From NCBI GenBank assembly GCA_005882995.1, contig VBCY01000047.1, forward strand, positions 1 through 46,743: a stretch of 46,743 nt of DNA, in the 5' to 3' direction. The notes under the pieces are model-generated. The model was not told the DNA's origin. It ran no database searches and worked only from the letters and a program-made list of their open reading frames with translations. Positions 1 to 46,743 of the stretch are shown one piece after another. A program made the translations under genes and the position numbers. The DNA is from Betaproteobacteria bacterium (GTDB lineage: Bacteria > Pseudomonadota > Gammaproteobacteria > Burkholderiales > Casimicrobiaceae). Positions within the stretch are counted from its first letter, which is position 1. Every line of letters starts with the position of its first letter.

Positions 1-1
1 C

Positions 2-145
2 GTCACCAAGGGACCCCTCATCTATGACAAGGAGAAGCAGGAACTCATCTCCAAGTCGGCAAGGCTTGCGTACCCGATTCGAGACGGCATTCCGGTGATG
101 CTCGAAGAAGAAGCACGGCGGCTGGAGCCTTCGGAATACGAGTGA
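2..145 (+). CDS. Trm112/UPF0434 family protein, 3' end only
   Basis: The window opens inside this gene; 47 codons and the stop are visible. The tail contains [20 protein letters not shown], the usual C-terminal half of the short (about 60 residue) UPF0434/Trm112-like proteins, in which the conserved YPIRDGIP motif precedes an acidic end. The zinc-ribbon half lies outside the window. It ends 7 bases before the GTG of kdsB. This pairing is the common proteobacterial lpxK-UPF0434-kdsB order, which suggests one operon. The molecular role of the bacterial members is not firmly known. Confidence 0.85.
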
Positions 146-152
146 CCTTCGA

Positions 153-923
153 GTGACCTTCACGGTCCTCATTCCCGCCCGCTACGCATCGACGCGCCTG
201 CCCGGCAAGGCCCTGTCGGACATCGCCGGCAAGCCGATGGTGGTTCGCGTGGCGGAGCGTGCGCAGGAGAGCGGCGCGAACCGCGTAGTGATCGCAACCG
301 ACGACCCGCGCATCGTCGCAGCCGCTGCCGAACATCGCGTCGACGCCATCATCACCCGGGAGAGTCATGCGACCGGCAGCGACCGGCTGGCGGAAGCCGC
401 AACGGCGCTCGCGCTCGACGATGGGGCCATTGTGGTCAATGTGCAAGGCGACGAGCCTTTACTGGAGCCTGCGTTGATCCGCGAAGTCGCAGACCTGCTG
501 GCGGCGCATCCCGATGCAGCGATCGCCACGGCGTGCCATCCCATTGAGGACACGGCGGACGCATTCAATCCGAATGTCGTGAAGGTCGTGCTCGACCGTT
601 CCGGTTACGCGCTCTATTTCAGCCGCGCGACCGTTCCCTGGGCGCGCGATGCCTTCGCCGCAGCTTCGCGCGAGATTCCGCGGGGAATGCCGCTGTACCG
701 CCACTATGGCCTTTATGCCTACCGAACGAGCTTCCTGCGGCACTTCCCCTCGTTGCCGCCGGCACCCATCGAACGCTTTGAAGCGCTGGAGCAATTGCGC
801 GCCTTGTGGCACGGCTACCGCATCGTGGTGGCTGTCACGCGCGGGGTACCCGCACCGGGCGTCGACACGCTCGAGGATCTCGAGCGCGTTCGCTTGCTCT
901 ACGCCGAGCAAGGCCGTCGTTGA
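153..923 (+). CDS. kdsB: 3-deoxy-manno-octulosonate cytidylyltransferase (CMP-KDO synthetase)
   Basis: This cytosolic enzyme activates KDO with CTP to CMP-KDO for the lipopolysaccharide inner core. The 256-residue product has the family length. Visible motifs are the N-terminal nucleotide-binding [15 protein letters not shown], then ATDD, the TGSDRLAE loop, VNVQGDEPL (metal and CTP binding), [13 protein letters not shown] and the C-terminal [13 protein letters not shown]. The start is a GTG at 153, 7 bases after the upstream UPF0434 stop; no ATG in frame would keep the N-terminal motif. No lesions are seen. It indicates a Gram-negative LPS producer. Confidence 0.97.
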
Positions 924-936
924 CGCAATTGAAGGT

Positions 937-965
937 TTGACCGGCGTAGTGATTCCAGCGAGAAT
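937..965 (+). promoter_or_regulatory. candidate sigma-70 promoter for adk-pfp
   Basis: TTGACC (5 of 6 to the -35 consensus) is followed after exactly 17 bases by GAGAAT (4 of 6 to -10). It lies in the 109-base gap between kdsB and adk, so adk and pfp may be expressed apart from the upstream operon. Pattern match only. Confidence 0.4.
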
Positions 966-1002
966 TCGCGCGCGGCCCGCCGCGTGCAGGAGCCGAAGTT
1001 AG

Positions 1003-1689
<687 letters not shown>

Positions 1690-1694
1690 AGCCT

Positions 1695-2957
1695 ATGGCC
1701 AAGCGCAACGCCTTCTACGCTCAATCCGGCGGCGTGACTGCCGTCATCAACGTCTCGGCCTGCGCGGTCATCGAGACTGCCCGCCGCAACCGGAGTCGAA
1801 TCGGCAAGATCTACGCCGGCCGCAACGGCATCATCGGGGCGCTCACCGAGGACTTGATCGACACCAGCAAGGAGCCGTTACGCGCAATAACGGCGCTCAA
1901 GCATACGCCGGCGGGCGCCTTCGGATCATGCCGCTATCAACTTGCCAGCATCGAGAAGGATCGCTCGCAATACCAGCGGCTGATCGATGTCTTCCGCGCG
2001 CACGACATCGGCTATTTTTTCTACAACGGAGGCAACGATTCGGCCGATACCTGCCTCAAGGTGTCGCAGATGTCGGCACTCATGGGCTATCCTATCACTG
2101 CGGTACACGTGCCAAAAACCGTCGACAACGATTTGCCCATCACCGACTGCTGTCCCGGATTCGGCTCGGTGGCCAAGTACGTCGCCACCTCGATGCGCGA
2201 GGCGGCATTCGACGTGGCGTCGATGGCAAAAACTTCGACGCGGGTCTTCGTCCTCGAAGTGATGGGAAGGCACGCGGGCTGGATCACGGCTGCAGTAGGA
2301 CTCGCCGCAGACGAGGCGACGCCGATTCCGCTCGTGCTTCTCTTCCCGGAAATCCGCTTCGACGAGGCGAAATTTCTGGCCGAGGTCGACGCCCGGGTGC
2401 GCAAATTCGGCTACTGCTGCGTCGGCGTATCCGAAGGGCTGCTCAACGCCGAAGGCAAGTTGATGGCGGAGGCGGGGACCAAGGACGCGTTCGGGCATGC
2501 GCAGTTGGGGGGCGTGGGCCCGCTTATCGCCTCGCGGGTCAAGGAAAAGCTCGGGCAAAAGTATCATTGGGCCGTCGCTGACTACCTGCAGCGCGCGGCG
2601 CGTCATCTTGCGTCGAAAACGGACGTGCAGCACAGCTACGCCGTAGGCAAGGCAGCGGTCGAATTGGCGCTTGCCGGACACAATGCGGTGATGCCGACAA
2701 TCGTGCGCACTTCCGACAAGCCCTACCGGTGGAAGATCGGCATGTCGCCGCTGGACCAGGTTGCCAATGTCGAAAAGAAGCTTCCCGCGAACTACATCAG
2801 CGCCGATGGCTTCGGCATCACTCGCGCGGCGCGTGCCTACCTCGAGCCGCTGGTGCGCGGCGAGGACTATCCCCCGTATCGGAATGGATTGCCTCATTAC
2901 ACCCGCTTGCAGAATGTCGCAGTGCGCAAGAAATTGACCGCCGAATTCAAGCTCTGA
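1695..2957 (+). CDS. pfp: pyrophosphate-dependent 6-phosphofructokinase
   Basis: This enzyme phosphorylates fructose-6-phosphate reversibly, with PPi rather than ATP as donor. Two sites that separate PPi from ATP enzymes are readable: GGNDS, with Asp where ATP enzymes have Gly in GGDGS, and PKTVDNDL, with Lys where ATP enzymes have Gly in PGTIDND. MGRHAGW is the substrate-binding motif. The length is about 420 residues. An in-frame TTG at 1686 overlaps the adk stop; the ATG at 1695 is preferred because MAKRNAFYAQSGG then begins directly at the fold. Linkage to hppA 0.7 kb downstream resembles the pfp-hpp arrangement known from methylotrophs such as Methylococcus. Confidence 0.93.
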   Translation: MAKRNAFYAQSGGVTAVINVSACAVIETARRNRSRIGKIYAGRNGIIGALTEDLIDTSKEPLRAITALKHTPAGAFGSCRYQLASIEKDRSQYQRLIDVFRAHDIGYFFYNGGNDSADTCLKVSQMSALMGYPITAVHVPKTVDNDLPITDCCPGFGSVAKYVATSMREAAFDVASMAKTSTRVFVLEVMGRHAGWITAAVGLAADEATPIPLVLLFPEIRFDEAKFLAEVDARVRKFGYCCVGVSEGLLNAEGKLMAEAGTKDAFGHAQLGGVGPLIASRVKEKLGQKYHWAVADYLQRAARHLASKTDVQHSYAVGKAAVELALAGHNAVMPTIVRTSDKPYRWKIGMSPLDQVANVEKKLPANYISADGFGITRAARAYLEPLVRGEDYPPYRNGLPHYTRLQNVAVRKKLTAEFKL

Positions 2958-2969
2958 CGCCGGGAACCC

Positions 2970-3566
2970 ATGAAGAACATCGACTACTACTTCACGCCCG
3001 TGTCACCCTTTACTTACCTGGGGCACGATCGCTTCGTCGCGATGGCCAAAAAGCACGGTGCCTCGATCACGGTCAAACCGGTCGATTTCGGCAAGGTGTT
3101 TTCCGTCTCCGGAGGTCTGCCACTCAAGCAGCGCGCCCCTCAACGGCAGGCATACCGCATGTTCGAATTGAAGCGCTGGCGGGAACTGCTCGACGCTCGG
3201 CTCAATCTGCAACCGAAGTTCTTCCCGGTCTCCGGCGATCTGGCTTCGAAATGGATTCTTGCCGCTCTCGAACGGAGCTCCGGCGATGGGGTCAAGCTCG
3301 CCGGCGCCATCATGCGCGCCGTCTGGGCCGAGGAGCGCGACGTGTCGGATGCCGCGACGCTCTCGGCCATCGCCACCGAGCAGGGCCTGGATGCGCCCGC
3401 GCTTGCGGCGCGCGCGGCAACGGAGGACGTCGGAGCGCGCTACCAGGCACTGACGCAGGAAGCGATCGATCGCCAAGTCTTTGGCGCGCCGACCTATATC
3501 TACCGTGACGAGCCGTTCTGGGGACAGGATCGGCTCGACTTTTTGGAGCGGGCGCTGGCAAAATAG
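2970..3566 (+). CDS. 2-hydroxychromene-2-carboxylate isomerase-like (kappa GST/DsbA fold) protein
   Basis: The 198-residue product belongs to the thioredoxin-fold HCCA isomerase/kappa-GST family: the N-terminal YYFTPVSPFTYLG holds the active-site Ser-Pro region, and the C-terminal VFGAPTYIYRDEPFWGQDRL is the family signature. NahD-type members isomerise 2-hydroxychromene-2-carboxylate in naphthalene breakdown, using glutathione. No other aromatic-degradation gene is nearby, so the substrate here is unknown. It starts 12 bases after pfp and probably shares its transcript. Confidence 0.85.
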   Translation: MKNIDYYFTPVSPFTYLGHDRFVAMAKKHGASITVKPVDFGKVFSVSGGLPLKQRAPQRQAYRMFELKRWRELLDARLNLQPKFFPVSGDLASKWILAALERSSGDGVKLAGAIMRAVWAEERDVSDAATLSAIATEQGLDAPALAARAATEDVGARYQALTQEAIDRQVFGAPTYIYRDEPFWGQDRLDFLERALAK

Positions 3567-3687
3567 CGCGTTTTTCCAGTCGTGCGCCCTGAGTTCGACG
3601 GCGCAACGGCCGACCGGCCGCCCCGAAGGGCCGCTCCAAAGCGCGGCGTCCGGATGACAAAGCGTCATTACATTAGAGGGGATCGTG

Positions 3688-5871
3688 ATGTCATATGCAC
3701 TCGTCTTCGCGCTGCTGTGCGCGCTCGCCGCGCTCGTCTACGGCGGCTGGTCGATCAGCTGGATACTCGCGAAGCCCAGCGGCAACGATCGAATGCGCGA
3801 GATCGCGGCAGCGGTCCAGCAGGGCGCGCAAGCCTACTTGAACCGGCAGTACACGACGATCGGCATCGTCGGAGTTATTCTGTTCGTCGTCATCGGTGTG
3901 TTCCTCTCCTGGCGCACCGCGGCCGGATTCGCTATCGGCGCGGTGCTATCAGGGCTCGCCGGTTACATCGGCATGAACGTCTCGGTGCGCTCCAACGTGC
4001 GCACCGCCGAAGCAGCCCGTAGCGGCCTCAATGAAGCGCTTGCGATCGCGTTCCGTGGCGGCGCCATCACCGGGTTGCTCGTCGTCGGGCTCGGGCTCCT
4101 GGGGGTGGCCGGCTTTTACTGGGTCCTGGTCCAGTCGGCGCCCTATGTTCCGAATGGGATGAAAGAAGGGCTGCACGGAACGATCGAGCCGCTCGTTGGA
4201 CTCGCTTTCGGCGGTTCGCTCATCTCCATTTTCGCGCGGTTGGGCGGAGGCATCTTTACCAAAGGCGCCGATGTGGGCGCGGATCTTGTGGGGAAGGTCG
4301 AGGCCGGTATCCCGGAAGATGATCCGCGCAATCCCGCGGTGATTGCCGACAACGTGGGCGATAACGTCGGCGATTGCGCCGGCATGGCGGCGGACCTGTT
4401 CGAAACCTACGCGGTGACCATCGTTGCCACCATGCTCCTCGGCGCTCTGCTGCTGCCGGTCAACGCGGAAGCTGCGGTCACCTATCCGCTGGCGCTCGGC
4501 GGGTTTTCCATTCTCGCCTCGATCGTCGGCTGTTTTTTTGTGAAGGCGAGGCCGGGCGGCAAGATCATGAACGCGCTGTACCGCGGCTTGATGGTCGCGG
4601 GGGCCCTCTCTGCGATCGGCTTCTGGTTCATCACCGATCGTCTCATGGCCGGCGTCGTCGCATCCGATCCGACGCTCTCCACGCTACGCTTGTGGGGAGC
4701 CGGACTGATCGGACTCGCCCTCACCGCGGCGATGGTCGTGATCACCGAGTATTACACGGCGACTGAATTCAAGCCCGTGCGCCATGTCGCGCAAGCGTCG
4801 ACGACCGGTCATGCGACCAACATCATTGCCGGTCTGGGCGTGTCGATGAAGGCCACTGCGTGGCCGGTTATTTCCGTTTGCGTGGCGATTTTCGCTTCCT
4901 ATTGGCTGGCGGGCCTGTACGGCATTGCAATCGCTGCGACGGCGATGCTGTCGATGACCGGCATCATCGTCGCGCTCGACGCCTACGGTCCGATTACCGA
5001 CAACGCCGGCGGCATTGCGGAGATGGCAAAGCTCCCCGATTCGGTGCGCGCGATCACCGATCCGCTCGACGCGGTTGGCAACACGACCAAGGCGGTGACC
5101 AAGGGCTATGCCATCGGCTCGGCAGGGCTCGCGGCGCTGGTGCTGTTTGCCGACTATACCCATGCGCTTCAGGGCGCGAACATCAACGTGAGCTTCGATT
5201 TGTCGGATCGCATGGTGATCATCGGCCTTTTTCTCGGCGGCTTGATCCCTTACCTGTTTGGCTCAATGGCCATGGAAGCGGTGGGTCGCGCGGCGGGCGC
5301 GGTCGTGGTGGAAGTACGGCGGCAATTCCGCGAGATCAAGGGCATCATGGAGGGCACGGCCAAGCCCGAATACGGCGTGGCTGTCGACATGCTGACCAAA
5401 GCAGCGATTCGCGAAATGATCGTGCCTTCGCTGCTGCCGGTATTGGTGCCGGTGATCGTTGGCTTGACGCTGGGTCCGGTCGCACTGGGCGGCCTGCTGA
5501 TGGGCACCATCGTTACCGGCTTGTTCGTCGCCATCTCGATGACAACCGGTGGTGGCGCGTGGGATAACGCCAAGAAGTACATCGAGGACGGCCATCATGG
5601 CGGCAAGGGTTCGGACGCGCACAAGGCTGCCGTGACCGGTGACACGGTCGGCGACCCCTACAAGGACACGGCCGGTCCAGCAGTGAATCCGCTGATCAAG
5701 ATCATCAATATCGTGGCGTTGATGATCGTGCCGCTGCTGGCGATTCACGGCGCCAACAAGCCGGCACCAGCGCCGGCGATGATCAATCCCGTCGCGCCGG
5801 TAGCAGCGCCATCGGCATCGGGCGCCATCTCTCCCGCGGCGGCCCCTGCGCCAACCCCGCCGAAGCAGTAA
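3688..5871 (+). CDS. hppA: K+-independent proton-translocating membrane pyrophosphatase
   Basis: This integral membrane pump couples PPi hydrolysis to proton export. The product is about 727 residues with many hydrophobic segments. The catalytic loop begins [13 protein letters not shown] at residue 195 and continues with [20 protein letters not shown]. The [16 protein letters not shown] segment places Lys at about residue 468; Lys there, in place of Ala, is the established mark of K+-independent H+-PPases. GAGGGRG-like cytoplasmic residues and [18 protein letters not shown] follow near the C-terminus. An unusual Pro/Ala-rich tail of about 35 residues ends the protein. The ATG at 3688 has GAGGGG about 6 bases upstream and is preferred over an adjoining GTG at 3685. 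Confidence 0.97.
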
Positions 5872-5879
5872 TTGGTTTC

Positions 5880-6536
5880 TTAACGCTTACGCGCGACCAT
5901 AACACCGTCGCCCACGGTGAGCAGGCAGGCGTCGACGCGCGTATCGTCGCGAATCTTCAGGTTCATCGCTCGCAGCGCGTCGGTGTCGCTGTCGTGGACT
6001 GCCGGATCGGCGACCTGACCGCCCCAGAGCATATTGTCGAGCGTGATCAAGCCGCCCGGCCGCAGCAGCTTGAGGCATGCTTCGTAATAGGCGTCGTAGC
6101 CGCTCTTGTCGGCATCGATGAAAGCGAAGTCGAACGCACCGGCGCCGAGCTCGCGTAGCAGCCTCTCCAAGGTGTCGCTCGCCGGAGCCAGGCGCAACTC
6201 GATCTTTTGCGCCACGCCGCCCTCAGCCCAATAGCGCCGAGCGATATCGGTCCATTCCTTGCTGACATCGCAGCAGGTGAGCTTGCCGCCGGACGGCAAT
6301 GCCGCTGCGACGGCAAGCGCGCTGTAGCCGGTGAAGGTTCCCACCTCGATCGCTCTGCGCGCGCCGATTGAACGTGCGAGCAGTGCCAGCAAGGCGCCCT
6401 GATCAGCGCTGATTTGCATGCCGCCGTTAGGGAGCTTCGCCGTCTCGGCGCGTAGCCGTCGTTGTACGTCGGTAACGGGGGTAATCTGACCGGCGACGTA
6501 ATCTTCGACGTCGGAGGGAAGGAGCGAGCGGCGCAT
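5880..6536 (-). CDS. class I SAM-dependent O-methyltransferase (CCoAMT-like)
   Basis: Residues read from the ATG at 6536 give LLPSDVEDYVAGQITP, then the SAM-binding motif IEVGTFTGYSALAVA, CDVSKEW, FDFAFIDADKSGYDAYYE and LRPGGLITLDNMLWGG. This is the order of the bacterial family-3 O-methyltransferases that methylate catechol-type hydroxyls using a divalent metal. The length of 218 residues fits. A TTG at 6572 would add 12 residues; its AGGAG lies directly against the codon, so I prefer the ATG. It converges on hppA with only 8 bases between stops and no visible terminator. The substrate is unknown. Confidence 0.88.
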   Translation of the reverse strand: MRRSLLPSDVEDYVAGQITPVTDVQRRLRAETAKLPNGGMQISADQGALLALLARSIGARRAIEVGTFTGYSALAVAAALPSGGKLTCCDVSKEWTDIARRYWAEGGVAQKIELRLAPASDTLERLLRELGAGAFDFAFIDADKSGYDAYYEACLKLLRPGGLITLDNMLWGGQVADPAVHDSDTDALRAMNLKIRDDTRVDACLLTVGDGVMVARKR

Positions 6537-6716
6537 TCGAGCAAGGATGCCGCCAAGCGACGCGTTCTGCAACTCCTAAGTCGCAGGCAGGAAGGGCAAG
6601 CGTTCTAACGACGGGGTGGATCGGAGATGCCGAACCGCGGCGCGAGGGCGGCGTGCGCGGCGACTGATATGATGCGCTCCAAGGAGGTCAACGGATAATG
6701 GAAGGATAAATTCCCC

Positions 6717-7292
6717 ATGAGCGTCCCCGTGCAGCGCCTGGCCGAAAGTGCGCGCCCGCACCTCCTGCAACACTTCCTCAACCTCGCGCCCGATGATGTG
6801 AGGCTGCGCTTCGGCTCGCACCTTGCGCCGGAAGCGATCAGCTATTATGTCGCGGGATTCGATTTTGCATCCGACGCAGTGGTCGGCGTGTATGACCACG
6901 AGCTCGCCTTGAGCGGAGTCGCACATGTCGCCTTCAACGGGAATAGCGCCGAGCTCGGGGTATCGGTGCTGCCAGGACATCGTGGTCAGGGCATCGGCAG
7001 CGCTCTATTCATGCGCGCGGCAGAGCATGCGCGCAACCGCTTCATCACTCGAATCTACATGCACTGTCTCGCTGATAACGCAGCGATGATCCATATCGCG
7101 CGCAAGGCGGGCATGGCCATCTGCGTCGAACAGGGCGAAGCCGACGCCTTCATCGACGTGCCCCACGCAGACGCGATGTCGCTCGCAGGAGAATTTTTTG
7201 GACAGCGTCTCGCGCTCCTCGACTACACACTGAAACAGCACACCGCAGCTTTGAAGCGCATTACCGTTTCGCTAGGTGCCAAAGCCGAATAA
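6717..7292 (+). CDS. GNAT-family N-acetyltransferase
   Basis: The 191-residue product has the acetyl-CoA-binding motif A ELGVSVLPGHRGQGIGSALF in mid-protein and the following helix with RIYMHCLADNAAMIHIARKA, as in GNAT enzymes. The acceptor cannot be told. The ATG at 6717 follows GGAAGGA by about 10 bases. A stronger Shine-Dalgarno, AAGGAGGT at 6681-6688, precedes a three-codon ATG ORF (MEG-stop) at 6698, perhaps a tiny leader or coincidence. The gene overlaps the next one by 17 bases, suggesting coupling. Confidence 0.85.
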   Translation: MSVPVQRLAESARPHLLQHFLNLAPDDVRLRFGSHLAPEAISYYVAGFDFASDAVVGVYDHELALSGVAHVAFNGNSAELGVSVLPGHRGQGIGSALFMRAAEHARNRFITRIYMHCLADNAAMIHIARKAGMAICVEQGEADAFIDVPHADAMSLAGEFFGQRLALLDYTLKQHTAALKRITVSLGAKAE

Positions 7293-8646
7293 CGGTCGCG
7301 GGCCGCCATGCCGGGCGATTGAGCGTTCGACGCCCCATCGCATCGTAATCGTCGGTGGAGGCGCGGGAGGCCTTCCACTCGCGACTGCATTGGGCGACAA
7401 ACTGGCGGCGAAACGTCGCGCCGAAGTGACGCTCGTCGACCGCTACGAGACCCACGTTTGGAAACCGCTGCTGCACGAAGTCGCCGCCGGACGCATGGAT
7501 GCGTATGCACACGACGTCAGCTATCTCGCGGTCGCGCATTGGCACCATTTCCGCTTCCGCCTGGGTTCCGTCGCGGCCATCGACAGGGCTCGCCACGAGC
7601 TCACGCTGCAAGCGGTGCAGGACGACGAGGGGCACGAGATGCTGCCTCGACGCGTGGTGCCTTACGACACGCTTATCTTCTGCGTGGGCAGCACGACCAA
7701 CGATTTCGGCATACCGGGCGTGTCGAAGTACGCGGTCTCGCTGGATACGGCGCTCGATGCCGAGCGCTTTCACCGCCGGCTGCTCGCTGCCAGCGTTCGC
7801 GCTGACGGCGTCGCGGCAGCGGGCAGCGCGTCGGGCATCGACATCGTCATCATCGGCGCCGGGGCGACCGGCGTCGAGCTCGCGGCCGAGATCCGCCAGA
7901 CGACGCGAGCGCACGCCGGCTATGGGCTCGAGCACTTGCGTCCTGCCGAAGACATCCGGCTCACGCTCCTCGAAGCGGCACCTCGCATCCTCCCCCAACT
8001 CAAGGAGCGCATTGCAGTCGCGGCAACCGGGCTGCTCGAACGCCTGCATATTGCCGTGCGAACCGATCAACGTGTGACTGCGGTCGATAAGCGAGGCGTA
8101 CAAACCGCGGCCGGGGACTTCTATCCGGCGGATTTAGTCGTCTGGGCTGCAGGCATCCAGGCGCCGGCATTTCTCGCGCAACTCGACGGACTGGAGGTCA
8201 ATCGCGCCAATCAACTCGTGGTCAAGCCGACGCTGCAAACAACGCGAGACCCGGATGTCTTCGCTTTCGGCGACTGCGCCGCGTGTCCATGGCGAGGGGC
8301 GGGAAAAGATGGAGCGTTGGTACCACCACGGGCGCAAGCCGCGCGCCAGCAGGCCCTGCTCCTGGTGAAGGGCATGAAGGCGCGTCTTGCAGGACGGCCT
8401 CTGCCCGAGTTCGAATTCCGCGATTTCGGGTCTTTGGTGTCGCTGGGCGAGCTGTCGGCCGTCGGCAGTCTCATGGGGCGCCTCATCGGCGGCAGCTTGC
8501 TGATCCAGGGTCTCATTGCGCGCTGGATGTACGCGTCGTTATACAAGCTGCATCAGGTGTCGATTCATGGCTATGCCAAGGTGGCCTTCGATACCCTCGG
8601 GCGCTTCCTGCGCCGCCGGATGGAGCCGCGCGTCAAGCTGCATTGA
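7276..8646 (+). CDS. ndh: type II NADH dehydrogenase (NAD(P)/FAD-dependent oxidoreductase)
   Basis: The 456-residue product has two Rossmann motifs: HRIVIVGGGAGGLPLAT near residue 22 for FAD and IDIVIIGAGATGVELAAEI near 191 for NADH. WKPLLHEVAAGR and VFAFGDCAACPW are typical of non-proton-pumping Ndh-2 enzymes that feed quinones. The C-terminal amphipathic part, including LYKLHQVSIHGYAKVAF, fits peripheral attachment to the inner membrane. GTG at 7276 is the only usable start before the FAD motif and lies inside the GNAT gene, so translation is probably coupled. Confidence 0.92.
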   Translation: MPKPNNGRGPPCRAIERSTPHRIVIVGGGAGGLPLATALGDKLAAKRRAEVTLVDRYETHVWKPLLHEVAAGRMDAYAHDVSYLAVAHWHHFRFRLGSVAAIDRARHELTLQAVQDDEGHEMLPRRVVPYDTLIFCVGSTTNDFGIPGVSKYAVSLDTALDAERFHRRLLAASVRADGVAAAGSASGIDIVIIGAGATGVELAAEIRQTTRAHAGYGLEHLRPAEDIRLTLLEAAPRILPQLKERIAVAATGLLERLHIAVRTDQRVTAVDKRGVQTAAGDFYPADLVVWAAGIQAPAFLAQLDGLEVNRANQLVVKPTLQTTRDPDVFAFGDCAACPWRGAGKDGALVPPRAQAARQQALLLVKGMKARLAGRPLPEFEFRDFGSLVSLGELSAVGSLMGRLIGGSLLIQGLIARWMYASLYKLHQVSIHGYAKVAFDTLGRFLRRRMEPRVKLH

Positions 8647-8720
8647 ACTTGGGTATGTTAACGCTATGGGCGCGAAACGCGAACGGGTGGCATAGGGCAC
8701 CAATCGCGACAGCCGACCAA

Positions 8721-8741
8721 GCCAAGACTAGCGGTCTTGGC
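8721..8741. terminator. hairpin between convergent genes, possible bidirectional terminator
   Basis: GCCAAGAC-TAGCG-GTCTTGGC is a perfect 8-bp stem in the 102-base gap between the converging ndh and prolyl oligopeptidase genes. No T-run follows on either side, so intrinsic termination is uncertain. Confidence 0.4.
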
Positions 8742-8748
8742 GAGGAGA

Positions 8749-10920
8749 TCAGGGCTGAAAATCCTTGACTCCGAACTGCCAAAAAAGGAACGCGAAGACG
8801 TCGGCTTGTTCCTCGTAGCGCTGTTTCTTGGTCGATCCGAAGCCATGGCCGGCGTCGTAGTCGATGCGCAGCAGGATGGGTTTGCCGCTCGTAGACGCCG
8901 CCTGCAGCCGGGCCGCCATCTTGGCGGACTCCCATGCATCGACGCGCGGATCGTTGATGCCGGTAGCGATCAGCACCGCGGGATACTTCACCCCATCCTT
9001 GACCCAGTGGTACGGGCTCATGGCATAGAGCGCCTTGAAGCCTTCCTCGGTTTTCACGCTGCCGAATTCGGGAATGTTGGGCACGCCATTGGCGGTTGTT
9101 TCCATGCGGATGAGATCCGACACCGGGACTTGGTCGATGGCAGCGCCGAAAAGGTCCGGCCGCTCGGTGATCGAGCGTCCGACAAAGATCCCGCCGGCGC
9201 TTCCTCCTTGAATCGCCAACTTGTCCGGTGACGTGTATTTGTTGGCAATCAACCATTCGGCGCAGGCGATTGCATCGTTCCAGGTGTTTGGCTTGGTCGT
9301 CTTGTAGCCCGCCTTGTGCCAGTCTTCGCCGTACTCGCCTCCGCCGCGAACGTGAGCGACGGCAAACACGCCGCCGCGATTGAACCAGGCGAGAAACTGA
9401 GGACGGTAGAACGGGGTCTGCGAAATGCCGTAGGCGCCATAGCCGTAGAGGATCGTCGGATTGCTGCCGTCGAGCTTGATGCCCTTCTTGTGCACGATGG
9501 ACAGAGGAATGAGCGTGCCGTCAGGAGCCTTGGCTTTAACTTCGTCCGCGATCAGATCACGGGGATTGTCGTACCTGCCTTGAGGCTGCAAGGTGGTGTC
9601 ACTCACCCGGCCCGACTGGGGATCGTAGGCGTACCAGCCACCGAAGCGCGTCCACGCCCCGGCGTTGAACACGACACCCGGCAGACGTGGGTCGGCAGCG
9701 AGCGCTTCGATGTCGCCGGCGAAGGGCAACGCGACCGGCGCCGGCTTGGAGCCGGGCGTGTAAGCGAGTCGCAGCAGATCGCTGATGCCGCCGTTCATGC
9801 GCCGCACATAGAGCGCGTCCTTGGCTGCTGCAATGCCGGTGATCACCGCTTCGCTTGCCGGCACGACGACCTGCGCCGCCGCCAGTTCTGGCTTGGCGAG
9901 GGCGAGACGCAGCACCTTGAAGCGCGACGCGTCCTTGTGCGTGAGCAGGTACAAGGTGTCTCCGTTGACGGCGAGGTCAGTCACATCGTCCGCTGTATCG
10001 GCGATCTTGACCCATGGCGTCTTGTCTCCGTTGAGGGACGCGAGCGGGGAGGCGTAGAGACGGAACTCGTTCTGCGTGCCGTTGACCACCAGACCCAGCA
10101 CGTATTTCGAACCGATCGGATAGCCTGCGAAGACGAGTTCAGCCGGCTCGGCTGACACGGCGGGTGAGATCCCTGCTCCCAGCAACACGGAGTCGTTGTC
10201 CGGATTGGTGCCGAGTTTGTGCACGTACACCTTCTGGTTCTGGTACTTGTCGGTGGGCGGCGCGCCGGGAGCGAGCTTTTGCATGCGGCTGTAGATCATG
10301 CGTGCGTCGGGAAGCCACGAAGGTTGCGCATAGTTGGCGCGGTCGATGACGTCGCCGGTTTCCTTGCCGGTTGCGACATCGAGGACGTGCAGCACGCTCT
10401 CCTCGGAGCCGCCGATGGAGATGCCGTAGGCGACGTACTTGTTGTCCGGTGAGGGTTGGTAGTAATCGATGGCGTAGTGTTTATCGGCTGGCGCTTCCAT
10501 CTTGTCCGGGTCGACGAGCACCTGCTCGTTGCCGTGAAAGCCGTCGCGCACATAGAGCTTGGGGATGTTCTCGCTCGCCTTGCGCTTCAAATAGTAGGCG
10601 CGATCCCCTACTACCTGGACCGCGGTCACGCGCGCTGCCGCCGCGTCGCCAAAAGTGGTAATTTCGTCGAGCAATACTTTTCGCTGCAGAATCTTGTCGA
10701 GCACGCCGCGGGTGTATTGCGCTTGAGCCTTCATCCATGCGGCGACGTCCGCATTCTTCATGTCCTCGAAGTAGCGATACGGGTCGTGCACGGTGACGCC
10801 GTAATGCGTGTCGCTGACGTCCTTCACCGGCGCGACGGGCGGCGGCGTCTGGGCCGAAGCGATGGACGAGGCGAGCGAGAGGATCGCGACAACCGGGAGA
10901 GACAGGATCGACGCTGGCAT
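8749..10920 (-). CDS. exported prolyl oligopeptidase family serine peptidase (S9A)
   Basis: The product has 723 residues, the usual S9A size. A signal peptide runs over about the first 23 residues (hydrophobic core, then SIASAQ), so the enzyme is probably periplasmic. The middle is the repeat-rich beta-propeller that limits access to short peptides. The C-terminal alpha/beta-hydrolase domain has the nucleophile in GGSAGGIFVG, the Asp region NDPRVDAWESAKMAARLQ and His in DAGHGFG. YGYGAYGISQTPFYRP and HVRGGGEYGE are S9A hallmarks. The M13 peptidase gene lies 99 bases upstream in the same direction, so the two may act together on peptides. Confidence 0.95.
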   Translation of the reverse strand: MPASILSLPVVAILSLASSIASAQTPPPVAPVKDVSDTHYGVTVHDPYRYFEDMKNADVAAWMKAQAQYTRGVLDKILQRKVLLDEITTFGDAAAARVTAVQVVGDRAYYLKRKASENIPKLYVRDGFHGNEQVLVDPDKMEAPADKHYAIDYYQPSPDNKYVAYGISIGGSEESVLHVLDVATGKETGDVIDRANYAQPSWLPDARMIYSRMQKLAPGAPPTDKYQNQKVYVHKLGTNPDNDSVLLGAGISPAVSAEPAELVFAGYPIGSKYVLGLVVNGTQNEFRLYASPLASLNGDKTPWVKIADTADDVTDLAVNGDTLYLLTHKDASRFKVLRLALAKPELAAAQVVVPASEAVITGIAAAKDALYVRRMNGGISDLLRLAYTPGSKPAPVALPFAGDIEALAADPRLPGVVFNAGAWTRFGGWYAYDPQSGRVSDTTLQPQGRYDNPRDLIADEVKAKAPDGTLIPLSIVHKKGIKLDGSNPTILYGYGAYGISQTPFYRPQFLAWFNRGGVFAVAHVRGGGEYGEDWHKAGYKTTKPNTWNDAIACAEWLIANKYTSPDKLAIQGGSAGGIFVGRSITERPDLFGAAIDQVPVSDLIRMETTANGVPNIPEFGSVKTEEGFKALYAMSPYHWVKDGVKYPAVLIATGINDPRVDAWESAKMAARLQAASTSGKPILLRIDYDAGHGFGSTKKQRYEEQADVFAFLFWQFGVKDFQP

Positions 10921-11019
10921 GGGGACGCTCCGGGAAGACGGGGGTGCAGAAGCGCGCGATTATGCCAGCGCCAAGGGCAAGGAGCCAACCGGCCTGTGAC
11001 AAGGGGCAAGCTATCGCCG

Positions 11020-13056
11020 TTACCAGATGACGACACGCTTCTCCGGAGGCAGATACATCTTGTCGCGAGGTGTGACGCCGAACGCATCGCTGAACGCAGA
11101 CTGATTGATCAGAGCGCCATTGCAACGAAATTTCTCGGGAGCGTGTGGGTCGACCTTGATGCGTCGGATGATTTCGGCATCGCGGCTCTTGTCCTCCCAT
11201 GAAAGCGCGTAGCCGACAAAAAAGCGCTGATCTCCCGTCAGCCCGTCGATTGTCGGCGCTTCGCCACCGGCGAGCGAGATTCGATAGGCCTTATACGCAA
11301 TCGCCAGCCCGGAGATGTCGGCGATATTCTCGCCGAGCGTCAACTCGCCGTTGACGTGATAGCCGGGCAGGGGACTGTAAGCGTTGTACTGCGCGACAAG
11401 CGCCTTGGTCCTGGCCTTGAATCGGGCGCGATCGCCTTTCGTCCACCAGTCGCGCAAATTGCCATCGCCGTCGAATTGACTGCCCTCGTCGTCGAAGGCA
11501 TGGCTGATTTCGTGCCCGATCGTCGCGCCGACGTCTCCATAATTGATCGCGTCGTCGGCGTTCGGAATGAAGAACGGCGGCTGCAGATACGCAGCCGGAA
11601 ACACAATCTCATTCATCCCCGCGTTGTAATAAGCATTGACCGTTTGCGGCGTCATGAACCACTCGCTGCGGTCGATCGGTTTACCCAGCTTGGCGATATT
11701 GCGTTCGTACTCGAACCGGTTGGCGCGTAGCACGTTGCCAATCAGGTCGCCGTGGACGATATCGAGCCTGGAATAGTCGCGCCACCGATCGGGGTAGCCG
11801 ATCTTGATGGTTACTTTCGCCAGCTTGATCCGCGCTTCGGTTTTGGTCGCTGAGTCCATCCAATCCAGCGTCTCGATGCTCTGCGCGTACGCGGCAAGCA
11901 AATTCCTGACGAGTGCGGTCACGCGACCCTTGCTCTCGGCAGGGAAGTATCTGGCTACATACAGCTTGCCGAGCGCTTCATCCATCGACTCTTCCACGAG
12001 CTTGACGCCACGCTTCCAGCGCAGCTCATTTTCGGGAGTGTCGCGCAACACCGTGCCATTGAAGGCGAAGTCCTCGGCGACAAATCGCGAATCAAGGAAC
12101 CGGGCGTGCGCACTCAGAAGATGCCATTTGAAATACGACTTCCAGACCGATAGAGGCGTCTTGTTCAGCGCGCTCGCAAACCCCCGGATATAGCTCGGCT
12201 GGCTCACGATACAAGCGTTGTCCTTGCCCTCGAGCTTTGCTGCGGCAAGGTATGAGGGCCAGTCATATGCCGCCGCGAGCGTCTTCAGCCTGACGAATTC
12301 AACCTTGTTGTAGGTCTTGATAGGATCGCGGTTCTGCACCTTGGTCCATTGCGCGCGGGCAAGATCCGTCTCGAGCGCCAGAATATCGCGCGCGTTCTTC
12401 GCGGCCGACCGATCGCCCGCGAGCGCGAGCATCTTCTCGACATGGGCGAGGTATTGGCGGCGGATCGATTTGAGGCGCGCGTCGCCGTCCTTGAGGTAAT
12501 AGTCCCGATCGGGCAGCCCTAGGCCGGCTTGCGAAAGATGCGCGATGTAAGCGTTCGAATTTCGCTCGTCCTGGTCAATGTAGAGCGCATAGGGTGCGTT
12601 CACTCGGATTTGCTGAAAGTGGGCGATCAGCGCAGGAATCGCATCCTTGCCGGCAAGAGCAGCGACGCCCGCGAGCTCGGCTTCCAGCGCCTTCAGGCCA
12701 AGATCCTCGAGCCGTGCCTCGTCCATGAAGCCAGCGTAGAGATCGCCGATCTTCTGCTCTTCCGAGTGAGGCGCGGAGCGCTCCAATGCGATCGGCTCTA
12801 TGAGCTCGCGCAATTGCGGCTGAATGCTTTCGGTGAGCTCGTAGTCGGCCCCCCACTTCGATTTGTCGGGCGGAATCGGCGTTGCAGCGAGCCACTTACC
12901 ATTGACGTAGGTGAAGAAGTCGTCCTGCGCCCGCACCGACGCGTCGAATTGCCTGACGTCGATGCCTGATGCCAGAGCTTGGGCGATAACGGCAGCGCTG
13001 ACGAATGAAAGCGCCATCGCAGCGAAACGCAGGTGGGAAATAGACGGCAGACGCAT
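11020..13056 (-). CDS. M13 family zinc metalloendopeptidase (neprilysin/PepO-like), exported
   Basis: A signal peptide starts at the ATG at 13056 (MRLPSISHLRFAAMALSF). The frame stays open further upstream, but the extra 72 codons would bury it. The zinc motif is IGHEISHAFDDEGSQF, the third ligand lies in ENIADISGLAIAYKAY, substrate-backbone binding is by NAYYN, and the protein ends RDKMYLPPEKRVVIW, close to the CxxW-type terminus of the family. The length of 678 residues fits. M13 enzymes cleave short peptides before hydrophobic residues. It is divergent from marC across 103 bases. Confidence 0.95.
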   Translation of the reverse strand: MRLPSISHLRFAAMALSFVSAAVIAQALASGIDVRQFDASVRAQDDFFTYVNGKWLAATPIPPDKSKWGADYELTESIQPQLRELIEPIALERSAPHSEEQKIGDLYAGFMDEARLEDLGLKALEAELAGVAALAGKDAIPALIAHFQQIRVNAPYALYIDQDERNSNAYIAHLSQAGLGLPDRDYYLKDGDARLKSIRRQYLAHVEKMLALAGDRSAAKNARDILALETDLARAQWTKVQNRDPIKTYNKVEFVRLKTLAAAYDWPSYLAAAKLEGKDNACIVSQPSYIRGFASALNKTPLSVWKSYFKWHLLSAHARFLDSRFVAEDFAFNGTVLRDTPENELRWKRGVKLVEESMDEALGKLYVARYFPAESKGRVTALVRNLLAAYAQSIETLDWMDSATKTEARIKLAKVTIKIGYPDRWRDYSRLDIVHGDLIGNVLRANRFEYERNIAKLGKPIDRSEWFMTPQTVNAYYNAGMNEIVFPAAYLQPPFFIPNADDAINYGDVGATIGHEISHAFDDEGSQFDGDGNLRDWWTKGDRARFKARTKALVAQYNAYSPLPGYHVNGELTLGENIADISGLAIAYKAYRISLAGGEAPTIDGLTGDQRFFVGYALSWEDKSRDAEIIRRIKVDPHAPEKFRCNGALINQSAFSDAFGVTPRDKMYLPPEKRVVIW

Positions 13057-13159
13057 AGCGACTCCGCACGCATTCGACCGGCGGGATTGTGCCAGGGCTG
13101 AAGGCTCGGGACCAAGCGGGCGATATACTCCGTCGGCGAACCAGGCGCGACCGACTGCG

Positions 13160-13762
13160 ATGAACTCCGAGCTGCTTTCTGCGACGATTCTGCTGATCCT
13201 CGTTATCGATCCGTTCGGCAATGTGCCGCTGGTAGTGAGCGCGCTTTCCTCGACGCCTGCCGAACGACGCATCCGGATCGTGCTTCGAGAGTGTCTGATC
13301 GCCTACGCAGTGCTGCTGGTCTTTCTCGTTGGGGGACACGCCTTTCTCGCGCTGATGCATCTCTCCGAAACGTCGCTCTCCATCGCCGGCGGTGTGATCC
13401 TCTTTTTGATTGCTTTGCGCATGGTTTTTTCACATACCGAGGGCGTCTTCGGAACGCCCGAAGGCACCGAGCCGTTCATCGTTCCGCTGGCGATTCCAGC
13501 GATCGCGGGACCTTCAGCCCTGGCCACAGTCATGCTGATGGCGTCGCGGGATCCGGGCCACAGCGGCGTTCTCGCGCTCGCGTTGACGGGCGCGATGACG
13601 GTGACCACCGTGACTCTCGCCTGCGCAGGATGGCTGCAGCGACTGCTCGGAGAACGGGTCATGCGCGCATTCGAGCGGCTGATGGGACTGGTGCTGACTG
13701 CCGTCGCGGTGGAGATGCTTCTGGGCGGAATCAAGGACGTCGCGTCGCAGTTTCGCGGCTGA
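13160..13762 (+). CDS. MarC family integral membrane protein
   Basis: The 200-residue product is almost wholly hydrophobic, with about six membrane segments. The start MNSELLSATILLILVIDPFG carries the DPFGN-type motif, repeated in diverged form as PLAIPAIAGPSALATVMLM, the two-fold repeat of the MarC/SnatA family. Members were first linked to multiple antibiotic resistance; SnatA exports small neutral amino acids. The function here is not certain. The ATG at 13160 puts the first membrane segment at the N-terminus; a longer in-frame reading would run over the divergent M13 gene. A -10-like TATACT lies at 13124-13129 without a good -35. Confidence 0.9.
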   Translation: MNSELLSATILLILVIDPFGNVPLVVSALSSTPAERRIRIVLRECLIAYAVLLVFLVGGHAFLALMHLSETSLSIAGGVILFLIALRMVFSHTEGVFGTPEGTEPFIVPLAIPAIAGPSALATVMLMASRDPGHSGVLALALTGAMTVTTVTLACAGWLQRLLGERVMRAFERLMGLVLTAVAVEMLLGGIKDVASQFRG

Positions 13763-13883
13763 TGGGCCATGCCGTGCAACGGCGAGGCTCAGGACGCCCT
13801 TAACCGCGAGCAGAGGGCCCACCCCTGCACGGCCACGCGGCAATGGTGGCGAAATTCCGCGTGGACCGCTATCGGCCGAACGG

Positions 13884-15746
13884 CTAAGCGGTTTCGCCCA
13901 CTGGCACGGCGATGGGCTGCTGCGGCGTAAGCTTCCGCGCGAGCTCGAGCAGCGCATCTTCATCGAGCGTCTCCGCCTCGAGCAGCTTGCGCGCGCCGTC
14001 GAGCAGCACCGCCCGGTTCGTCCGCAGGATGGCAAGCGAGTGCGCGAAGGCGCGGTCGATGACGCGCTTGACCGCGTTGTCGATCCGCTGCGCGGTCGCT
14101 TCGCTGTACTTGCGCTCGAAGTAGGTCTGTCCCTCGACCGGTCCCAGCAGCGCCGAGCGGTCGCTCTCGTAGCTGACGCCGCCCAGATCGTCATCCATCC
14201 CGAAGCGGGCGACCATGCTGCGCGCGATGTCGGTTGCCTTGGCGAGGTCGTCGGCGGCGCCGGTCGAAAAACGGTCGAAGACGAGCTTCTCCGCCGCGCG
14301 GCCGCCGAGCAGCACGGCGATCTTGTCGTCGAGCTCGCCCTTGGTCATCAGGAAGCGATCGTCGGTCGGCCGCCGGATCGTGTAGCCCAGCGCTCCGATG
14401 CCGCGGGGAATGATCGACACCTTGTGCACGCTCTCGGTGCCAGGCAGGCAGAGCGCGACCAGCGCATGCCCCATCTCGTGGTGGGCGACGATCTCGCGCT
14501 CGCGCGGGATGAGCAGCCGATGCTTCTTCTCCAGGCCCGCGACGATGCGCTCGATCGCCTCGTTGAAGTCGCGAAGCGCAATGGCCTGCGCCTCGCGGCG
14601 GGTAGCGAGCAGCGCAGCCTCGTTGGCCAGGTTGGCGAGATCGGCGCCGGTGAAGCCCGGCGTGAGCGCCGCGACCTTGTCCGCATCGACGTCGGGCGCG
14701 AGGCGCAGCTTGCGGGTGTGGACCTTGATGATCTCGACGCGGTCGCGCTTGTCGGGGCGGTCGACCAGGATCTGTCGGTCGAAGCGACCGGCGCGCAGTA
14801 GCGCAGGGTCGAGGATCTCGGGGCGGTTCGTCGCCGCGAGCAGTACGACACCCTCGCGCGGATCGAAGCCGTCGAGCTCCGCCAGAAGCTGGTTCAGCGT
14901 CTGTTCGCGCTCGTCGTTGGTTGCGAGCGAACCCAGCGTGCTCCGCGCGCGGCCCAGCGAATCGAGTTCGTCGATGAAGATGATCGCCGGCGCTTGCTTC
15001 AGGGCCTCGGCGAAGAGATCGCGGACGCGCGCGGCGCCGACACCGACGAACATCTCGATGAACTGCGAGCCGGAAATCGAGAAGAACGGCACGCCAGCTT
15101 CGCCCGCGACCGCTCGTGAAAGCAGCGTCTTGCCCGTTCCGGGCGGGCCGACCAGAAGGATGCCCTTGGGAATGCGCGCCCCGAGCCGCCCATAGTCCTG
15201 CGGGCTCTTGAGGAAGTCGATCACCTCGCGCAGCTCTTGCTTCGCCTCGGTCGCGCCGGCGACATCATCGAACGTCACCCGCGTGTTCTTCTCGACGTAG
15301 ATCTTGGCCCGGCTCTTGCCGATGCTCGTGAGCCCGCCCGCGCCCATTCCCATTCGGTCGGCGAAGCGGCGATAGAGGAAGAACCAGATGCCGAAGAAGG
15401 CGAGGGCGGGAACGATCCACGACAGGAGGTTCGAGAGCAGATTCGATTCCTCGCCGCCGCTCACGTCGACGCCCGCATCGCGCATCTCCCGAGCGAGCGC
15501 CTCATCGATGCCCACGCGCGTGGTCATGAACTGCGTCTTTCCGTTCTGCGGAGCCTTGAATGTGCCGATGATGTGGCGGTCGGTGATCGTCACTTTCGCG
15601 ATCGTCTTCTGCGCAATCTGACGCTCGAACTCGCTGTAAGAGATCTGCTCCGTCGTCGTCGCCTGATGCAGAAACTGCTGCATCAGCACGATAGCGACGA
15701 CGGCGATCGCCACGTACCAGAAGTTTAGCTTGGTCGAGTTCTCCAT
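13884..15746 (-). CDS. ftsH: FtsH-type membrane ATP-dependent zinc metalloprotease (paralogue with HEMGH)
   Basis: The 620-residue product has the FtsH order: membrane helix at about 9-24, a small periplasmic domain, a second helix at about 105-124, AAA+ with Walker A GPPGTGKT at 200-207 and Walker [12 protein letters not shown] near 255, the pore motif [13 protein letters not shown], arginine-finger region [18 protein letters not shown], and the M41 zinc site HEMGH at 423-427 in place of the usual HEAGH. It stands alone, not in the rlmE-ftsH-folP order, so it is probably a second FtsH. The ATG at 15746 begins [13 protein letters not shown]. The 5' leader holds a CGGCCC-GGAA-GGGCCG hairpin at 15813-15828. 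Confidence 0.93.
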
Positions 15747-15902
15747 TACCTTGTTCCGGCAGAGCAAGCAGGGTTTTCGACACAAGTTAGACCGGAGCGC
15801 CGTCGAAGGTTGCGGCCCGGAAGGGCCGTTGTAAATCTTGCTCGACTGGAACCGCAATCCTTGGCGGCGCGCATACCATTACGCCCGCCGTAGCCGGCGG
15901 AA

Positions 15903-18900
15903 TCACTTCAACTTGCCTAGGAACTCCTCCACCAGCACCACACGATCGGCAAGCTCCGGTGCAGCGCGCTCGATGCGCACCCGGTCCTGCCCAGCGAAGC
16001 GATAATGGCCGTCACGCTGCACCAGGCTGATCAATTTGCTGGGATCGAAAGGCGGCTTGCGCGCAAACTGGACCTGCGAGCGCTCAGGTCCCGCGTCGAT
16101 CTTGGTGACGCCTAGCGGTTTGGCAACGAGCCGAAGTCGATGGCAGGCGAGCAGCGCCTGCGCCTGCTCCGGCGGAAGACCGAAGCGGTCGATCAATTCT
16201 TCCTGCATCGCGGACAACTCCTCCGCGCTGTTGCAATTGGCGAGGCGCTTGTAGAGCACCAAGCGCTCGTGCACGTCGTTGCAATAGGTCTCGGGAAGAA
16301 GTGCCGGGACGTGCAGGCTGATCTCGGTGACCACTCCGAGCGGCTCCGTAAGATCCGGCTCGCGGCCTGCTTTAAGTGCGTCGACGGCGACCTTCAGCAT
16401 GTCGGTGTAGAGCTGGAAGCCAATCTGCTGCATCTCGCCCGACTGTTCCTCGCCGAGTACTTCGCCGGCGCCGCGAATCTCCAGATCGTGCATCGCCAGA
16501 TAGAAGCCTGAACCGAGATCTTCCATAAGCTGGATCGCTTCCAGGCGCTTTTTGGCTTGCGCGGAGAGCGCTTCCTCGGGCGGCGTGAGGAGATAGGCGT
16601 ATGCCTGGTGGTGCGATCGGCCGACGCGGCCTCTCAACTGGTGCAGTTGCGCCAGCCCGAACTTGTCGGCGCGGTTGATGATGATGGTATTGGCCGTCGG
16701 CACGTCGATGCCGCTTTCGATGATGGTCGAGCACAGCAGCAGGTTGCACCGCTGCTGATAGAAGTCGCGCATCACGCGTTCCAGCTCGCGCTCAGGCATC
16801 TGTCCATGGGCGATAGCAAGCCGCGCTTCGGGCACCAGCGCCTTGAGCTTTTCGCCCATGCTCACGATCGAGTCGATGTCATTGTGCAGGAAGTAGATCT
16901 GCCCGCCGCGATGCAATTCGCGTAAAGCCGCCTCGCGCACAATGCCGGGCGAGTATCGGCTTACAAAGGTCTTGATCGCAAGCCGTCGCTCTGGTGCCGT
17001 CGCGATCACCGAGAAGTCGCGCAAGCCTTCGAGCGACAGCGCGAGCGTACGGGGGATCGGAGTCGCAGTGAGCGTCAAGACATCCACCTGGGCGCGCAGA
17101 CGCTTCAGTTGCTCTTTCTGCCGTACGCCGAAGCGGTGCTCCTCGTCGATGATCACCAGGCCGAGGCGTTTGAATTTGGCGTCCGGCTGGATCAGCTTGT
17201 GTGTGCCGATCACCAGGTCGATTCTTCCCGAAGCAAGGCCTTCGAGAGCCGTCTTGGTCTCCTTCGCCGAGCGAAACCGGGAAAGCTCGACAATCTTCAC
17301 CGGCAGTTCCGCGAAGCGATCGCTGAACACCTGCAGATGCTGCTCGGCGAGCAGCGTCGTGGGTACCAGCACAGCGACTTGCTTGCCGTCGGCGATGGCG
17401 ACGAAGGCTGCTCGCAGCGCCACTTCGGTCTTGCCGAAGCCGACGTCGCCGCAGACGAGCCGGTCCATCGGCTTGCCCGACACGAGATCGCCGATGACGG
17501 ACTCGATGGCTGCGGCCTGATCCGGTGTTTCCTCGAATCCGAAGCCCGCGGCAAAGGCTTCGTAGTCGTGCACATTGAACTTGAATGCATGTCCTTCACG
17601 CGCAGCCCGCTGCGCGTAGAGATTGAGCAACTCTGCGGCGGTGTCATGCGCGCGCTGTGCGGCCTTCTTCTTGGCTTTGTCCCACTGGCCGCTGCCCAGT
17701 TCGTGCAGAGGCGCGGCCTCGGGCGACGCGCCGCTGTAGCGGCTGATCAGATGAAGGCTCGATACTGGGACGTAGAGCTTCGCGTCGTTGGCGTAGTGCA
17801 AATGCAGAAACTCGTTCGATCCGTCGCCCAGATCGAGGGTCGTGAGTCCCAGATAACGGCCAATGCCGTGCTGTTCATGCACCACCGGATCGCCGATGCG
17901 CATCTCGGAGAGATCGCGAAGCATGGCGTCGATGTTGCTGCGCCGTCCTTCTCGTTTACCGGAACGACGTACCGTGCCGGCGTAGAGCTCTGCTTCGGTG
18001 ACCAGCGCGAGATTTGCTTCGGGCCAGATGAAGCCCGATTGCAAGGGACTCACCGTGAGCGCGGGACTCGCTTCCCCAGCAACGAACTCGGTCCAGTTGG
18101 CAACGGGTGCCGGCTTGAAGCCGTATTCCGCGAAGTATTGCTGCATGGTTTCCCGGCGGCCCAGGCTCTCCGCAACAATAAGTACCCGCTCGCGTGTTCC
18201 TGTGACAAAGCGTTTGAGCGCCCGCAACGGATCGTCTGCACGCCGATCGACTTCGATTGCCGGCAGCGGCTGAGGCGGAGCATGCTTGCCTGCCCTGATG
18301 GAAGCCTCGGTCGATTTCTCAGGCGCGAGATGGACGCGTGAAAAGAGCTTCCACATCCCATTGAACTCGTCCTCGGGCAAAAATAATTCATGCGGCGGCA
18401 ACAATGGTCGAGCCTTGTCGCCGCGCATCAGGCGGTAGCGAGTCTGAGTATCCTCCCAGAAGCGGCTGACCGCCGTCTTGATGTCACCGTGCATACAGAT
18501 GATCGCGCCGGACGGCAGATACTCATTGAGCGTTGCGGTCTTGTCGAAAAACAGCGGCAGGTAGTACTCGATGCCACCCGGTGTCACGCCGCTGGAAATG
18601 TCCTTGTAGAGCGGTGATTTCGAAGGATCGCCCTCGAAGACTTCGCGGAAGCGCCCGCGAAAGCGCGTACGTCCGCTGTCGTCGAGCGGGAACTCACGGG
18701 CTGGCAACAACCGGACCTTGGGAACGGGATAGACGGTGCGTTGACTGTCGACGTCGAAAGTGCGGATCGATTCGATGTCGTTGTCGAACAGATCGATGCG
18801 GTAGGGCAGCGAGCTGCCCATCGGGTAGAGATCGATCAGCCCGCCGCGGATCGCATATTCTCCCGGTGAGACGACCTGGGTAACGTGCTGATAGCCAGCT

Positions 18901-19388
18901 AACGTGAGCTGCTCACGCAGCCGGTTGAGATCGAGCTTCTCGCCCTGGTCGAGGAAGAAGGTGAACCCCGCGAGGTAAGACGGCGGAGCGAATCGATACA
19001 GCGCGGTCGTCGCAGCGACCAGCACCACATCGCATTCTCCGCGCGATACGTGATAGAGCGTGGCGAGCCGCTCCGAAACGAGATCCTGGTGCGGCGAGAA
19101 GTGGTCATAGGGGAGGGTCTCCCAATCGGGCAGCACCGAGACGCGAAGATGGGGAGCGAGCCACGCGATCTCTGCCGAGAGGCGCTGTGCCGCAAGCGCT
19201 TCGGCGCAGACCACGACGACGAGCTGGCTCGCTGCCGCGGCATCGCCGGCGAGTTGAGCAAGGCCGAGCGCGTCGGAGGAGCCGGCAAGCGGCCGCGCCA
19301 CCACGCTTTTCCCTGCAGGAGGTGACACCGGGAGAAGGCGCGGTAAGGCGACGGATACAGCAGCGGGAGATGACGACACCGAAGACAC
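15903..19388 (-). CDS. mfd: transcription-repair coupling factor
   Basis: This 1161-residue DNA translocase removes stalled RNA polymerase and recruits UvrA. The N-terminal UvrB-like part has DWETLPYDHFSPHQDLVSER and PGEYAIRGGLIDLYP. The polymerase-interaction domain holds GDPVVHEQHGIGRYLGL. The translocase motor shows Walker A GDVGFGKTEVAL, IIDEEHRFGVRQKE, LTLTATPIPRTL and the TRG-like QLRGRVGRSHHQAYAYLL. The C-terminal TRCF domain is present. GTG at 19388 is used; another GTG at 19379 is possible. A CCGCCG-TAGC-CGGCGG stem at 15885-15900 follows the stop but lacks a T-run. Confidence 0.97.
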   Translation of the reverse strand: MSSVSSSPAAVSVALPRLLPVSPPAGKSVVARPLAGSSDALGLAQLAGDAAAASQLVVVVCAEALAAQRLSAEIAWLAPHLRVSVLPDWETLPYDHFSPHQDLVSERLATLYHVSRGECDVVLVAATTALYRFAPPSYLAGFTFFLDQGEKLDLNRLREQLTLAGYQHVTQVVSPGEYAIRGGLIDLYPMGSSLPYRIDLFDNDIESIRTFDVDSQRTVYPVPKVRLLPAREFPLDDSGRTRFRGRFREVFEGDPSKSPLYKDISSGVTPGGIEYYLPLFFDKTATLNEYLPSGAIICMHGDIKTAVSRFWEDTQTRYRLMRGDKARPLLPPHELFLPEDEFNGMWKLFSRVHLAPEKSTEASIRAGKHAPPQPLPAIEVDRRADDPLRALKRFVTGTRERVLIVAESLGRRETMQQYFAEYGFKPAPVANWTEFVAGEASPALTVSPLQSGFIWPEANLALVTEAELYAGTVRRSGKREGRRSNIDAMLRDLSEMRIGDPVVHEQHGIGRYLGLTTLDLGDGSNEFLHLHYANDAKLYVPVSSLHLISRYSGASPEAAPLHELGSGQWDKAKKKAAQRAHDTAAELLNLYAQRAAREGHAFKFNVHDYEAFAAGFGFEETPDQAAAIESVIGDLVSGKPMDRLVCGDVGFGKTEVALRAAFVAIADGKQVAVLVPTTLLAEQHLQVFSDRFAELPVKIVELSRFRSAKETKTALEGLASGRIDLVIGTHKLIQPDAKFKRLGLVIIDEEHRFGVRQKEQLKRLRAQVDVLTLTATPIPRTLALSLEGLRDFSVIATAPERRLAIKTFVSRYSPGIVREAALRELHRGGQIYFLHNDIDSIVSMGEKLKALVPEARLAIAHGQMPERELERVMRDFYQQRCNLLLCSTIIESGIDVPTANTIIINRADKFGLAQLHQLRGRVGRSHHQAYAYLLTPPEEALSAQAKKRLEAIQLMEDLGSGFYLAMHDLEIRGAGEVLGEEQSGEMQQIGFQLYTDMLKVAVDALKAGREPDLTEPLGVVTEISLHVPALLPETYCNDVHERLVLYKRLANCNSAEELSAMQEELIDRFGLPPEQAQALLACHRLRLVAKPLGVTKIDAGPERSQVQFARKPPFDPSKLISLVQRDGHYRFAGQDRVRIERAAPELADRVVLVEEFLGKLK

Positions 19389-19488
19389 GGCACAAGCGAA
19401 CCGACAAAGAGCAAATTATACGTGCCGGTCCGCGTGCCCTCGTCCGCGGATGCTATTTGGCGTCCTTCGCGCAGGACCGGGCTACGCT

Positions 19489-20925
19489 CTACGTCCTGAC
19501 CCGCCCGTACTGGTCGTCGAAGCGAACGATATCGTCCTCACCGACATAGCTGCCGCATTGCACTTCGATCATGACCAGCGCCTCCAGGCCGGGGTTTTCA
19601 AGCCGGTGCCGCGTTTCCTGAGGAATGAAGGTCGATTCGTTGGTGCGAATGGTGTACACGTGCTCACCATTGGTGACGCGAGCCTCGCCGCTCACGACGA
19701 CCCAGTGTTCGCTGCGCCGATGATGCAGTTGCAATGACAAGATGCCGCCAGGGCGAACCTCGATGCGCTTGATCTTGAATCCCGACCCCTCCTGCAACAC
19801 GGTGTAGGCTCCCCACGGTCGGGAAACGGTCTTATGCAGCTTATAGGAGTCATGTCCGCGCGCCTTCAATTCGCCGACCACTTCCCGCACGCGCTGCAAT
19901 TGATCGCGGTGAGCAACCAGTACGGCATCCGGCGTGTCGACGATGACAAGGTTGTCAACGCCCACAGTAGCGACGATGCGATCCTGTGCATGAACAAAGG
20001 TGCCGCGAGTGTCGATGGCGACGCGTTCGCCCTGGCCGCGGTTGCCCGAAGCATCCGGCTCGGTCAGCGCCGATACTGCCTGCCACGAGCCGACGTCGCT
20101 CCAGTCAAAGCTTCCACGCACTACGGCGACATTGGCCGCCTTTTCCATGACCGCGTAGTCGATGGAGATATCAGGAACCGCCGCGAACAGGGCCGCATCG
20201 ATTTCCAGCATCCCTGCGTCCTTCTGTGCCCGCAGCGGCTGCCACACCGAACGCACTGCTTCGAGCACCGGGGGAGCGTATTCTGCGAACGCAGCCAGCA
20301 TCACTGAGGGAGTGAAACAGAACATTCCCGAGTTCCAGACGTGGCTGCCACCGGTGACATAAGCGGTTGCGTCAGCCAGCGGCGGTTTTTCAATGAAGCG
20401 GCTGACGCGGAATGCCTCGGGTACGTCGAGGGCCTTACCGCATTCGAGATAGCCGTAGCCCGTTTCCGGATGCGTCGGACCGATGCCGAAAGTCGTGAGC
20501 CATCCCCTTTGCGCGAGCGAACTTGCTCGCTCCACCGCCGCTGCAAAGGCGGAGGCGTTGCGGATCAAGTGATCGGCGGGAAGGACCAGAAGCGTGGCAT
20601 CGGAACCGAAGACCGCTTCTGCATACAACGCGCCGAGCGCGACCGCGGGAGCCGTGTTGCGCCCGAAAGGCTCGAGCAGGTAGGTGAGGCGCGGTACGTT
20701 GATGGCGACGTCCGAATAGACGTCCTTGGTATGGAAATAACAGTCGCGGTTGGTGATTGTCACCAGACCGGCAATGTCAGGCAGTCCCGAGGCGCGTACG
20801 GCCGTCTTGCCAAGCAGGGTCTCGCCGTCGGGTAAAGGCATGAACGGCTTGGGAGCAGTCTCGCGCGACAACGGCCACAGGCGCGTACCTGCACCGCCTG
20901 ACAGGATGATGGGAACGAGGGACAT
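19489..20925 (-). CDS. manC: mannose-1-phosphate guanylyltransferase / mannose-6-phosphate isomerase
   Basis: This 478-residue bifunctional enzyme makes GDP-mannose for exopolysaccharide or O-antigen. The N-terminal nucleotidyltransferase has ILSGGAGTRLWPLSRE, VLPADHLI and FIEKPP. The C-terminal cupin isomerase has RPWGAYTVLQEG and LSLQLHHRRSEHWVVVSG with the metal-binding residues. ATG at 20925 with GAGGA 9 bases upstream is favoured over a TTG three codons earlier. It lies 100 bases downstream of the mfd start on the same strand. No other polysaccharide gene is nearby. Confidence 0.95.
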   Translation of the reverse strand: MSLVPIILSGGAGTRLWPLSRETAPKPFMPLPDGETLLGKTAVRASGLPDIAGLVTITNRDCYFHTKDVYSDVAINVPRLTYLLEPFGRNTAPAVALGALYAEAVFGSDATLLVLPADHLIRNASAFAAAVERASSLAQRGWLTTFGIGPTHPETGYGYLECGKALDVPEAFRVSRFIEKPPLADATAYVTGGSHVWNSGMFCFTPSVMLAAFAEYAPPVLEAVRSVWQPLRAQKDAGMLEIDAALFAAVPDISIDYAVMEKAANVAVVRGSFDWSDVGSWQAVSALTEPDASGNRGQGERVAIDTRGTFVHAQDRIVATVGVDNLVIVDTPDAVLVAHRDQLQRVREVVGELKARGHDSYKLHKTVSRPWGAYTVLQEGSGFKIKRIEVRPGGILSLQLHHRRSEHWVVVSGEARVTNGEHVYTIRTNESTFIPQETRHRLENPGLEALVMIEVQCGSYVGEDDIVRFDDQYGRVRT

Positions 20926-21083
20926 GGTGGCCAATCCTCGGGAAGCGGGAACGGCATTTTACCCGATCAGAAATCGCGTTCGCTCTTGTAATTCCAAAGC
21001 GGTGTCCCAATGTTGTAGTGGACTGCGCGTCCGATGTCCGATAGATGTAAGGCGGGACGGTGTTATGATGTGCACTCCAGCGC

Positions 21084-21112
21084 GCACGTCTCGTGTACTG
21101 GTGCGGACGTGC
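21084..21112 (+). other. hairpin in the ssrA 5' leader
   Basis: GCACGTC and GACGTGC can pair (7 bp) 17 bases before the mature tmRNA 5' end. A TATGAT at 21064-21069 could be the -10 of the ssrA promoter, but no convincing -35 lies 17 bases upstream. It may be a processing structure in the precursor. Confidence 0.3.
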
Positions 21113-21128
21113 CTCAGGACCGGTTACC

Positions 21129-21495
21129 GGGGGCGACCTGGTTTCGACGGGGACTGCGAAGCAGCGCGGGGCATGCCAAGGTGCAGAACCTTGTGAATCC
21201 TCTGCAATCGCAAACTTAACTGCGAACGACGAAACATACGCTCTGGCGGCTTAATCCCGCCGGACCTCGCACCGGGCGGCGCTCAGCCCGGGTGATGTAA
21301 AAGTCACAGCGAGGACATTCTGAGCGATCGCGTGCGTCCGGGCCACTTGGGCGACACGTTAAAGCTAGGTGGCTGGCATCGGCGTCGCCTGTCCGTCAGT
21401 GGCGCCGGAGTGAGAGGTTGAATGACGAGGCTAAGCATGTAGTCCCGACTGTGTAGTGTTTCCGGACGCGGGTTCGATCCCCGCCGCCTCCACCA
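21129..21495 (+). ncRNA. ssrA: transfer-messenger RNA (tmRNA), one-piece
   Basis: The 5' end GGGGGCGACCTGGTTTCGAC and the 3' end GGGTTCGATCCCCGCCGCC, followed by TCCACCA, are the two halves of the tRNA-like domain. GGGGGCG pairs with CGCCTCC through 7 positions with one G-U, and the CCA is encoded. The resume codon is GCG at 21222; the tag reads ANDETYALAA, then TAA (21222-21254). The tag ends ALAA as needed for ClpXP and matches the Neisseria-type tag, supporting a betaproteobacterium. tmRNA frees stalled ribosomes together with SmpB, which is not in this window. Confidence 0.98.
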
Positions 21496-21507
21496 GACTT
21501 CAGAATG

Positions 21508-21535
21508 ACGGCCTCCAAGCGGGGCCGTTTCCTTT
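21508..21535 (+). terminator. probable intrinsic terminator of ssrA
   Basis: ACGGCC pairs perfectly with GGCCGT across a 9-base loop, followed by a T-rich stretch (TTCCTTTC). It begins 13 bases after the tmRNA CCA end. Confidence 0.6.
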
Positions 21536-21939
21536 CATACGTCTTAGTCGACAACGGTCTTGCGCGAGCCCGTGTGCAAGCTGTACGCGTTGCTATTGAA
21601 CGATCGACGCCCCGTTGAATCTGCTGTGGGCCGCGTATCGCGGTTGCGCAGCCCCGACAAATCCCAGAATATTTTTTCCAACCACGGGAATAGTGGATCT
21701 CAACACGCTCGTTTACTTTTTTGGGTTAGCGCGATTCGCAAACCGGGTCGCGATTCGTCGAATTTTGTGTCGGACGTTGTCCGACAAGCCAGGTCAGAAC
21801 ATTGCAAGAGTTGTGCTTTCTGTGATTCACCGCGAATAAGGCCGGAACATGGTTCGTTGACTCATGTCGAAAAACTTGCCCGGTCCTCGACGCGATCTAG
21901 CGGCGAAGAGCGGCGCAATCGAAAGCAAGGAGACAGCTC
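21536..21939. other. gene-free stretch between ssrA and the DUF5666-like gene
   Basis: I see no convincing gene in these 400 bases. The stretch is more AT-rich than its surroundings, with several T-runs. It holds the perfect inverted repeat at 21768-21786 and presumably the promoter of the gene at 21940. No integrase, and no copy of the ssrA 3' end, is visible. Confidence 0.6.
21768..21786. repeat. perfect 8-3-8 inverted repeat
   Basis: TGTCGGAC-GTT-GTCCGACA lies about 150 bases upstream of the DUF5666-like gene. It could be an operator for a dimeric regulator or an RNA hairpin. No T-run follows. Confidence 0.5.
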
Positions 21940-22572
21940 ATGAAGTCCTCTTTCACTAGTACAGCAGTTGGCGCGCTATTACTGGCTATTTCGGCTAGCG
22001 CGGTTGCCGTCACCGGGACCGGATCGTTGACGCAGGAGACGGTGCGTGTGCGTGGCACGATCGAGCGGGTCGAAGGGCAGACCTTGGTCGTCAAGTCGCG
22101 CGACGGTGCTGAACAGAAACTTGTCTTAGCTGCCAACGCGCCTGTTGTGGGCATCGTCAAGGCGTCACTCGCCGACCTAAAGCCTGGCGCGTTCGTGGGA
22201 GTTACCGGGATGCCGCAGACTGACGGGAGTCAGAAGGCGGTCGAAGTGCATATTTTTCCGGAGTCGATGCGCGGCACCGGTGAAGGGCACCGCCCGTGGG
22301 ATCTTCGGCCACAGAGTACTATGACTAACGCCAATGTCGAGCAGACTGTTGCCGGCGTCGACGGACGGACGCTGACCGTGAAGTACAACGGTGGGGAGAA
22401 GAAGATAATCGTCCCGCCGGATGCCCCGATAGTTTCCTACGTGCCGGGTGACAAGAGTGAGCTCCAACCCGGGGTGAAGATTTTCGTCGCTGCCGCGAAA
22501 GAACAGGCCGATGGAACGCTAGAGGCGTCGCGAGTGAATTTCGGCAAGGGCGGGCTTACGCCGCCGATGTAA
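21940..22572 (+). CDS. exported DUF5666-like protein with two repeats
   Basis: The 210-residue product has a signal peptide (MKSSFTSTAVGALLLAISAS, cleavage near AVAVTG). After it come two related beta-rich units: residues about 34-105 (VRGTIERVEGQTLVVKSRDG, then LADLKPGAFVGVTG) and about 120-205 (VAGVDGRTLTVKYNGGEKK, then KSELQPGVKIFVAA). This repeat pattern of short beta-strands with LxxGxxV resembles DUF5666/OB-like exported proteins of unknown function. AAGGAGA at 21927-21933 sets the ATG at 21940. It stands alone, first in the accessory block. Confidence 0.75.
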   Translation: MKSSFTSTAVGALLLAISASAVAVTGTGSLTQETVRVRGTIERVEGQTLVVKSRDGAEQKLVLAANAPVVGIVKASLADLKPGAFVGVTGMPQTDGSQKAVEVHIFPESMRGTGEGHRPWDLRPQSTMTNANVEQTVAGVDGRTLTVKYNGGEKKIIVPPDAPIVSYVPGDKSELQPGVKIFVAAAKEQADGTLEASRVNFGKGGLTPPM

Positions 22573-22712
22573 TTAGCAGATTCACCACGAATAGCATGCA
22601 CAACACGGGTGACGCTCGCAAGATGTTGTCACGCGGTTGCTACGCCGAATAATGACAAGGGGCACACTCACTATCACCGAATCAAACTCACGCGAAAGGA
22701 AGGAAGAGGACC

Positions 22713-23012
22713 GTGAACAAGACACTTCGACAGTTCTTTGTCGCTTCGGCCATCGGCGTCGCAAGCTTAGGCTCCCACGCGCAGTCCCCGTCCGTGATGC
22801 CATTGACGCCCGCTTCGCCAGAGACGGCCCAGACCCAAGCGGAACGCGATTATGAGGCCGCGAAAGCCGCGTGCGATGCGCAGCGCTTTCGAACGGCCAA
22901 AATCGAATGTCTGCGCAATGCCGAGGACGATTACCGTGCGACGGGTACCTCGCCCGGAGGCGGTAAGAACGGGGCAGGCGGCCCCGCTGGAGGCAGAAGT
23001 GCAAGCCAATAA
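22713..23012 (+). CDS. small exported protein of unknown function
   Basis: The product has 99 residues from a GTG at 22713, preceded by a strong purine-rich GGAAGAGG about 5 bases upstream. The signal peptide covers about residues 1-23 (FFVASAIGVASLGSHAQ). The mature part has RDYEAAKAACDAQRFRTAKI with two cysteines (ACDAQ and IECLRN) that could form a disulfide, and a Gly-rich tail. Similar short ERDYxxAKAxCDA proteins occur in Burkholderiales, from memory. An opposing ORF on the minus strand has no ribosome-binding site and is rejected. Confidence 0.65.
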   Translation: MNKTLRQFFVASAIGVASLGSHAQSPSVMPLTPASPETAQTQAERDYEAAKAACDAQRFRTAKIECLRNAEDDYRATGTSPGGGKNGAGGPAGGRSASQ

Positions 23013-23048
23013 CCCGCTGAACTCTTCGATCAGGTTTGGCGGACGTTA

Positions 23049-23318
23049 CTAACGGTCTCGCGGATTCGCCGGCGGTTTTTGAGCCGACGAATCCGGTGCC
23101 GCAGTCGTGGAGTCCTTTCCTTTAGGCGTCGGGTCCTCCCCCTTAGACCTGCTTTTTCCTTTTTCTTCGGCATTCTTCATTTCGTCGGCTTCAGCCTGCG
23201 ACTTTGGCACCGCGTCGCGCGCTGCCTGATCAACACGACCGGACTTTACGAATGCTGCCTCGTCATCGTCGAAGCGCTTCGCCGACTCGTAGTCGCCTTC
23301 ACCTTGAACTTTTCCCAT
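23049..23318 (-). CDS. small charged, probably disordered protein
   Basis: The 89-residue product begins MGKVQGEGDYESAKRFDDDE, followed by VKSGRVDQAARDAVPKSQAE and a long Lys/Asp/Ser/Pro-rich tail likely to be disordered. The start GKVQGEGDYESAxR followed by AARDAxP is a recurring pattern of short betaproteobacterial proteins, from memory; no function is known. The ATG at 23318 has GGAGGT 5 bases upstream. It is cytoplasmic, with no signal peptide, and converges on the upstream small gene with 36 bases between them. Confidence 0.72.
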   Translation of the reverse strand: MGKVQGEGDYESAKRFDDDEAAFVKSGRVDQAARDAVPKSQAEADEMKNAEEKGKSRSKGEDPTPKGKDSTTAAPDSSAQKPPANPRDR

Positions 23319-23722
23319 CTACGACCTCCATTTGTGAATGGTTGGATTCTCGTCGCGACCATCCCGTGCCGACAATCGGAGATCAACTGATTCGAGTGTA
23401 GGACTCTCCGGCGCAGGTCTTCGAGCGCAGCAACGTCCTCAAAGAATGATGCGACGATCGCCTGTTTTTCGTCGTCAAGCTGCGACGCCGATGTCCGAAC
23501 CGACCTCAGCAGGCTCGAACCGCAACGATGTGTGGGTAACAGCCTGTGCTAAGCGTTGCCCGCGACGAGATGTCGGACGATCTTACGAACGAGCCTCCTG
23601 GCTTGGCTCATCGGCCGAACAAGTGGTTGGCTATCCTCGGATTAGGGAGTTCTGGAACGCATCTTGCTGTATGGTAAGGGGTGAACGCTTCTAGTGCACA
23701 ACCCTGAGGGCGGAGATGCATC
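23319..23722. other. gene-free stretch before the first MKSILDPSFRY gene
   Basis: I see no supported gene in these 404 bases; an open frame on the plus strand has no ribosome-binding site or recognisable motif. The right end holds the sigma-54-like element listed at 23653-23668; the left end holds the upstream region of the minus-strand gene. Confidence 0.6.
23653..23668 (+). promoter_or_regulatory. candidate sigma-54 (-24/-12) promoter
   Basis: TGGAACGCATCTTGCT matches the consensus TGGCACR-N4-TTGCW at every defined position but one, with GG and GC exactly 12 bases apart. It lies 54 bases before the ATG at 23723. A similar element (13 of 16 identical) precedes the CHRD operon at 26243. Pattern match only. 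Confidence 0.5.
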
Positions 23723-23896
23723 ATGAAATCCATTCTTGATCCTTCTTTCCGATACACCAAGAGCGTCGATACCGATTTGCGCAAGACGTTCGCAAGGATC
23801 CGTCGCGAGCAGCGGAATCGGGTGCAAGCCAGCAATGATCAAAATTCGAGAAAAGTTGTACCGATGCACGATCGCAAGCACGTCTCCGGATTCTAA
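23723..23896 (+). CDS. 57-residue conserved small protein, MKSILDPSFRY type (copy 1)
   Basis: The product begins MKSILDPSFRYTKSVDTDLR and continues KTFARIRREQRNRVQA; the tail is short and basic. Its first 30 residues match the product of the gene at 27087 at 22 positions, so the two are paralogues; the third-base differences between the two genes show selection on the protein. There is no signal peptide and no membrane segment; the basic helix-like middle could bind nucleic acid or another protein, but no function is known to me. GGGCGGAGA lies about 7 bases before the ATG. The unit has its own candidate promoter and a strong terminator at 24000-24026. Confidence 0.85.
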   Translation: MKSILDPSFRYTKSVDTDLRKTFARIRREQRNRVQASNDQNSRKVVPMHDRKHVSGF

Positions 23897-23942
23897 AGAC
23901 GCGCTGCATTTAAAAAAGCCGCGAGATATTTGACGGTCACGG

Positions 23943-23969
23943 CTTGCCCGGCATGATTGCCGGGCCAAG
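23943..23969 (+). other. strong RNA hairpin downstream of the first MKSILDPSFRY gene
   Basis: CTTGCCCGGCA-TGAT-TGCCGGGCCAAG forms an 11-bp stem with one bulged C. It lies in the 3' part of the transcript, 30 bases before the terminator, and has no T-run of its own. It could be a stability element or part of a small RNA. Confidence 0.55.
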
Positions 23970-23997
23970 TTGGACGTTGTTCATGGTGATGTCCTAA
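23953..23997 (+). CDS. possible 14-residue peptide (MIAGPSWTLFMVMS)
   Basis: An ATG inside the hairpin loop opens a 14-codon frame whose TAA ends 2 bases before the terminator stem. The peptide has a hydrophobic second half. There is no free Shine-Dalgarno, since the preceding bases are in the stem, so translation is doubtful. Listed because its placement directly against the terminator resembles a leader peptide. Confidence 0.2.
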   Translation: MIAGPSWTLFMVMS

Positions 23998-23999
23998 CG

Positions 24000-24026
24000 A
24001 CCCCCGTTTCACCGGGGGTTCTTTTT
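24000..24026 (+). terminator. strong intrinsic terminator
   Basis: ACCCCCG-TTTCAC-CGGGGGT is a 7-bp GC-rich stem followed by TCTTTTT. It closes the unit that starts at the candidate promoter at 23653. Confidence 0.85.
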
Positions 24027-24075
24027 GGCTGGGCCAACCGTTCAAGAAACATCTTCGACTACCGGGAACACGACC

Positions 24076-24237
24076 ATGGGAAAAAACGAGTTCAGACCGA
24101 CAACGGTTCGTCCCTTAACGCCTGCAGAATTTGCAAGGCTGAGCAGCTCCCTTCAGCTGGCCCTTCTCGCCATTCGAAGGGCGCAGCTCAGCAGCCGCGA
24201 AGCGGTGGCTCCAAGCCGAAAAGGCAAAAAGTTCTAG
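24076..24237 (+). CDS. 53-residue hypothetical protein
   Basis: From the ATG at 24076 the product begins MGKNEFRPTTVRPLTPAEFA, has a short Leu-rich helix (SSLQLALLAIRRAQL) and ends in a basic tail. A GGGA lies about 8 bases upstream. There is no signal peptide and no recognised family. Support is limited to the open frame, start context and amphipathic pattern. Confidence 0.4.
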   Translation: MGKNEFRPTTVRPLTPAEFARLSSSLQLALLAIRRAQLSSREAVAPSRKGKKF

Positions 24238-24332
24238 GCCGAATTCGTCCTACTTCAAAATCAGTCCGACGCCGATACACTCTGCGCCAACTCCGCGGGA
24301 TAGTAGCGTGAGCGACTTTCTTGGGCCTGGAT

Positions 24333-24509
24333 ATGAACGACGCAAAATCGGCACGGTCTCATCAACGGGACAATCGTGTCCGCAAGAGACCTCCCCCGTT
24401 TCGAGGTGCGATATTACGTGTAGGCCGCAGCCTAATTTACGAGGTAGACTTCGAAGGGCCGAGTGACGCCCAACCCGCGCGCAGGGAGCCTGTCAAGAAA
24501 CCAGCTTGA
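24333..24509 (+). CDS. 58-residue hypothetical protein, weak
   Basis: The ATG at 24333 opens a frame giving a basic N-terminal half (RDNRVRKRPPPFRGAILRVG) followed by LIYEVDFEGPSD and a charged tail. No clear ribosome-binding site is present; a TTG at 24321 is an alternative start. The strand-like middle looks protein-like, but support is weak. Confidence 0.3.
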   Translation: MNDAKSARSHQRDNRVRKRPPPFRGAILRVGRSLIYEVDFEGPSDAQPARREPVKKPA

Positions 24510-24591
24510 AGAAGCGCCGCGACTGATCGCCGTGCCACGCTAGAAAGAAGAATCATGACCCTCACCAACGCTCCGTATAGATTCGTCAGCA

Positions 24592-25020
24592 ATGGGAACG
24601 ACCATCATTTACAAATGTCTGGACCGCAATCTCGGCCTGGTATACACCGACGAGCCATGCAAAGACGGCGAGAGAATGGCGATTCGGGCCGGTGACGCCG
24701 ATCCTTCTGCCGTAGCGCGTCTTGAGCGCGAGCGAGAGTCCCTTGATCGCAGCGCGGCGCAGCGCATCGCGGACGAGCGCCGAATCGCGGCGCAGCGGGA
24801 TCTCGCGGATCGCGCCGCCCGATCTACCTACACCCTGGAGCCCTCGAACCCGGAAAACTACGCCGGGTATGCTCCCTACGACTCCGGCCTGGCCTGGGGA
24901 TACCCTCCCTATCCCGGTGCATTGAGTCCGCGTTCAAGATACCCGCGTGGCTACGCCCCGCCGAGGTTCCGTCCGGGCCAGCGCTTCATGGCACGACGCT
25001 CGACGGTACACCACGGTTAA
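24592..25020 (+). CDS. DUF4124-like protein lacking a signal peptide
   Basis: The 142-residue product begins almost at once with IIYKCLDRNLGLVYTDEPC, the DUF4124 pattern (IYKCxDxxGxVxYTDxPC, two cysteines). A charged helix follows (about residues 43-75, Arg/Ala/Asp-rich), then a Tyr/Pro/Gly-rich tail. DUF4124 proteins are normally exported, with a signal peptide just before this motif; here a TGA lies in frame at 24554, so none is possible. There is also no Shine-Dalgarno before the ATG. The gene may have lost its 5' end, or the true start may be broken. Confidence 0.6.
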   Translation: MGTTIIYKCLDRNLGLVYTDEPCKDGERMAIRAGDADPSAVARLERERESLDRSAAQRIADERRIAAQRDLADRAARSTYTLEPSNPENYAGYAPYDSGLAWGYPPYPGALSPRSRYPRGYAPPRFRPGQRFMARRSTVHHG

Positions 25021-25069
25021 TCAAGGAGCTTACGCCGCGCGCCTTGCGCAGAAGCCGCGAGGGCAAGCT

Positions 25070-25651
25070 CTATTTCGCCGGAGGCATGGGCGCCGGCACC
25101 TGGTTCTGAATCGGTTTGATCGATTTCAGATAAGCGAATATTGCCTTCAAATCGGGATCGTTGAGGAAGGCAATGTCAGATGAGGGCATCGGCGGCAGAA
25201 GCCTGCGGCCGGTTCCCAGATGTCGGCCGCTGCGGATGGTCTTGACGAATTGATCAGCATTCCATCCGCCTAAACCTGTTGCCGCGTCAGGAGTGAGGTT
25301 CGCGGCATAGCTAATTCCCCACGGTCCCGCCCAGGCGGTGAAATCGCTGTTGGTAATCGCGGCCCACTGGTTGGGCTGGCGACCGATCACGTCGGACGGA
25401 GGAAGCGGAGGGGTTGGCGTGGCTGCCCAGTGACCTGACAACAGTCGGGAGGCGTCGGGGACCGGACCCTTGGAAGTGATCAACTTCGGGGTGTGACAGT
25501 CGTTGCATCCGCCAAAATTCACCAGGTACGCGCCCCTTTTGACCGGGTCCTTCGACTCTGCAGCACCTTCCGCGGCGATCGCGCTACCCGCCAATAGACT
25601 TACCGCCATGCATGCGGTACTGAACTGAACCACCACTCGCCTAAGCCGCAT
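25070..25651 (-). CDS. exported single-haem c-type cytochrome
   Basis: The 193-residue product starts at the ATG at 25651 (MRLRRVVVQFSTACMAVSLL) with GGAGG and GGAG in front; an in-frame extension to 25774 would run through the upstream terminator and is rejected. After the signal peptide (cleavage near AIAAEG) comes KRGAYLVNFGGCNDCHTPKL with haem site CNDCH at 49-53. LLPPMPSSDIAFLNDPDLKA probably supplies the axial Met. It is a periplasmic electron carrier of the class found with alcohol or sugar dehydrogenases, but no partner enzyme is adjacent. A 12-base palindrome CAAGCGCGCTTG (25688-25699) lies upstream. Confidence 0.88.
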   Translation of the reverse strand: MRLRRVVVQFSTACMAVSLLAGSAIAAEGAAESKDPVKRGAYLVNFGGCNDCHTPKLITSKGPVPDASRLLSGHWAATPTPPLPPSDVIGRQPNQWAAITNSDFTAWAGPWGISYAANLTPDAATGLGGWNADQFVKTIRSGRHLGTGRRLLPPMPSSDIAFLNDPDLKAIFAYLKSIKPIQNQVPAPMPPAK

Positions 25652-25734
25652 CTCCACCCTCCCTGACAAAGCTGCGAAGTCTAGCGACAAGCGCGCTTGC
25701 AAATCAAGCGTGGGCTGCGCCAGCGCAATGCTGC

Positions 25735-25765
25735 AAAAAAACCCCGCCGAAGCGGGGTCTTCTTT
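25735..25765 (-). terminator. strong terminator of the 53-residue gene
   Basis: ACCCCGC-CGAA-GCGGGGT is a perfect 7-bp stem with a stable tetraloop. On the minus strand it is followed by a run of seven T, a textbook intrinsic terminator; on the plus strand it is followed by CTTCTTT. It lies 13 bases after the stop of the small minus-strand gene. Confidence 0.88.
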
Positions 25766-25777
25766 CAACAGCAACCA

Positions 25778-25939
25778 CTACGCCGGCACGGTATCGGGAG
25801 TTTTCGCCGGGTCGGTTGCTTCGGCGGGAGGCTTGGGAGCGACAGGCGCCTCAGCCCGCCTCTTTTGCTCCTCCGCCCTTTTGCGCAATTCCTCAGCGAT
25901 GCGTGCCTTGGTGTGATAGGTCTCGAATCCGTAACACAT
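25778..25939 (-). CDS. 53-residue small protein (MCYGFET), highly charged
   Basis: The product reads MCYGFETYHTKARIAEELRK, then RAEEQKRRAEAPVAPKPPAE and a Pro-rich end. The N-terminal MCYGF followed by an alternating Arg/Glu helix recalls short betaproteobacterial proteins of unknown function. GAAGGAG lies 8 bases before the ATG. A near-consensus promoter (26001-26029) and a perfect terminator (25735-25765) frame it, so it is a complete single-gene transcription unit. The helix could form a coiled coil. No signal peptide. Confidence 0.82.
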   Translation of the reverse strand: MCYGFETYHTKARIAEELRKRAEEQKRRAEAPVAPKPPAEATDPAKTPDTVPA

Positions 25940-26000
25940 AAGTGAAACTCCTTCTCGCGATGGGACGCAGTCTCCCTCTCTGCGTATGGATTATCGACTC

Positions 26001-26029
26001 ATCGTACGCGTGGCGACGATGTATTTCAA
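26001..26029 (-). promoter_or_regulatory. sigma-70 promoter of the 53-residue gene
   Basis: On the minus strand TTGAAA (5 of 6) is followed after exactly 17 bases by TACGAT (4 of 6). The transcript would start near 25993, leaving about 54 bases of leader before the ATG at 25939. Confidence 0.6.
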
Positions 26030-26242
26030 GCGTTAAGCGGATTCTCCTATGACGAGAGCATTGCAAGCACCAGCTTCCTAAGACCGCTTCACACATCACG
26101 CGCAAAATGGCCGGCTTCGAAGATGTAAGACGAGGTCTGACGCATGGGATATTTTCTCCTACACGTGAAAGAGCGGCTGTCCGATTGACCCTGTTGCATC
26201 GTGGTTTGACCATCTGCACACCCAGTGAGGTGCCACTTCGTG

Positions 26243-26258
26243 TGGACGGCATGTTGCT
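26243..26258 (+). promoter_or_regulatory. candidate sigma-54-like element before the CHRD operon
   Basis: TGGACGGCATGTTGCT keeps the invariant GG and GC with the required spacing and is 13 of 16 identical to the element at 23653, but its -24 half departs from TGGCAC. It lies 46 bases before the ATG at 26305. Confidence 0.35.
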
Positions 26259-26304
26259 CAGTCGTAGAGTTTTTACTTAAATTTATTTATACGAAGGAGG
26301 TCGC

Positions 26305-26739
26305 ATGAGAGCGTTTCCAAAATCCTGCTTGCACATCGCAGCTGCGTTTGCGGTCACGACGTTTGCCTCCTGCTGGGCCTTGGCGGCTGACGTTAAAGTT
26401 ACTCTATCGGGGGATCAGGAAGTTCCGCCGGTCAAGACAGCCGCATCGGGCACCGGAACAATCTCTGTCAACGCCGACAAGAGTGTGAGTGGAGCAGTAA
26501 CGACCCAAGGCATCAAGGGAACTGCCGCGCACATTCACGAAGGACCGATGGGCAAGAATGGCGGTGTTGCCGTTCCAATGGAAAAAAGCGGAGACAACGG
26601 TTGGAAGCTGCCCTCGGGCGCGAAGCTGACCGATGCGCAATACAGCGCCTTCCAAGCCGGAAACCTCTATGTCAATGTGCACAGCGCCGCTCATCCCGAT
26701 GGTGAGATCCGGGCACAAATGAAGTCGAGTGGCATGTAA
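26305..26739 (+). CDS. exported CHRD domain protein
   Basis: The 144-residue product has a signal peptide (about residues 1-28, ending ALAAD) and then one CHRD domain: VTLSGDQEVPPVKTAASGTG, followed by GTAAHIHEGPMGKNGGVAV and the end LYVNVHSAAHPDGEIRAQM. The HIH and VHSAxHPxGEIR motifs are the family signature, first defined in chordin; bacterial members are secreted and their role is unknown. GAAGGAGG lies just before the ATG. It heads a tight group with the next two genes. Confidence 0.92.
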   Translation: MRAFPKSCLHIAAAFAVTTFASCWALAADVKVTLSGDQEVPPVKTAASGTGTISVNADKSVSGAVTTQGIKGTAAHIHEGPMGKNGGVAVPMEKSGDNGWKLPSGAKLTDAQYSAFQAGNLYVNVHSAAHPDGEIRAQMKSSGM

Positions 26740-26742
26740 CGG

Positions 26743-27090
26743 ATGAGAAAGGCCATGCCCGAGGGGAAAGCGAAGTTTGCGCCGCACGCAAATCCTGCTT
26801 TTGCGGATGAAGTGACTCGAAACGATAGGGCCGGTGTGGCGCCGAGGCTGGACTCGTTGCTCCAGCAGCTCACCGCAATGCGACTCGACCTCATGCACGG
26901 GATCATCCCGAGAGCCGAGCGTATCGGCTTGACCAAGGATGACCTTGAATACGTATTACGGCAGCTCGACGACGCCATTGCCGTGGGCCAGGACATCGCG
27001 GCGTGTCTGCGCCAGTCGGTTGATGCCGCCACAACGCCGGGAGCATGGCGCAGCGAGGACACTCCGGCAAAGGTCAGGGAGGTCTCATGA
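26743..27090 (+). CDS. hypothetical protein, coupled to the second MKSILDPSFRY gene
   Basis: The 115-residue product is cytoplasmic and mostly helical, with VAPRLDSLLQQLTAMRLDLM and LEYVLRQLDDAIAVGQDIAA suggesting a helical bundle. The first ATG is at 26743; ATG at 26755 has GAGAAAGG close in front and may be the true start. Its TGA overlaps the ATG of the next gene (ATGA at 27087-27090), so translation of the two is coupled. It follows the CHRD gene by 3 bases. I do not recognise the family. Confidence 0.65.
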   Translation: MRKAMPEGKAKFAPHANPAFADEVTRNDRAGVAPRLDSLLQQLTAMRLDLMHGIIPRAERIGLTKDDLEYVLRQLDDAIAVGQDIAACLRQSVDAATTPGAWRSEDTPAKVREVS

Positions 27091-27266
27091 AGTCGATTCT
27101 CGACCCTTCTTTCCGTTACATTCCAAGCACGCAGACCGACGTCAGAAAAACGTTCGCCAGGGTTCGTCGGGAGCTTCGAGCGCGCGAGCAGGCAAAGAAT
27201 CTCCCGGCCGACCCAGGGGTCAATGTGCTGTCGATGCGGCAGCGAGCCCCTGCGCCAGCTCGCTAG
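27087..27266 (+). CDS. 59-residue conserved small protein, MKSILDPSFRY type (copy 2)
   Basis: The product begins MKSILDPSFRYIPSTQTDVR and continues KTFARVRRELRAREQAKN; it is the paralogue of the protein at 23723. The tail differs and ends in QRAPAPAR. GGGAGG is about 5 bases before the ATG, which overlaps the upstream stop. A longer in-frame reading from 27045 would put 14 extra residues before the conserved MKSIL start and is rejected. Being last in the CHRD operon ties this small family to an exported protein, but no function can be inferred. Confidence 0.83.
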   Translation: MKSILDPSFRYIPSTQTDVRKTFARVRRELRAREQAKNLPADPGVNVLSMRQRAPAPAR

Positions 27267-27298
27267 TTTTCAGCAGAAGGCAGTCATCGTCGACGGCG

Positions 27299-28054
27299 TT
27301 AGCTGCGGCGTCTGGAAAGCGACGCAAGTCGCGACTTGAGGTGCTCGGACTTGAGCGAGGCCTCGTAGTCCTTTCGCGACTGCGCCGCCCCGGGGTCACC
27401 GCGGGCGATCGCATCGATCTGACGTTTCATCGACTTCACCGTGGCGGGCTCGCACTGTTCGAGTGCCGCGATGTATTCGGTAACCCTTGCTGCAAGCGCG
27501 CGACGTTCCACCAGCTCAGTCAGAAAACCGATTCTGAGCATCTCCGTGTCGCGAACTGTCTGCGCGGTCAGGAACAACCGTTTTGCGTGGCTCGCTCCCA
27601 GTGCTTTGACGTAGCGGCGCAGACCTCCGGGGTAATAGTGCAGCCCGAACTTCGCCGCCGGCATGAACATGCGCGTGCCGCGAATTCCGATGCGGAAGTC
27701 GCAGCACAGGGCCAGATCGGTCGCCCCGCCGTAAACGCTCCCGTTGAGGGCGCAGAGGGTCGGCAGAGGGAGGCCTTCAATCTCGTCGAGAAGCTCTTCG
27801 AAACCATGATCCAGTCGGTCGACGATGGCGTCGACGGTGTAACCCGAGCTGAAAGTCTTGTCACCTGTGCCGGTGATTACTACGGCGAGAACGCCGCGCC
27901 GCACCGCGATTTCGCGAAGCTGTTCGCGCATTACCCCAATGTCGTCGGGATCGATGCGATTGTGGGCAGACGGGCGGCACAGGCGAATCGTCGCAGCCGC
28001 GCCATGAATTTCCAAGATCGGCGGCCCTTCGGAAGGAACTGAGCGCTGGCTCAT
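27299..28054 (-). CDS. enoyl-CoA hydratase/isomerase (crotonase) family protein
   Basis: The product from the ATG at 28054 has 251 residues, a normal crotonase length. The oxyanion-hole regions are visible as DKTFSSGYTVDAI and CALNGSVYGGATDLALCCDF, followed by RMFMPAAKFGLHYYPGGLRR. The usual catalytic Glu pair is not evident: the second Glu position reads GLHYYPGG where hydratases have GxxPxxGG, so the reaction is uncertain. The open frame continues upstream to 28879, but that part is antisense to the GH15 gene. It is divergent from GH15 across 125 bases. Confidence 0.85.
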   Translation of the reverse strand: MSQRSVPSEGPPILEIHGAAATIRLCRPSAHNRIDPDDIGVMREQLREIAVRRGVLAVVITGTGDKTFSSGYTVDAIVDRLDHGFEELLDEIEGLPLPTLCALNGSVYGGATDLALCCDFRIGIRGTRMFMPAAKFGLHYYPGGLRRYVKALGASHAKRLFLTAQTVRDTEMLRIGFLTELVERRALAARVTEYIAALEQCEPATVKSMKRQIDAIARGDPGAAQSRKDYEASLKSEHLKSRLASLSRRRS

Positions 28055-28179
28055 GACGGCAGATGGGCAGATGACCCGGTCGATGATACGCGGTTCCCTC
28101 GAAGGGACGAGGCAGAAACCCACCATCGGCCGCTCTCGCGTGCCGCGCGGGCCATACCGGGCTGAGCAGGCCCTGACCC

Positions 28180-30019
28180 ATGTCTGATCCGACCGCGTCG
28201 CGAATCGAAGACTATGCGCTGCTTGGCAACACGCGCAGTGCGGCCCTTGTTTCTCGACAGGGCTCGATCGACTGGTTGTGCGTACCTCGCTTCGACGGCC
28301 GCGCCTGTTTTGCCGCACTTCTCGGCACGCCTGAACATGGGCGATGGCTGGTCGCGCCGCGCTCGGAAGTGCGCAGAGTCCGGCGTCGCTACCGCGAATT
28401 GCATGTCGCTGTGGCCGGATCGCACCGACATCATCCGCGTGGTCGAGGGCCTGCGCGGACGCGTTTCGATGCATACGGAGCTGATACTGCGCTTTGGGTA
28501 TGGCATGGTTATTCCTTGGGTGCGTCGCGTCAACGGAGTGCTGCTGGCAACGGCAGGACCCGATTCTCTGGAATTGCGCTCCGCGGCCGACTTGCACGGC
28601 AAGGGCTTTACAACCGTCGGTACCTTTGCGGTGGAGCGCGGCCAGCGGGTGCCTTTTGTCCTGACACACTATCCTTCGCACGAACCGCGCCCCATTCCGA
28701 TCGATCCCGATGCGGCCATCGATGCCACCGAACGCGCCTGGCGCGCATGGTGCGCTCGCTGCGCTTACGATGGTCGCTGGCGAGAGGCTGTCATCCGATC
28801 GTTGATTACATTGAAGGCGCTTACTTATGCGCCCACCGGTGGGATGGTCGCGGCCGTCACGACATCGCTGCCCGAGCAAATTGGCGGCACGCGAAATTGG
28901 GACTATCGCTTCTGCTGGCCGCGCGATGCCACCTTCACGCTCTATGCGTTACTGCTTGCAGGCTACCGGGAAGAAGCGAGCGCCTGGCGACAATGGCTGT
29001 TGCGTGCCGCTGCGGGCCGACCCCAGGATATGCAGACGGTGTACGGCGTCGCTGGCGAGCGCCAACTCACCGAGCTGACTTTGCCCTGGTTGCCGGGGTA
29101 TGAGGCGTCGGCGCCGGTGCGCGTGGGCAATGCCGCGTCAACTCAGCGGCAGCTCGACGTCTACGGCGAGGTCATCGACACCCTGCAGCTCGCGCGCATT
29201 GCCGGGCTCGACCCGGATGCCGATTCGTGGAATTTCGAGCGAGCGCTTATTGACTATGTCGAATCATCCTGGTGCGAACCGGATCAAGGCATCTGGGAGA
29301 CGCGTGGCCCAGCGCGGCATTTCACCCATTCCAAAGTCATGGCGTGGGTTGCGGTCGACCGTGCCATACAAGCCGCGCAGATGTTCGGTCTGAAAGCCCC
29401 TTTGCGTCGCTGGAACCCACTGCGTGCGGCGATCCACGCCGATGTTTGCCGCAACGGCTTCGACGCTTCGCGCAAGAGCTTCGTCCAGTACTACGGCTCG
29501 AAGGAGGTGGACGCGAGCCTGCTTCTTATTCCTATCGTCGGCTTTCTGCCTCCGACCGATCCCCGCGTGCGAGGCACCCTTTCTGCCATTGAGCGTGACC
29601 TGATGTCGGATGGTTTGATGGCCCGCTACCGGACGACGCCCGATCTCGACGCCTTACCTCCCGGTGAGGGACGGTTTCTGCCGTGTTCGTTCTGGCTGGC
29701 CGACAACTTGAGTCTGGCTGGACAACGGCGCCAGGCCGCGACGCTGTTTTCGCGCCTGCTCGCCTTGCGAAACGACGTTGGTCTTCTCGCCGAGGAATAT
29801 GATCCCACCGCGAGGCGCCAGCTTGGAAATTTTCCTCAGGCGCTCACCCATGTCGCGCTTATCAACACCGCCCGCAACCTGTCGCGGCGGGGCGGGCCAT
29901 CCGAGCACAGGAGCGGCCGAATGCGCGATGCGCCGCCGGGTGCGCCTTTCCGTCATCGAGAGGCCCCTGATACGTCCGAGCGGCCAAAACGAAGCGGGCG
30001 CACGAAGCGCCCGCACTGA
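28180..30019 (+). pseudogene. GH15 glucoamylase/trehalase-like glycoside hydrolase, frameshifted by a small deletion
   Basis: The first frame reads SRIEDYALLGNTRSAALVSR and IDWLCVPRFDGRACFAALLG up to RRRYR near 28395. The family then continues one base over from about 28400 with CMSLWPDRTDIIRVVEG. Compared with the family as I know it, about 20 residues (the TLVLET...LID strand) are missing, so a deletion of about 59-62 bases that also breaks the frame is the simplest reading. The rest is intact: RNWDYRFCWPRDATFTLYAL, the LPWLPGYEASAPVRVGNAAS loop, GIWETRGPARHFTHSKVMAW and LAEEYDPTARRQLGNFPQAL with catalytic acids. Such enzymes act on alpha-glucans or trehalose in the cytoplasm. Confidence 0.82.
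29986..30014 (-). terminator. probable terminator of efp
   Basis: On the minus strand GCGGGCGC-TTCGT-GCGCCCGC forms an 8-bp GC stem followed by TTCGTTTTGG, 24 bases after the efp stop. It lies inside the 3' end of the convergent GH15 frame. Confidence 0.6.
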
Positions 30020-30038
30020 TCCCAATGTTTCGCTTCAG

Positions 30039-30593
30039 TTATACGCGGCGGCGATATTCCCCAGTGCGCGTATCGACCTCAATCCTGTCTCCGGTTGCGA
30101 CGAACAGCGGTACCTGGACTTGGAGCCCGCTGCCGAGCTTGGCTGGCTTGAGTACCTTACCCGAAGTGTCGCCCCGCACGGCGGGTTCGGTATAAGTGAT
30201 TTCGCGCACCACCGAAGTGGGCAACTCGACCGAGATCGGCTTGCCGTTATAGAGCGTAAGCTCGCACGCGAGCCCGTCCTCCAGATAATGGACGGCTTCG
30301 CCAAGATTTTCCTTTTCCACCTCGATCTGGTTGTAGTCGCTGTCCATGAACACGTACATCGGGTCCTGGAAATACGAATACGTCACTTCCTTGCGTTCAA
30401 GCTGGATGACGTCGAACTTTTCGTCGGCACGATACACCGTCTCCGACCCCGACCCGGAAAGCAGATTCCTCAACTTCATCTTCACGACGGACGCGTTACG
30501 TCCGGATTTGTTGAATTCCGCCTTCTGCACGACCATCGGGTCCTTGCCGACCATGATCACGTTGCCCGCCCGGACTTCCTGTGCGGTTTTCAT
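30039..30593 (-). CDS. efp: elongation factor P, arginine-32 type
   Basis: EF-P binds between the P and E sites and relieves stalling at polyproline. The 184-residue product has the three beta-barrel layout, starting [20 protein letters not shown] and ending [16 protein letters not shown]. The tip loop reads NKSGRNASV, with Arg at position 32 rather than Lys; Arg32 is the residue rhamnosylated by EarP. earP is directly upstream on the same strand with 39 bases between, so substrate and modifier are co-located. efp also has a candidate promoter of its own at the earP stop. Confidence 0.98.
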
Positions 30594-30631
30594 ATTGGCA
30601 CCCGCAAATTTCGTAAATTAGGAAACCTTTG

Positions 30632-30661
30632 ATTATACCCGATCTGCAGCAAATCTGACCA
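30632..30661 (-). promoter_or_regulatory. candidate promoter for efp
   Basis: On the minus strand TGGTCA (4 of 6 to -35) is followed after 18 bases by a perfect TATAAT at 30632-30637. The -10 overlaps the earP stop codon. It would let the abundant EF-P be made apart from its low-abundance modifier. Confidence 0.5.
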
Positions 30662-31805
30662 GGTTGCTAGCCAGGTCCTTCTGCTCGGCCAGCGCTCGGG
30701 CCCACCCTTGAGCGTGCGTTTGCAGGTCTGGCAGGACACGGGTCAAGGCGCTCCAGGAAAGCACGCCGGCAGCATCGCCATTCCACCTCCGCGAGAATGC
30801 GGCGTACGCCGTGGATGCGCCTTGCGCCAGACCGACGTCATAGCGGGCGATAAAAGCCCCTAGTTTGGCAACATGTGCTGCATCAGTCTGAGGGTAGCAA
30901 TGCCAGATCAGTGGTGTCGCTGCCCATTGAGCGCGAACAAACGAATCTTCGCCGCGCACAAAGTTCAAATCGCAGGCCCATAGAAGGCGATCGTAGTCTT
31001 CCTGCGACACGAAGGGCACGCGCGCGACGGTTAGCGCCCCCCCGCGAAAGCTTCGCCCCGATGCCGCGGTTGCTGTTGCCAACCATGCGTCGATCGCAGC
31101 GTCTGCGACAGCTTCGGGAACCGCACAAAAGATCGCGTCGCTTCCATTCGCCCAGGCATCGAGCAGCGTCTGCAGCGGTGCGTCGGGATAGCAGAACAGG
31201 GAGACTTTGAGCGCCTCCGCCGGCGGCGGATCTACGCCCAGCATGTGCCATAGAGCTGCTTGCTCCTCCGGTCGTGCGCGAAAGGCGTCTCGTCGTGCGA
31301 AAAGATGGCGTTCGCGCAAAAGACCGCCGGCATGGGCTGTGAATCCGGGAAAGAAGAAGTGCCGCGTCAGCGATCGCCGGGAATGGCGCGAAGCGAGACC
31401 ATGACAACTCTCGATCCAGTCCTCCGCCGACAGGTATTCGAGGTTGATCCAAACAGGCTGCATCGCGTGCCCTTCCATGGCGGCAAGGTAGTTTGGCGGC
31501 AGGCCGCATCCGAACGCTTCGATGACCACGTCGCCCAAGGCTGCGACTGCAGCGCGCGGCGCATCCTTCTGCGGTCCGTCCCAGGAGAGAACGTCGACCT
31601 TCTGCACCCGCTGCTCATCGCTTCCTGCATCGACTTGCGGAGCTAGGCGGGAAAGTGCCGCGAGAGCATCGACAAAAAGGCGCACCGCCACGCCGTGCTC
31701 CGACGCGAGCTGCCGCGCGAGGCGCCATGCGACGCCAACGTCGCCGTAGTTGTCGACGACCGAGCAGAAAATGTCCCAATGCAGCGGAATACGAGCAACG
31801 GCCAT
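30633..31805 (-). CDS. earP: EF-P arginine rhamnosyltransferase EarP
   Basis: EarP transfers rhamnose from dTDP-beta-L-rhamnose to Arg32 of EF-P. From the ATG at 31805 the product has 390 residues. The N-terminal WDIFCSVVDNYGDVGVAWRL contains the two conserved aspartates (18 and 22 here). The donor-binding C-terminal half has LNFVRGEDSFVRAQWAATPL and WHCYPQTDAAHVAKLGAFI, which match the GT104 family. A longer frame to 31967 lacks a start context and would run over the divergent FrnE-like promoter region. No dTDP-rhamnose genes are in the window. Confidence 0.95.
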   Translation of the reverse strand: MAVARIPLHWDIFCSVVDNYGDVGVAWRLARQLASEHGVAVRLFVDALAALSRLAPQVDAGSDEQRVQKVDVLSWDGPQKDAPRAAVAALGDVVIEAFGCGLPPNYLAAMEGHAMQPVWINLEYLSAEDWIESCHGLASRHSRRSLTRHFFFPGFTAHAGGLLRERHLFARRDAFRARPEEQAALWHMLGVDPPPAEALKVSLFCYPDAPLQTLLDAWANGSDAIFCAVPEAVADAAIDAWLATATAASGRSFRGGALTVARVPFVSQEDYDRLLWACDLNFVRGEDSFVRAQWAATPLIWHCYPQTDAAHVAKLGAFIARYDVGLAQGASTAYAAFSRRWNGDAAGVLSWSALTRVLPDLQTHAQGWARALAEQKDLASNLVRFAADRV

Positions 31806-31908
31806 GAGCGCCCGAATGTCAGAAGGCTTGCGCCCATTATCGCGCTTGGGCGATATGCTGAGGCGTCGGCGGTTGACCGCACGCCAGCCCCGGCCGCAGA
31901 CTGCCAGG

Positions 31909-32610
31909 ATGAACACTCGCGCCAACGCGGGACACAATCCCGCGCCGGACCTTGTTGTCGATGTCATCTCGGACGTCGTCTGTCCATGGTGCTACATCGG
32001 CAAAAGAAAGCTCGAGACGGCACTCTCCGAGCTCGGGCACGCCGAGCCTCACTTGGATGTCTCCGTGCGCTGGCACGCTTTTCAGCTTAATCCCGATCTG
32101 CCACCGGAAGGCATGCCGCGCGTCGAATACCTCGCGGCAAAATTCGGAGGCGCGCGATCTGCGGCGGAGATCCACGCGCGCGTGAAAAGCGTCGGTGTCG
32201 AAGTCGGCATTCCGTTCGACTTCGATCGAATTGTGAGGCAACCGAACACGCTTGATGCACATACGGTGATTGCGTGGGCTCAGCGCCGCGACGCACGCCT
32301 TGCCGATGCATTGGTTGAAGGTCTGTTCCGTGCCTACTTCATCGAAGGCCGTCTGCTGAACGACCCTGCCGAGCTTGCGCGTGTCGCTGGCGAAGCGGGC
32401 TTTTCCGCGCAGGAAGCGCAGTCGTCGCTGATATCAGTTTCGCTGCGTTCGGAGGTGGAGGCCGAAGACCGCGAGGCCCGCGGCGTCGGGATCAACGGCG
32501 TGCCGTTTTTCATTTTCAATGGCAGGACTGCGGTCGCGGGCGCACACGATCCCGGCACACTGCTGGAAGCCATCACCGCTGCGAGGATTGCCTCGCAAGG
32601 GCATCAATGA
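31909..32610 (+). CDS. FrnE-like DsbA family protein
   Basis: The 233-residue product has no signal peptide and begins near VVDVISDVVCPWCYIGKRKL; the CPWC active site with the following YIGK is typical of cytoplasmic FrnE/2-hydroxychromene-type DsbA proteins. The helical insert contains VRWHAFQLNPDLPPEGM and NTLDAHTVIAWAQ, and the cis-Pro loop is GVNGVPFF-like (INGVPFFIFNGRTAVAGAHD). The ATG at 31909 is chosen because the longer frame is antisense to earP. Its stop overlaps the ATG of the next gene (ATGA), implying coupling. Probable thiol-disulfide oxidoreductase. Confidence 0.9.
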   Translation: MNTRANAGHNPAPDLVVDVISDVVCPWCYIGKRKLETALSELGHAEPHLDVSVRWHAFQLNPDLPPEGMPRVEYLAAKFGGARSAAEIHARVKSVGVEVGIPFDFDRIVRQPNTLDAHTVIAWAQRRDARLADALVEGLFRAYFIEGRLLNDPAELARVAGEAGFSAQEAQSSLISVSLRSEVEAEDREARGVGINGVPFFIFNGRTAVAGAHDPGTLLEAITAARIASQGHQ

Positions 32611-34043
32611 GCGCAACGCTCGCGTCTTCACCATCGATGGCCGGCGACGCCGAACGGCTGCTGGCCGTCCAGCGAGCTGCCTTCGACGCTGAGCGCGATC
32701 CGCCGCTCGCCGTGCGTCGCCATCGTCTCGACCGACTTCTTGCACTCGCCGAGCGTCACGAGGACGAAATCGTCGCCGCCATTGCGGCTGACTTCGGGAC
32801 GCGATCCGCGCAGGAGACACGTCTCGCCGAGCTCTTCATGGTGACTGCAGGAATTCGTCACGCTCAGCGAAACCTCCCGCGCTGGATGCGCTCGAGGCGA
32901 GTGGTGACTCCCCTCTATCTGAAGCCCGGAACAAGCCGCGTCGTGCGTCAGCCGCGCGGCGTGGTTGGGGTGATCAGCCCGTGGAACTATCCATTCCAAC
33001 TCGCCATGCTTCCGGCCGTTGCTGCGCTCGCTGCAGGGAATCGCGTGCTGCTCAAGCCGAGTGAACTTACTCCAAGGACCTCAATGCTGCTGGAGCGGCT
33101 GGTCGCACTCCACTTCGCGGCAGACGAATTCGCAGTGGTTACCGGCGGCCCCGAGATCGGCGAAGCTTTCTCGCACCTCGCATTCGATCACTTGTTCTTC
33201 ACAGGGTCGACTTCAGTCGGACGCAAGATCGCGCTCGCGGCGGCTGCCAATCTGACGCCCGTGACCCTCGAGCTTGGCGGCAAATCTCCGGCGATGGTGC
33301 TCGACGGCGCAGACTGGACAAGGCTCGCGCCTCGACTTGCGACCGGCAAGTTGCTCAACGCCGGCCAGACCTGCATCGCGCCCGACTATGTTCTGGCGCC
33401 TGCCGATCGCGTCGATGCCCTCGTGCAAGCGATCGGGAATAGCATGCGGCAGCTCTACCCGACCATCACAGAGAATCCGGACTACACCAGCATCGTTAGT
33501 GAGCGCCATTATTCACGGCTCGAAGGCTTGATCGAAGATGCACGCCGCAAGGGCGCGCGAGTAGTGAGACTTCATTCCGCCGACAGACCGGGCACCATCA
33601 GCCGCAAGCTGGCGCCTACCTTGCTGACTGGCGTGCGCTCTGACATGGCGGTGATGCAGGAAGAAATCTTCGGGCCCGTGCTTCCCATCGAGACCTACAC
33701 GTCGGTCGATGAGGCGATCGCCAGAATCAACGCGCGGCCGAATCCCCTGGCGCTCTACCTCTTTGGTGGCGACTCTGCAGCGCGCCGACGCGTGCTGGCG
33801 CAAACGCACGCCGGCGGCGTCACGCTCGACGACACGCTCTGGCACTTCTGCAATGAGGCGTTGCCCTTTGGAGGCATCGGCGCATCCGGCATCGGCGCCT
33901 ATCATGGCGAGCAGGGGTTTCTCACCTTCACCCATCAAAAACCGGTGTTCAGGCAGCCTCGCGCTGCGTTCACCTGGATGCTGAGACCGCCTTACGGAAA
34001 GCGCTTCGAGAAGATGCTGCAGCTACTGCGTCGAATCGCGTAG
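32607..34043 (+). CDS. coniferyl-aldehyde-dehydrogenase-like NAD(P)+ aldehyde dehydrogenase
   Basis: The 478-residue product has the ALDH order: GVVGVISPWNYPFQLAMLPA, LLKPSELTP, FFTGSTSVGRKI, LELGGKSPAMVL with the general base Glu, and the nucleophile in LNAGQTCIAPDYVL. The C-terminal FCNEALPFGGIGASGIGAYH plus a hydrophobic tail FTWMLRPPYGKRFEK is characteristic of the class with CalB and the fatty-aldehyde dehydrogenases. It oxidises aromatic or long-chain aldehydes to acids; which one is not decided. It overlaps the FrnE-like gene by 4 bases. Confidence 0.92.
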   Translation: MSATLASSPSMAGDAERLLAVQRAAFDAERDPPLAVRRHRLDRLLALAERHEDEIVAAIAADFGTRSAQETRLAELFMVTAGIRHAQRNLPRWMRSRRVVTPLYLKPGTSRVVRQPRGVVGVISPWNYPFQLAMLPAVAALAAGNRVLLKPSELTPRTSMLLERLVALHFAADEFAVVTGGPEIGEAFSHLAFDHLFFTGSTSVGRKIALAAAANLTPVTLELGGKSPAMVLDGADWTRLAPRLATGKLLNAGQTCIAPDYVLAPADRVDALVQAIGNSMRQLYPTITENPDYTSIVSERHYSRLEGLIEDARRKGARVVRLHSADRPGTISRKLAPTLLTGVRSDMAVMQEEIFGPVLPIETYTSVDEAIARINARPNPLALYLFGGDSAARRRVLAQTHAGGVTLDDTLWHFCNEALPFGGIGASGIGAYHGEQGFLTFTHQKPVFRQPRAAFTWMLRPPYGKRFEKMLQLLRRIA

Positions 34044-34124
34044 TACCCCGCATTGAGCGCGAGCGAGATCCGGGAACTCGTTACACGACGTTGGCCGCCG
34101 CCGATGGGTGGCTATATCGGATGG

Positions 34125-34934
34125 CTACATCGCGCGCTCGAGTATCGCTTGCGCGTGCGTAATGACCGGCCGGTCGACCATCTTGCCATCGACCTGAACG
34201 GCGCCGCGACCCGATGCGACTGCGGCCATCACGCGCCTTGCCCATGCGACTTCGTCGGCCGTCGGCGCAAAGGCCCGGTGGGTGATCGCGAGCTACCGAG
34301 GGTGAATGCACAGCTTCGCACCAAAGCCGCAGGCGCGCGCAAAGGCGAGATCGGCTTCGAGCCTTGCGTCGTTCGCCAACTCGGTCGTGACTCCGGCGAT
34401 GGGCGCGCCAATGCCGGCGACTTTGGAGGAAAGCGCCATGCGGCATGAGGGATACACCAGTCCGCGCTCATCGCCTGAGAGACCCACGTCGACGGCGTAG
34501 TCGAGCGTGCCAAACGCGAACCGTTGCACGCTCTGCGCTGCGGCGAGCGCGTCCACGCCGAGCATGCCCTGCGCGGTCTCGACGATCGGAATGATAAAAC
34601 CATTGCCCGGTAGCGCATCCCTGACACGAGCGATATCGGTGACACGTTCCGCCTTGGGGAACACTACGCCAGCAATCGAACATTCGCGCACCAGGGAAAG
34701 ATCATCGTCGAACCAGGGAGTTGTCGCATCGTTGATGCGCAAGAGCAGGCGTGTGCCGGGATCCGGCCCGGTGGTGCGCCAGGCACGGATGTGTTGCCGC
34801 GCCTCTTCCTTGCCTGCCGGTGACACCGCGTCCTCGAGATCGATGATCACCGCCTCGGCAGCGGAAGCGAAAGCCTTGGCAAAGCGATCGGGTCGATCGC
34901 CGGGAACGAATAGATAGCTGACCGGCAGCTTCAC
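34125..34934 (-). pseudogene. CitE/HpcH-type CoA ester lyase with in-frame amber stop
   Basis: From GTG 34934 the frame reads VKLPVSYLFVPGDRPDRFAK and IIDLEDAVSPAGKEEAR, then VFPKAERV, IPIVETAQGMLGV and FGAKLCIHPR. Then comes TAG (34293-34295, codon 214) where the family has Gln (CIHPRQ). The same frame goes on with LAITHRAFAPTADEVAWARR, VMAAVASGRGAVQVDGKMVD and RPVITHAQAILERAM to a TAG at 34125, giving 269 codons in full. A single CAG to TAG change explains it. The lost 56 residues form the C-terminal part that completes the active site in CitE-like lyases. Next to a CaiB and a MaoC gene it looks like (S)-citramalyl-CoA lyase. TTG at 34997 is an alternative start. Confidence 0.88.
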
Positions 34935-34965
34935 GCTTCGTCCACTTCGCGTGACGCTCTTGTGC

Positions 34966-36147
34966 TCATATGGCGTTGGCGACGCGCAATCTGGCAATGT
35001 CTGCGGGCGAACAGCCCATGCTCGCCAGGATGGCGTCGGTGTGTGCTCCTAATGCCGGAACGGGCCCGGGAAGGGCAGCGGTTTCGGGATCAAAGCCGGG
35101 CGGAAGCAGTGCCGGAATCTTTCCCGCGGGCGAATCGATGTCGAACCAGCGCCGCCGCGCATGCAACTGGGGATGTTCCCACACCGCATGCATATCGTTG
35201 ACCTGTGCGTTGGCGATCTGGGCACTGTCGAGACGGCGCACGACTTCATCTGCAGTGAGCTTCGAGAACGCGCTCACGATCATCTCTCGCAACTCCGCGC
35301 GGGCTTCGCTGCGCTTGGAATTGTTCGAATAGCGTGGATCCGTTGCAAGCTCGGGGCGCTGCAGGACTTTGCTGCAGAAGGCGCTCCATTCGCGCTCATT
35401 CTGAAGCCCCAGCATCACCGTCTTGTCATCTCCCGCAGGGAAGGGCCCGTAGGGATAGATCGTGGCGTGGCTCGCGCCTGTGCGCGCCGGCGGCGATGCG
35501 CCGTGATACGCATAGTAGAGCGGATAGCTCATCCATTCGACCAGCGCTTCGAGCATGGAAATGTCGAGATGCGCTCCCTGTCCCGTTTTCGCGCGTCCGA
35601 GCAGCGCTGCCAGAATATTGGCGTACGCGTACATCCCGGCCGCGATGTCGGCGATCGACAGCCCCGCCTTCGCGGGCTCTTCCTGCGTTCCGGTGACCGA
35701 CAGGAACCCCGCTTCGCTCTGAATCATCAGGTCGTAGGCCTTCTTGTCGCGATACGGGCCATCTTCGCCATAACCCGAAATATCGCAGACGATCAGCGAA
35801 GGTTTGGCGGCCGACAAGGAAGCATAGGAGAGGCCGAGCCGCGCCGCCGCTCCGGGAGCGAGATTCTGAACCACGATATCGGCGCGCTCGACGATAAGGC
35901 GATTGAGCAGCGCCATCGCTTCCGGATGCTTGATGTCGAGCGTGAGGCTTTCCTTGGACCGATTGGCCCATACGAAATGCGACGCGAGTCCATGAACCCG
36001 CTCGTCGTAGCCCCGGGCAAAATCTCCTACGCCGGGCCGCTCGATCTTGATCACCCGCGCTCCAAGATCAGCCAATTGCCGCGTCGCGAATGGCGCGGCA
36101 ATGGCGTGCTCGAGCGTGACGACGGTGATTCCTGAGAGCGGACTCAT
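34966..36147 (-). CDS. CaiB/BaiF family (class III) CoA-transferase, possible itaconate/mesaconate CoA-transferase
   Basis: The 393-residue product starts MSPLSGITVVTLEHAIAAPF and has VIKIERPGVGDFARGY, ANRSKESLTLDIKHPE and NLAPGAAARLGLSY. The motif GLSIADIAAGMYAYANILAA holds Asp167, which aligns with the catalytic Asp of formyl-CoA transferase that forms the acyl-anhydride. Class III enzymes move CoA between two acids. Neighbours (MaoC hydratase 1 base upstream, CitE lyase 31 bases downstream) point to activation of itaconate or mesaconate with succinyl-CoA, as in Pseudomonas itaconate catabolism; this is inference. Confidence 0.93.
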   Translation of the reverse strand: MSPLSGITVVTLEHAIAAPFATRQLADLGARVIKIERPGVGDFARGYDERVHGLASHFVWANRSKESLTLDIKHPEAMALLNRLIVERADIVVQNLAPGAAARLGLSYASLSAAKPSLIVCDISGYGEDGPYRDKKAYDLMIQSEAGFLSVTGTQEEPAKAGLSIADIAAGMYAYANILAALLGRAKTGQGAHLDISMLEALVEWMSYPLYYAYHGASPPARTGASHATIYPYGPFPAGDDKTVMLGLQNEREWSAFCSKVLQRPELATDPRYSNNSKRSEARAELREMIVSAFSKLTADEVVRRLDSAQIANAQVNDMHAVWEHPQLHARRRWFDIDSPAGKIPALLPPGFDPETAALPGPVPALGAHTDAILASMGCSPADIARLRVANAI

Positions 36148-36148
36148 G

Positions 36149-37009
36149 TCAGCGAATCGATGCCGTGGCGTCCATTGCCATGGCTCCCTCTGGGTCGCTT
36201 ATCCACAGATGCGCCGATTTGCCGTCGGTCGAAGGTTCGCCGCAGACCCGAAATGGATGAGTGTCGAAGACCGGCCGCGCCGCCCGGAATTCGTAGCGCG
36301 TCACGGTGGCTTCCGGACGCTCGCGCCGAAGCAGGTCGAGCAGCAGCGTTGCGAGCAGCGGTCCGTGCACCACCAGCCCGGGGTAGCCCTCTACGGTGGT
36401 GACGTAGCGCCGGTCGTAGTGAATGCGGTGAGCGTTGAAGGTCAGCGCGGAATAGCGGAACAGCAGCACGTCATCGGGCACGATTGTGCGCTCCCACGTC
36501 GCGCCCGCAGGGGCCAGGCGAGGCGCAGGCGCGACAGCATCCGCCTTTGGCGCTTCGCGGTACACGATGTCGTGGAATTCGACGATAGCGGGCTCGCGGT
36601 GTCCTGCGCGGCGGATGTCGTGACGGACCCTTACGAAGACCAGCGCTCCGCTGCGACCGGTCTTTTCGGTCACGTCGGCGATCGTGGATGTGCGGCTGAT
36701 TTCGTCGCCGATGCGCAACGGCTCGCGAAAATCGAATTGGCTGGCCGCCCACATACGCCGCGGCAATGGAACCGGTGGCAGGAAGGCTCCGCGCTTGGCG
36801 TGGCCGTCAGCGCCAACCTCCGATTCTCGATACAGCGGGAGGAAGTACAACCAGTGCCACAACGGTGGCAGCGGAGTCCCCGCAACGGGTCGCTCCGGCA
36901 GATAGTCGAGCGTCGCGGAGAGTGCTGCGAAGGGCGTCGCCGTGACAATGTCGTGCGCCGATTCCGCTCTGCCGATCCAATCGCGCAGATGGGGCTCCAC
37001 TGCAGTCAT
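36149..37009 (-). CDS. MaoC-like double hot-dog hydratase (mesaconyl-C4-CoA/itaconyl-CoA hydratase type)
   Basis: The 286-residue product has two hot-dog halves. The first (about 80-150) contains RRMWAASQFDFREPLRIGDE. The second has LLFRYSALTFNAHRIHYDRR (183-200) followed by VEGYPGLVVHGPL, the hydratase-2 motif with catalytic Asn/Asp-His. This layout is that of mesaconyl-C4-CoA hydratase (Meh) of the 3-hydroxypropionate cycle and Ich/RipB of itaconate degradation. Its stop is 1 base before the CaiB ATG, so they are surely co-transcribed. The product would be (S)-citramalyl-CoA. Confidence 0.9.
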   Translation of the reverse strand: MTAVEPHLRDWIGRAESAHDIVTATPFAALSATLDYLPERPVAGTPLPPLWHWLYFLPLYRESEVGADGHAKRGAFLPPVPLPRRMWAASQFDFREPLRIGDEISRTSTIADVTEKTGRSGALVFVRVRHDIRRAGHREPAIVEFHDIVYREAPKADAVAPAPRLAPAGATWERTIVPDDVLLFRYSALTFNAHRIHYDRRYVTTVEGYPGLVVHGPLLATLLLDLLRRERPEATVTRYEFRAARPVFDTHPFRVCGEPSTDGKSAHLWISDPEGAMAMDATASIR

Positions 37010-37113
37010 TGGACGATGTGCACCGGGCAGGTTCTCTTGCCGCGTTACCGCTTGCGGCCGATGAGGATGATTCCGGCGCCCGGCCTCGCGCCTCCTTCAA
37101 TGCCTCAAGGGCG

Positions 37114-37138
37114 GCCCCGCGCTCACCGCGCGCGGGGC
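37114..37138. terminator. GC hairpin after the SYLF gene
   Basis: GCCCCGCGC and GCGCGGGGC form a 9-bp stem with a 7-base loop, 18 bases after the SYLF stop and before the MaoC gene. No T-run follows, so it may be a processing or attenuation hairpin rather than a classic terminator. Confidence 0.4.
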
Positions 37139-37155
37139 TTGATCCGCAGCGCTTG

Positions 37156-37833
37156 CTACTTTCCCCGGGACAAGGTGGCGATCAGTTTGTCGCTGCCTTT
37201 GTTGTGGGGGCCGGCGCGGACCAGGATGTCGGGTGGCAGCAGCGGCTTCTTCTGGTAGTAGACCTCGTTCCAGTCGTTGGACGAAGTGATCACCGTGCCG
37301 TCCAGATTCAGGCCGCCGTAGATACCCTTGGCGCGGCTGAAGGTAATGAAGTCGGCAATGATGTCGGACTTGGCCCCCGCCCCTATAGGACCCGCGGCGA
37401 CGCTCGCATCACCGCCCAGCTTCACAGAGGTCGCCAGCAGCGAATTGAAGCCCTTATCCGTCATGACCAGAGTCACATTTTCAGACACCGAAACGCCGGC
37501 CTGGAAGCCGACGCTCGCAGTCGCCACTGTATAGAAAGCGGGCCCGACCCACCTGCCATTCGAGCCGCGTGCAAGGACAACCGCTCGCCCACCGGAACCG
37601 CCAAAAATGAATCCGGCCTTGAGCAATTCCGGCGCAATCATCACGGCCTTGGCGCGGCCGATGTTCTGCTGCAGCCAGCCCATGTCCGGATCACGCATGA
37701 AATTCGAAAGTGAGGCGTTCGCCTGATCGACCAGCTTCTGTTGTTCACCTTGCGCGAGCGCGACGCTGCTGGCGACGATCAGCACCGACATCAGCAACCC
37801 GCGAGCGAAGTGCGTAACGTACGTTTTCTTCAT
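37156..37833 (-). CDS. exported SYLF (YSC84-like) lipid-binding domain protein
   Basis: The 225-residue product has a signal peptide (RGLLMSVLIVASSVALAQG). The SYLF domain covers most of the rest: RAKAVMIAPELLKAGFIFGG, SGGRAVVLARGSNGRWVGPA, FYTVATASVGFQAGVSVSEN and AGPIGAGAKSDIIADFITFS, followed by RAKGIYGGLNLDGTVI. Eukaryotic SYLF domains bind phosphoinositides; bacterial ones are periplasmic and poorly characterised, but lipid binding is the common theme. A perfect TATAAT (37883-37888) lies upstream. It neighbours two glycine-zipper proteins and an MCE lipid transporter. Confidence 0.93.
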   Translation of the reverse strand: MKKTYVTHFARGLLMSVLIVASSVALAQGEQQKLVDQANASLSNFMRDPDMGWLQQNIGRAKAVMIAPELLKAGFIFGGSGGRAVVLARGSNGRWVGPAFYTVATASVGFQAGVSVSENVTLVMTDKGFNSLLATSVKLGGDASVAAGPIGAGAKSDIIADFITFSRAKGIYGGLNLDGTVITSSNDWNEVYYQKKPLLPPDILVRAGPHNKGSDKLIATLSRGK

Positions 37834-37882
37834 TGGGATCTCCGTTCGGATTCTAGTGACGTAGAGTTCGCCTGCGGTCCCG

Positions 37883-37888
37883 ATTATA
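37883..37888 (-). promoter_or_regulatory. -10 element of the SYLF gene
   Basis: A perfect minus-strand TATAAT lies 50 bases before the SYLF ATG. The -35 region (TGTCTG at 17 bases) is poor, so an activator may be needed. Confidence 0.4.
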
Positions 37889-37930
37889 CCTCGACGCGCC
37901 TTTGCCAGACAGCGTCGGTCTCGTGTCGGT

Positions 37931-38380
37931 TCAGTGCAGCGGCTCCAGTCCTCGATCGGTTACCAGCACGCGTTCGCCGACGTGAAATGGGGGCGATGAC
38001 GATTGCCTGATCGTTCCCCAGGTGCGATCGTCGTACCTCACCGCGATCTCGTACACCACGTGGGTCTTCGACTTTTCGAGGTTGTGCCCGACGTACCCTC
38101 CGCCTACCGCGCCGACGATGGTCGCCACGGTACGACCCGTGCCGCTTCCGATCAGGCTCCCCAGACCGCCGCCGATGAGTCCTCCGGCGACCAAGCCCAA
38201 TCCGCTCGGATTGCTGTTCTGCTGAACAACCTCGCGTATCGATTCAATGGTTGCGGGACGCGCCGAGCTTACGCTGTAGCTTTGCGCCGACGCGCTCACG
38301 GGCAGCACCAGCGCAAGCAAAAACAGTGCGATGCCGTTTGCAAATCGTTCACGCAGACTGAAATCGCTTACCTGTTTCAT
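37931..38380 (-). CDS. exported glycine-zipper (Rick_17kDa/SlyB-like) protein, copy 1
   Basis: The 149-residue product starts at the ATG at 38380 with a signal peptide (GIALFLLALVLPVSASAQ). The mature N-terminus has ATIESIREVVQ, then the glycine zipper GLVAGGLIGGGLGSLIGSGT and GRTVATIVGAVGGGYVGHN, then EIAVRYDDRTWGTIRQ and HVGERVLVTDRGLEPL. Glycine zippers form paired membrane helices in outer-membrane proteins of the 17-kDa antigen/SlyB group. It has no lipobox, unlike its neighbour, which it closely resembles over the whole length; the two arose by tandem duplication. Confidence 0.9.
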   Translation of the reverse strand: MKQVSDFSLRERFANGIALFLLALVLPVSASAQSYSVSSARPATIESIREVVQQNSNPSGLGLVAGGLIGGGLGSLIGSGTGRTVATIVGAVGGGYVGHNLEKSKTHVVYEIAVRYDDRTWGTIRQSSSPPFHVGERVLVTDRGLEPLH

Positions 38381-38403
38381 ATTCTCTCCTGCGCAACGGC
38401 GCT

Positions 38404-38847
38404 TCATGGCTGCAGCAGTTCGACACCGCGATCGCTGACCACCACTCGATCGCCAACGTGCAGACCCATGGGCGAGTTCTGCTGAATTGTCGCCCACGTG
38501 CCGTCGTCATAGCGCACGCTGATCTGGTAGACGACCTGCGTTTGCGATTTCTCGACCTGGTTGCCGATGTAGCCGCCGCCGACCGCTCCTACGACGGTGG
38601 CGACGGTGCGCCCCGTTCCGCCACCGACGAGACTGCCGAGTCCCCCGCCCACCAGACCGCCAATGATCATGCCGGCGCCGGAGGGATCCTTGTTCTGGAC
38701 GACTTCGCGCACCGATTCCACTGTGCCCGTGCGCGCGACGGGCGCGCTCGTCACCTCATACGCGGGTTGCGACCCGCAGCTCAGGAGCGTCGCCATGGCA
38801 ACGGCCCACAGCACGCCCCAACGGATAACTTCGATGATCATCTGCAT
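38404..38847 (-). CDS. glycine-zipper lipoprotein (Rick_17kDa/SlyB-like), copy 2
   Basis: The 147-residue product starts at the ATG at 38847 and has a lipobox (MATLLSCGS), so it should be a lipoprotein. GTVESVREVVQ, GMIIGGLVGGGLGSLVGGGT, GRTVATVVGAVGGGYIGN, QISVRYDDGTWATIQQ and HVGDRVVVSDRGVELL give the same order as copy 1. Its gene starts 44 bases after the SBP gene, on the same strand. The C-terminal beta-domain could face the periplasm. A SlyB-like role in outer-membrane integrity is plausible but not shown. Confidence 0.9.
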   Translation of the reverse strand: MQMIIEVIRWGVLWAVAMATLLSCGSQPAYEVTSAPVARTGTVESVREVVQNKDPSGAGMIIGGLVGGGLGSLVGGGTGRTVATVVGAVGGGYIGNQVEKSQTQVVYQISVRYDDGTWATIQQNSPMGLHVGDRVVVSDRGVELLQP

Positions 38848-38891
38848 GCGTCGCTTATCCTCACCGTGGTCGACCCAGAGAAGTCTATGGC

Positions 38892-39749
38892 TCATTCCGG
38901 AATGGAGTTGAGAACATACATCGCCGCAAGCAGCCCGCTGGGACGTCCGAGCTTGCCCAGCCACTTGTTGAAGATCGGATCAATCTCGCCGGAGAGATAA
39001 ATCTGGGTGAGCGCGCTGTTGACGACGAGGCGGTACCCGGAGTCGTTGCGCGGCAGCATGAAAGCGTAAGGCTCGAAGGAGAGATCCTCGGCGAGCATCG
39101 CGAAGACCTTCGGATCCTTGGCCTGAGCCGCCAGGCCGATCAGCTTGATCTTGTCGCTCGCGAAGGCGGCGACGGCCCGGGACTCGAGCATTGCTGTACC
39201 TTCAACGCCATCCTTCACCGTTACGACCTTGGCGTTGATGAGCCTGTCCTTGAGCATCGCGTTCAATCGACGCTCGGTAGTCGTGCCCGAGGTCACCGCG
39301 ACAGACTTACCGGCGAGATCGGCAAAGCCGTTGATCGGGCCGTCCGCGCGGATCAGAAAGCCGCCACCGTCGACAAAAATGAGACTGCTGAAATCGACGT
39401 TCTTCATGCGCGACTGCGACGCCGTCGTGTTGGCGCATTCGAGATCGGCTTTGCCCGTAGATACCATCGCAATGCGATTCGGCACCGTGTCGACGAGCCA
39501 GTTGATCTTGAGCTCGGGGATGCCGACCGCACGGCCGATGGCGGCGATCACCCTTTTGCAAAGGTCGACCGAATAACCCGCGGGCTGATTGTTGCTCTCT
39601 ATGTAGGAGAAGGGCAGCGAGTCACCGGCAACCGCCACCGTGATCGATCCTGCAGCCTTGATCTTCGAGAGCGTATCCGGCGCATTCTGGGCAAGTGCGG
39701 CGGGTGCGATAACGACGGATGCGACGATGGCGAACAGCAGACGTTTCAC
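38892..39749 (-). CDS. periplasmic amino-acid-type solute-binding protein (PBP2 fold)
   Basis: The 285-residue product starts at a GTG at 39749 with AGGGA 7 bases upstream. The signal peptide is KRLLFAIVASVVIAPAALAQ. The SBP_bac_3 pattern follows: LSKIKAAGSITVAVAGDSLP, FSYIESNNQPAGYSVDLCKR, ECANTTASQSRMKNVDFSS, IFVDGGGFLIR and KSVAVTSGTTTERRLN. Members with EC-TT-S-R are GltI-like, for glutamate/aspartate or related acids. No permease or ATPase of that ABC class is in the window. Instead it sits with glycine-zipper genes, mirrored by a second SBP at 39932. Confidence 0.93.
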   Translation of the reverse strand: MKRLLFAIVASVVIAPAALAQNAPDTLSKIKAAGSITVAVAGDSLPFSYIESNNQPAGYSVDLCKRVIAAIGRAVGIPELKINWLVDTVPNRIAMVSTGKADLECANTTASQSRMKNVDFSSLIFVDGGGFLIRADGPINGFADLAGKSVAVTSGTTTERRLNAMLKDRLINAKVVTVKDGVEGTAMLESRAVAAFASDKIKLIGLAAQAKDPKVFAMLAEDLSFEPYAFMLPRNDSGYRLVVNSALTQIYLSGEIDPIFNKWLGKLGRPSGLLAAMYVLNSIPE

Positions 39750-39780
39750 GATGGGCTCCCTGGAGTGACAATTGGCGCGG

Positions 39781-39821
39781 TTGCCAGGCGCAAAACAATG
39801 GCAACCGGAGAATTGATTATA
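39781..39821 (-). promoter_or_regulatory. -10 and possible operator in the divergent SBP promoter region
   Basis: A perfect minus-strand TATAAT is at 39816-39821, 67 bases before the GTG of the leftward SBP gene. Just downstream of it lies the inverted repeat TTGCCA-N12-TGGCAA (39781-39804), placed where a repressor could act. On the plus strand TGCTAAACT at 39865-39873 could be an extended -10 for the rightward SBP gene. Confidence 0.4.
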
Positions 39822-39931
39822 GCCCACCGGTCGTCCCGCACCGGGATTGGAGCGAAGCGACACATGCTAAACTTTGCGGCAGACCTATTGAGTTTGCGCG
39901 TCACCCGCGTGAGACTCGTTTGAGGAGAGCC

Positions 39932-40760
39932 ATGCCGAGTCGCATCCGCCGCCGTTGCATTGCATGGTATCTGCTGGCCTTCGTCGCTGTGTGGACGACG
40001 GCAGCCGCGGGCCCGTCACGCACGCTCGACCGCATCAAGGATGAGGGCACGATTCATCTGGGCTATCGCAGCGGCGCAGCGCCTTTTTCCTTCAAGGAGC
40101 GAAACGGCATCGTGCGCGGGTACAGCGTTGAGCTGTGCACGCGCATTGCGTCGATTCTGCAGAAACAGCTTGGGCTATCGAAGCTCTCGGTCGAGTGGAT
40201 GCCGGTTGACGCGAGCGACCGCCTCGAGGCTGTCGCGTCAGGAAAGGTCGACATCGAATGCGGGACCACGACCATTGCGCTATCGCGCATGGAGCGCGTC
40301 GATTTCAGCGTGCCGATTTTTGTCGACGGTGGCAGCGTCCTCACCAAGCTCGACGCCAAGATCAGCCGGCTTGCGGATCTCAACGGCAAGCGCGTGGCGG
40401 TGATCCCTGGTACGACGACCGAGACCGCGCTCAAGCGTGAGCTAGGCATCGTTGAGGCCAAGGTCGAGATCGTGCCCGTCCGGCGGCTACGCCGGAGATC
40501 GCATCGTGCTCATCTCTTTGCGTGCCGGCAGTCGCGATCCGTCCAGCCTTGCATTGCTGGGCTCGGATTTCTCCTACGAGCCTTACGCGCTGATCGTTCG
40601 CCGAGATGATCCCGACTTCCGCCTGGCGGTCAACCGTGCGCTCGTGGGGATTTACCGCAGCGGAGAAATAGACACCATTTTCGAGCGCTGGCTGGGTGCG
40701 CTCGGTGCGCCCGGTCCCCTTTTGCACTCGATGTTTTACTTGAGCACGCTGCCCGAATGA
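39932..40760 (+). pseudogene. second amino-acid-type solute-binding protein, frameshifted
   Basis: The ATG at 39932 (GAGGAGA before it) opens a signal peptide and LDRIKDEGTIHLGYRSGAAP, then GYSVELCTRIASIL, ECGTTTIALSRMERVDFSVP, IFVDGGSVLTK, VAVIPGTTTE and VEIVPV. At about 40479 the frame shifts by one and continues GGYAGDRIVLISLRAG, DFSYEPYALIVRRDDPDFRL and YRSGEIDTIFERWLGALGAP to the TGA at 40758. Against the intact paralogue at 38892 about 15 residues (DGVEGTAMLESRAVA region) are missing, so a 44-47 base deletion fits. The junction coincides with a perfect hairpin TCCGGCG-GCTA-CGCCGGA (40479-40496). Confidence 0.85.
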
Positions 40761-41281
40761 AACGCTCTACAGAGCTCTACATGTTCGCGCTGTGCGCTTT
40801 AGTGGCAGCATGGCTCGGCGTTCCAGCGTCTGCGCAAGCGCCGCCGCCCTTGCAAGCGCCACTGACGCTGCCGCCGCCGATTCTTTCGTCGCCGGGGACC
40901 CCATCGTCAACATCGGCAACGCCAGCGCTCGGGACTACCGGCTGCGATCGCTGCGGCACGGTGGACTCGATTCGCCAGGTCGTCACCAAGGATCAATGGA
41001 CGCCTCTGGGCAGCGTGCCGTCTTCCGCCGACGTCGGCACCTCCAGCATGACGATGTATCAGATCGGCAAAGGCTTCACCAACCAGGGTCAGGTACTGGT
41101 CGGCGCGGCTGGCGGTACTGTTTATCGTACCCAGCCCAACCAGCGCAATATCACGCGCTGGGAGGTGAGCGTTCGCATGGACGATGGCAGCACGCGGACT
41201 TTGACCCAGAACTACGAACCCCTGCTGCAGGTCAGCGACCGGGTCCGCGTCTTCGGAACGCAGATCGAGCTCGTGCAGTGA
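40757..41281 (+). CDS. exported envelope protein related to the glycine-zipper pair but lacking the zipper
   Basis: The 174-residue product has a signal peptide (FALCALVAAWLGVPASAQA), a Pro-rich stretch, then CDRCGTVDSIRQVV and, at the end, RWEVSVRMDDGSTRTLTQ, YEPLLQVSDRVRVFG and TQIELVQ. The first and last parts match GTVESVREVVQ and ISVRYDDGTWATIQQ plus HVGDRVVVSDRGVELL of the protein at 38404, while the glycine zipper between is replaced by a Gly-poorer segment with GQVLVGAAGG. Its ATG overlaps the SBP stop (ATGA) and its TGA overlaps the next GTG, so it is translated inside a tightly coupled operon. It has two extra cysteines (CDRC). Confidence 0.82.
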   Translation: MKRSTELYMFALCALVAAWLGVPASAQAPPPLQAPLTLPPPILSSPGTPSSTSATPALGTTGCDRCGTVDSIRQVVTKDQWTPLGSVPSSADVGTSSMTMYQIGKGFTNQGQVLVGAAGGTVYRTQPNQRNITRWEVSVRMDDGSTRTLTQNYEPLLQVSDRVRVFGTQIELVQ

Positions 41282-42432
41282 CCGCGCTTGACAGCGCCGT
41301 CGCCGCGCCGGCAATCGCGACGCTGGCGGTCGCCAATGCGACCGACGGCAGCCGCGAATTGCGGCTGGCGGGCAGACTCGACGCTTATTCGATCGCCGGC
41401 GTCTGGTGGCAAGCGCGCGCTGAGGTGCAGCGCATGCGGGACCGGCGCATTGTCATCGACGCAACCGCTGTCGACTACTGTGATGGCGGGGGCGTCGCAA
41501 TGCTCGTCGATCTTCTGCGCCAGGAGCGGCCACCCACTGCTCCTGTCGTCGTGCGTGGGCTAAAGCGCGAGTTCCAGACACTGCTCGACCAGTTCGATCC
41601 AGCATCGTTGCGTGCTCCCGCCGGGGCGCCGCCGGAGCGATTGCGGTCGGTCGAGGAAATCGGCCGAGCCGCACTGATCGTCGAACGCGACATCGTCACC
41701 CAGATCGCCTTTATCGGCGAGACCAGCTCCGCAATCTGGTACGCCATCCGCAACCCGCACCGCGTGCGCTGGAAGGATGTCTGGTATACCTGCGAACAAG
41801 TCGGCGTCAATGCTCTGCCGATCGTCGCGCTGATTTCTTTCCTGCTCGGCCTAATCATCGCGTTCCAGTCGGCGGTGCCGATGCGCCAGTACGGAGCTGA
41901 GCTGTTCGTCGCTGACCTGGTCGGTCTTTCCATTCTGCGCGAATTGGGCCCGCTGATGACAGCGATTCTGCTCGCTGGGCGCTCGGGCGCTGCGTTTGCC
42001 GCCGAGATCGGAACGATGAAAGTCAACGAAGAGCTCAATGCGCTCACCACCATGGGACTTGATCCGGTGCGCTTCCTGGTGGTGACGCGAATCATCGCCG
42101 CATTACTGACGGTGCCGCTGCTGACTCTTTTTGCAGACGTCATCGGGATTTTTGGCGGCGCTGTAACCATGGTGAGCTTCAACATTCCCATTCTTGCTTA
42201 TCTGCGTGAGATCGACACGCTGGTCGACGTCAAGGATCTATGGGCAGGGCTCGCCAAGGCGCCGGCCTTCGCCATTCTGATCGCTGGAATCGGTTGCCTC
42301 AGGGGTCTGCAAACTCAGAGCGGAGCCAGCGCCGTCGGCATTTCTGCAACGCGCGCCGTCGTCTCGGGCATCATTCTGCTGGTCGTCGTCGACGGTATCT
42401 ACGCCTTCATCTACTATCTGCTGGACATCTGA
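41278..42432 (+). CDS. mlaE: MlaE-type permease with N-terminal STAS domain
   Basis: The 384-residue product starts at a GTG overlapping the preceding TGA. Residues about 10-105 form a STAS domain (LRLAGRLDAYSIAGVWW, IVIDATAVDYCDGGGVAMLV), equivalent to the separate MlaB. The rest is the MlaE permease: VGVNALPIVALISFLLGLII, AFQSAVPMRQYGAELFVADL, ILRELGPLMTAILLAGRSGA, AFAAEIGTMKVNEELNALTT and MGLDPVRFLVVTRI. It is the inner-membrane core of an MCE phospholipid transporter. STAS fusion is known in this family. A longer upstream reading is out of frame with the real neighbour and rejected. Confidence 0.95.
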   Translation: MTALDSAVAAPAIATLAVANATDGSRELRLAGRLDAYSIAGVWWQARAEVQRMRDRRIVIDATAVDYCDGGGVAMLVDLLRQERPPTAPVVVRGLKREFQTLLDQFDPASLRAPAGAPPERLRSVEEIGRAALIVERDIVTQIAFIGETSSAIWYAIRNPHRVRWKDVWYTCEQVGVNALPIVALISFLLGLIIAFQSAVPMRQYGAELFVADLVGLSILRELGPLMTAILLAGRSGAAFAAEIGTMKVNEELNALTTMGLDPVRFLVVTRIIAALLTVPLLTLFADVIGIFGGAVTMVSFNIPILAYLREIDTLVDVKDLWAGLAKAPAFAILIAGIGCLRGLQTQSGASAVGISATRAVVSGIILLVVVDGIYAFIYYLLDI

Positions 42433-42451
42433 AACGCCTCGTTCGAGGTAC

Positions 42452-43216
42452 ATGCCCGCTGATCCGATCATTCGCGTTGAGAATCTCAGTGCCGGTTACG
42501 ACGGCGCAGTGATCATGCGAAACGTGAACTTCACCGTCAATCGCGGCGAAGTGTTCGTTATTCTCGGAGCCTCCGGGGGCGGCAAGAGCACGCTGCTCAA
42601 GCACATGATCGGCCTCTACCAACCCTTGACGGGACGAGTGTTTATCGACGGCGACGACATCGTCAGCGCAGAGGGAGAGGCGCGCTACGCGATCCTGAAG
42701 AAGATCGGCGTGATGTACCAGAGCGGAGCTCTGTTCGGGTCGATGACGCTACTCGAGAATGTTCGTCTTGCGCTTGAGGAGTACACAGCACTCGACGACG
42801 ACGCCATGGACCTGCTCGCAAGGACCAAGCTGCGACTGGTCGGTCTCGACGCGTTCGCAGGGCACATGCCCGCGGAATTAAGCGGCGGAATGCAAAAGCG
42901 GGCGGCGATCGCGCGCGCGATGGCGCTCGATCCGATGATTCTGTTCCTCGACGAGCCATCCGCGGGTCTGGACCCGATCACGTCGGCGACGCTCGATGAG
43001 CTCATTCTGCGGCTCGCGGACAGCCTGCACATCACCTTCGTCATCGTCACGCACGAGCTGGCGAGCATCTACACCGTCGCCGACCGGGTGATCATGCTCG
43101 ACAGACGCAAGCAGGGAATCATTGCCGAGGGCGATCCCAAGGTCTTGCGCGATACCAGCGATGACCCATGGGTGCGTCAGTTCTTCCGGCGCGAAGCTGC
43201 TGTCGAGCCCGCCTGA
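42452..43216 (+). CDS. mlaF: MlaF-type ABC ATPase of the MCE transporter
   Basis: The 254-residue ATPase has Walker A GASGGGKS at 39-46, the Q-loop in VMYQSGALFGSMT, signature LSGGMQKR at 143-150, Walker B ILFLDEPS at 163-170 and the switch His201 in IVTHELASI. SGALFGSMTLLENV and GGMQKR (rather than GGQ) are typical of the MlaF/Ttg2A group. It lies 19 bases after mlaE and 3 bases before mlaD, so the subunits are made together. Confidence 0.96.
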   Translation: MPADPIIRVENLSAGYDGAVIMRNVNFTVNRGEVFVILGASGGGKSTLLKHMIGLYQPLTGRVFIDGDDIVSAEGEARYAILKKIGVMYQSGALFGSMTLLENVRLALEEYTALDDDAMDLLARTKLRLVGLDAFAGHMPAELSGGMQKRAAIARAMALDPMILFLDEPSAGLDPITSATLDELILRLADSLHITFVIVTHELASIYTVADRVIMLDRRKQGIIAEGDPKVLRDTSDDPWVRQFFRREAAVEPA

Positions 43217-43219
43217 CCG

Positions 43220-44284
43220 ATGAGCGCACGGGCGAACTTTTTCAAGATCGGCCTGTTTGTCATCGGTGCGACCGCGGCGCTGGTCGTGCTGCTGGTACTG
43301 CTGGGCGCAGGGAAGCTGTTCCAGACCAAGATCGTGATGGAGACGTATTTCAACGAGTCGGTCCAGGGACTGGAGCTCGGCTCCAAGGTCAAGTATCGAG
43401 GCGTCATCGTCGGCGAAGTGAAGAGCATCGGCTTTACCTATACCCGATACCAGCTCGACAAGCCGATGGCCGACCGCTTGCGCTACGTCATGGTGGAAGC
43501 GACCATCCTGCCGCGGCTGATCGGCGGACGCGCGGGAGCCGGAGACCTCACGCGGGCGGACACCGCCAAGGCGGAGATCGAGAAAGGCTTGCGGGTGCGG
43601 CTCGCGCCGCAGGGAATCACCGGCACGAGTTATCTGGAAATCGATTACGTGGATTCCAAGAACAATCCAATCCTGCCCATCTCCTGGGAACCGGACAATC
43701 TCTACATCCCCAGTGCGACCTCGACGGTGACTCAATTCGTCGCTGCCGCATCGGACATCGTCGACCGGCTGCGCAAGCTCGATCTCGACACGACGTTCGC
43801 CAACCTGAACCGGCTGCTGGTGACGACCAACAGCCGCATCGAGGCAGTCGATTCGGCGAAGATATCCGACCAGACCAAGCAGGTCTTGGGCAAGCTCGAC
43901 ACGAAGCTCGATCAGCTGCCAATGGACAAGATCGGCAAGGAAGGGACCGCGCTGCTCGCGGAACTGCGTACGACCAACGAGCGGCTCGGCTCCATTCTCA
44001 ACGATCCGGCGTGGAAAACGCTGCCGGGCAATACCGATGCTGCGCTCGCTGGCGCTAGAAAGCTGGTCCAGGATCCCAATCTTCCGAGCGCCATTGCCCA
44101 TCTGCAGCGCACCCTTGCCCGCCTCGATCGCCTCATGGGCGGTGGCGAAGCTGATCTGTCAGCGACACTCGACAACCTGCGACAGATCACCGACAACCTT
44201 CGCGATCTCACTGAGAATGCCAAGCGCTATCCCTCCGGCGTTCTTCTTGGCGAGCCGCCGCCGCCGATCAAAGGTTCCCCATGA
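43220..44284 (+). CDS. mlaD: MlaD-type MCE domain protein
   Basis: The 354-residue product has one N-terminal membrane helix (IGLFVIGATAALVVLLVLLG) and then an MCE domain (TYFNESVQGLELGSKVKYRG, VIVGEVKSIGF, EKGLRVRLAPQGITGTSYLE). The remaining 180 residues are helical and rich in regularly spaced Leu/Asn/Asp (FANLNRLLVTTNSRIEAVDS, LSATLDNLRQITDNLRDLTE), a likely coiled-coil needle. It is longer than E. coli MlaD and closer to the long MCE proteins that bridge the periplasm. Its TGA overlaps the ATG of the auxiliary lipoprotein gene. Confidence 0.94.
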   Translation: MSARANFFKIGLFVIGATAALVVLLVLLGAGKLFQTKIVMETYFNESVQGLELGSKVKYRGVIVGEVKSIGFTYTRYQLDKPMADRLRYVMVEATILPRLIGGRAGAGDLTRADTAKAEIEKGLRVRLAPQGITGTSYLEIDYVDSKNNPILPISWEPDNLYIPSATSTVTQFVAAASDIVDRLRKLDLDTTFANLNRLLVTTNSRIEAVDSAKISDQTKQVLGKLDTKLDQLPMDKIGKEGTALLAELRTTNERLGSILNDPAWKTLPGNTDAALAGARKLVQDPNLPSAIAHLQRTLARLDRLMGGGEADLSATLDNLRQITDNLRDLTENAKRYPSGVLLGEPPPPIKGSP

Positions 44285-45051
44285 TGCTTTTTCGCCGCTG
44301 CTCTGATTCACTCGCGGTTCGCGTGGTGGTCGCGGGCCTCGCTTGTGTGCTTGCGGCTTGCACCTTATCGCGGCCATCGCCGGTCAAGCAGACCTACCTC
44401 TTGGTGGTCACTTTGCCGACAAAGCCGTCAACCGCGCCACGCCCCGGGACACTCAAGATCGGCGTCATGGGAGTTGCCGCGCCGTTTCGCGGCAAAGTGC
44501 TGGTTTATCGCGAAACGGATCTGAAGTACGAGACGGATTTCTACAACGAATTCCTGGTGTCTCCAACGGCAATGCTGACGGATGCCGCCAGCGCGTGGCT
44601 CGCCGCCGCGCACGTCTTTCGCGGCGTTCTTCCGGCATCGGCCAATACGGAAGGCGATTTCGTACTCGAGGGCTTCGTGAGCGAGTTCTATGGCGACTTC
44701 CGCGACGTATCGAAACCTGCGGCTGTGATTACCGCGAAGTTCTTCCTGATCGACAATCGCAGCCTGGGTGGCGTGCCGATGTGGCAGATCGAGCTGACGC
44801 AACGGGTTCCGATCAATGGCCGCAACGCCGATGCGCTCGTCACCGGATTGAACACGGCATGGGGCGCGATGCTCGCCGAGCTCGCGAAACAGCTTGTCAC
44901 TGTCCCTTTGCCGGAAAGCGCGCCGTCGGCGGTGGTTCCCAAGGATCAGAACAGTGGTACTTTTTGCGCGCGCTCCGCGATGGGCTGCCCTTTGCCCGCC
45001 GCAGTCGCCTCATCGGCGATACCGACCCAACCGCCTCCCATCGCTTTGTAG
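44281..45051 (+). CDS. ABC-type transport auxiliary lipoprotein (PqiC/DUF330-like), with antisense-overlapping 3' extension
   Basis: The 256-residue product has a lipobox (ACVLAACTLSRP), then KQTYLLVVTLP, LKIGVMGVAAPFRGKVLVYR, YETDFYNEFLVSPTAMLTDA and EGDFVLEGFVSEFYGDFRDV. This is the PqiC-type lipoprotein that pairs with MCE transporters and would sit in the outer membrane. Family members usually end soon after the helix seen here as TAWGAMLAELAKQLVTV. The last 35 codons (44946-45051) lie antisense to the end of the outer-membrane channel gene and look like read-through beyond a lost stop. The start overlaps the mlaD stop. Confidence 0.88.
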   Translation: MMLFRRCSDSLAVRVVVAGLACVLAACTLSRPSPVKQTYLLVVTLPTKPSTAPRPGTLKIGVMGVAAPFRGKVLVYRETDLKYETDFYNEFLVSPTAMLTDAASAWLAAAHVFRGVLPASANTEGDFVLEGFVSEFYGDFRDVSKPAAVITAKFFLIDNRSLGGVPMWQIELTQRVPINGRNADALVTGLNTAWGAMLAELAKQLVTVPLPESAPSAVVPKDQNSGTFCARSAMGCPLPAAVASSAIPTQPPPIAL

Positions 45052-46271
45052 ATGTTCACGCTCGAGGAAAAGACCTGAGCGCGGACCGAAGCGAGTGTGA
45101 GCTCGGCCGGAAACAGCGATTGCTCCGCCTGCAGGACCGTGGTGTAGGAGGTGTAACCGTTGTTGTATTGAAGCGTCGCAAGGCGGGCGTAATCTTTCAG
45201 CGCCGCGACCAGGCGGCCTTGTGCAGCAACTTGCTCCTGCAGCTTCTGGCTGGCAACAAGGGCATTGGCGACGTCGGCAAAGGCATTCTGGATCGACTGC
45301 TGATAGCCATAAAGGGCCGCCTGCTGTCCGGCCTGCGCCTGCGCGACCTGGCCGCTTACCGCACCGAAGGTGAAGATCGGACCCACCGCCTGGCCCGCGT
45401 AATTCCATACACGCGCTGGCCCGGTAAAGAGATTCGACAGGTCACCGCTGGCGCGGCCGAACGCGCCGGTCAGCGAAATCGTCGGAAAGTAAAGCGCCTT
45501 GGCTGCGCCGATCTGCGCATTGGCGGCGATGAGCTGCTGCTCCGATTGCATCAGATCCGGCCGTCTTTCCAGGAGCTGCGAGGGGATTCCGGACGGCACA
45601 GACGGTAGCATGAGCTCAGCGATTGACTTGCCGCGCGCAATCGATCCCGGATTGCGTCCGAGCAGTATGGACAGCGCGTTCTCGGTCTGAGCGATCTGCG
45701 ACTCGATCTGCGGGATCTGCGCCGCGGCGGTCTCGTATTCAGATTGGACCTGGGCGACGTTCATCTGTGAAACCTGACCATACTTGAACTGCAGCTCGAA
45801 GAGCTTGATGTAATCGCTGGCGACCGAGGCGACCAACGACAGGATCATGCCGCGGCGCGCGTCATCGGACGCGAGGACGTTGGCGAGAGCTGCTTCGCTC
45901 TGGCGACGGATGCGCCCCCAGAGGTCGATCTCCCAGCTTGCCGTGAGCAGAGCCTGGTACGCGGTCTGCGGGTTCGGGAGCCTAGCCGCTTCCCGGCTGA
46001 GTCCCGCTTCCGTGGTCCGCACCTTCTCTCCCGTCGCTGTGTAACCGATCTGCGGGAAGAGCTGCGAGCGCGTTTGCGTGAGCACGCCTGCCGCCTGCTC
46101 GACGTTGGCGACTGCGATGTTGAGATTGACGTTGTTGGCAAGCGCTTCGTCGATCATCGTGTCGAGCACCGGATCTCCGAAACGCTTCCACCACGCGGTA
46201 TCCGCTGTTTCCGCCACCGCCTTAGGCTCGAAGCGAAACTCGGTCGGAGTATCGAACTTGGGACGCTGCAA
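44946..46271 (-). CDS. NodT/OprM-type outer-membrane efflux channel, 5' end apparently damaged
   Basis: The 441-residue frame starts RPKFDTPTEFRF, the sequence that normally follows a signal peptide, lipobox Cys and GPDYQ. TAWWKRFGDPVLDTMIDEAL, NNVNLNIAVANVEQA, ASWEIDLWGRIRRQSEAALA, SQLLERRPDLMQSEQQLIAA and QYNNGYTSYTTVLQAEQSLF are typical of RND outer-membrane factors. Only a TTG (46271) is available in frame, with a TAG upstream near 46352. An ATG at 46288, next to the RND stop, opens MRTLV in another frame, as if the signal-peptide part were deleted with a frameshift. As read, the protein would not be exported. Confidence 0.85.
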   Translation of the reverse strand: MQRPKFDTPTEFRFEPKAVAETADTAWWKRFGDPVLDTMIDEALANNVNLNIAVANVEQAAGVLTQTRSQLFPQIGYTATGEKVRTTEAGLSREAARLPNPQTAYQALLTASWEIDLWGRIRRQSEAALANVLASDDARRGMILSLVASVASDYIKLFELQFKYGQVSQMNVAQVQSEYETAAAQIPQIESQIAQTENALSILLGRNPGSIARGKSIAELMLPSVPSGIPSQLLERRPDLMQSEQQLIAANAQIGAAKALYFPTISLTGAFGRASGDLSNLFTGPARVWNYAGQAVGPIFTFGAVSGQVAQAQAGQQAALYGYQQSIQNAFADVANALVASQKLQEQVAAQGRLVAALKDYARLATLQYNNGYTSYTTVLQAEQSLFPAELTLASVRAQVFSSSVNIYKAMGGGWVGIADEATAAGKGQPIAERAQKVPLF

Positions 46272-46290
46272 TGCACGAGCGTACGCATCT

Positions 46291-46743
46291 TCAGCCGCTG
46301 TCTTTCGGCGCGTGCGGTGCCGGTAGCGAACCGGCCCCGCCGCTGGCGGAGGCTACGGGCGGCGCAGCCGTCTTTTTCGCGACGCTGCGCTCGGCGAGTC
46401 GGTCGAACAGGTAAAAGAGCAGTGGCACGTACAGCATGGCCAGCGTAGTCTCGCCGATCATCCCGCCAATGATGCCGGTACCGATCGAGTGCCGTGCATT
46501 AGCTCCGGCGCCCACCGCAATGGCGAGTGGAAGACAGCCGATGGCGAAGGCGAGAGAGGTCATGATGATCGGCCGCAGGCGCTGTTCGCCGGCGAGCACG
46601 GTCGCCTCCATGATCGATTTGCCTTGCTTGCGGAAGTCGACGGCTGCGGAGACTCGCAACACCGCGTTCTTTGCTCCCAAGCCGATGAGCACCAGCAAAC
46701 CGATCTGGAAGTACACATCGTTTTCCAGACCACGCGCCCAATT
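46291..46743 (-). CDS. RND (HAE1/AcrB family) efflux pump, C-terminal end only
   Basis: The window ends inside this gene. The visible 150 codons begin NWARGLENDVYFQIGLLVLI and continue GLGAKNAVLRVSAAVDFRKQ, LRPIIMTSLAFAIGCLPLAI and TLAMLYVPLLFYLFDR, the last three membrane helices of AcrB-type pumps, followed by an Ala/Pro-rich tail. The channel gene follows on the same strand, the usual pump-channel order. The substrate cannot be inferred. Confidence 0.95.
   Translation of the reverse strand, partial: NWARGLENDVYFQIGLLVLIGLGAKNAVLRVSAAVDFRKQGKSIMEATVLAGEQRLRPIIMTSLAFAIGCLPLAIAVGAGANARHSIGTGIIGGMIGETTLAMLYVPLLFYLFDRLAERSVAKKTAAPPVASASGGAGSLPAPHAPKDSG

Follow-up and report, generated by a model that had tools for sequence, protein, structure and literature searches.

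Why should a solute-binding protein (SBP) of the amino-acid type, encoded without a permease, lie next to the genes of an MCE lipid transporter, and why should it do so twice, in two groups of genes that point away from each other? The locus that raises this question comes from an uncultured soil bacterium of the Burkholderiales; the window, i.e. the whole stretch of DNA analysed, is 46,743 nucleotides long. The gene order, strands and protein families of the original prediction, together with the 182-base gap between the two divergent groups, were borne out by coordinates and profile searches (Table 1). Neither a sigma-70-type consensus nor other promoter motifs were found in that gap. Four-base overlaps, predicted at several joints, are present at three of the five rightward ones (SBP_R/ZL, ATGA at 40757; ZL/MlaE, GTGA at 41278; MlaD/auxiliary lipoprotein, ATGA at 44281), the remaining two being gaps of 19 nt (MlaE/MlaF) and 3 nt (MlaF/MlaD).

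Table 1. Features of the two divergent gene groups (positions in the window).
Feature	Position	Strand	Evidence
SYLF (Ysc84, PF04366) domain protein	37156..37833	-	Pfam PF04366, E 2e-29
GZ_A, SlyB-family glycine-zipper protein without lipobox Cys	37931..38380	-	PF05433, E 7e-8; aligned with GZ_B
GZ_B, SlyB-family glycine-zipper lipoprotein, lipobox LLSC	38404..38847	-	PF05433, E 1e-8
SBP_L, intact periplasmic amino-acid-type binding protein, permease-less clade	38892..39749	-	PF00497, E 9e-24
Divergent intergenic region SBP_L/SBP_R, 182 bases	39750..39931	.	Coordinates
SBP_R, binding-protein gene broken by 44-nt deletion at ~40477-40482	39932..40760	+	Halves in two frames
ZL, SlyB-like, without glycine zipper, conserved CxxC	40757..41281	+	14 family genomes; hhalign against GZ
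STAS-MlaE permease (MpcE-like)	41278..42432	+	PF02405, E 5e-71; PF13466, E 3e-11
MlaF-like ATPase (MpcF-like)	42452..43216	+	Best NCBIfam match MlaF, 184 bits, under equivalog cut-off
Single-MCE MlaD, long C-terminal region, 354 aa (MpcD-like)	43220..44284	+	PF02470, residues 41-142
ABC-transport auxiliary lipoprotein (MpcA/PqiC-like)	44281..45051	+	PF03886, NF047772 and PqiC, all weak

Judged by its domain composition, the transporter is of the Mpc (Mla-Pqi chimeric) type, a known kind of MCE lipid transporter. The STAS domain is fused to the MlaE permease in one protein of 384 aa (PF13466 and PF02405), an MlaF-type ATPase is present in the operon, and MlaD has a single MCE domain followed by a long C-terminal extension, scoring 76 bits against the NCBIfam PqiB model. 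The lipoprotein encoded by the last gene carries a lipobox (LAAC) and is weak against PqiC-like profiles (PF03886, 23.4 bits with a cut-off of 26; NF047772, 91.5 with a cut-off of 250; PqiC, 18.4). No MlaC shuttle turned up in a Pfam search of the window, whether at the junction of MlaD with the auxiliary lipoprotein gene or in their surroundings.

The arrangement is shared within the window's family (f1). Among 64 family genomes, orthologues of ZL (>100 bits) are present in 14, from three genera; in each of the 13 family loci with SBP_R the next gene is ZL, and in all 12 with contig context the STAS-MlaE gene comes after ZL. At L084, ZL and MlaE are separated by an additional gene of periplasmic type. 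The four-base stop/start overlap of SBP_R and ZL is retained in most family loci. On the other arm, a zipper protein follows SBP_L in 12 of the 17 family loci with context, and SYLF lies downstream of SBP_L in nine. As the layout recurs in three genera, it is beyond chance; the neighbourhood, for which co-occurrence in other genomes had been proposed as a check, is conserved beyond the contig, and the original observation holds with added support. The SBP/ZL module is nevertheless dispensable, since several family members have neither SBP nor ZL with their Mpc operon; some have nucleoside-type ABC genes in place of SBP_R and ZL, and in some SBP_L alone faces MlaE. No SBP was found beside more distant Mpc-like loci (Ectothiorhodospira, Iodobacter, Verrucomicrobia and others), and the 274 genomes drawn from the class yielded no ZL orthologue but the window's own.

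In the window itself, SBP_R is not one open frame. Its halves lie in different frames, and alignment to the intact genes in L060 and L054 shows that 44 nt are missing. Translation would end at 40609, about 150 nt upstream of ZL, leaving the SBP_R-ZL coupling probably lost in this genome. The translational tying of SBP and envelope protein to the transporter, which the original prediction had read from the overlaps, is not supported here. A programmed frameshift is disfavoured, the relatives being intact in one frame and the window copy 44 nt short. The missing 44 nt may be an assembly fault of the metagenome-assembled genome. A short SBP_R remnant alone persists beside MlaE in L248, and decay of this arm is therefore not unique to the present genome. 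On the sequence as assembled, the SBP_R arm is decaying and the SBP_L arm is the sole intact one.

The ancestry of the binding proteins was read from a tree of 86 SBPs, which includes intact orthologues of SBP_R and leaves out the window's own copy because it is broken. A branch with 100/100 support sets 65 permease-less SBPs apart from the GltI proteins that are canonical or linked to permeases. The proteins of the permease-less clade have a conserved C-terminal tail, usually ending in (I/L)PE, that canonical family members lack. The closest solved structure to SBP_L is 2ia4/2vha. The clade is derived from glutamate-binding proteins (GltI). Permease genes were found in five loci, all of a separate branch and none with the SBP_L/SBP_R clade; the association of relatives with their own His/Glu permeases, which would have spoken against the original prediction, is confined to that branch. 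An amino-acid transporter operon is likewise ruled out, as there is no permease nearby. SBP_R falls together with the f201 and f210 loci (100/89), and SBP_L with other out-of-family orphans (100/99). A recent tandem duplication of the SBP/envelope pair is ruled out by the tree, each SBP lineage having its own relatives outside the family. The apparent mirror image is, on these placements, the meeting of two ancient modules, with SBP_L and SBP_R representing two old lineages.

The binding pocket hints at a changed ligand. Across the clade, the alignment shows that the positions of GltI R75, T92, R97, T140 and D182 are kept, T92 being T or S in a few proteins. H164, which is kept in 23 of 23 canonical or permease-linked rows, is lost in every clade group counted. 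R24 persists in SBP_R but has gone from SBP_L. Which of these residues contact the backbone and which the side chain is presumed from the GltI structure. The pattern suggests a ligand resembling an alpha-amino acid, other than Glu or Asp; such a ligand is favoured over bulk lipid because the backbone contacts are conserved. The dN/dS values for SBP_R, SBP_L and ZL, about 0.13-0.28 with synonymous change near saturation in some pairs, suggest that all three are under purifying selection.

The small proteins encoded beside the SBPs are related to SlyB, which in E. coli (PDB 7ojf) reportedly encloses proteins of the outer membrane within lipid nanodomains. GZ_A and GZ_B are above the cut-off for the glycine zipper 2TM domain (PF05433), and the profile of the two matches solved SlyB 7ojf with an E of 1.4e-14. 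Aligned with GZ_B and its LLSC lipobox, GZ_A has no Cys at the end of the signal, and so no lipoprotein signal was found in it. ZL has neither a glycine zipper nor a Pfam match, and its CxxC is invariant; hhalign matches it to the GZ profiles (98.7%, E 1.7e-16). The predicted kinship of two glycine-zipper proteins and a zipper-less relative is thereby upheld, with the correction that the zipper proteins are of the SlyB family and ZL is, by profile comparison, a distant member. A search of the PDB with the ZL profile returned repeat-protein artefacts only. In Foldseek, the top match of the ZL model was again SlyB 7ojf, not significant though the sole meaningful structure match; we place little weight on it because the models (mean pLDDT 59 for ZL and 55 for SBP_L) are of low confidence and come from shallow alignments. 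The SYLF gene product matches the NCBIfam BPSL1445-like model under its cut-off.

Outside the family, the SBPs keep similar company. Close relatives were found in 40 of 349 genomes of the order, the window's own included. Of these, 43 loci outside the family were read. The SBP gene is immediately followed by a SlyB-like gene in 12 of them, and in 11 a gene for lipid handling in the envelope (mlaA, pldA, asmA, pqiB/C or SYLF) lies no more than about 4.5 kb away; none of 40 loci picked at random from these genomes has such a neighbour (p 4e-4). Some of the outside loci supplied the lipid-gene seeds, which also served to search the controls. As loci within one family are not independent, the association may also be counted by family (6 of 13 against 0 of 9, p about 0.02). 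The pair of SBP and SlyB-like gene recurs in five families (f1, f11, f13, f201 and f210). The order in f210 is mlaA, pldA, SBP, followed by ZL in the genome whose contig continues. Of the seven f201 genomes with the SBP, six have one copy of pldA, encoded on the same strand 0.7-2.9 kb further downstream, and the seventh has no pldA. In f201 and f210 the stop-start overlap of SBP and ZL was read in six loci and is there in every one. No pldA was found beside the module in f1, and the gene is absent from the window's genome. An envelope lipid role is supported because the pair lies near PldA, MlaA, AsmA or PqiB-type genes elsewhere; the shared lipid-handling role of the original prediction gains from this recurrence. 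A simple mirror duplication, and translational tying in this genome, are not supported.

We propose, giving it about an even chance, that the SBP pair is a ligand-binding accessory of outer-membrane phospholipid homeostasis and not a nutrient importer; the linkage is observed, and all functional steps are argued from gene neighbourhood. The Mpc-type operon would bear an accessory module composed of a permease-less, GltI-derived SBP and a SlyB-family partner. The module is present twice, in two old lineages, as SBP_R with the zipper-less ZL and as SBP_L with the zipper lipoprotein GZ and SYLF. Within the periplasm, the SBP may bind a small ligand akin to an alpha-amino acid; by closing, it could act on its SlyB-family partner and so tune outer-membrane phospholipid handling, via the Mpc bridge here and via PldA or MlaA-PldA in relatives. 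The SBP would hand no amino acid to a permease. A broader and more tentative idea, possible but in our view somewhat doubtful, is that, in Burkholderiales, an amino-acid-type SBP and the SlyB-family protein translated along with it serve as one ligand-gated regulator for several systems that handle outer-membrane phospholipids (Mpc, MlaA-PldA, perhaps AsmA and PqiBC).

The main rival to the accessory role is uptake through a remote permease, as many SBPs outside the clade also lack adjacent permeases. The SBPs would then be ordinary uptake proteins feeding a shared amino-acid permease encoded elsewhere, and their position among envelope genes would reflect co-regulation. The fold and backbone contacts are as in GltI, and with so many SBPs in these genomes lying apart from permeases, orphan status alone is weak evidence for a new function. 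However, we consider uptake unlikely, given that its co-translation with a SlyB-like gene is fixed from family to family, and given the recurrent lipid-gene neighbours, the loss of the GltI His164 position and the conserved C-terminal tail absent from canonical members.

It is also conceivable that the neighbourhood has drifted, the operon being carried by inheritance while the SBP pair and the lipid genes are functionally unlinked. Gene content does vary among close relatives, and SBP_R has decayed here and is a remnant in L248. Yet the pair is found in all five families with different lipid genes nearby in several, and the four-base overlaps are kept at large divergence, making drift quite improbable. 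The least probable of the three is that the SBP is an MlaC-like periplasmic lipid shuttle, its fold having been turned to binding a lipid whose head resembles an amino acid, for example a serine phospholipid: the operon lacks MlaC, lipid neighbours recur, and there is a precedent in BstB, a sterol-binding periplasmic protein of the phosphonate type that is encoded with sterol genes (PMC10942540), but the pocket retains residues for a free amino-acid backbone, the SBP is absent from many Mpc loci, and Mpc-type systems are believed to span the envelope with no need of a shuttle (PMC12436622).

If the accessory role is correct, the findings suggest a previously undescribed accessory part of lipid housekeeping; our literature search found neither a published link between SBP, SlyB and MlaE nor the pair recurring with other lipid systems. 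The control of outer-membrane lipid transporters, that is when they act and what they move, is largely open, and a pair of SBP and SlyB-family protein that travels with several lipid systems would offer a direct handle on it. It would also put to the test SBPs as envelope regulators besides nutrient catchers.

The permease-less clade shares with GltI/DEBP (PDB 2vha, 2ia4) the fold, the SBP_bac_3 domain and the backbone-binding positions, but it lacks His164, SBP_L also lacks Arg24, a C-terminal tail is added and no permease genes (GltJKL) are adjacent. With SlyB, GZ_A and GZ_B have the glycine zipper and the C-terminal beta region in common and ZL the C-terminal region; in contrast to SlyB, GZ_A has no lipobox, ZL has a CxxC and no zipper, and there is a fixed pairing with an SBP. 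BstB, too, is a periplasmic binding protein whose gene lies among lipid genes, although it belongs to PF12974 rather than PF00497 and has a hydrophobic pocket (PMC10942540). The transporter differs from canonical Mla in lacking the MlaC shuttle and is closest to the four-gene mpcEFDA operon of Brucella abortus, the Mpc system described across Hyphomicrobiales (PMC12436622). Both have the STAS-MlaE fusion, an MlaF ATPase, no MlaC in the operon and an elongated single-MCE MlaD (331 aa in B. abortus, 354 aa here), and in both the last gene encodes a lipoprotein, PqiC-like there and putatively so here (PMC12436622). Unlike that system, the present one is found in Burkholderiales, an SBP and a SlyB-like gene overlap the 5' end of its operon, and a second arm of SBP, SlyB and SYLF genes is present. 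The comparison widens the recently named Mpc architecture to Burkholderiales.

The Mpc operon (STAS-MlaE, MlaF, MlaD and an auxiliary lipoprotein) meets an outer-membrane efflux protein (OEP) gene at its 3' end, and the auxiliary lipoprotein gene overlaps this convergent neighbor by 106 nt (window 44946-45051). The auxiliary lipoprotein in the window is about 45 aa longer than the versions in relatives, and a TolC-type gene lies 3' of the operon in several relatives (L084, L088, L092, L248 and L249). In the window's genome as a whole, five MCE-domain matches are spread over four contigs, and no PldA was found.

Features of the window outside the lipid transporter operon
Feature	Position	Strand	Remark
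OEP gene	44946-46271	minus	convergent with auxiliary lipoprotein gene
tmRNA gene	21129-21495		tag ANDETYALAA
H+-pyrophosphatase, prolyl oligopeptidase, M13 peptidase, FtsH-type protease, Mfd, mannose-1-phosphate guanylyltransferase	within 3685-20934		

On the 5' side, relatives without the binding-protein module SBP_R/ZL (L053, L055, L083, L085 and L086) carry other genes upstream of the operon, identified by eye as encoding ABC transporters of the BMP/nucleoside type or proteins of the xanthine dehydrogenase type. In L054, where SBP_R is intact, the upstream stretch (4178-6406) holds cytochrome-bd-type oxidase genes, likewise identified by eye, in place of the SBP_L arm. In one genome, a secreted-looking protein of 190 aa (L084 7289-7861), for which no Pfam family was matched, is encoded between ZL and MlaE.

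Members of the permease-less, GltI-derived SBP clade also occur in complete genomes of another family (L231 and L232), where a response regulator of the sigma-54 activator type adjoins the clade member and, in L232, a sensor kinase lies next to the regulator. These regulator genes resemble GlrK-GlrR/QseEF.
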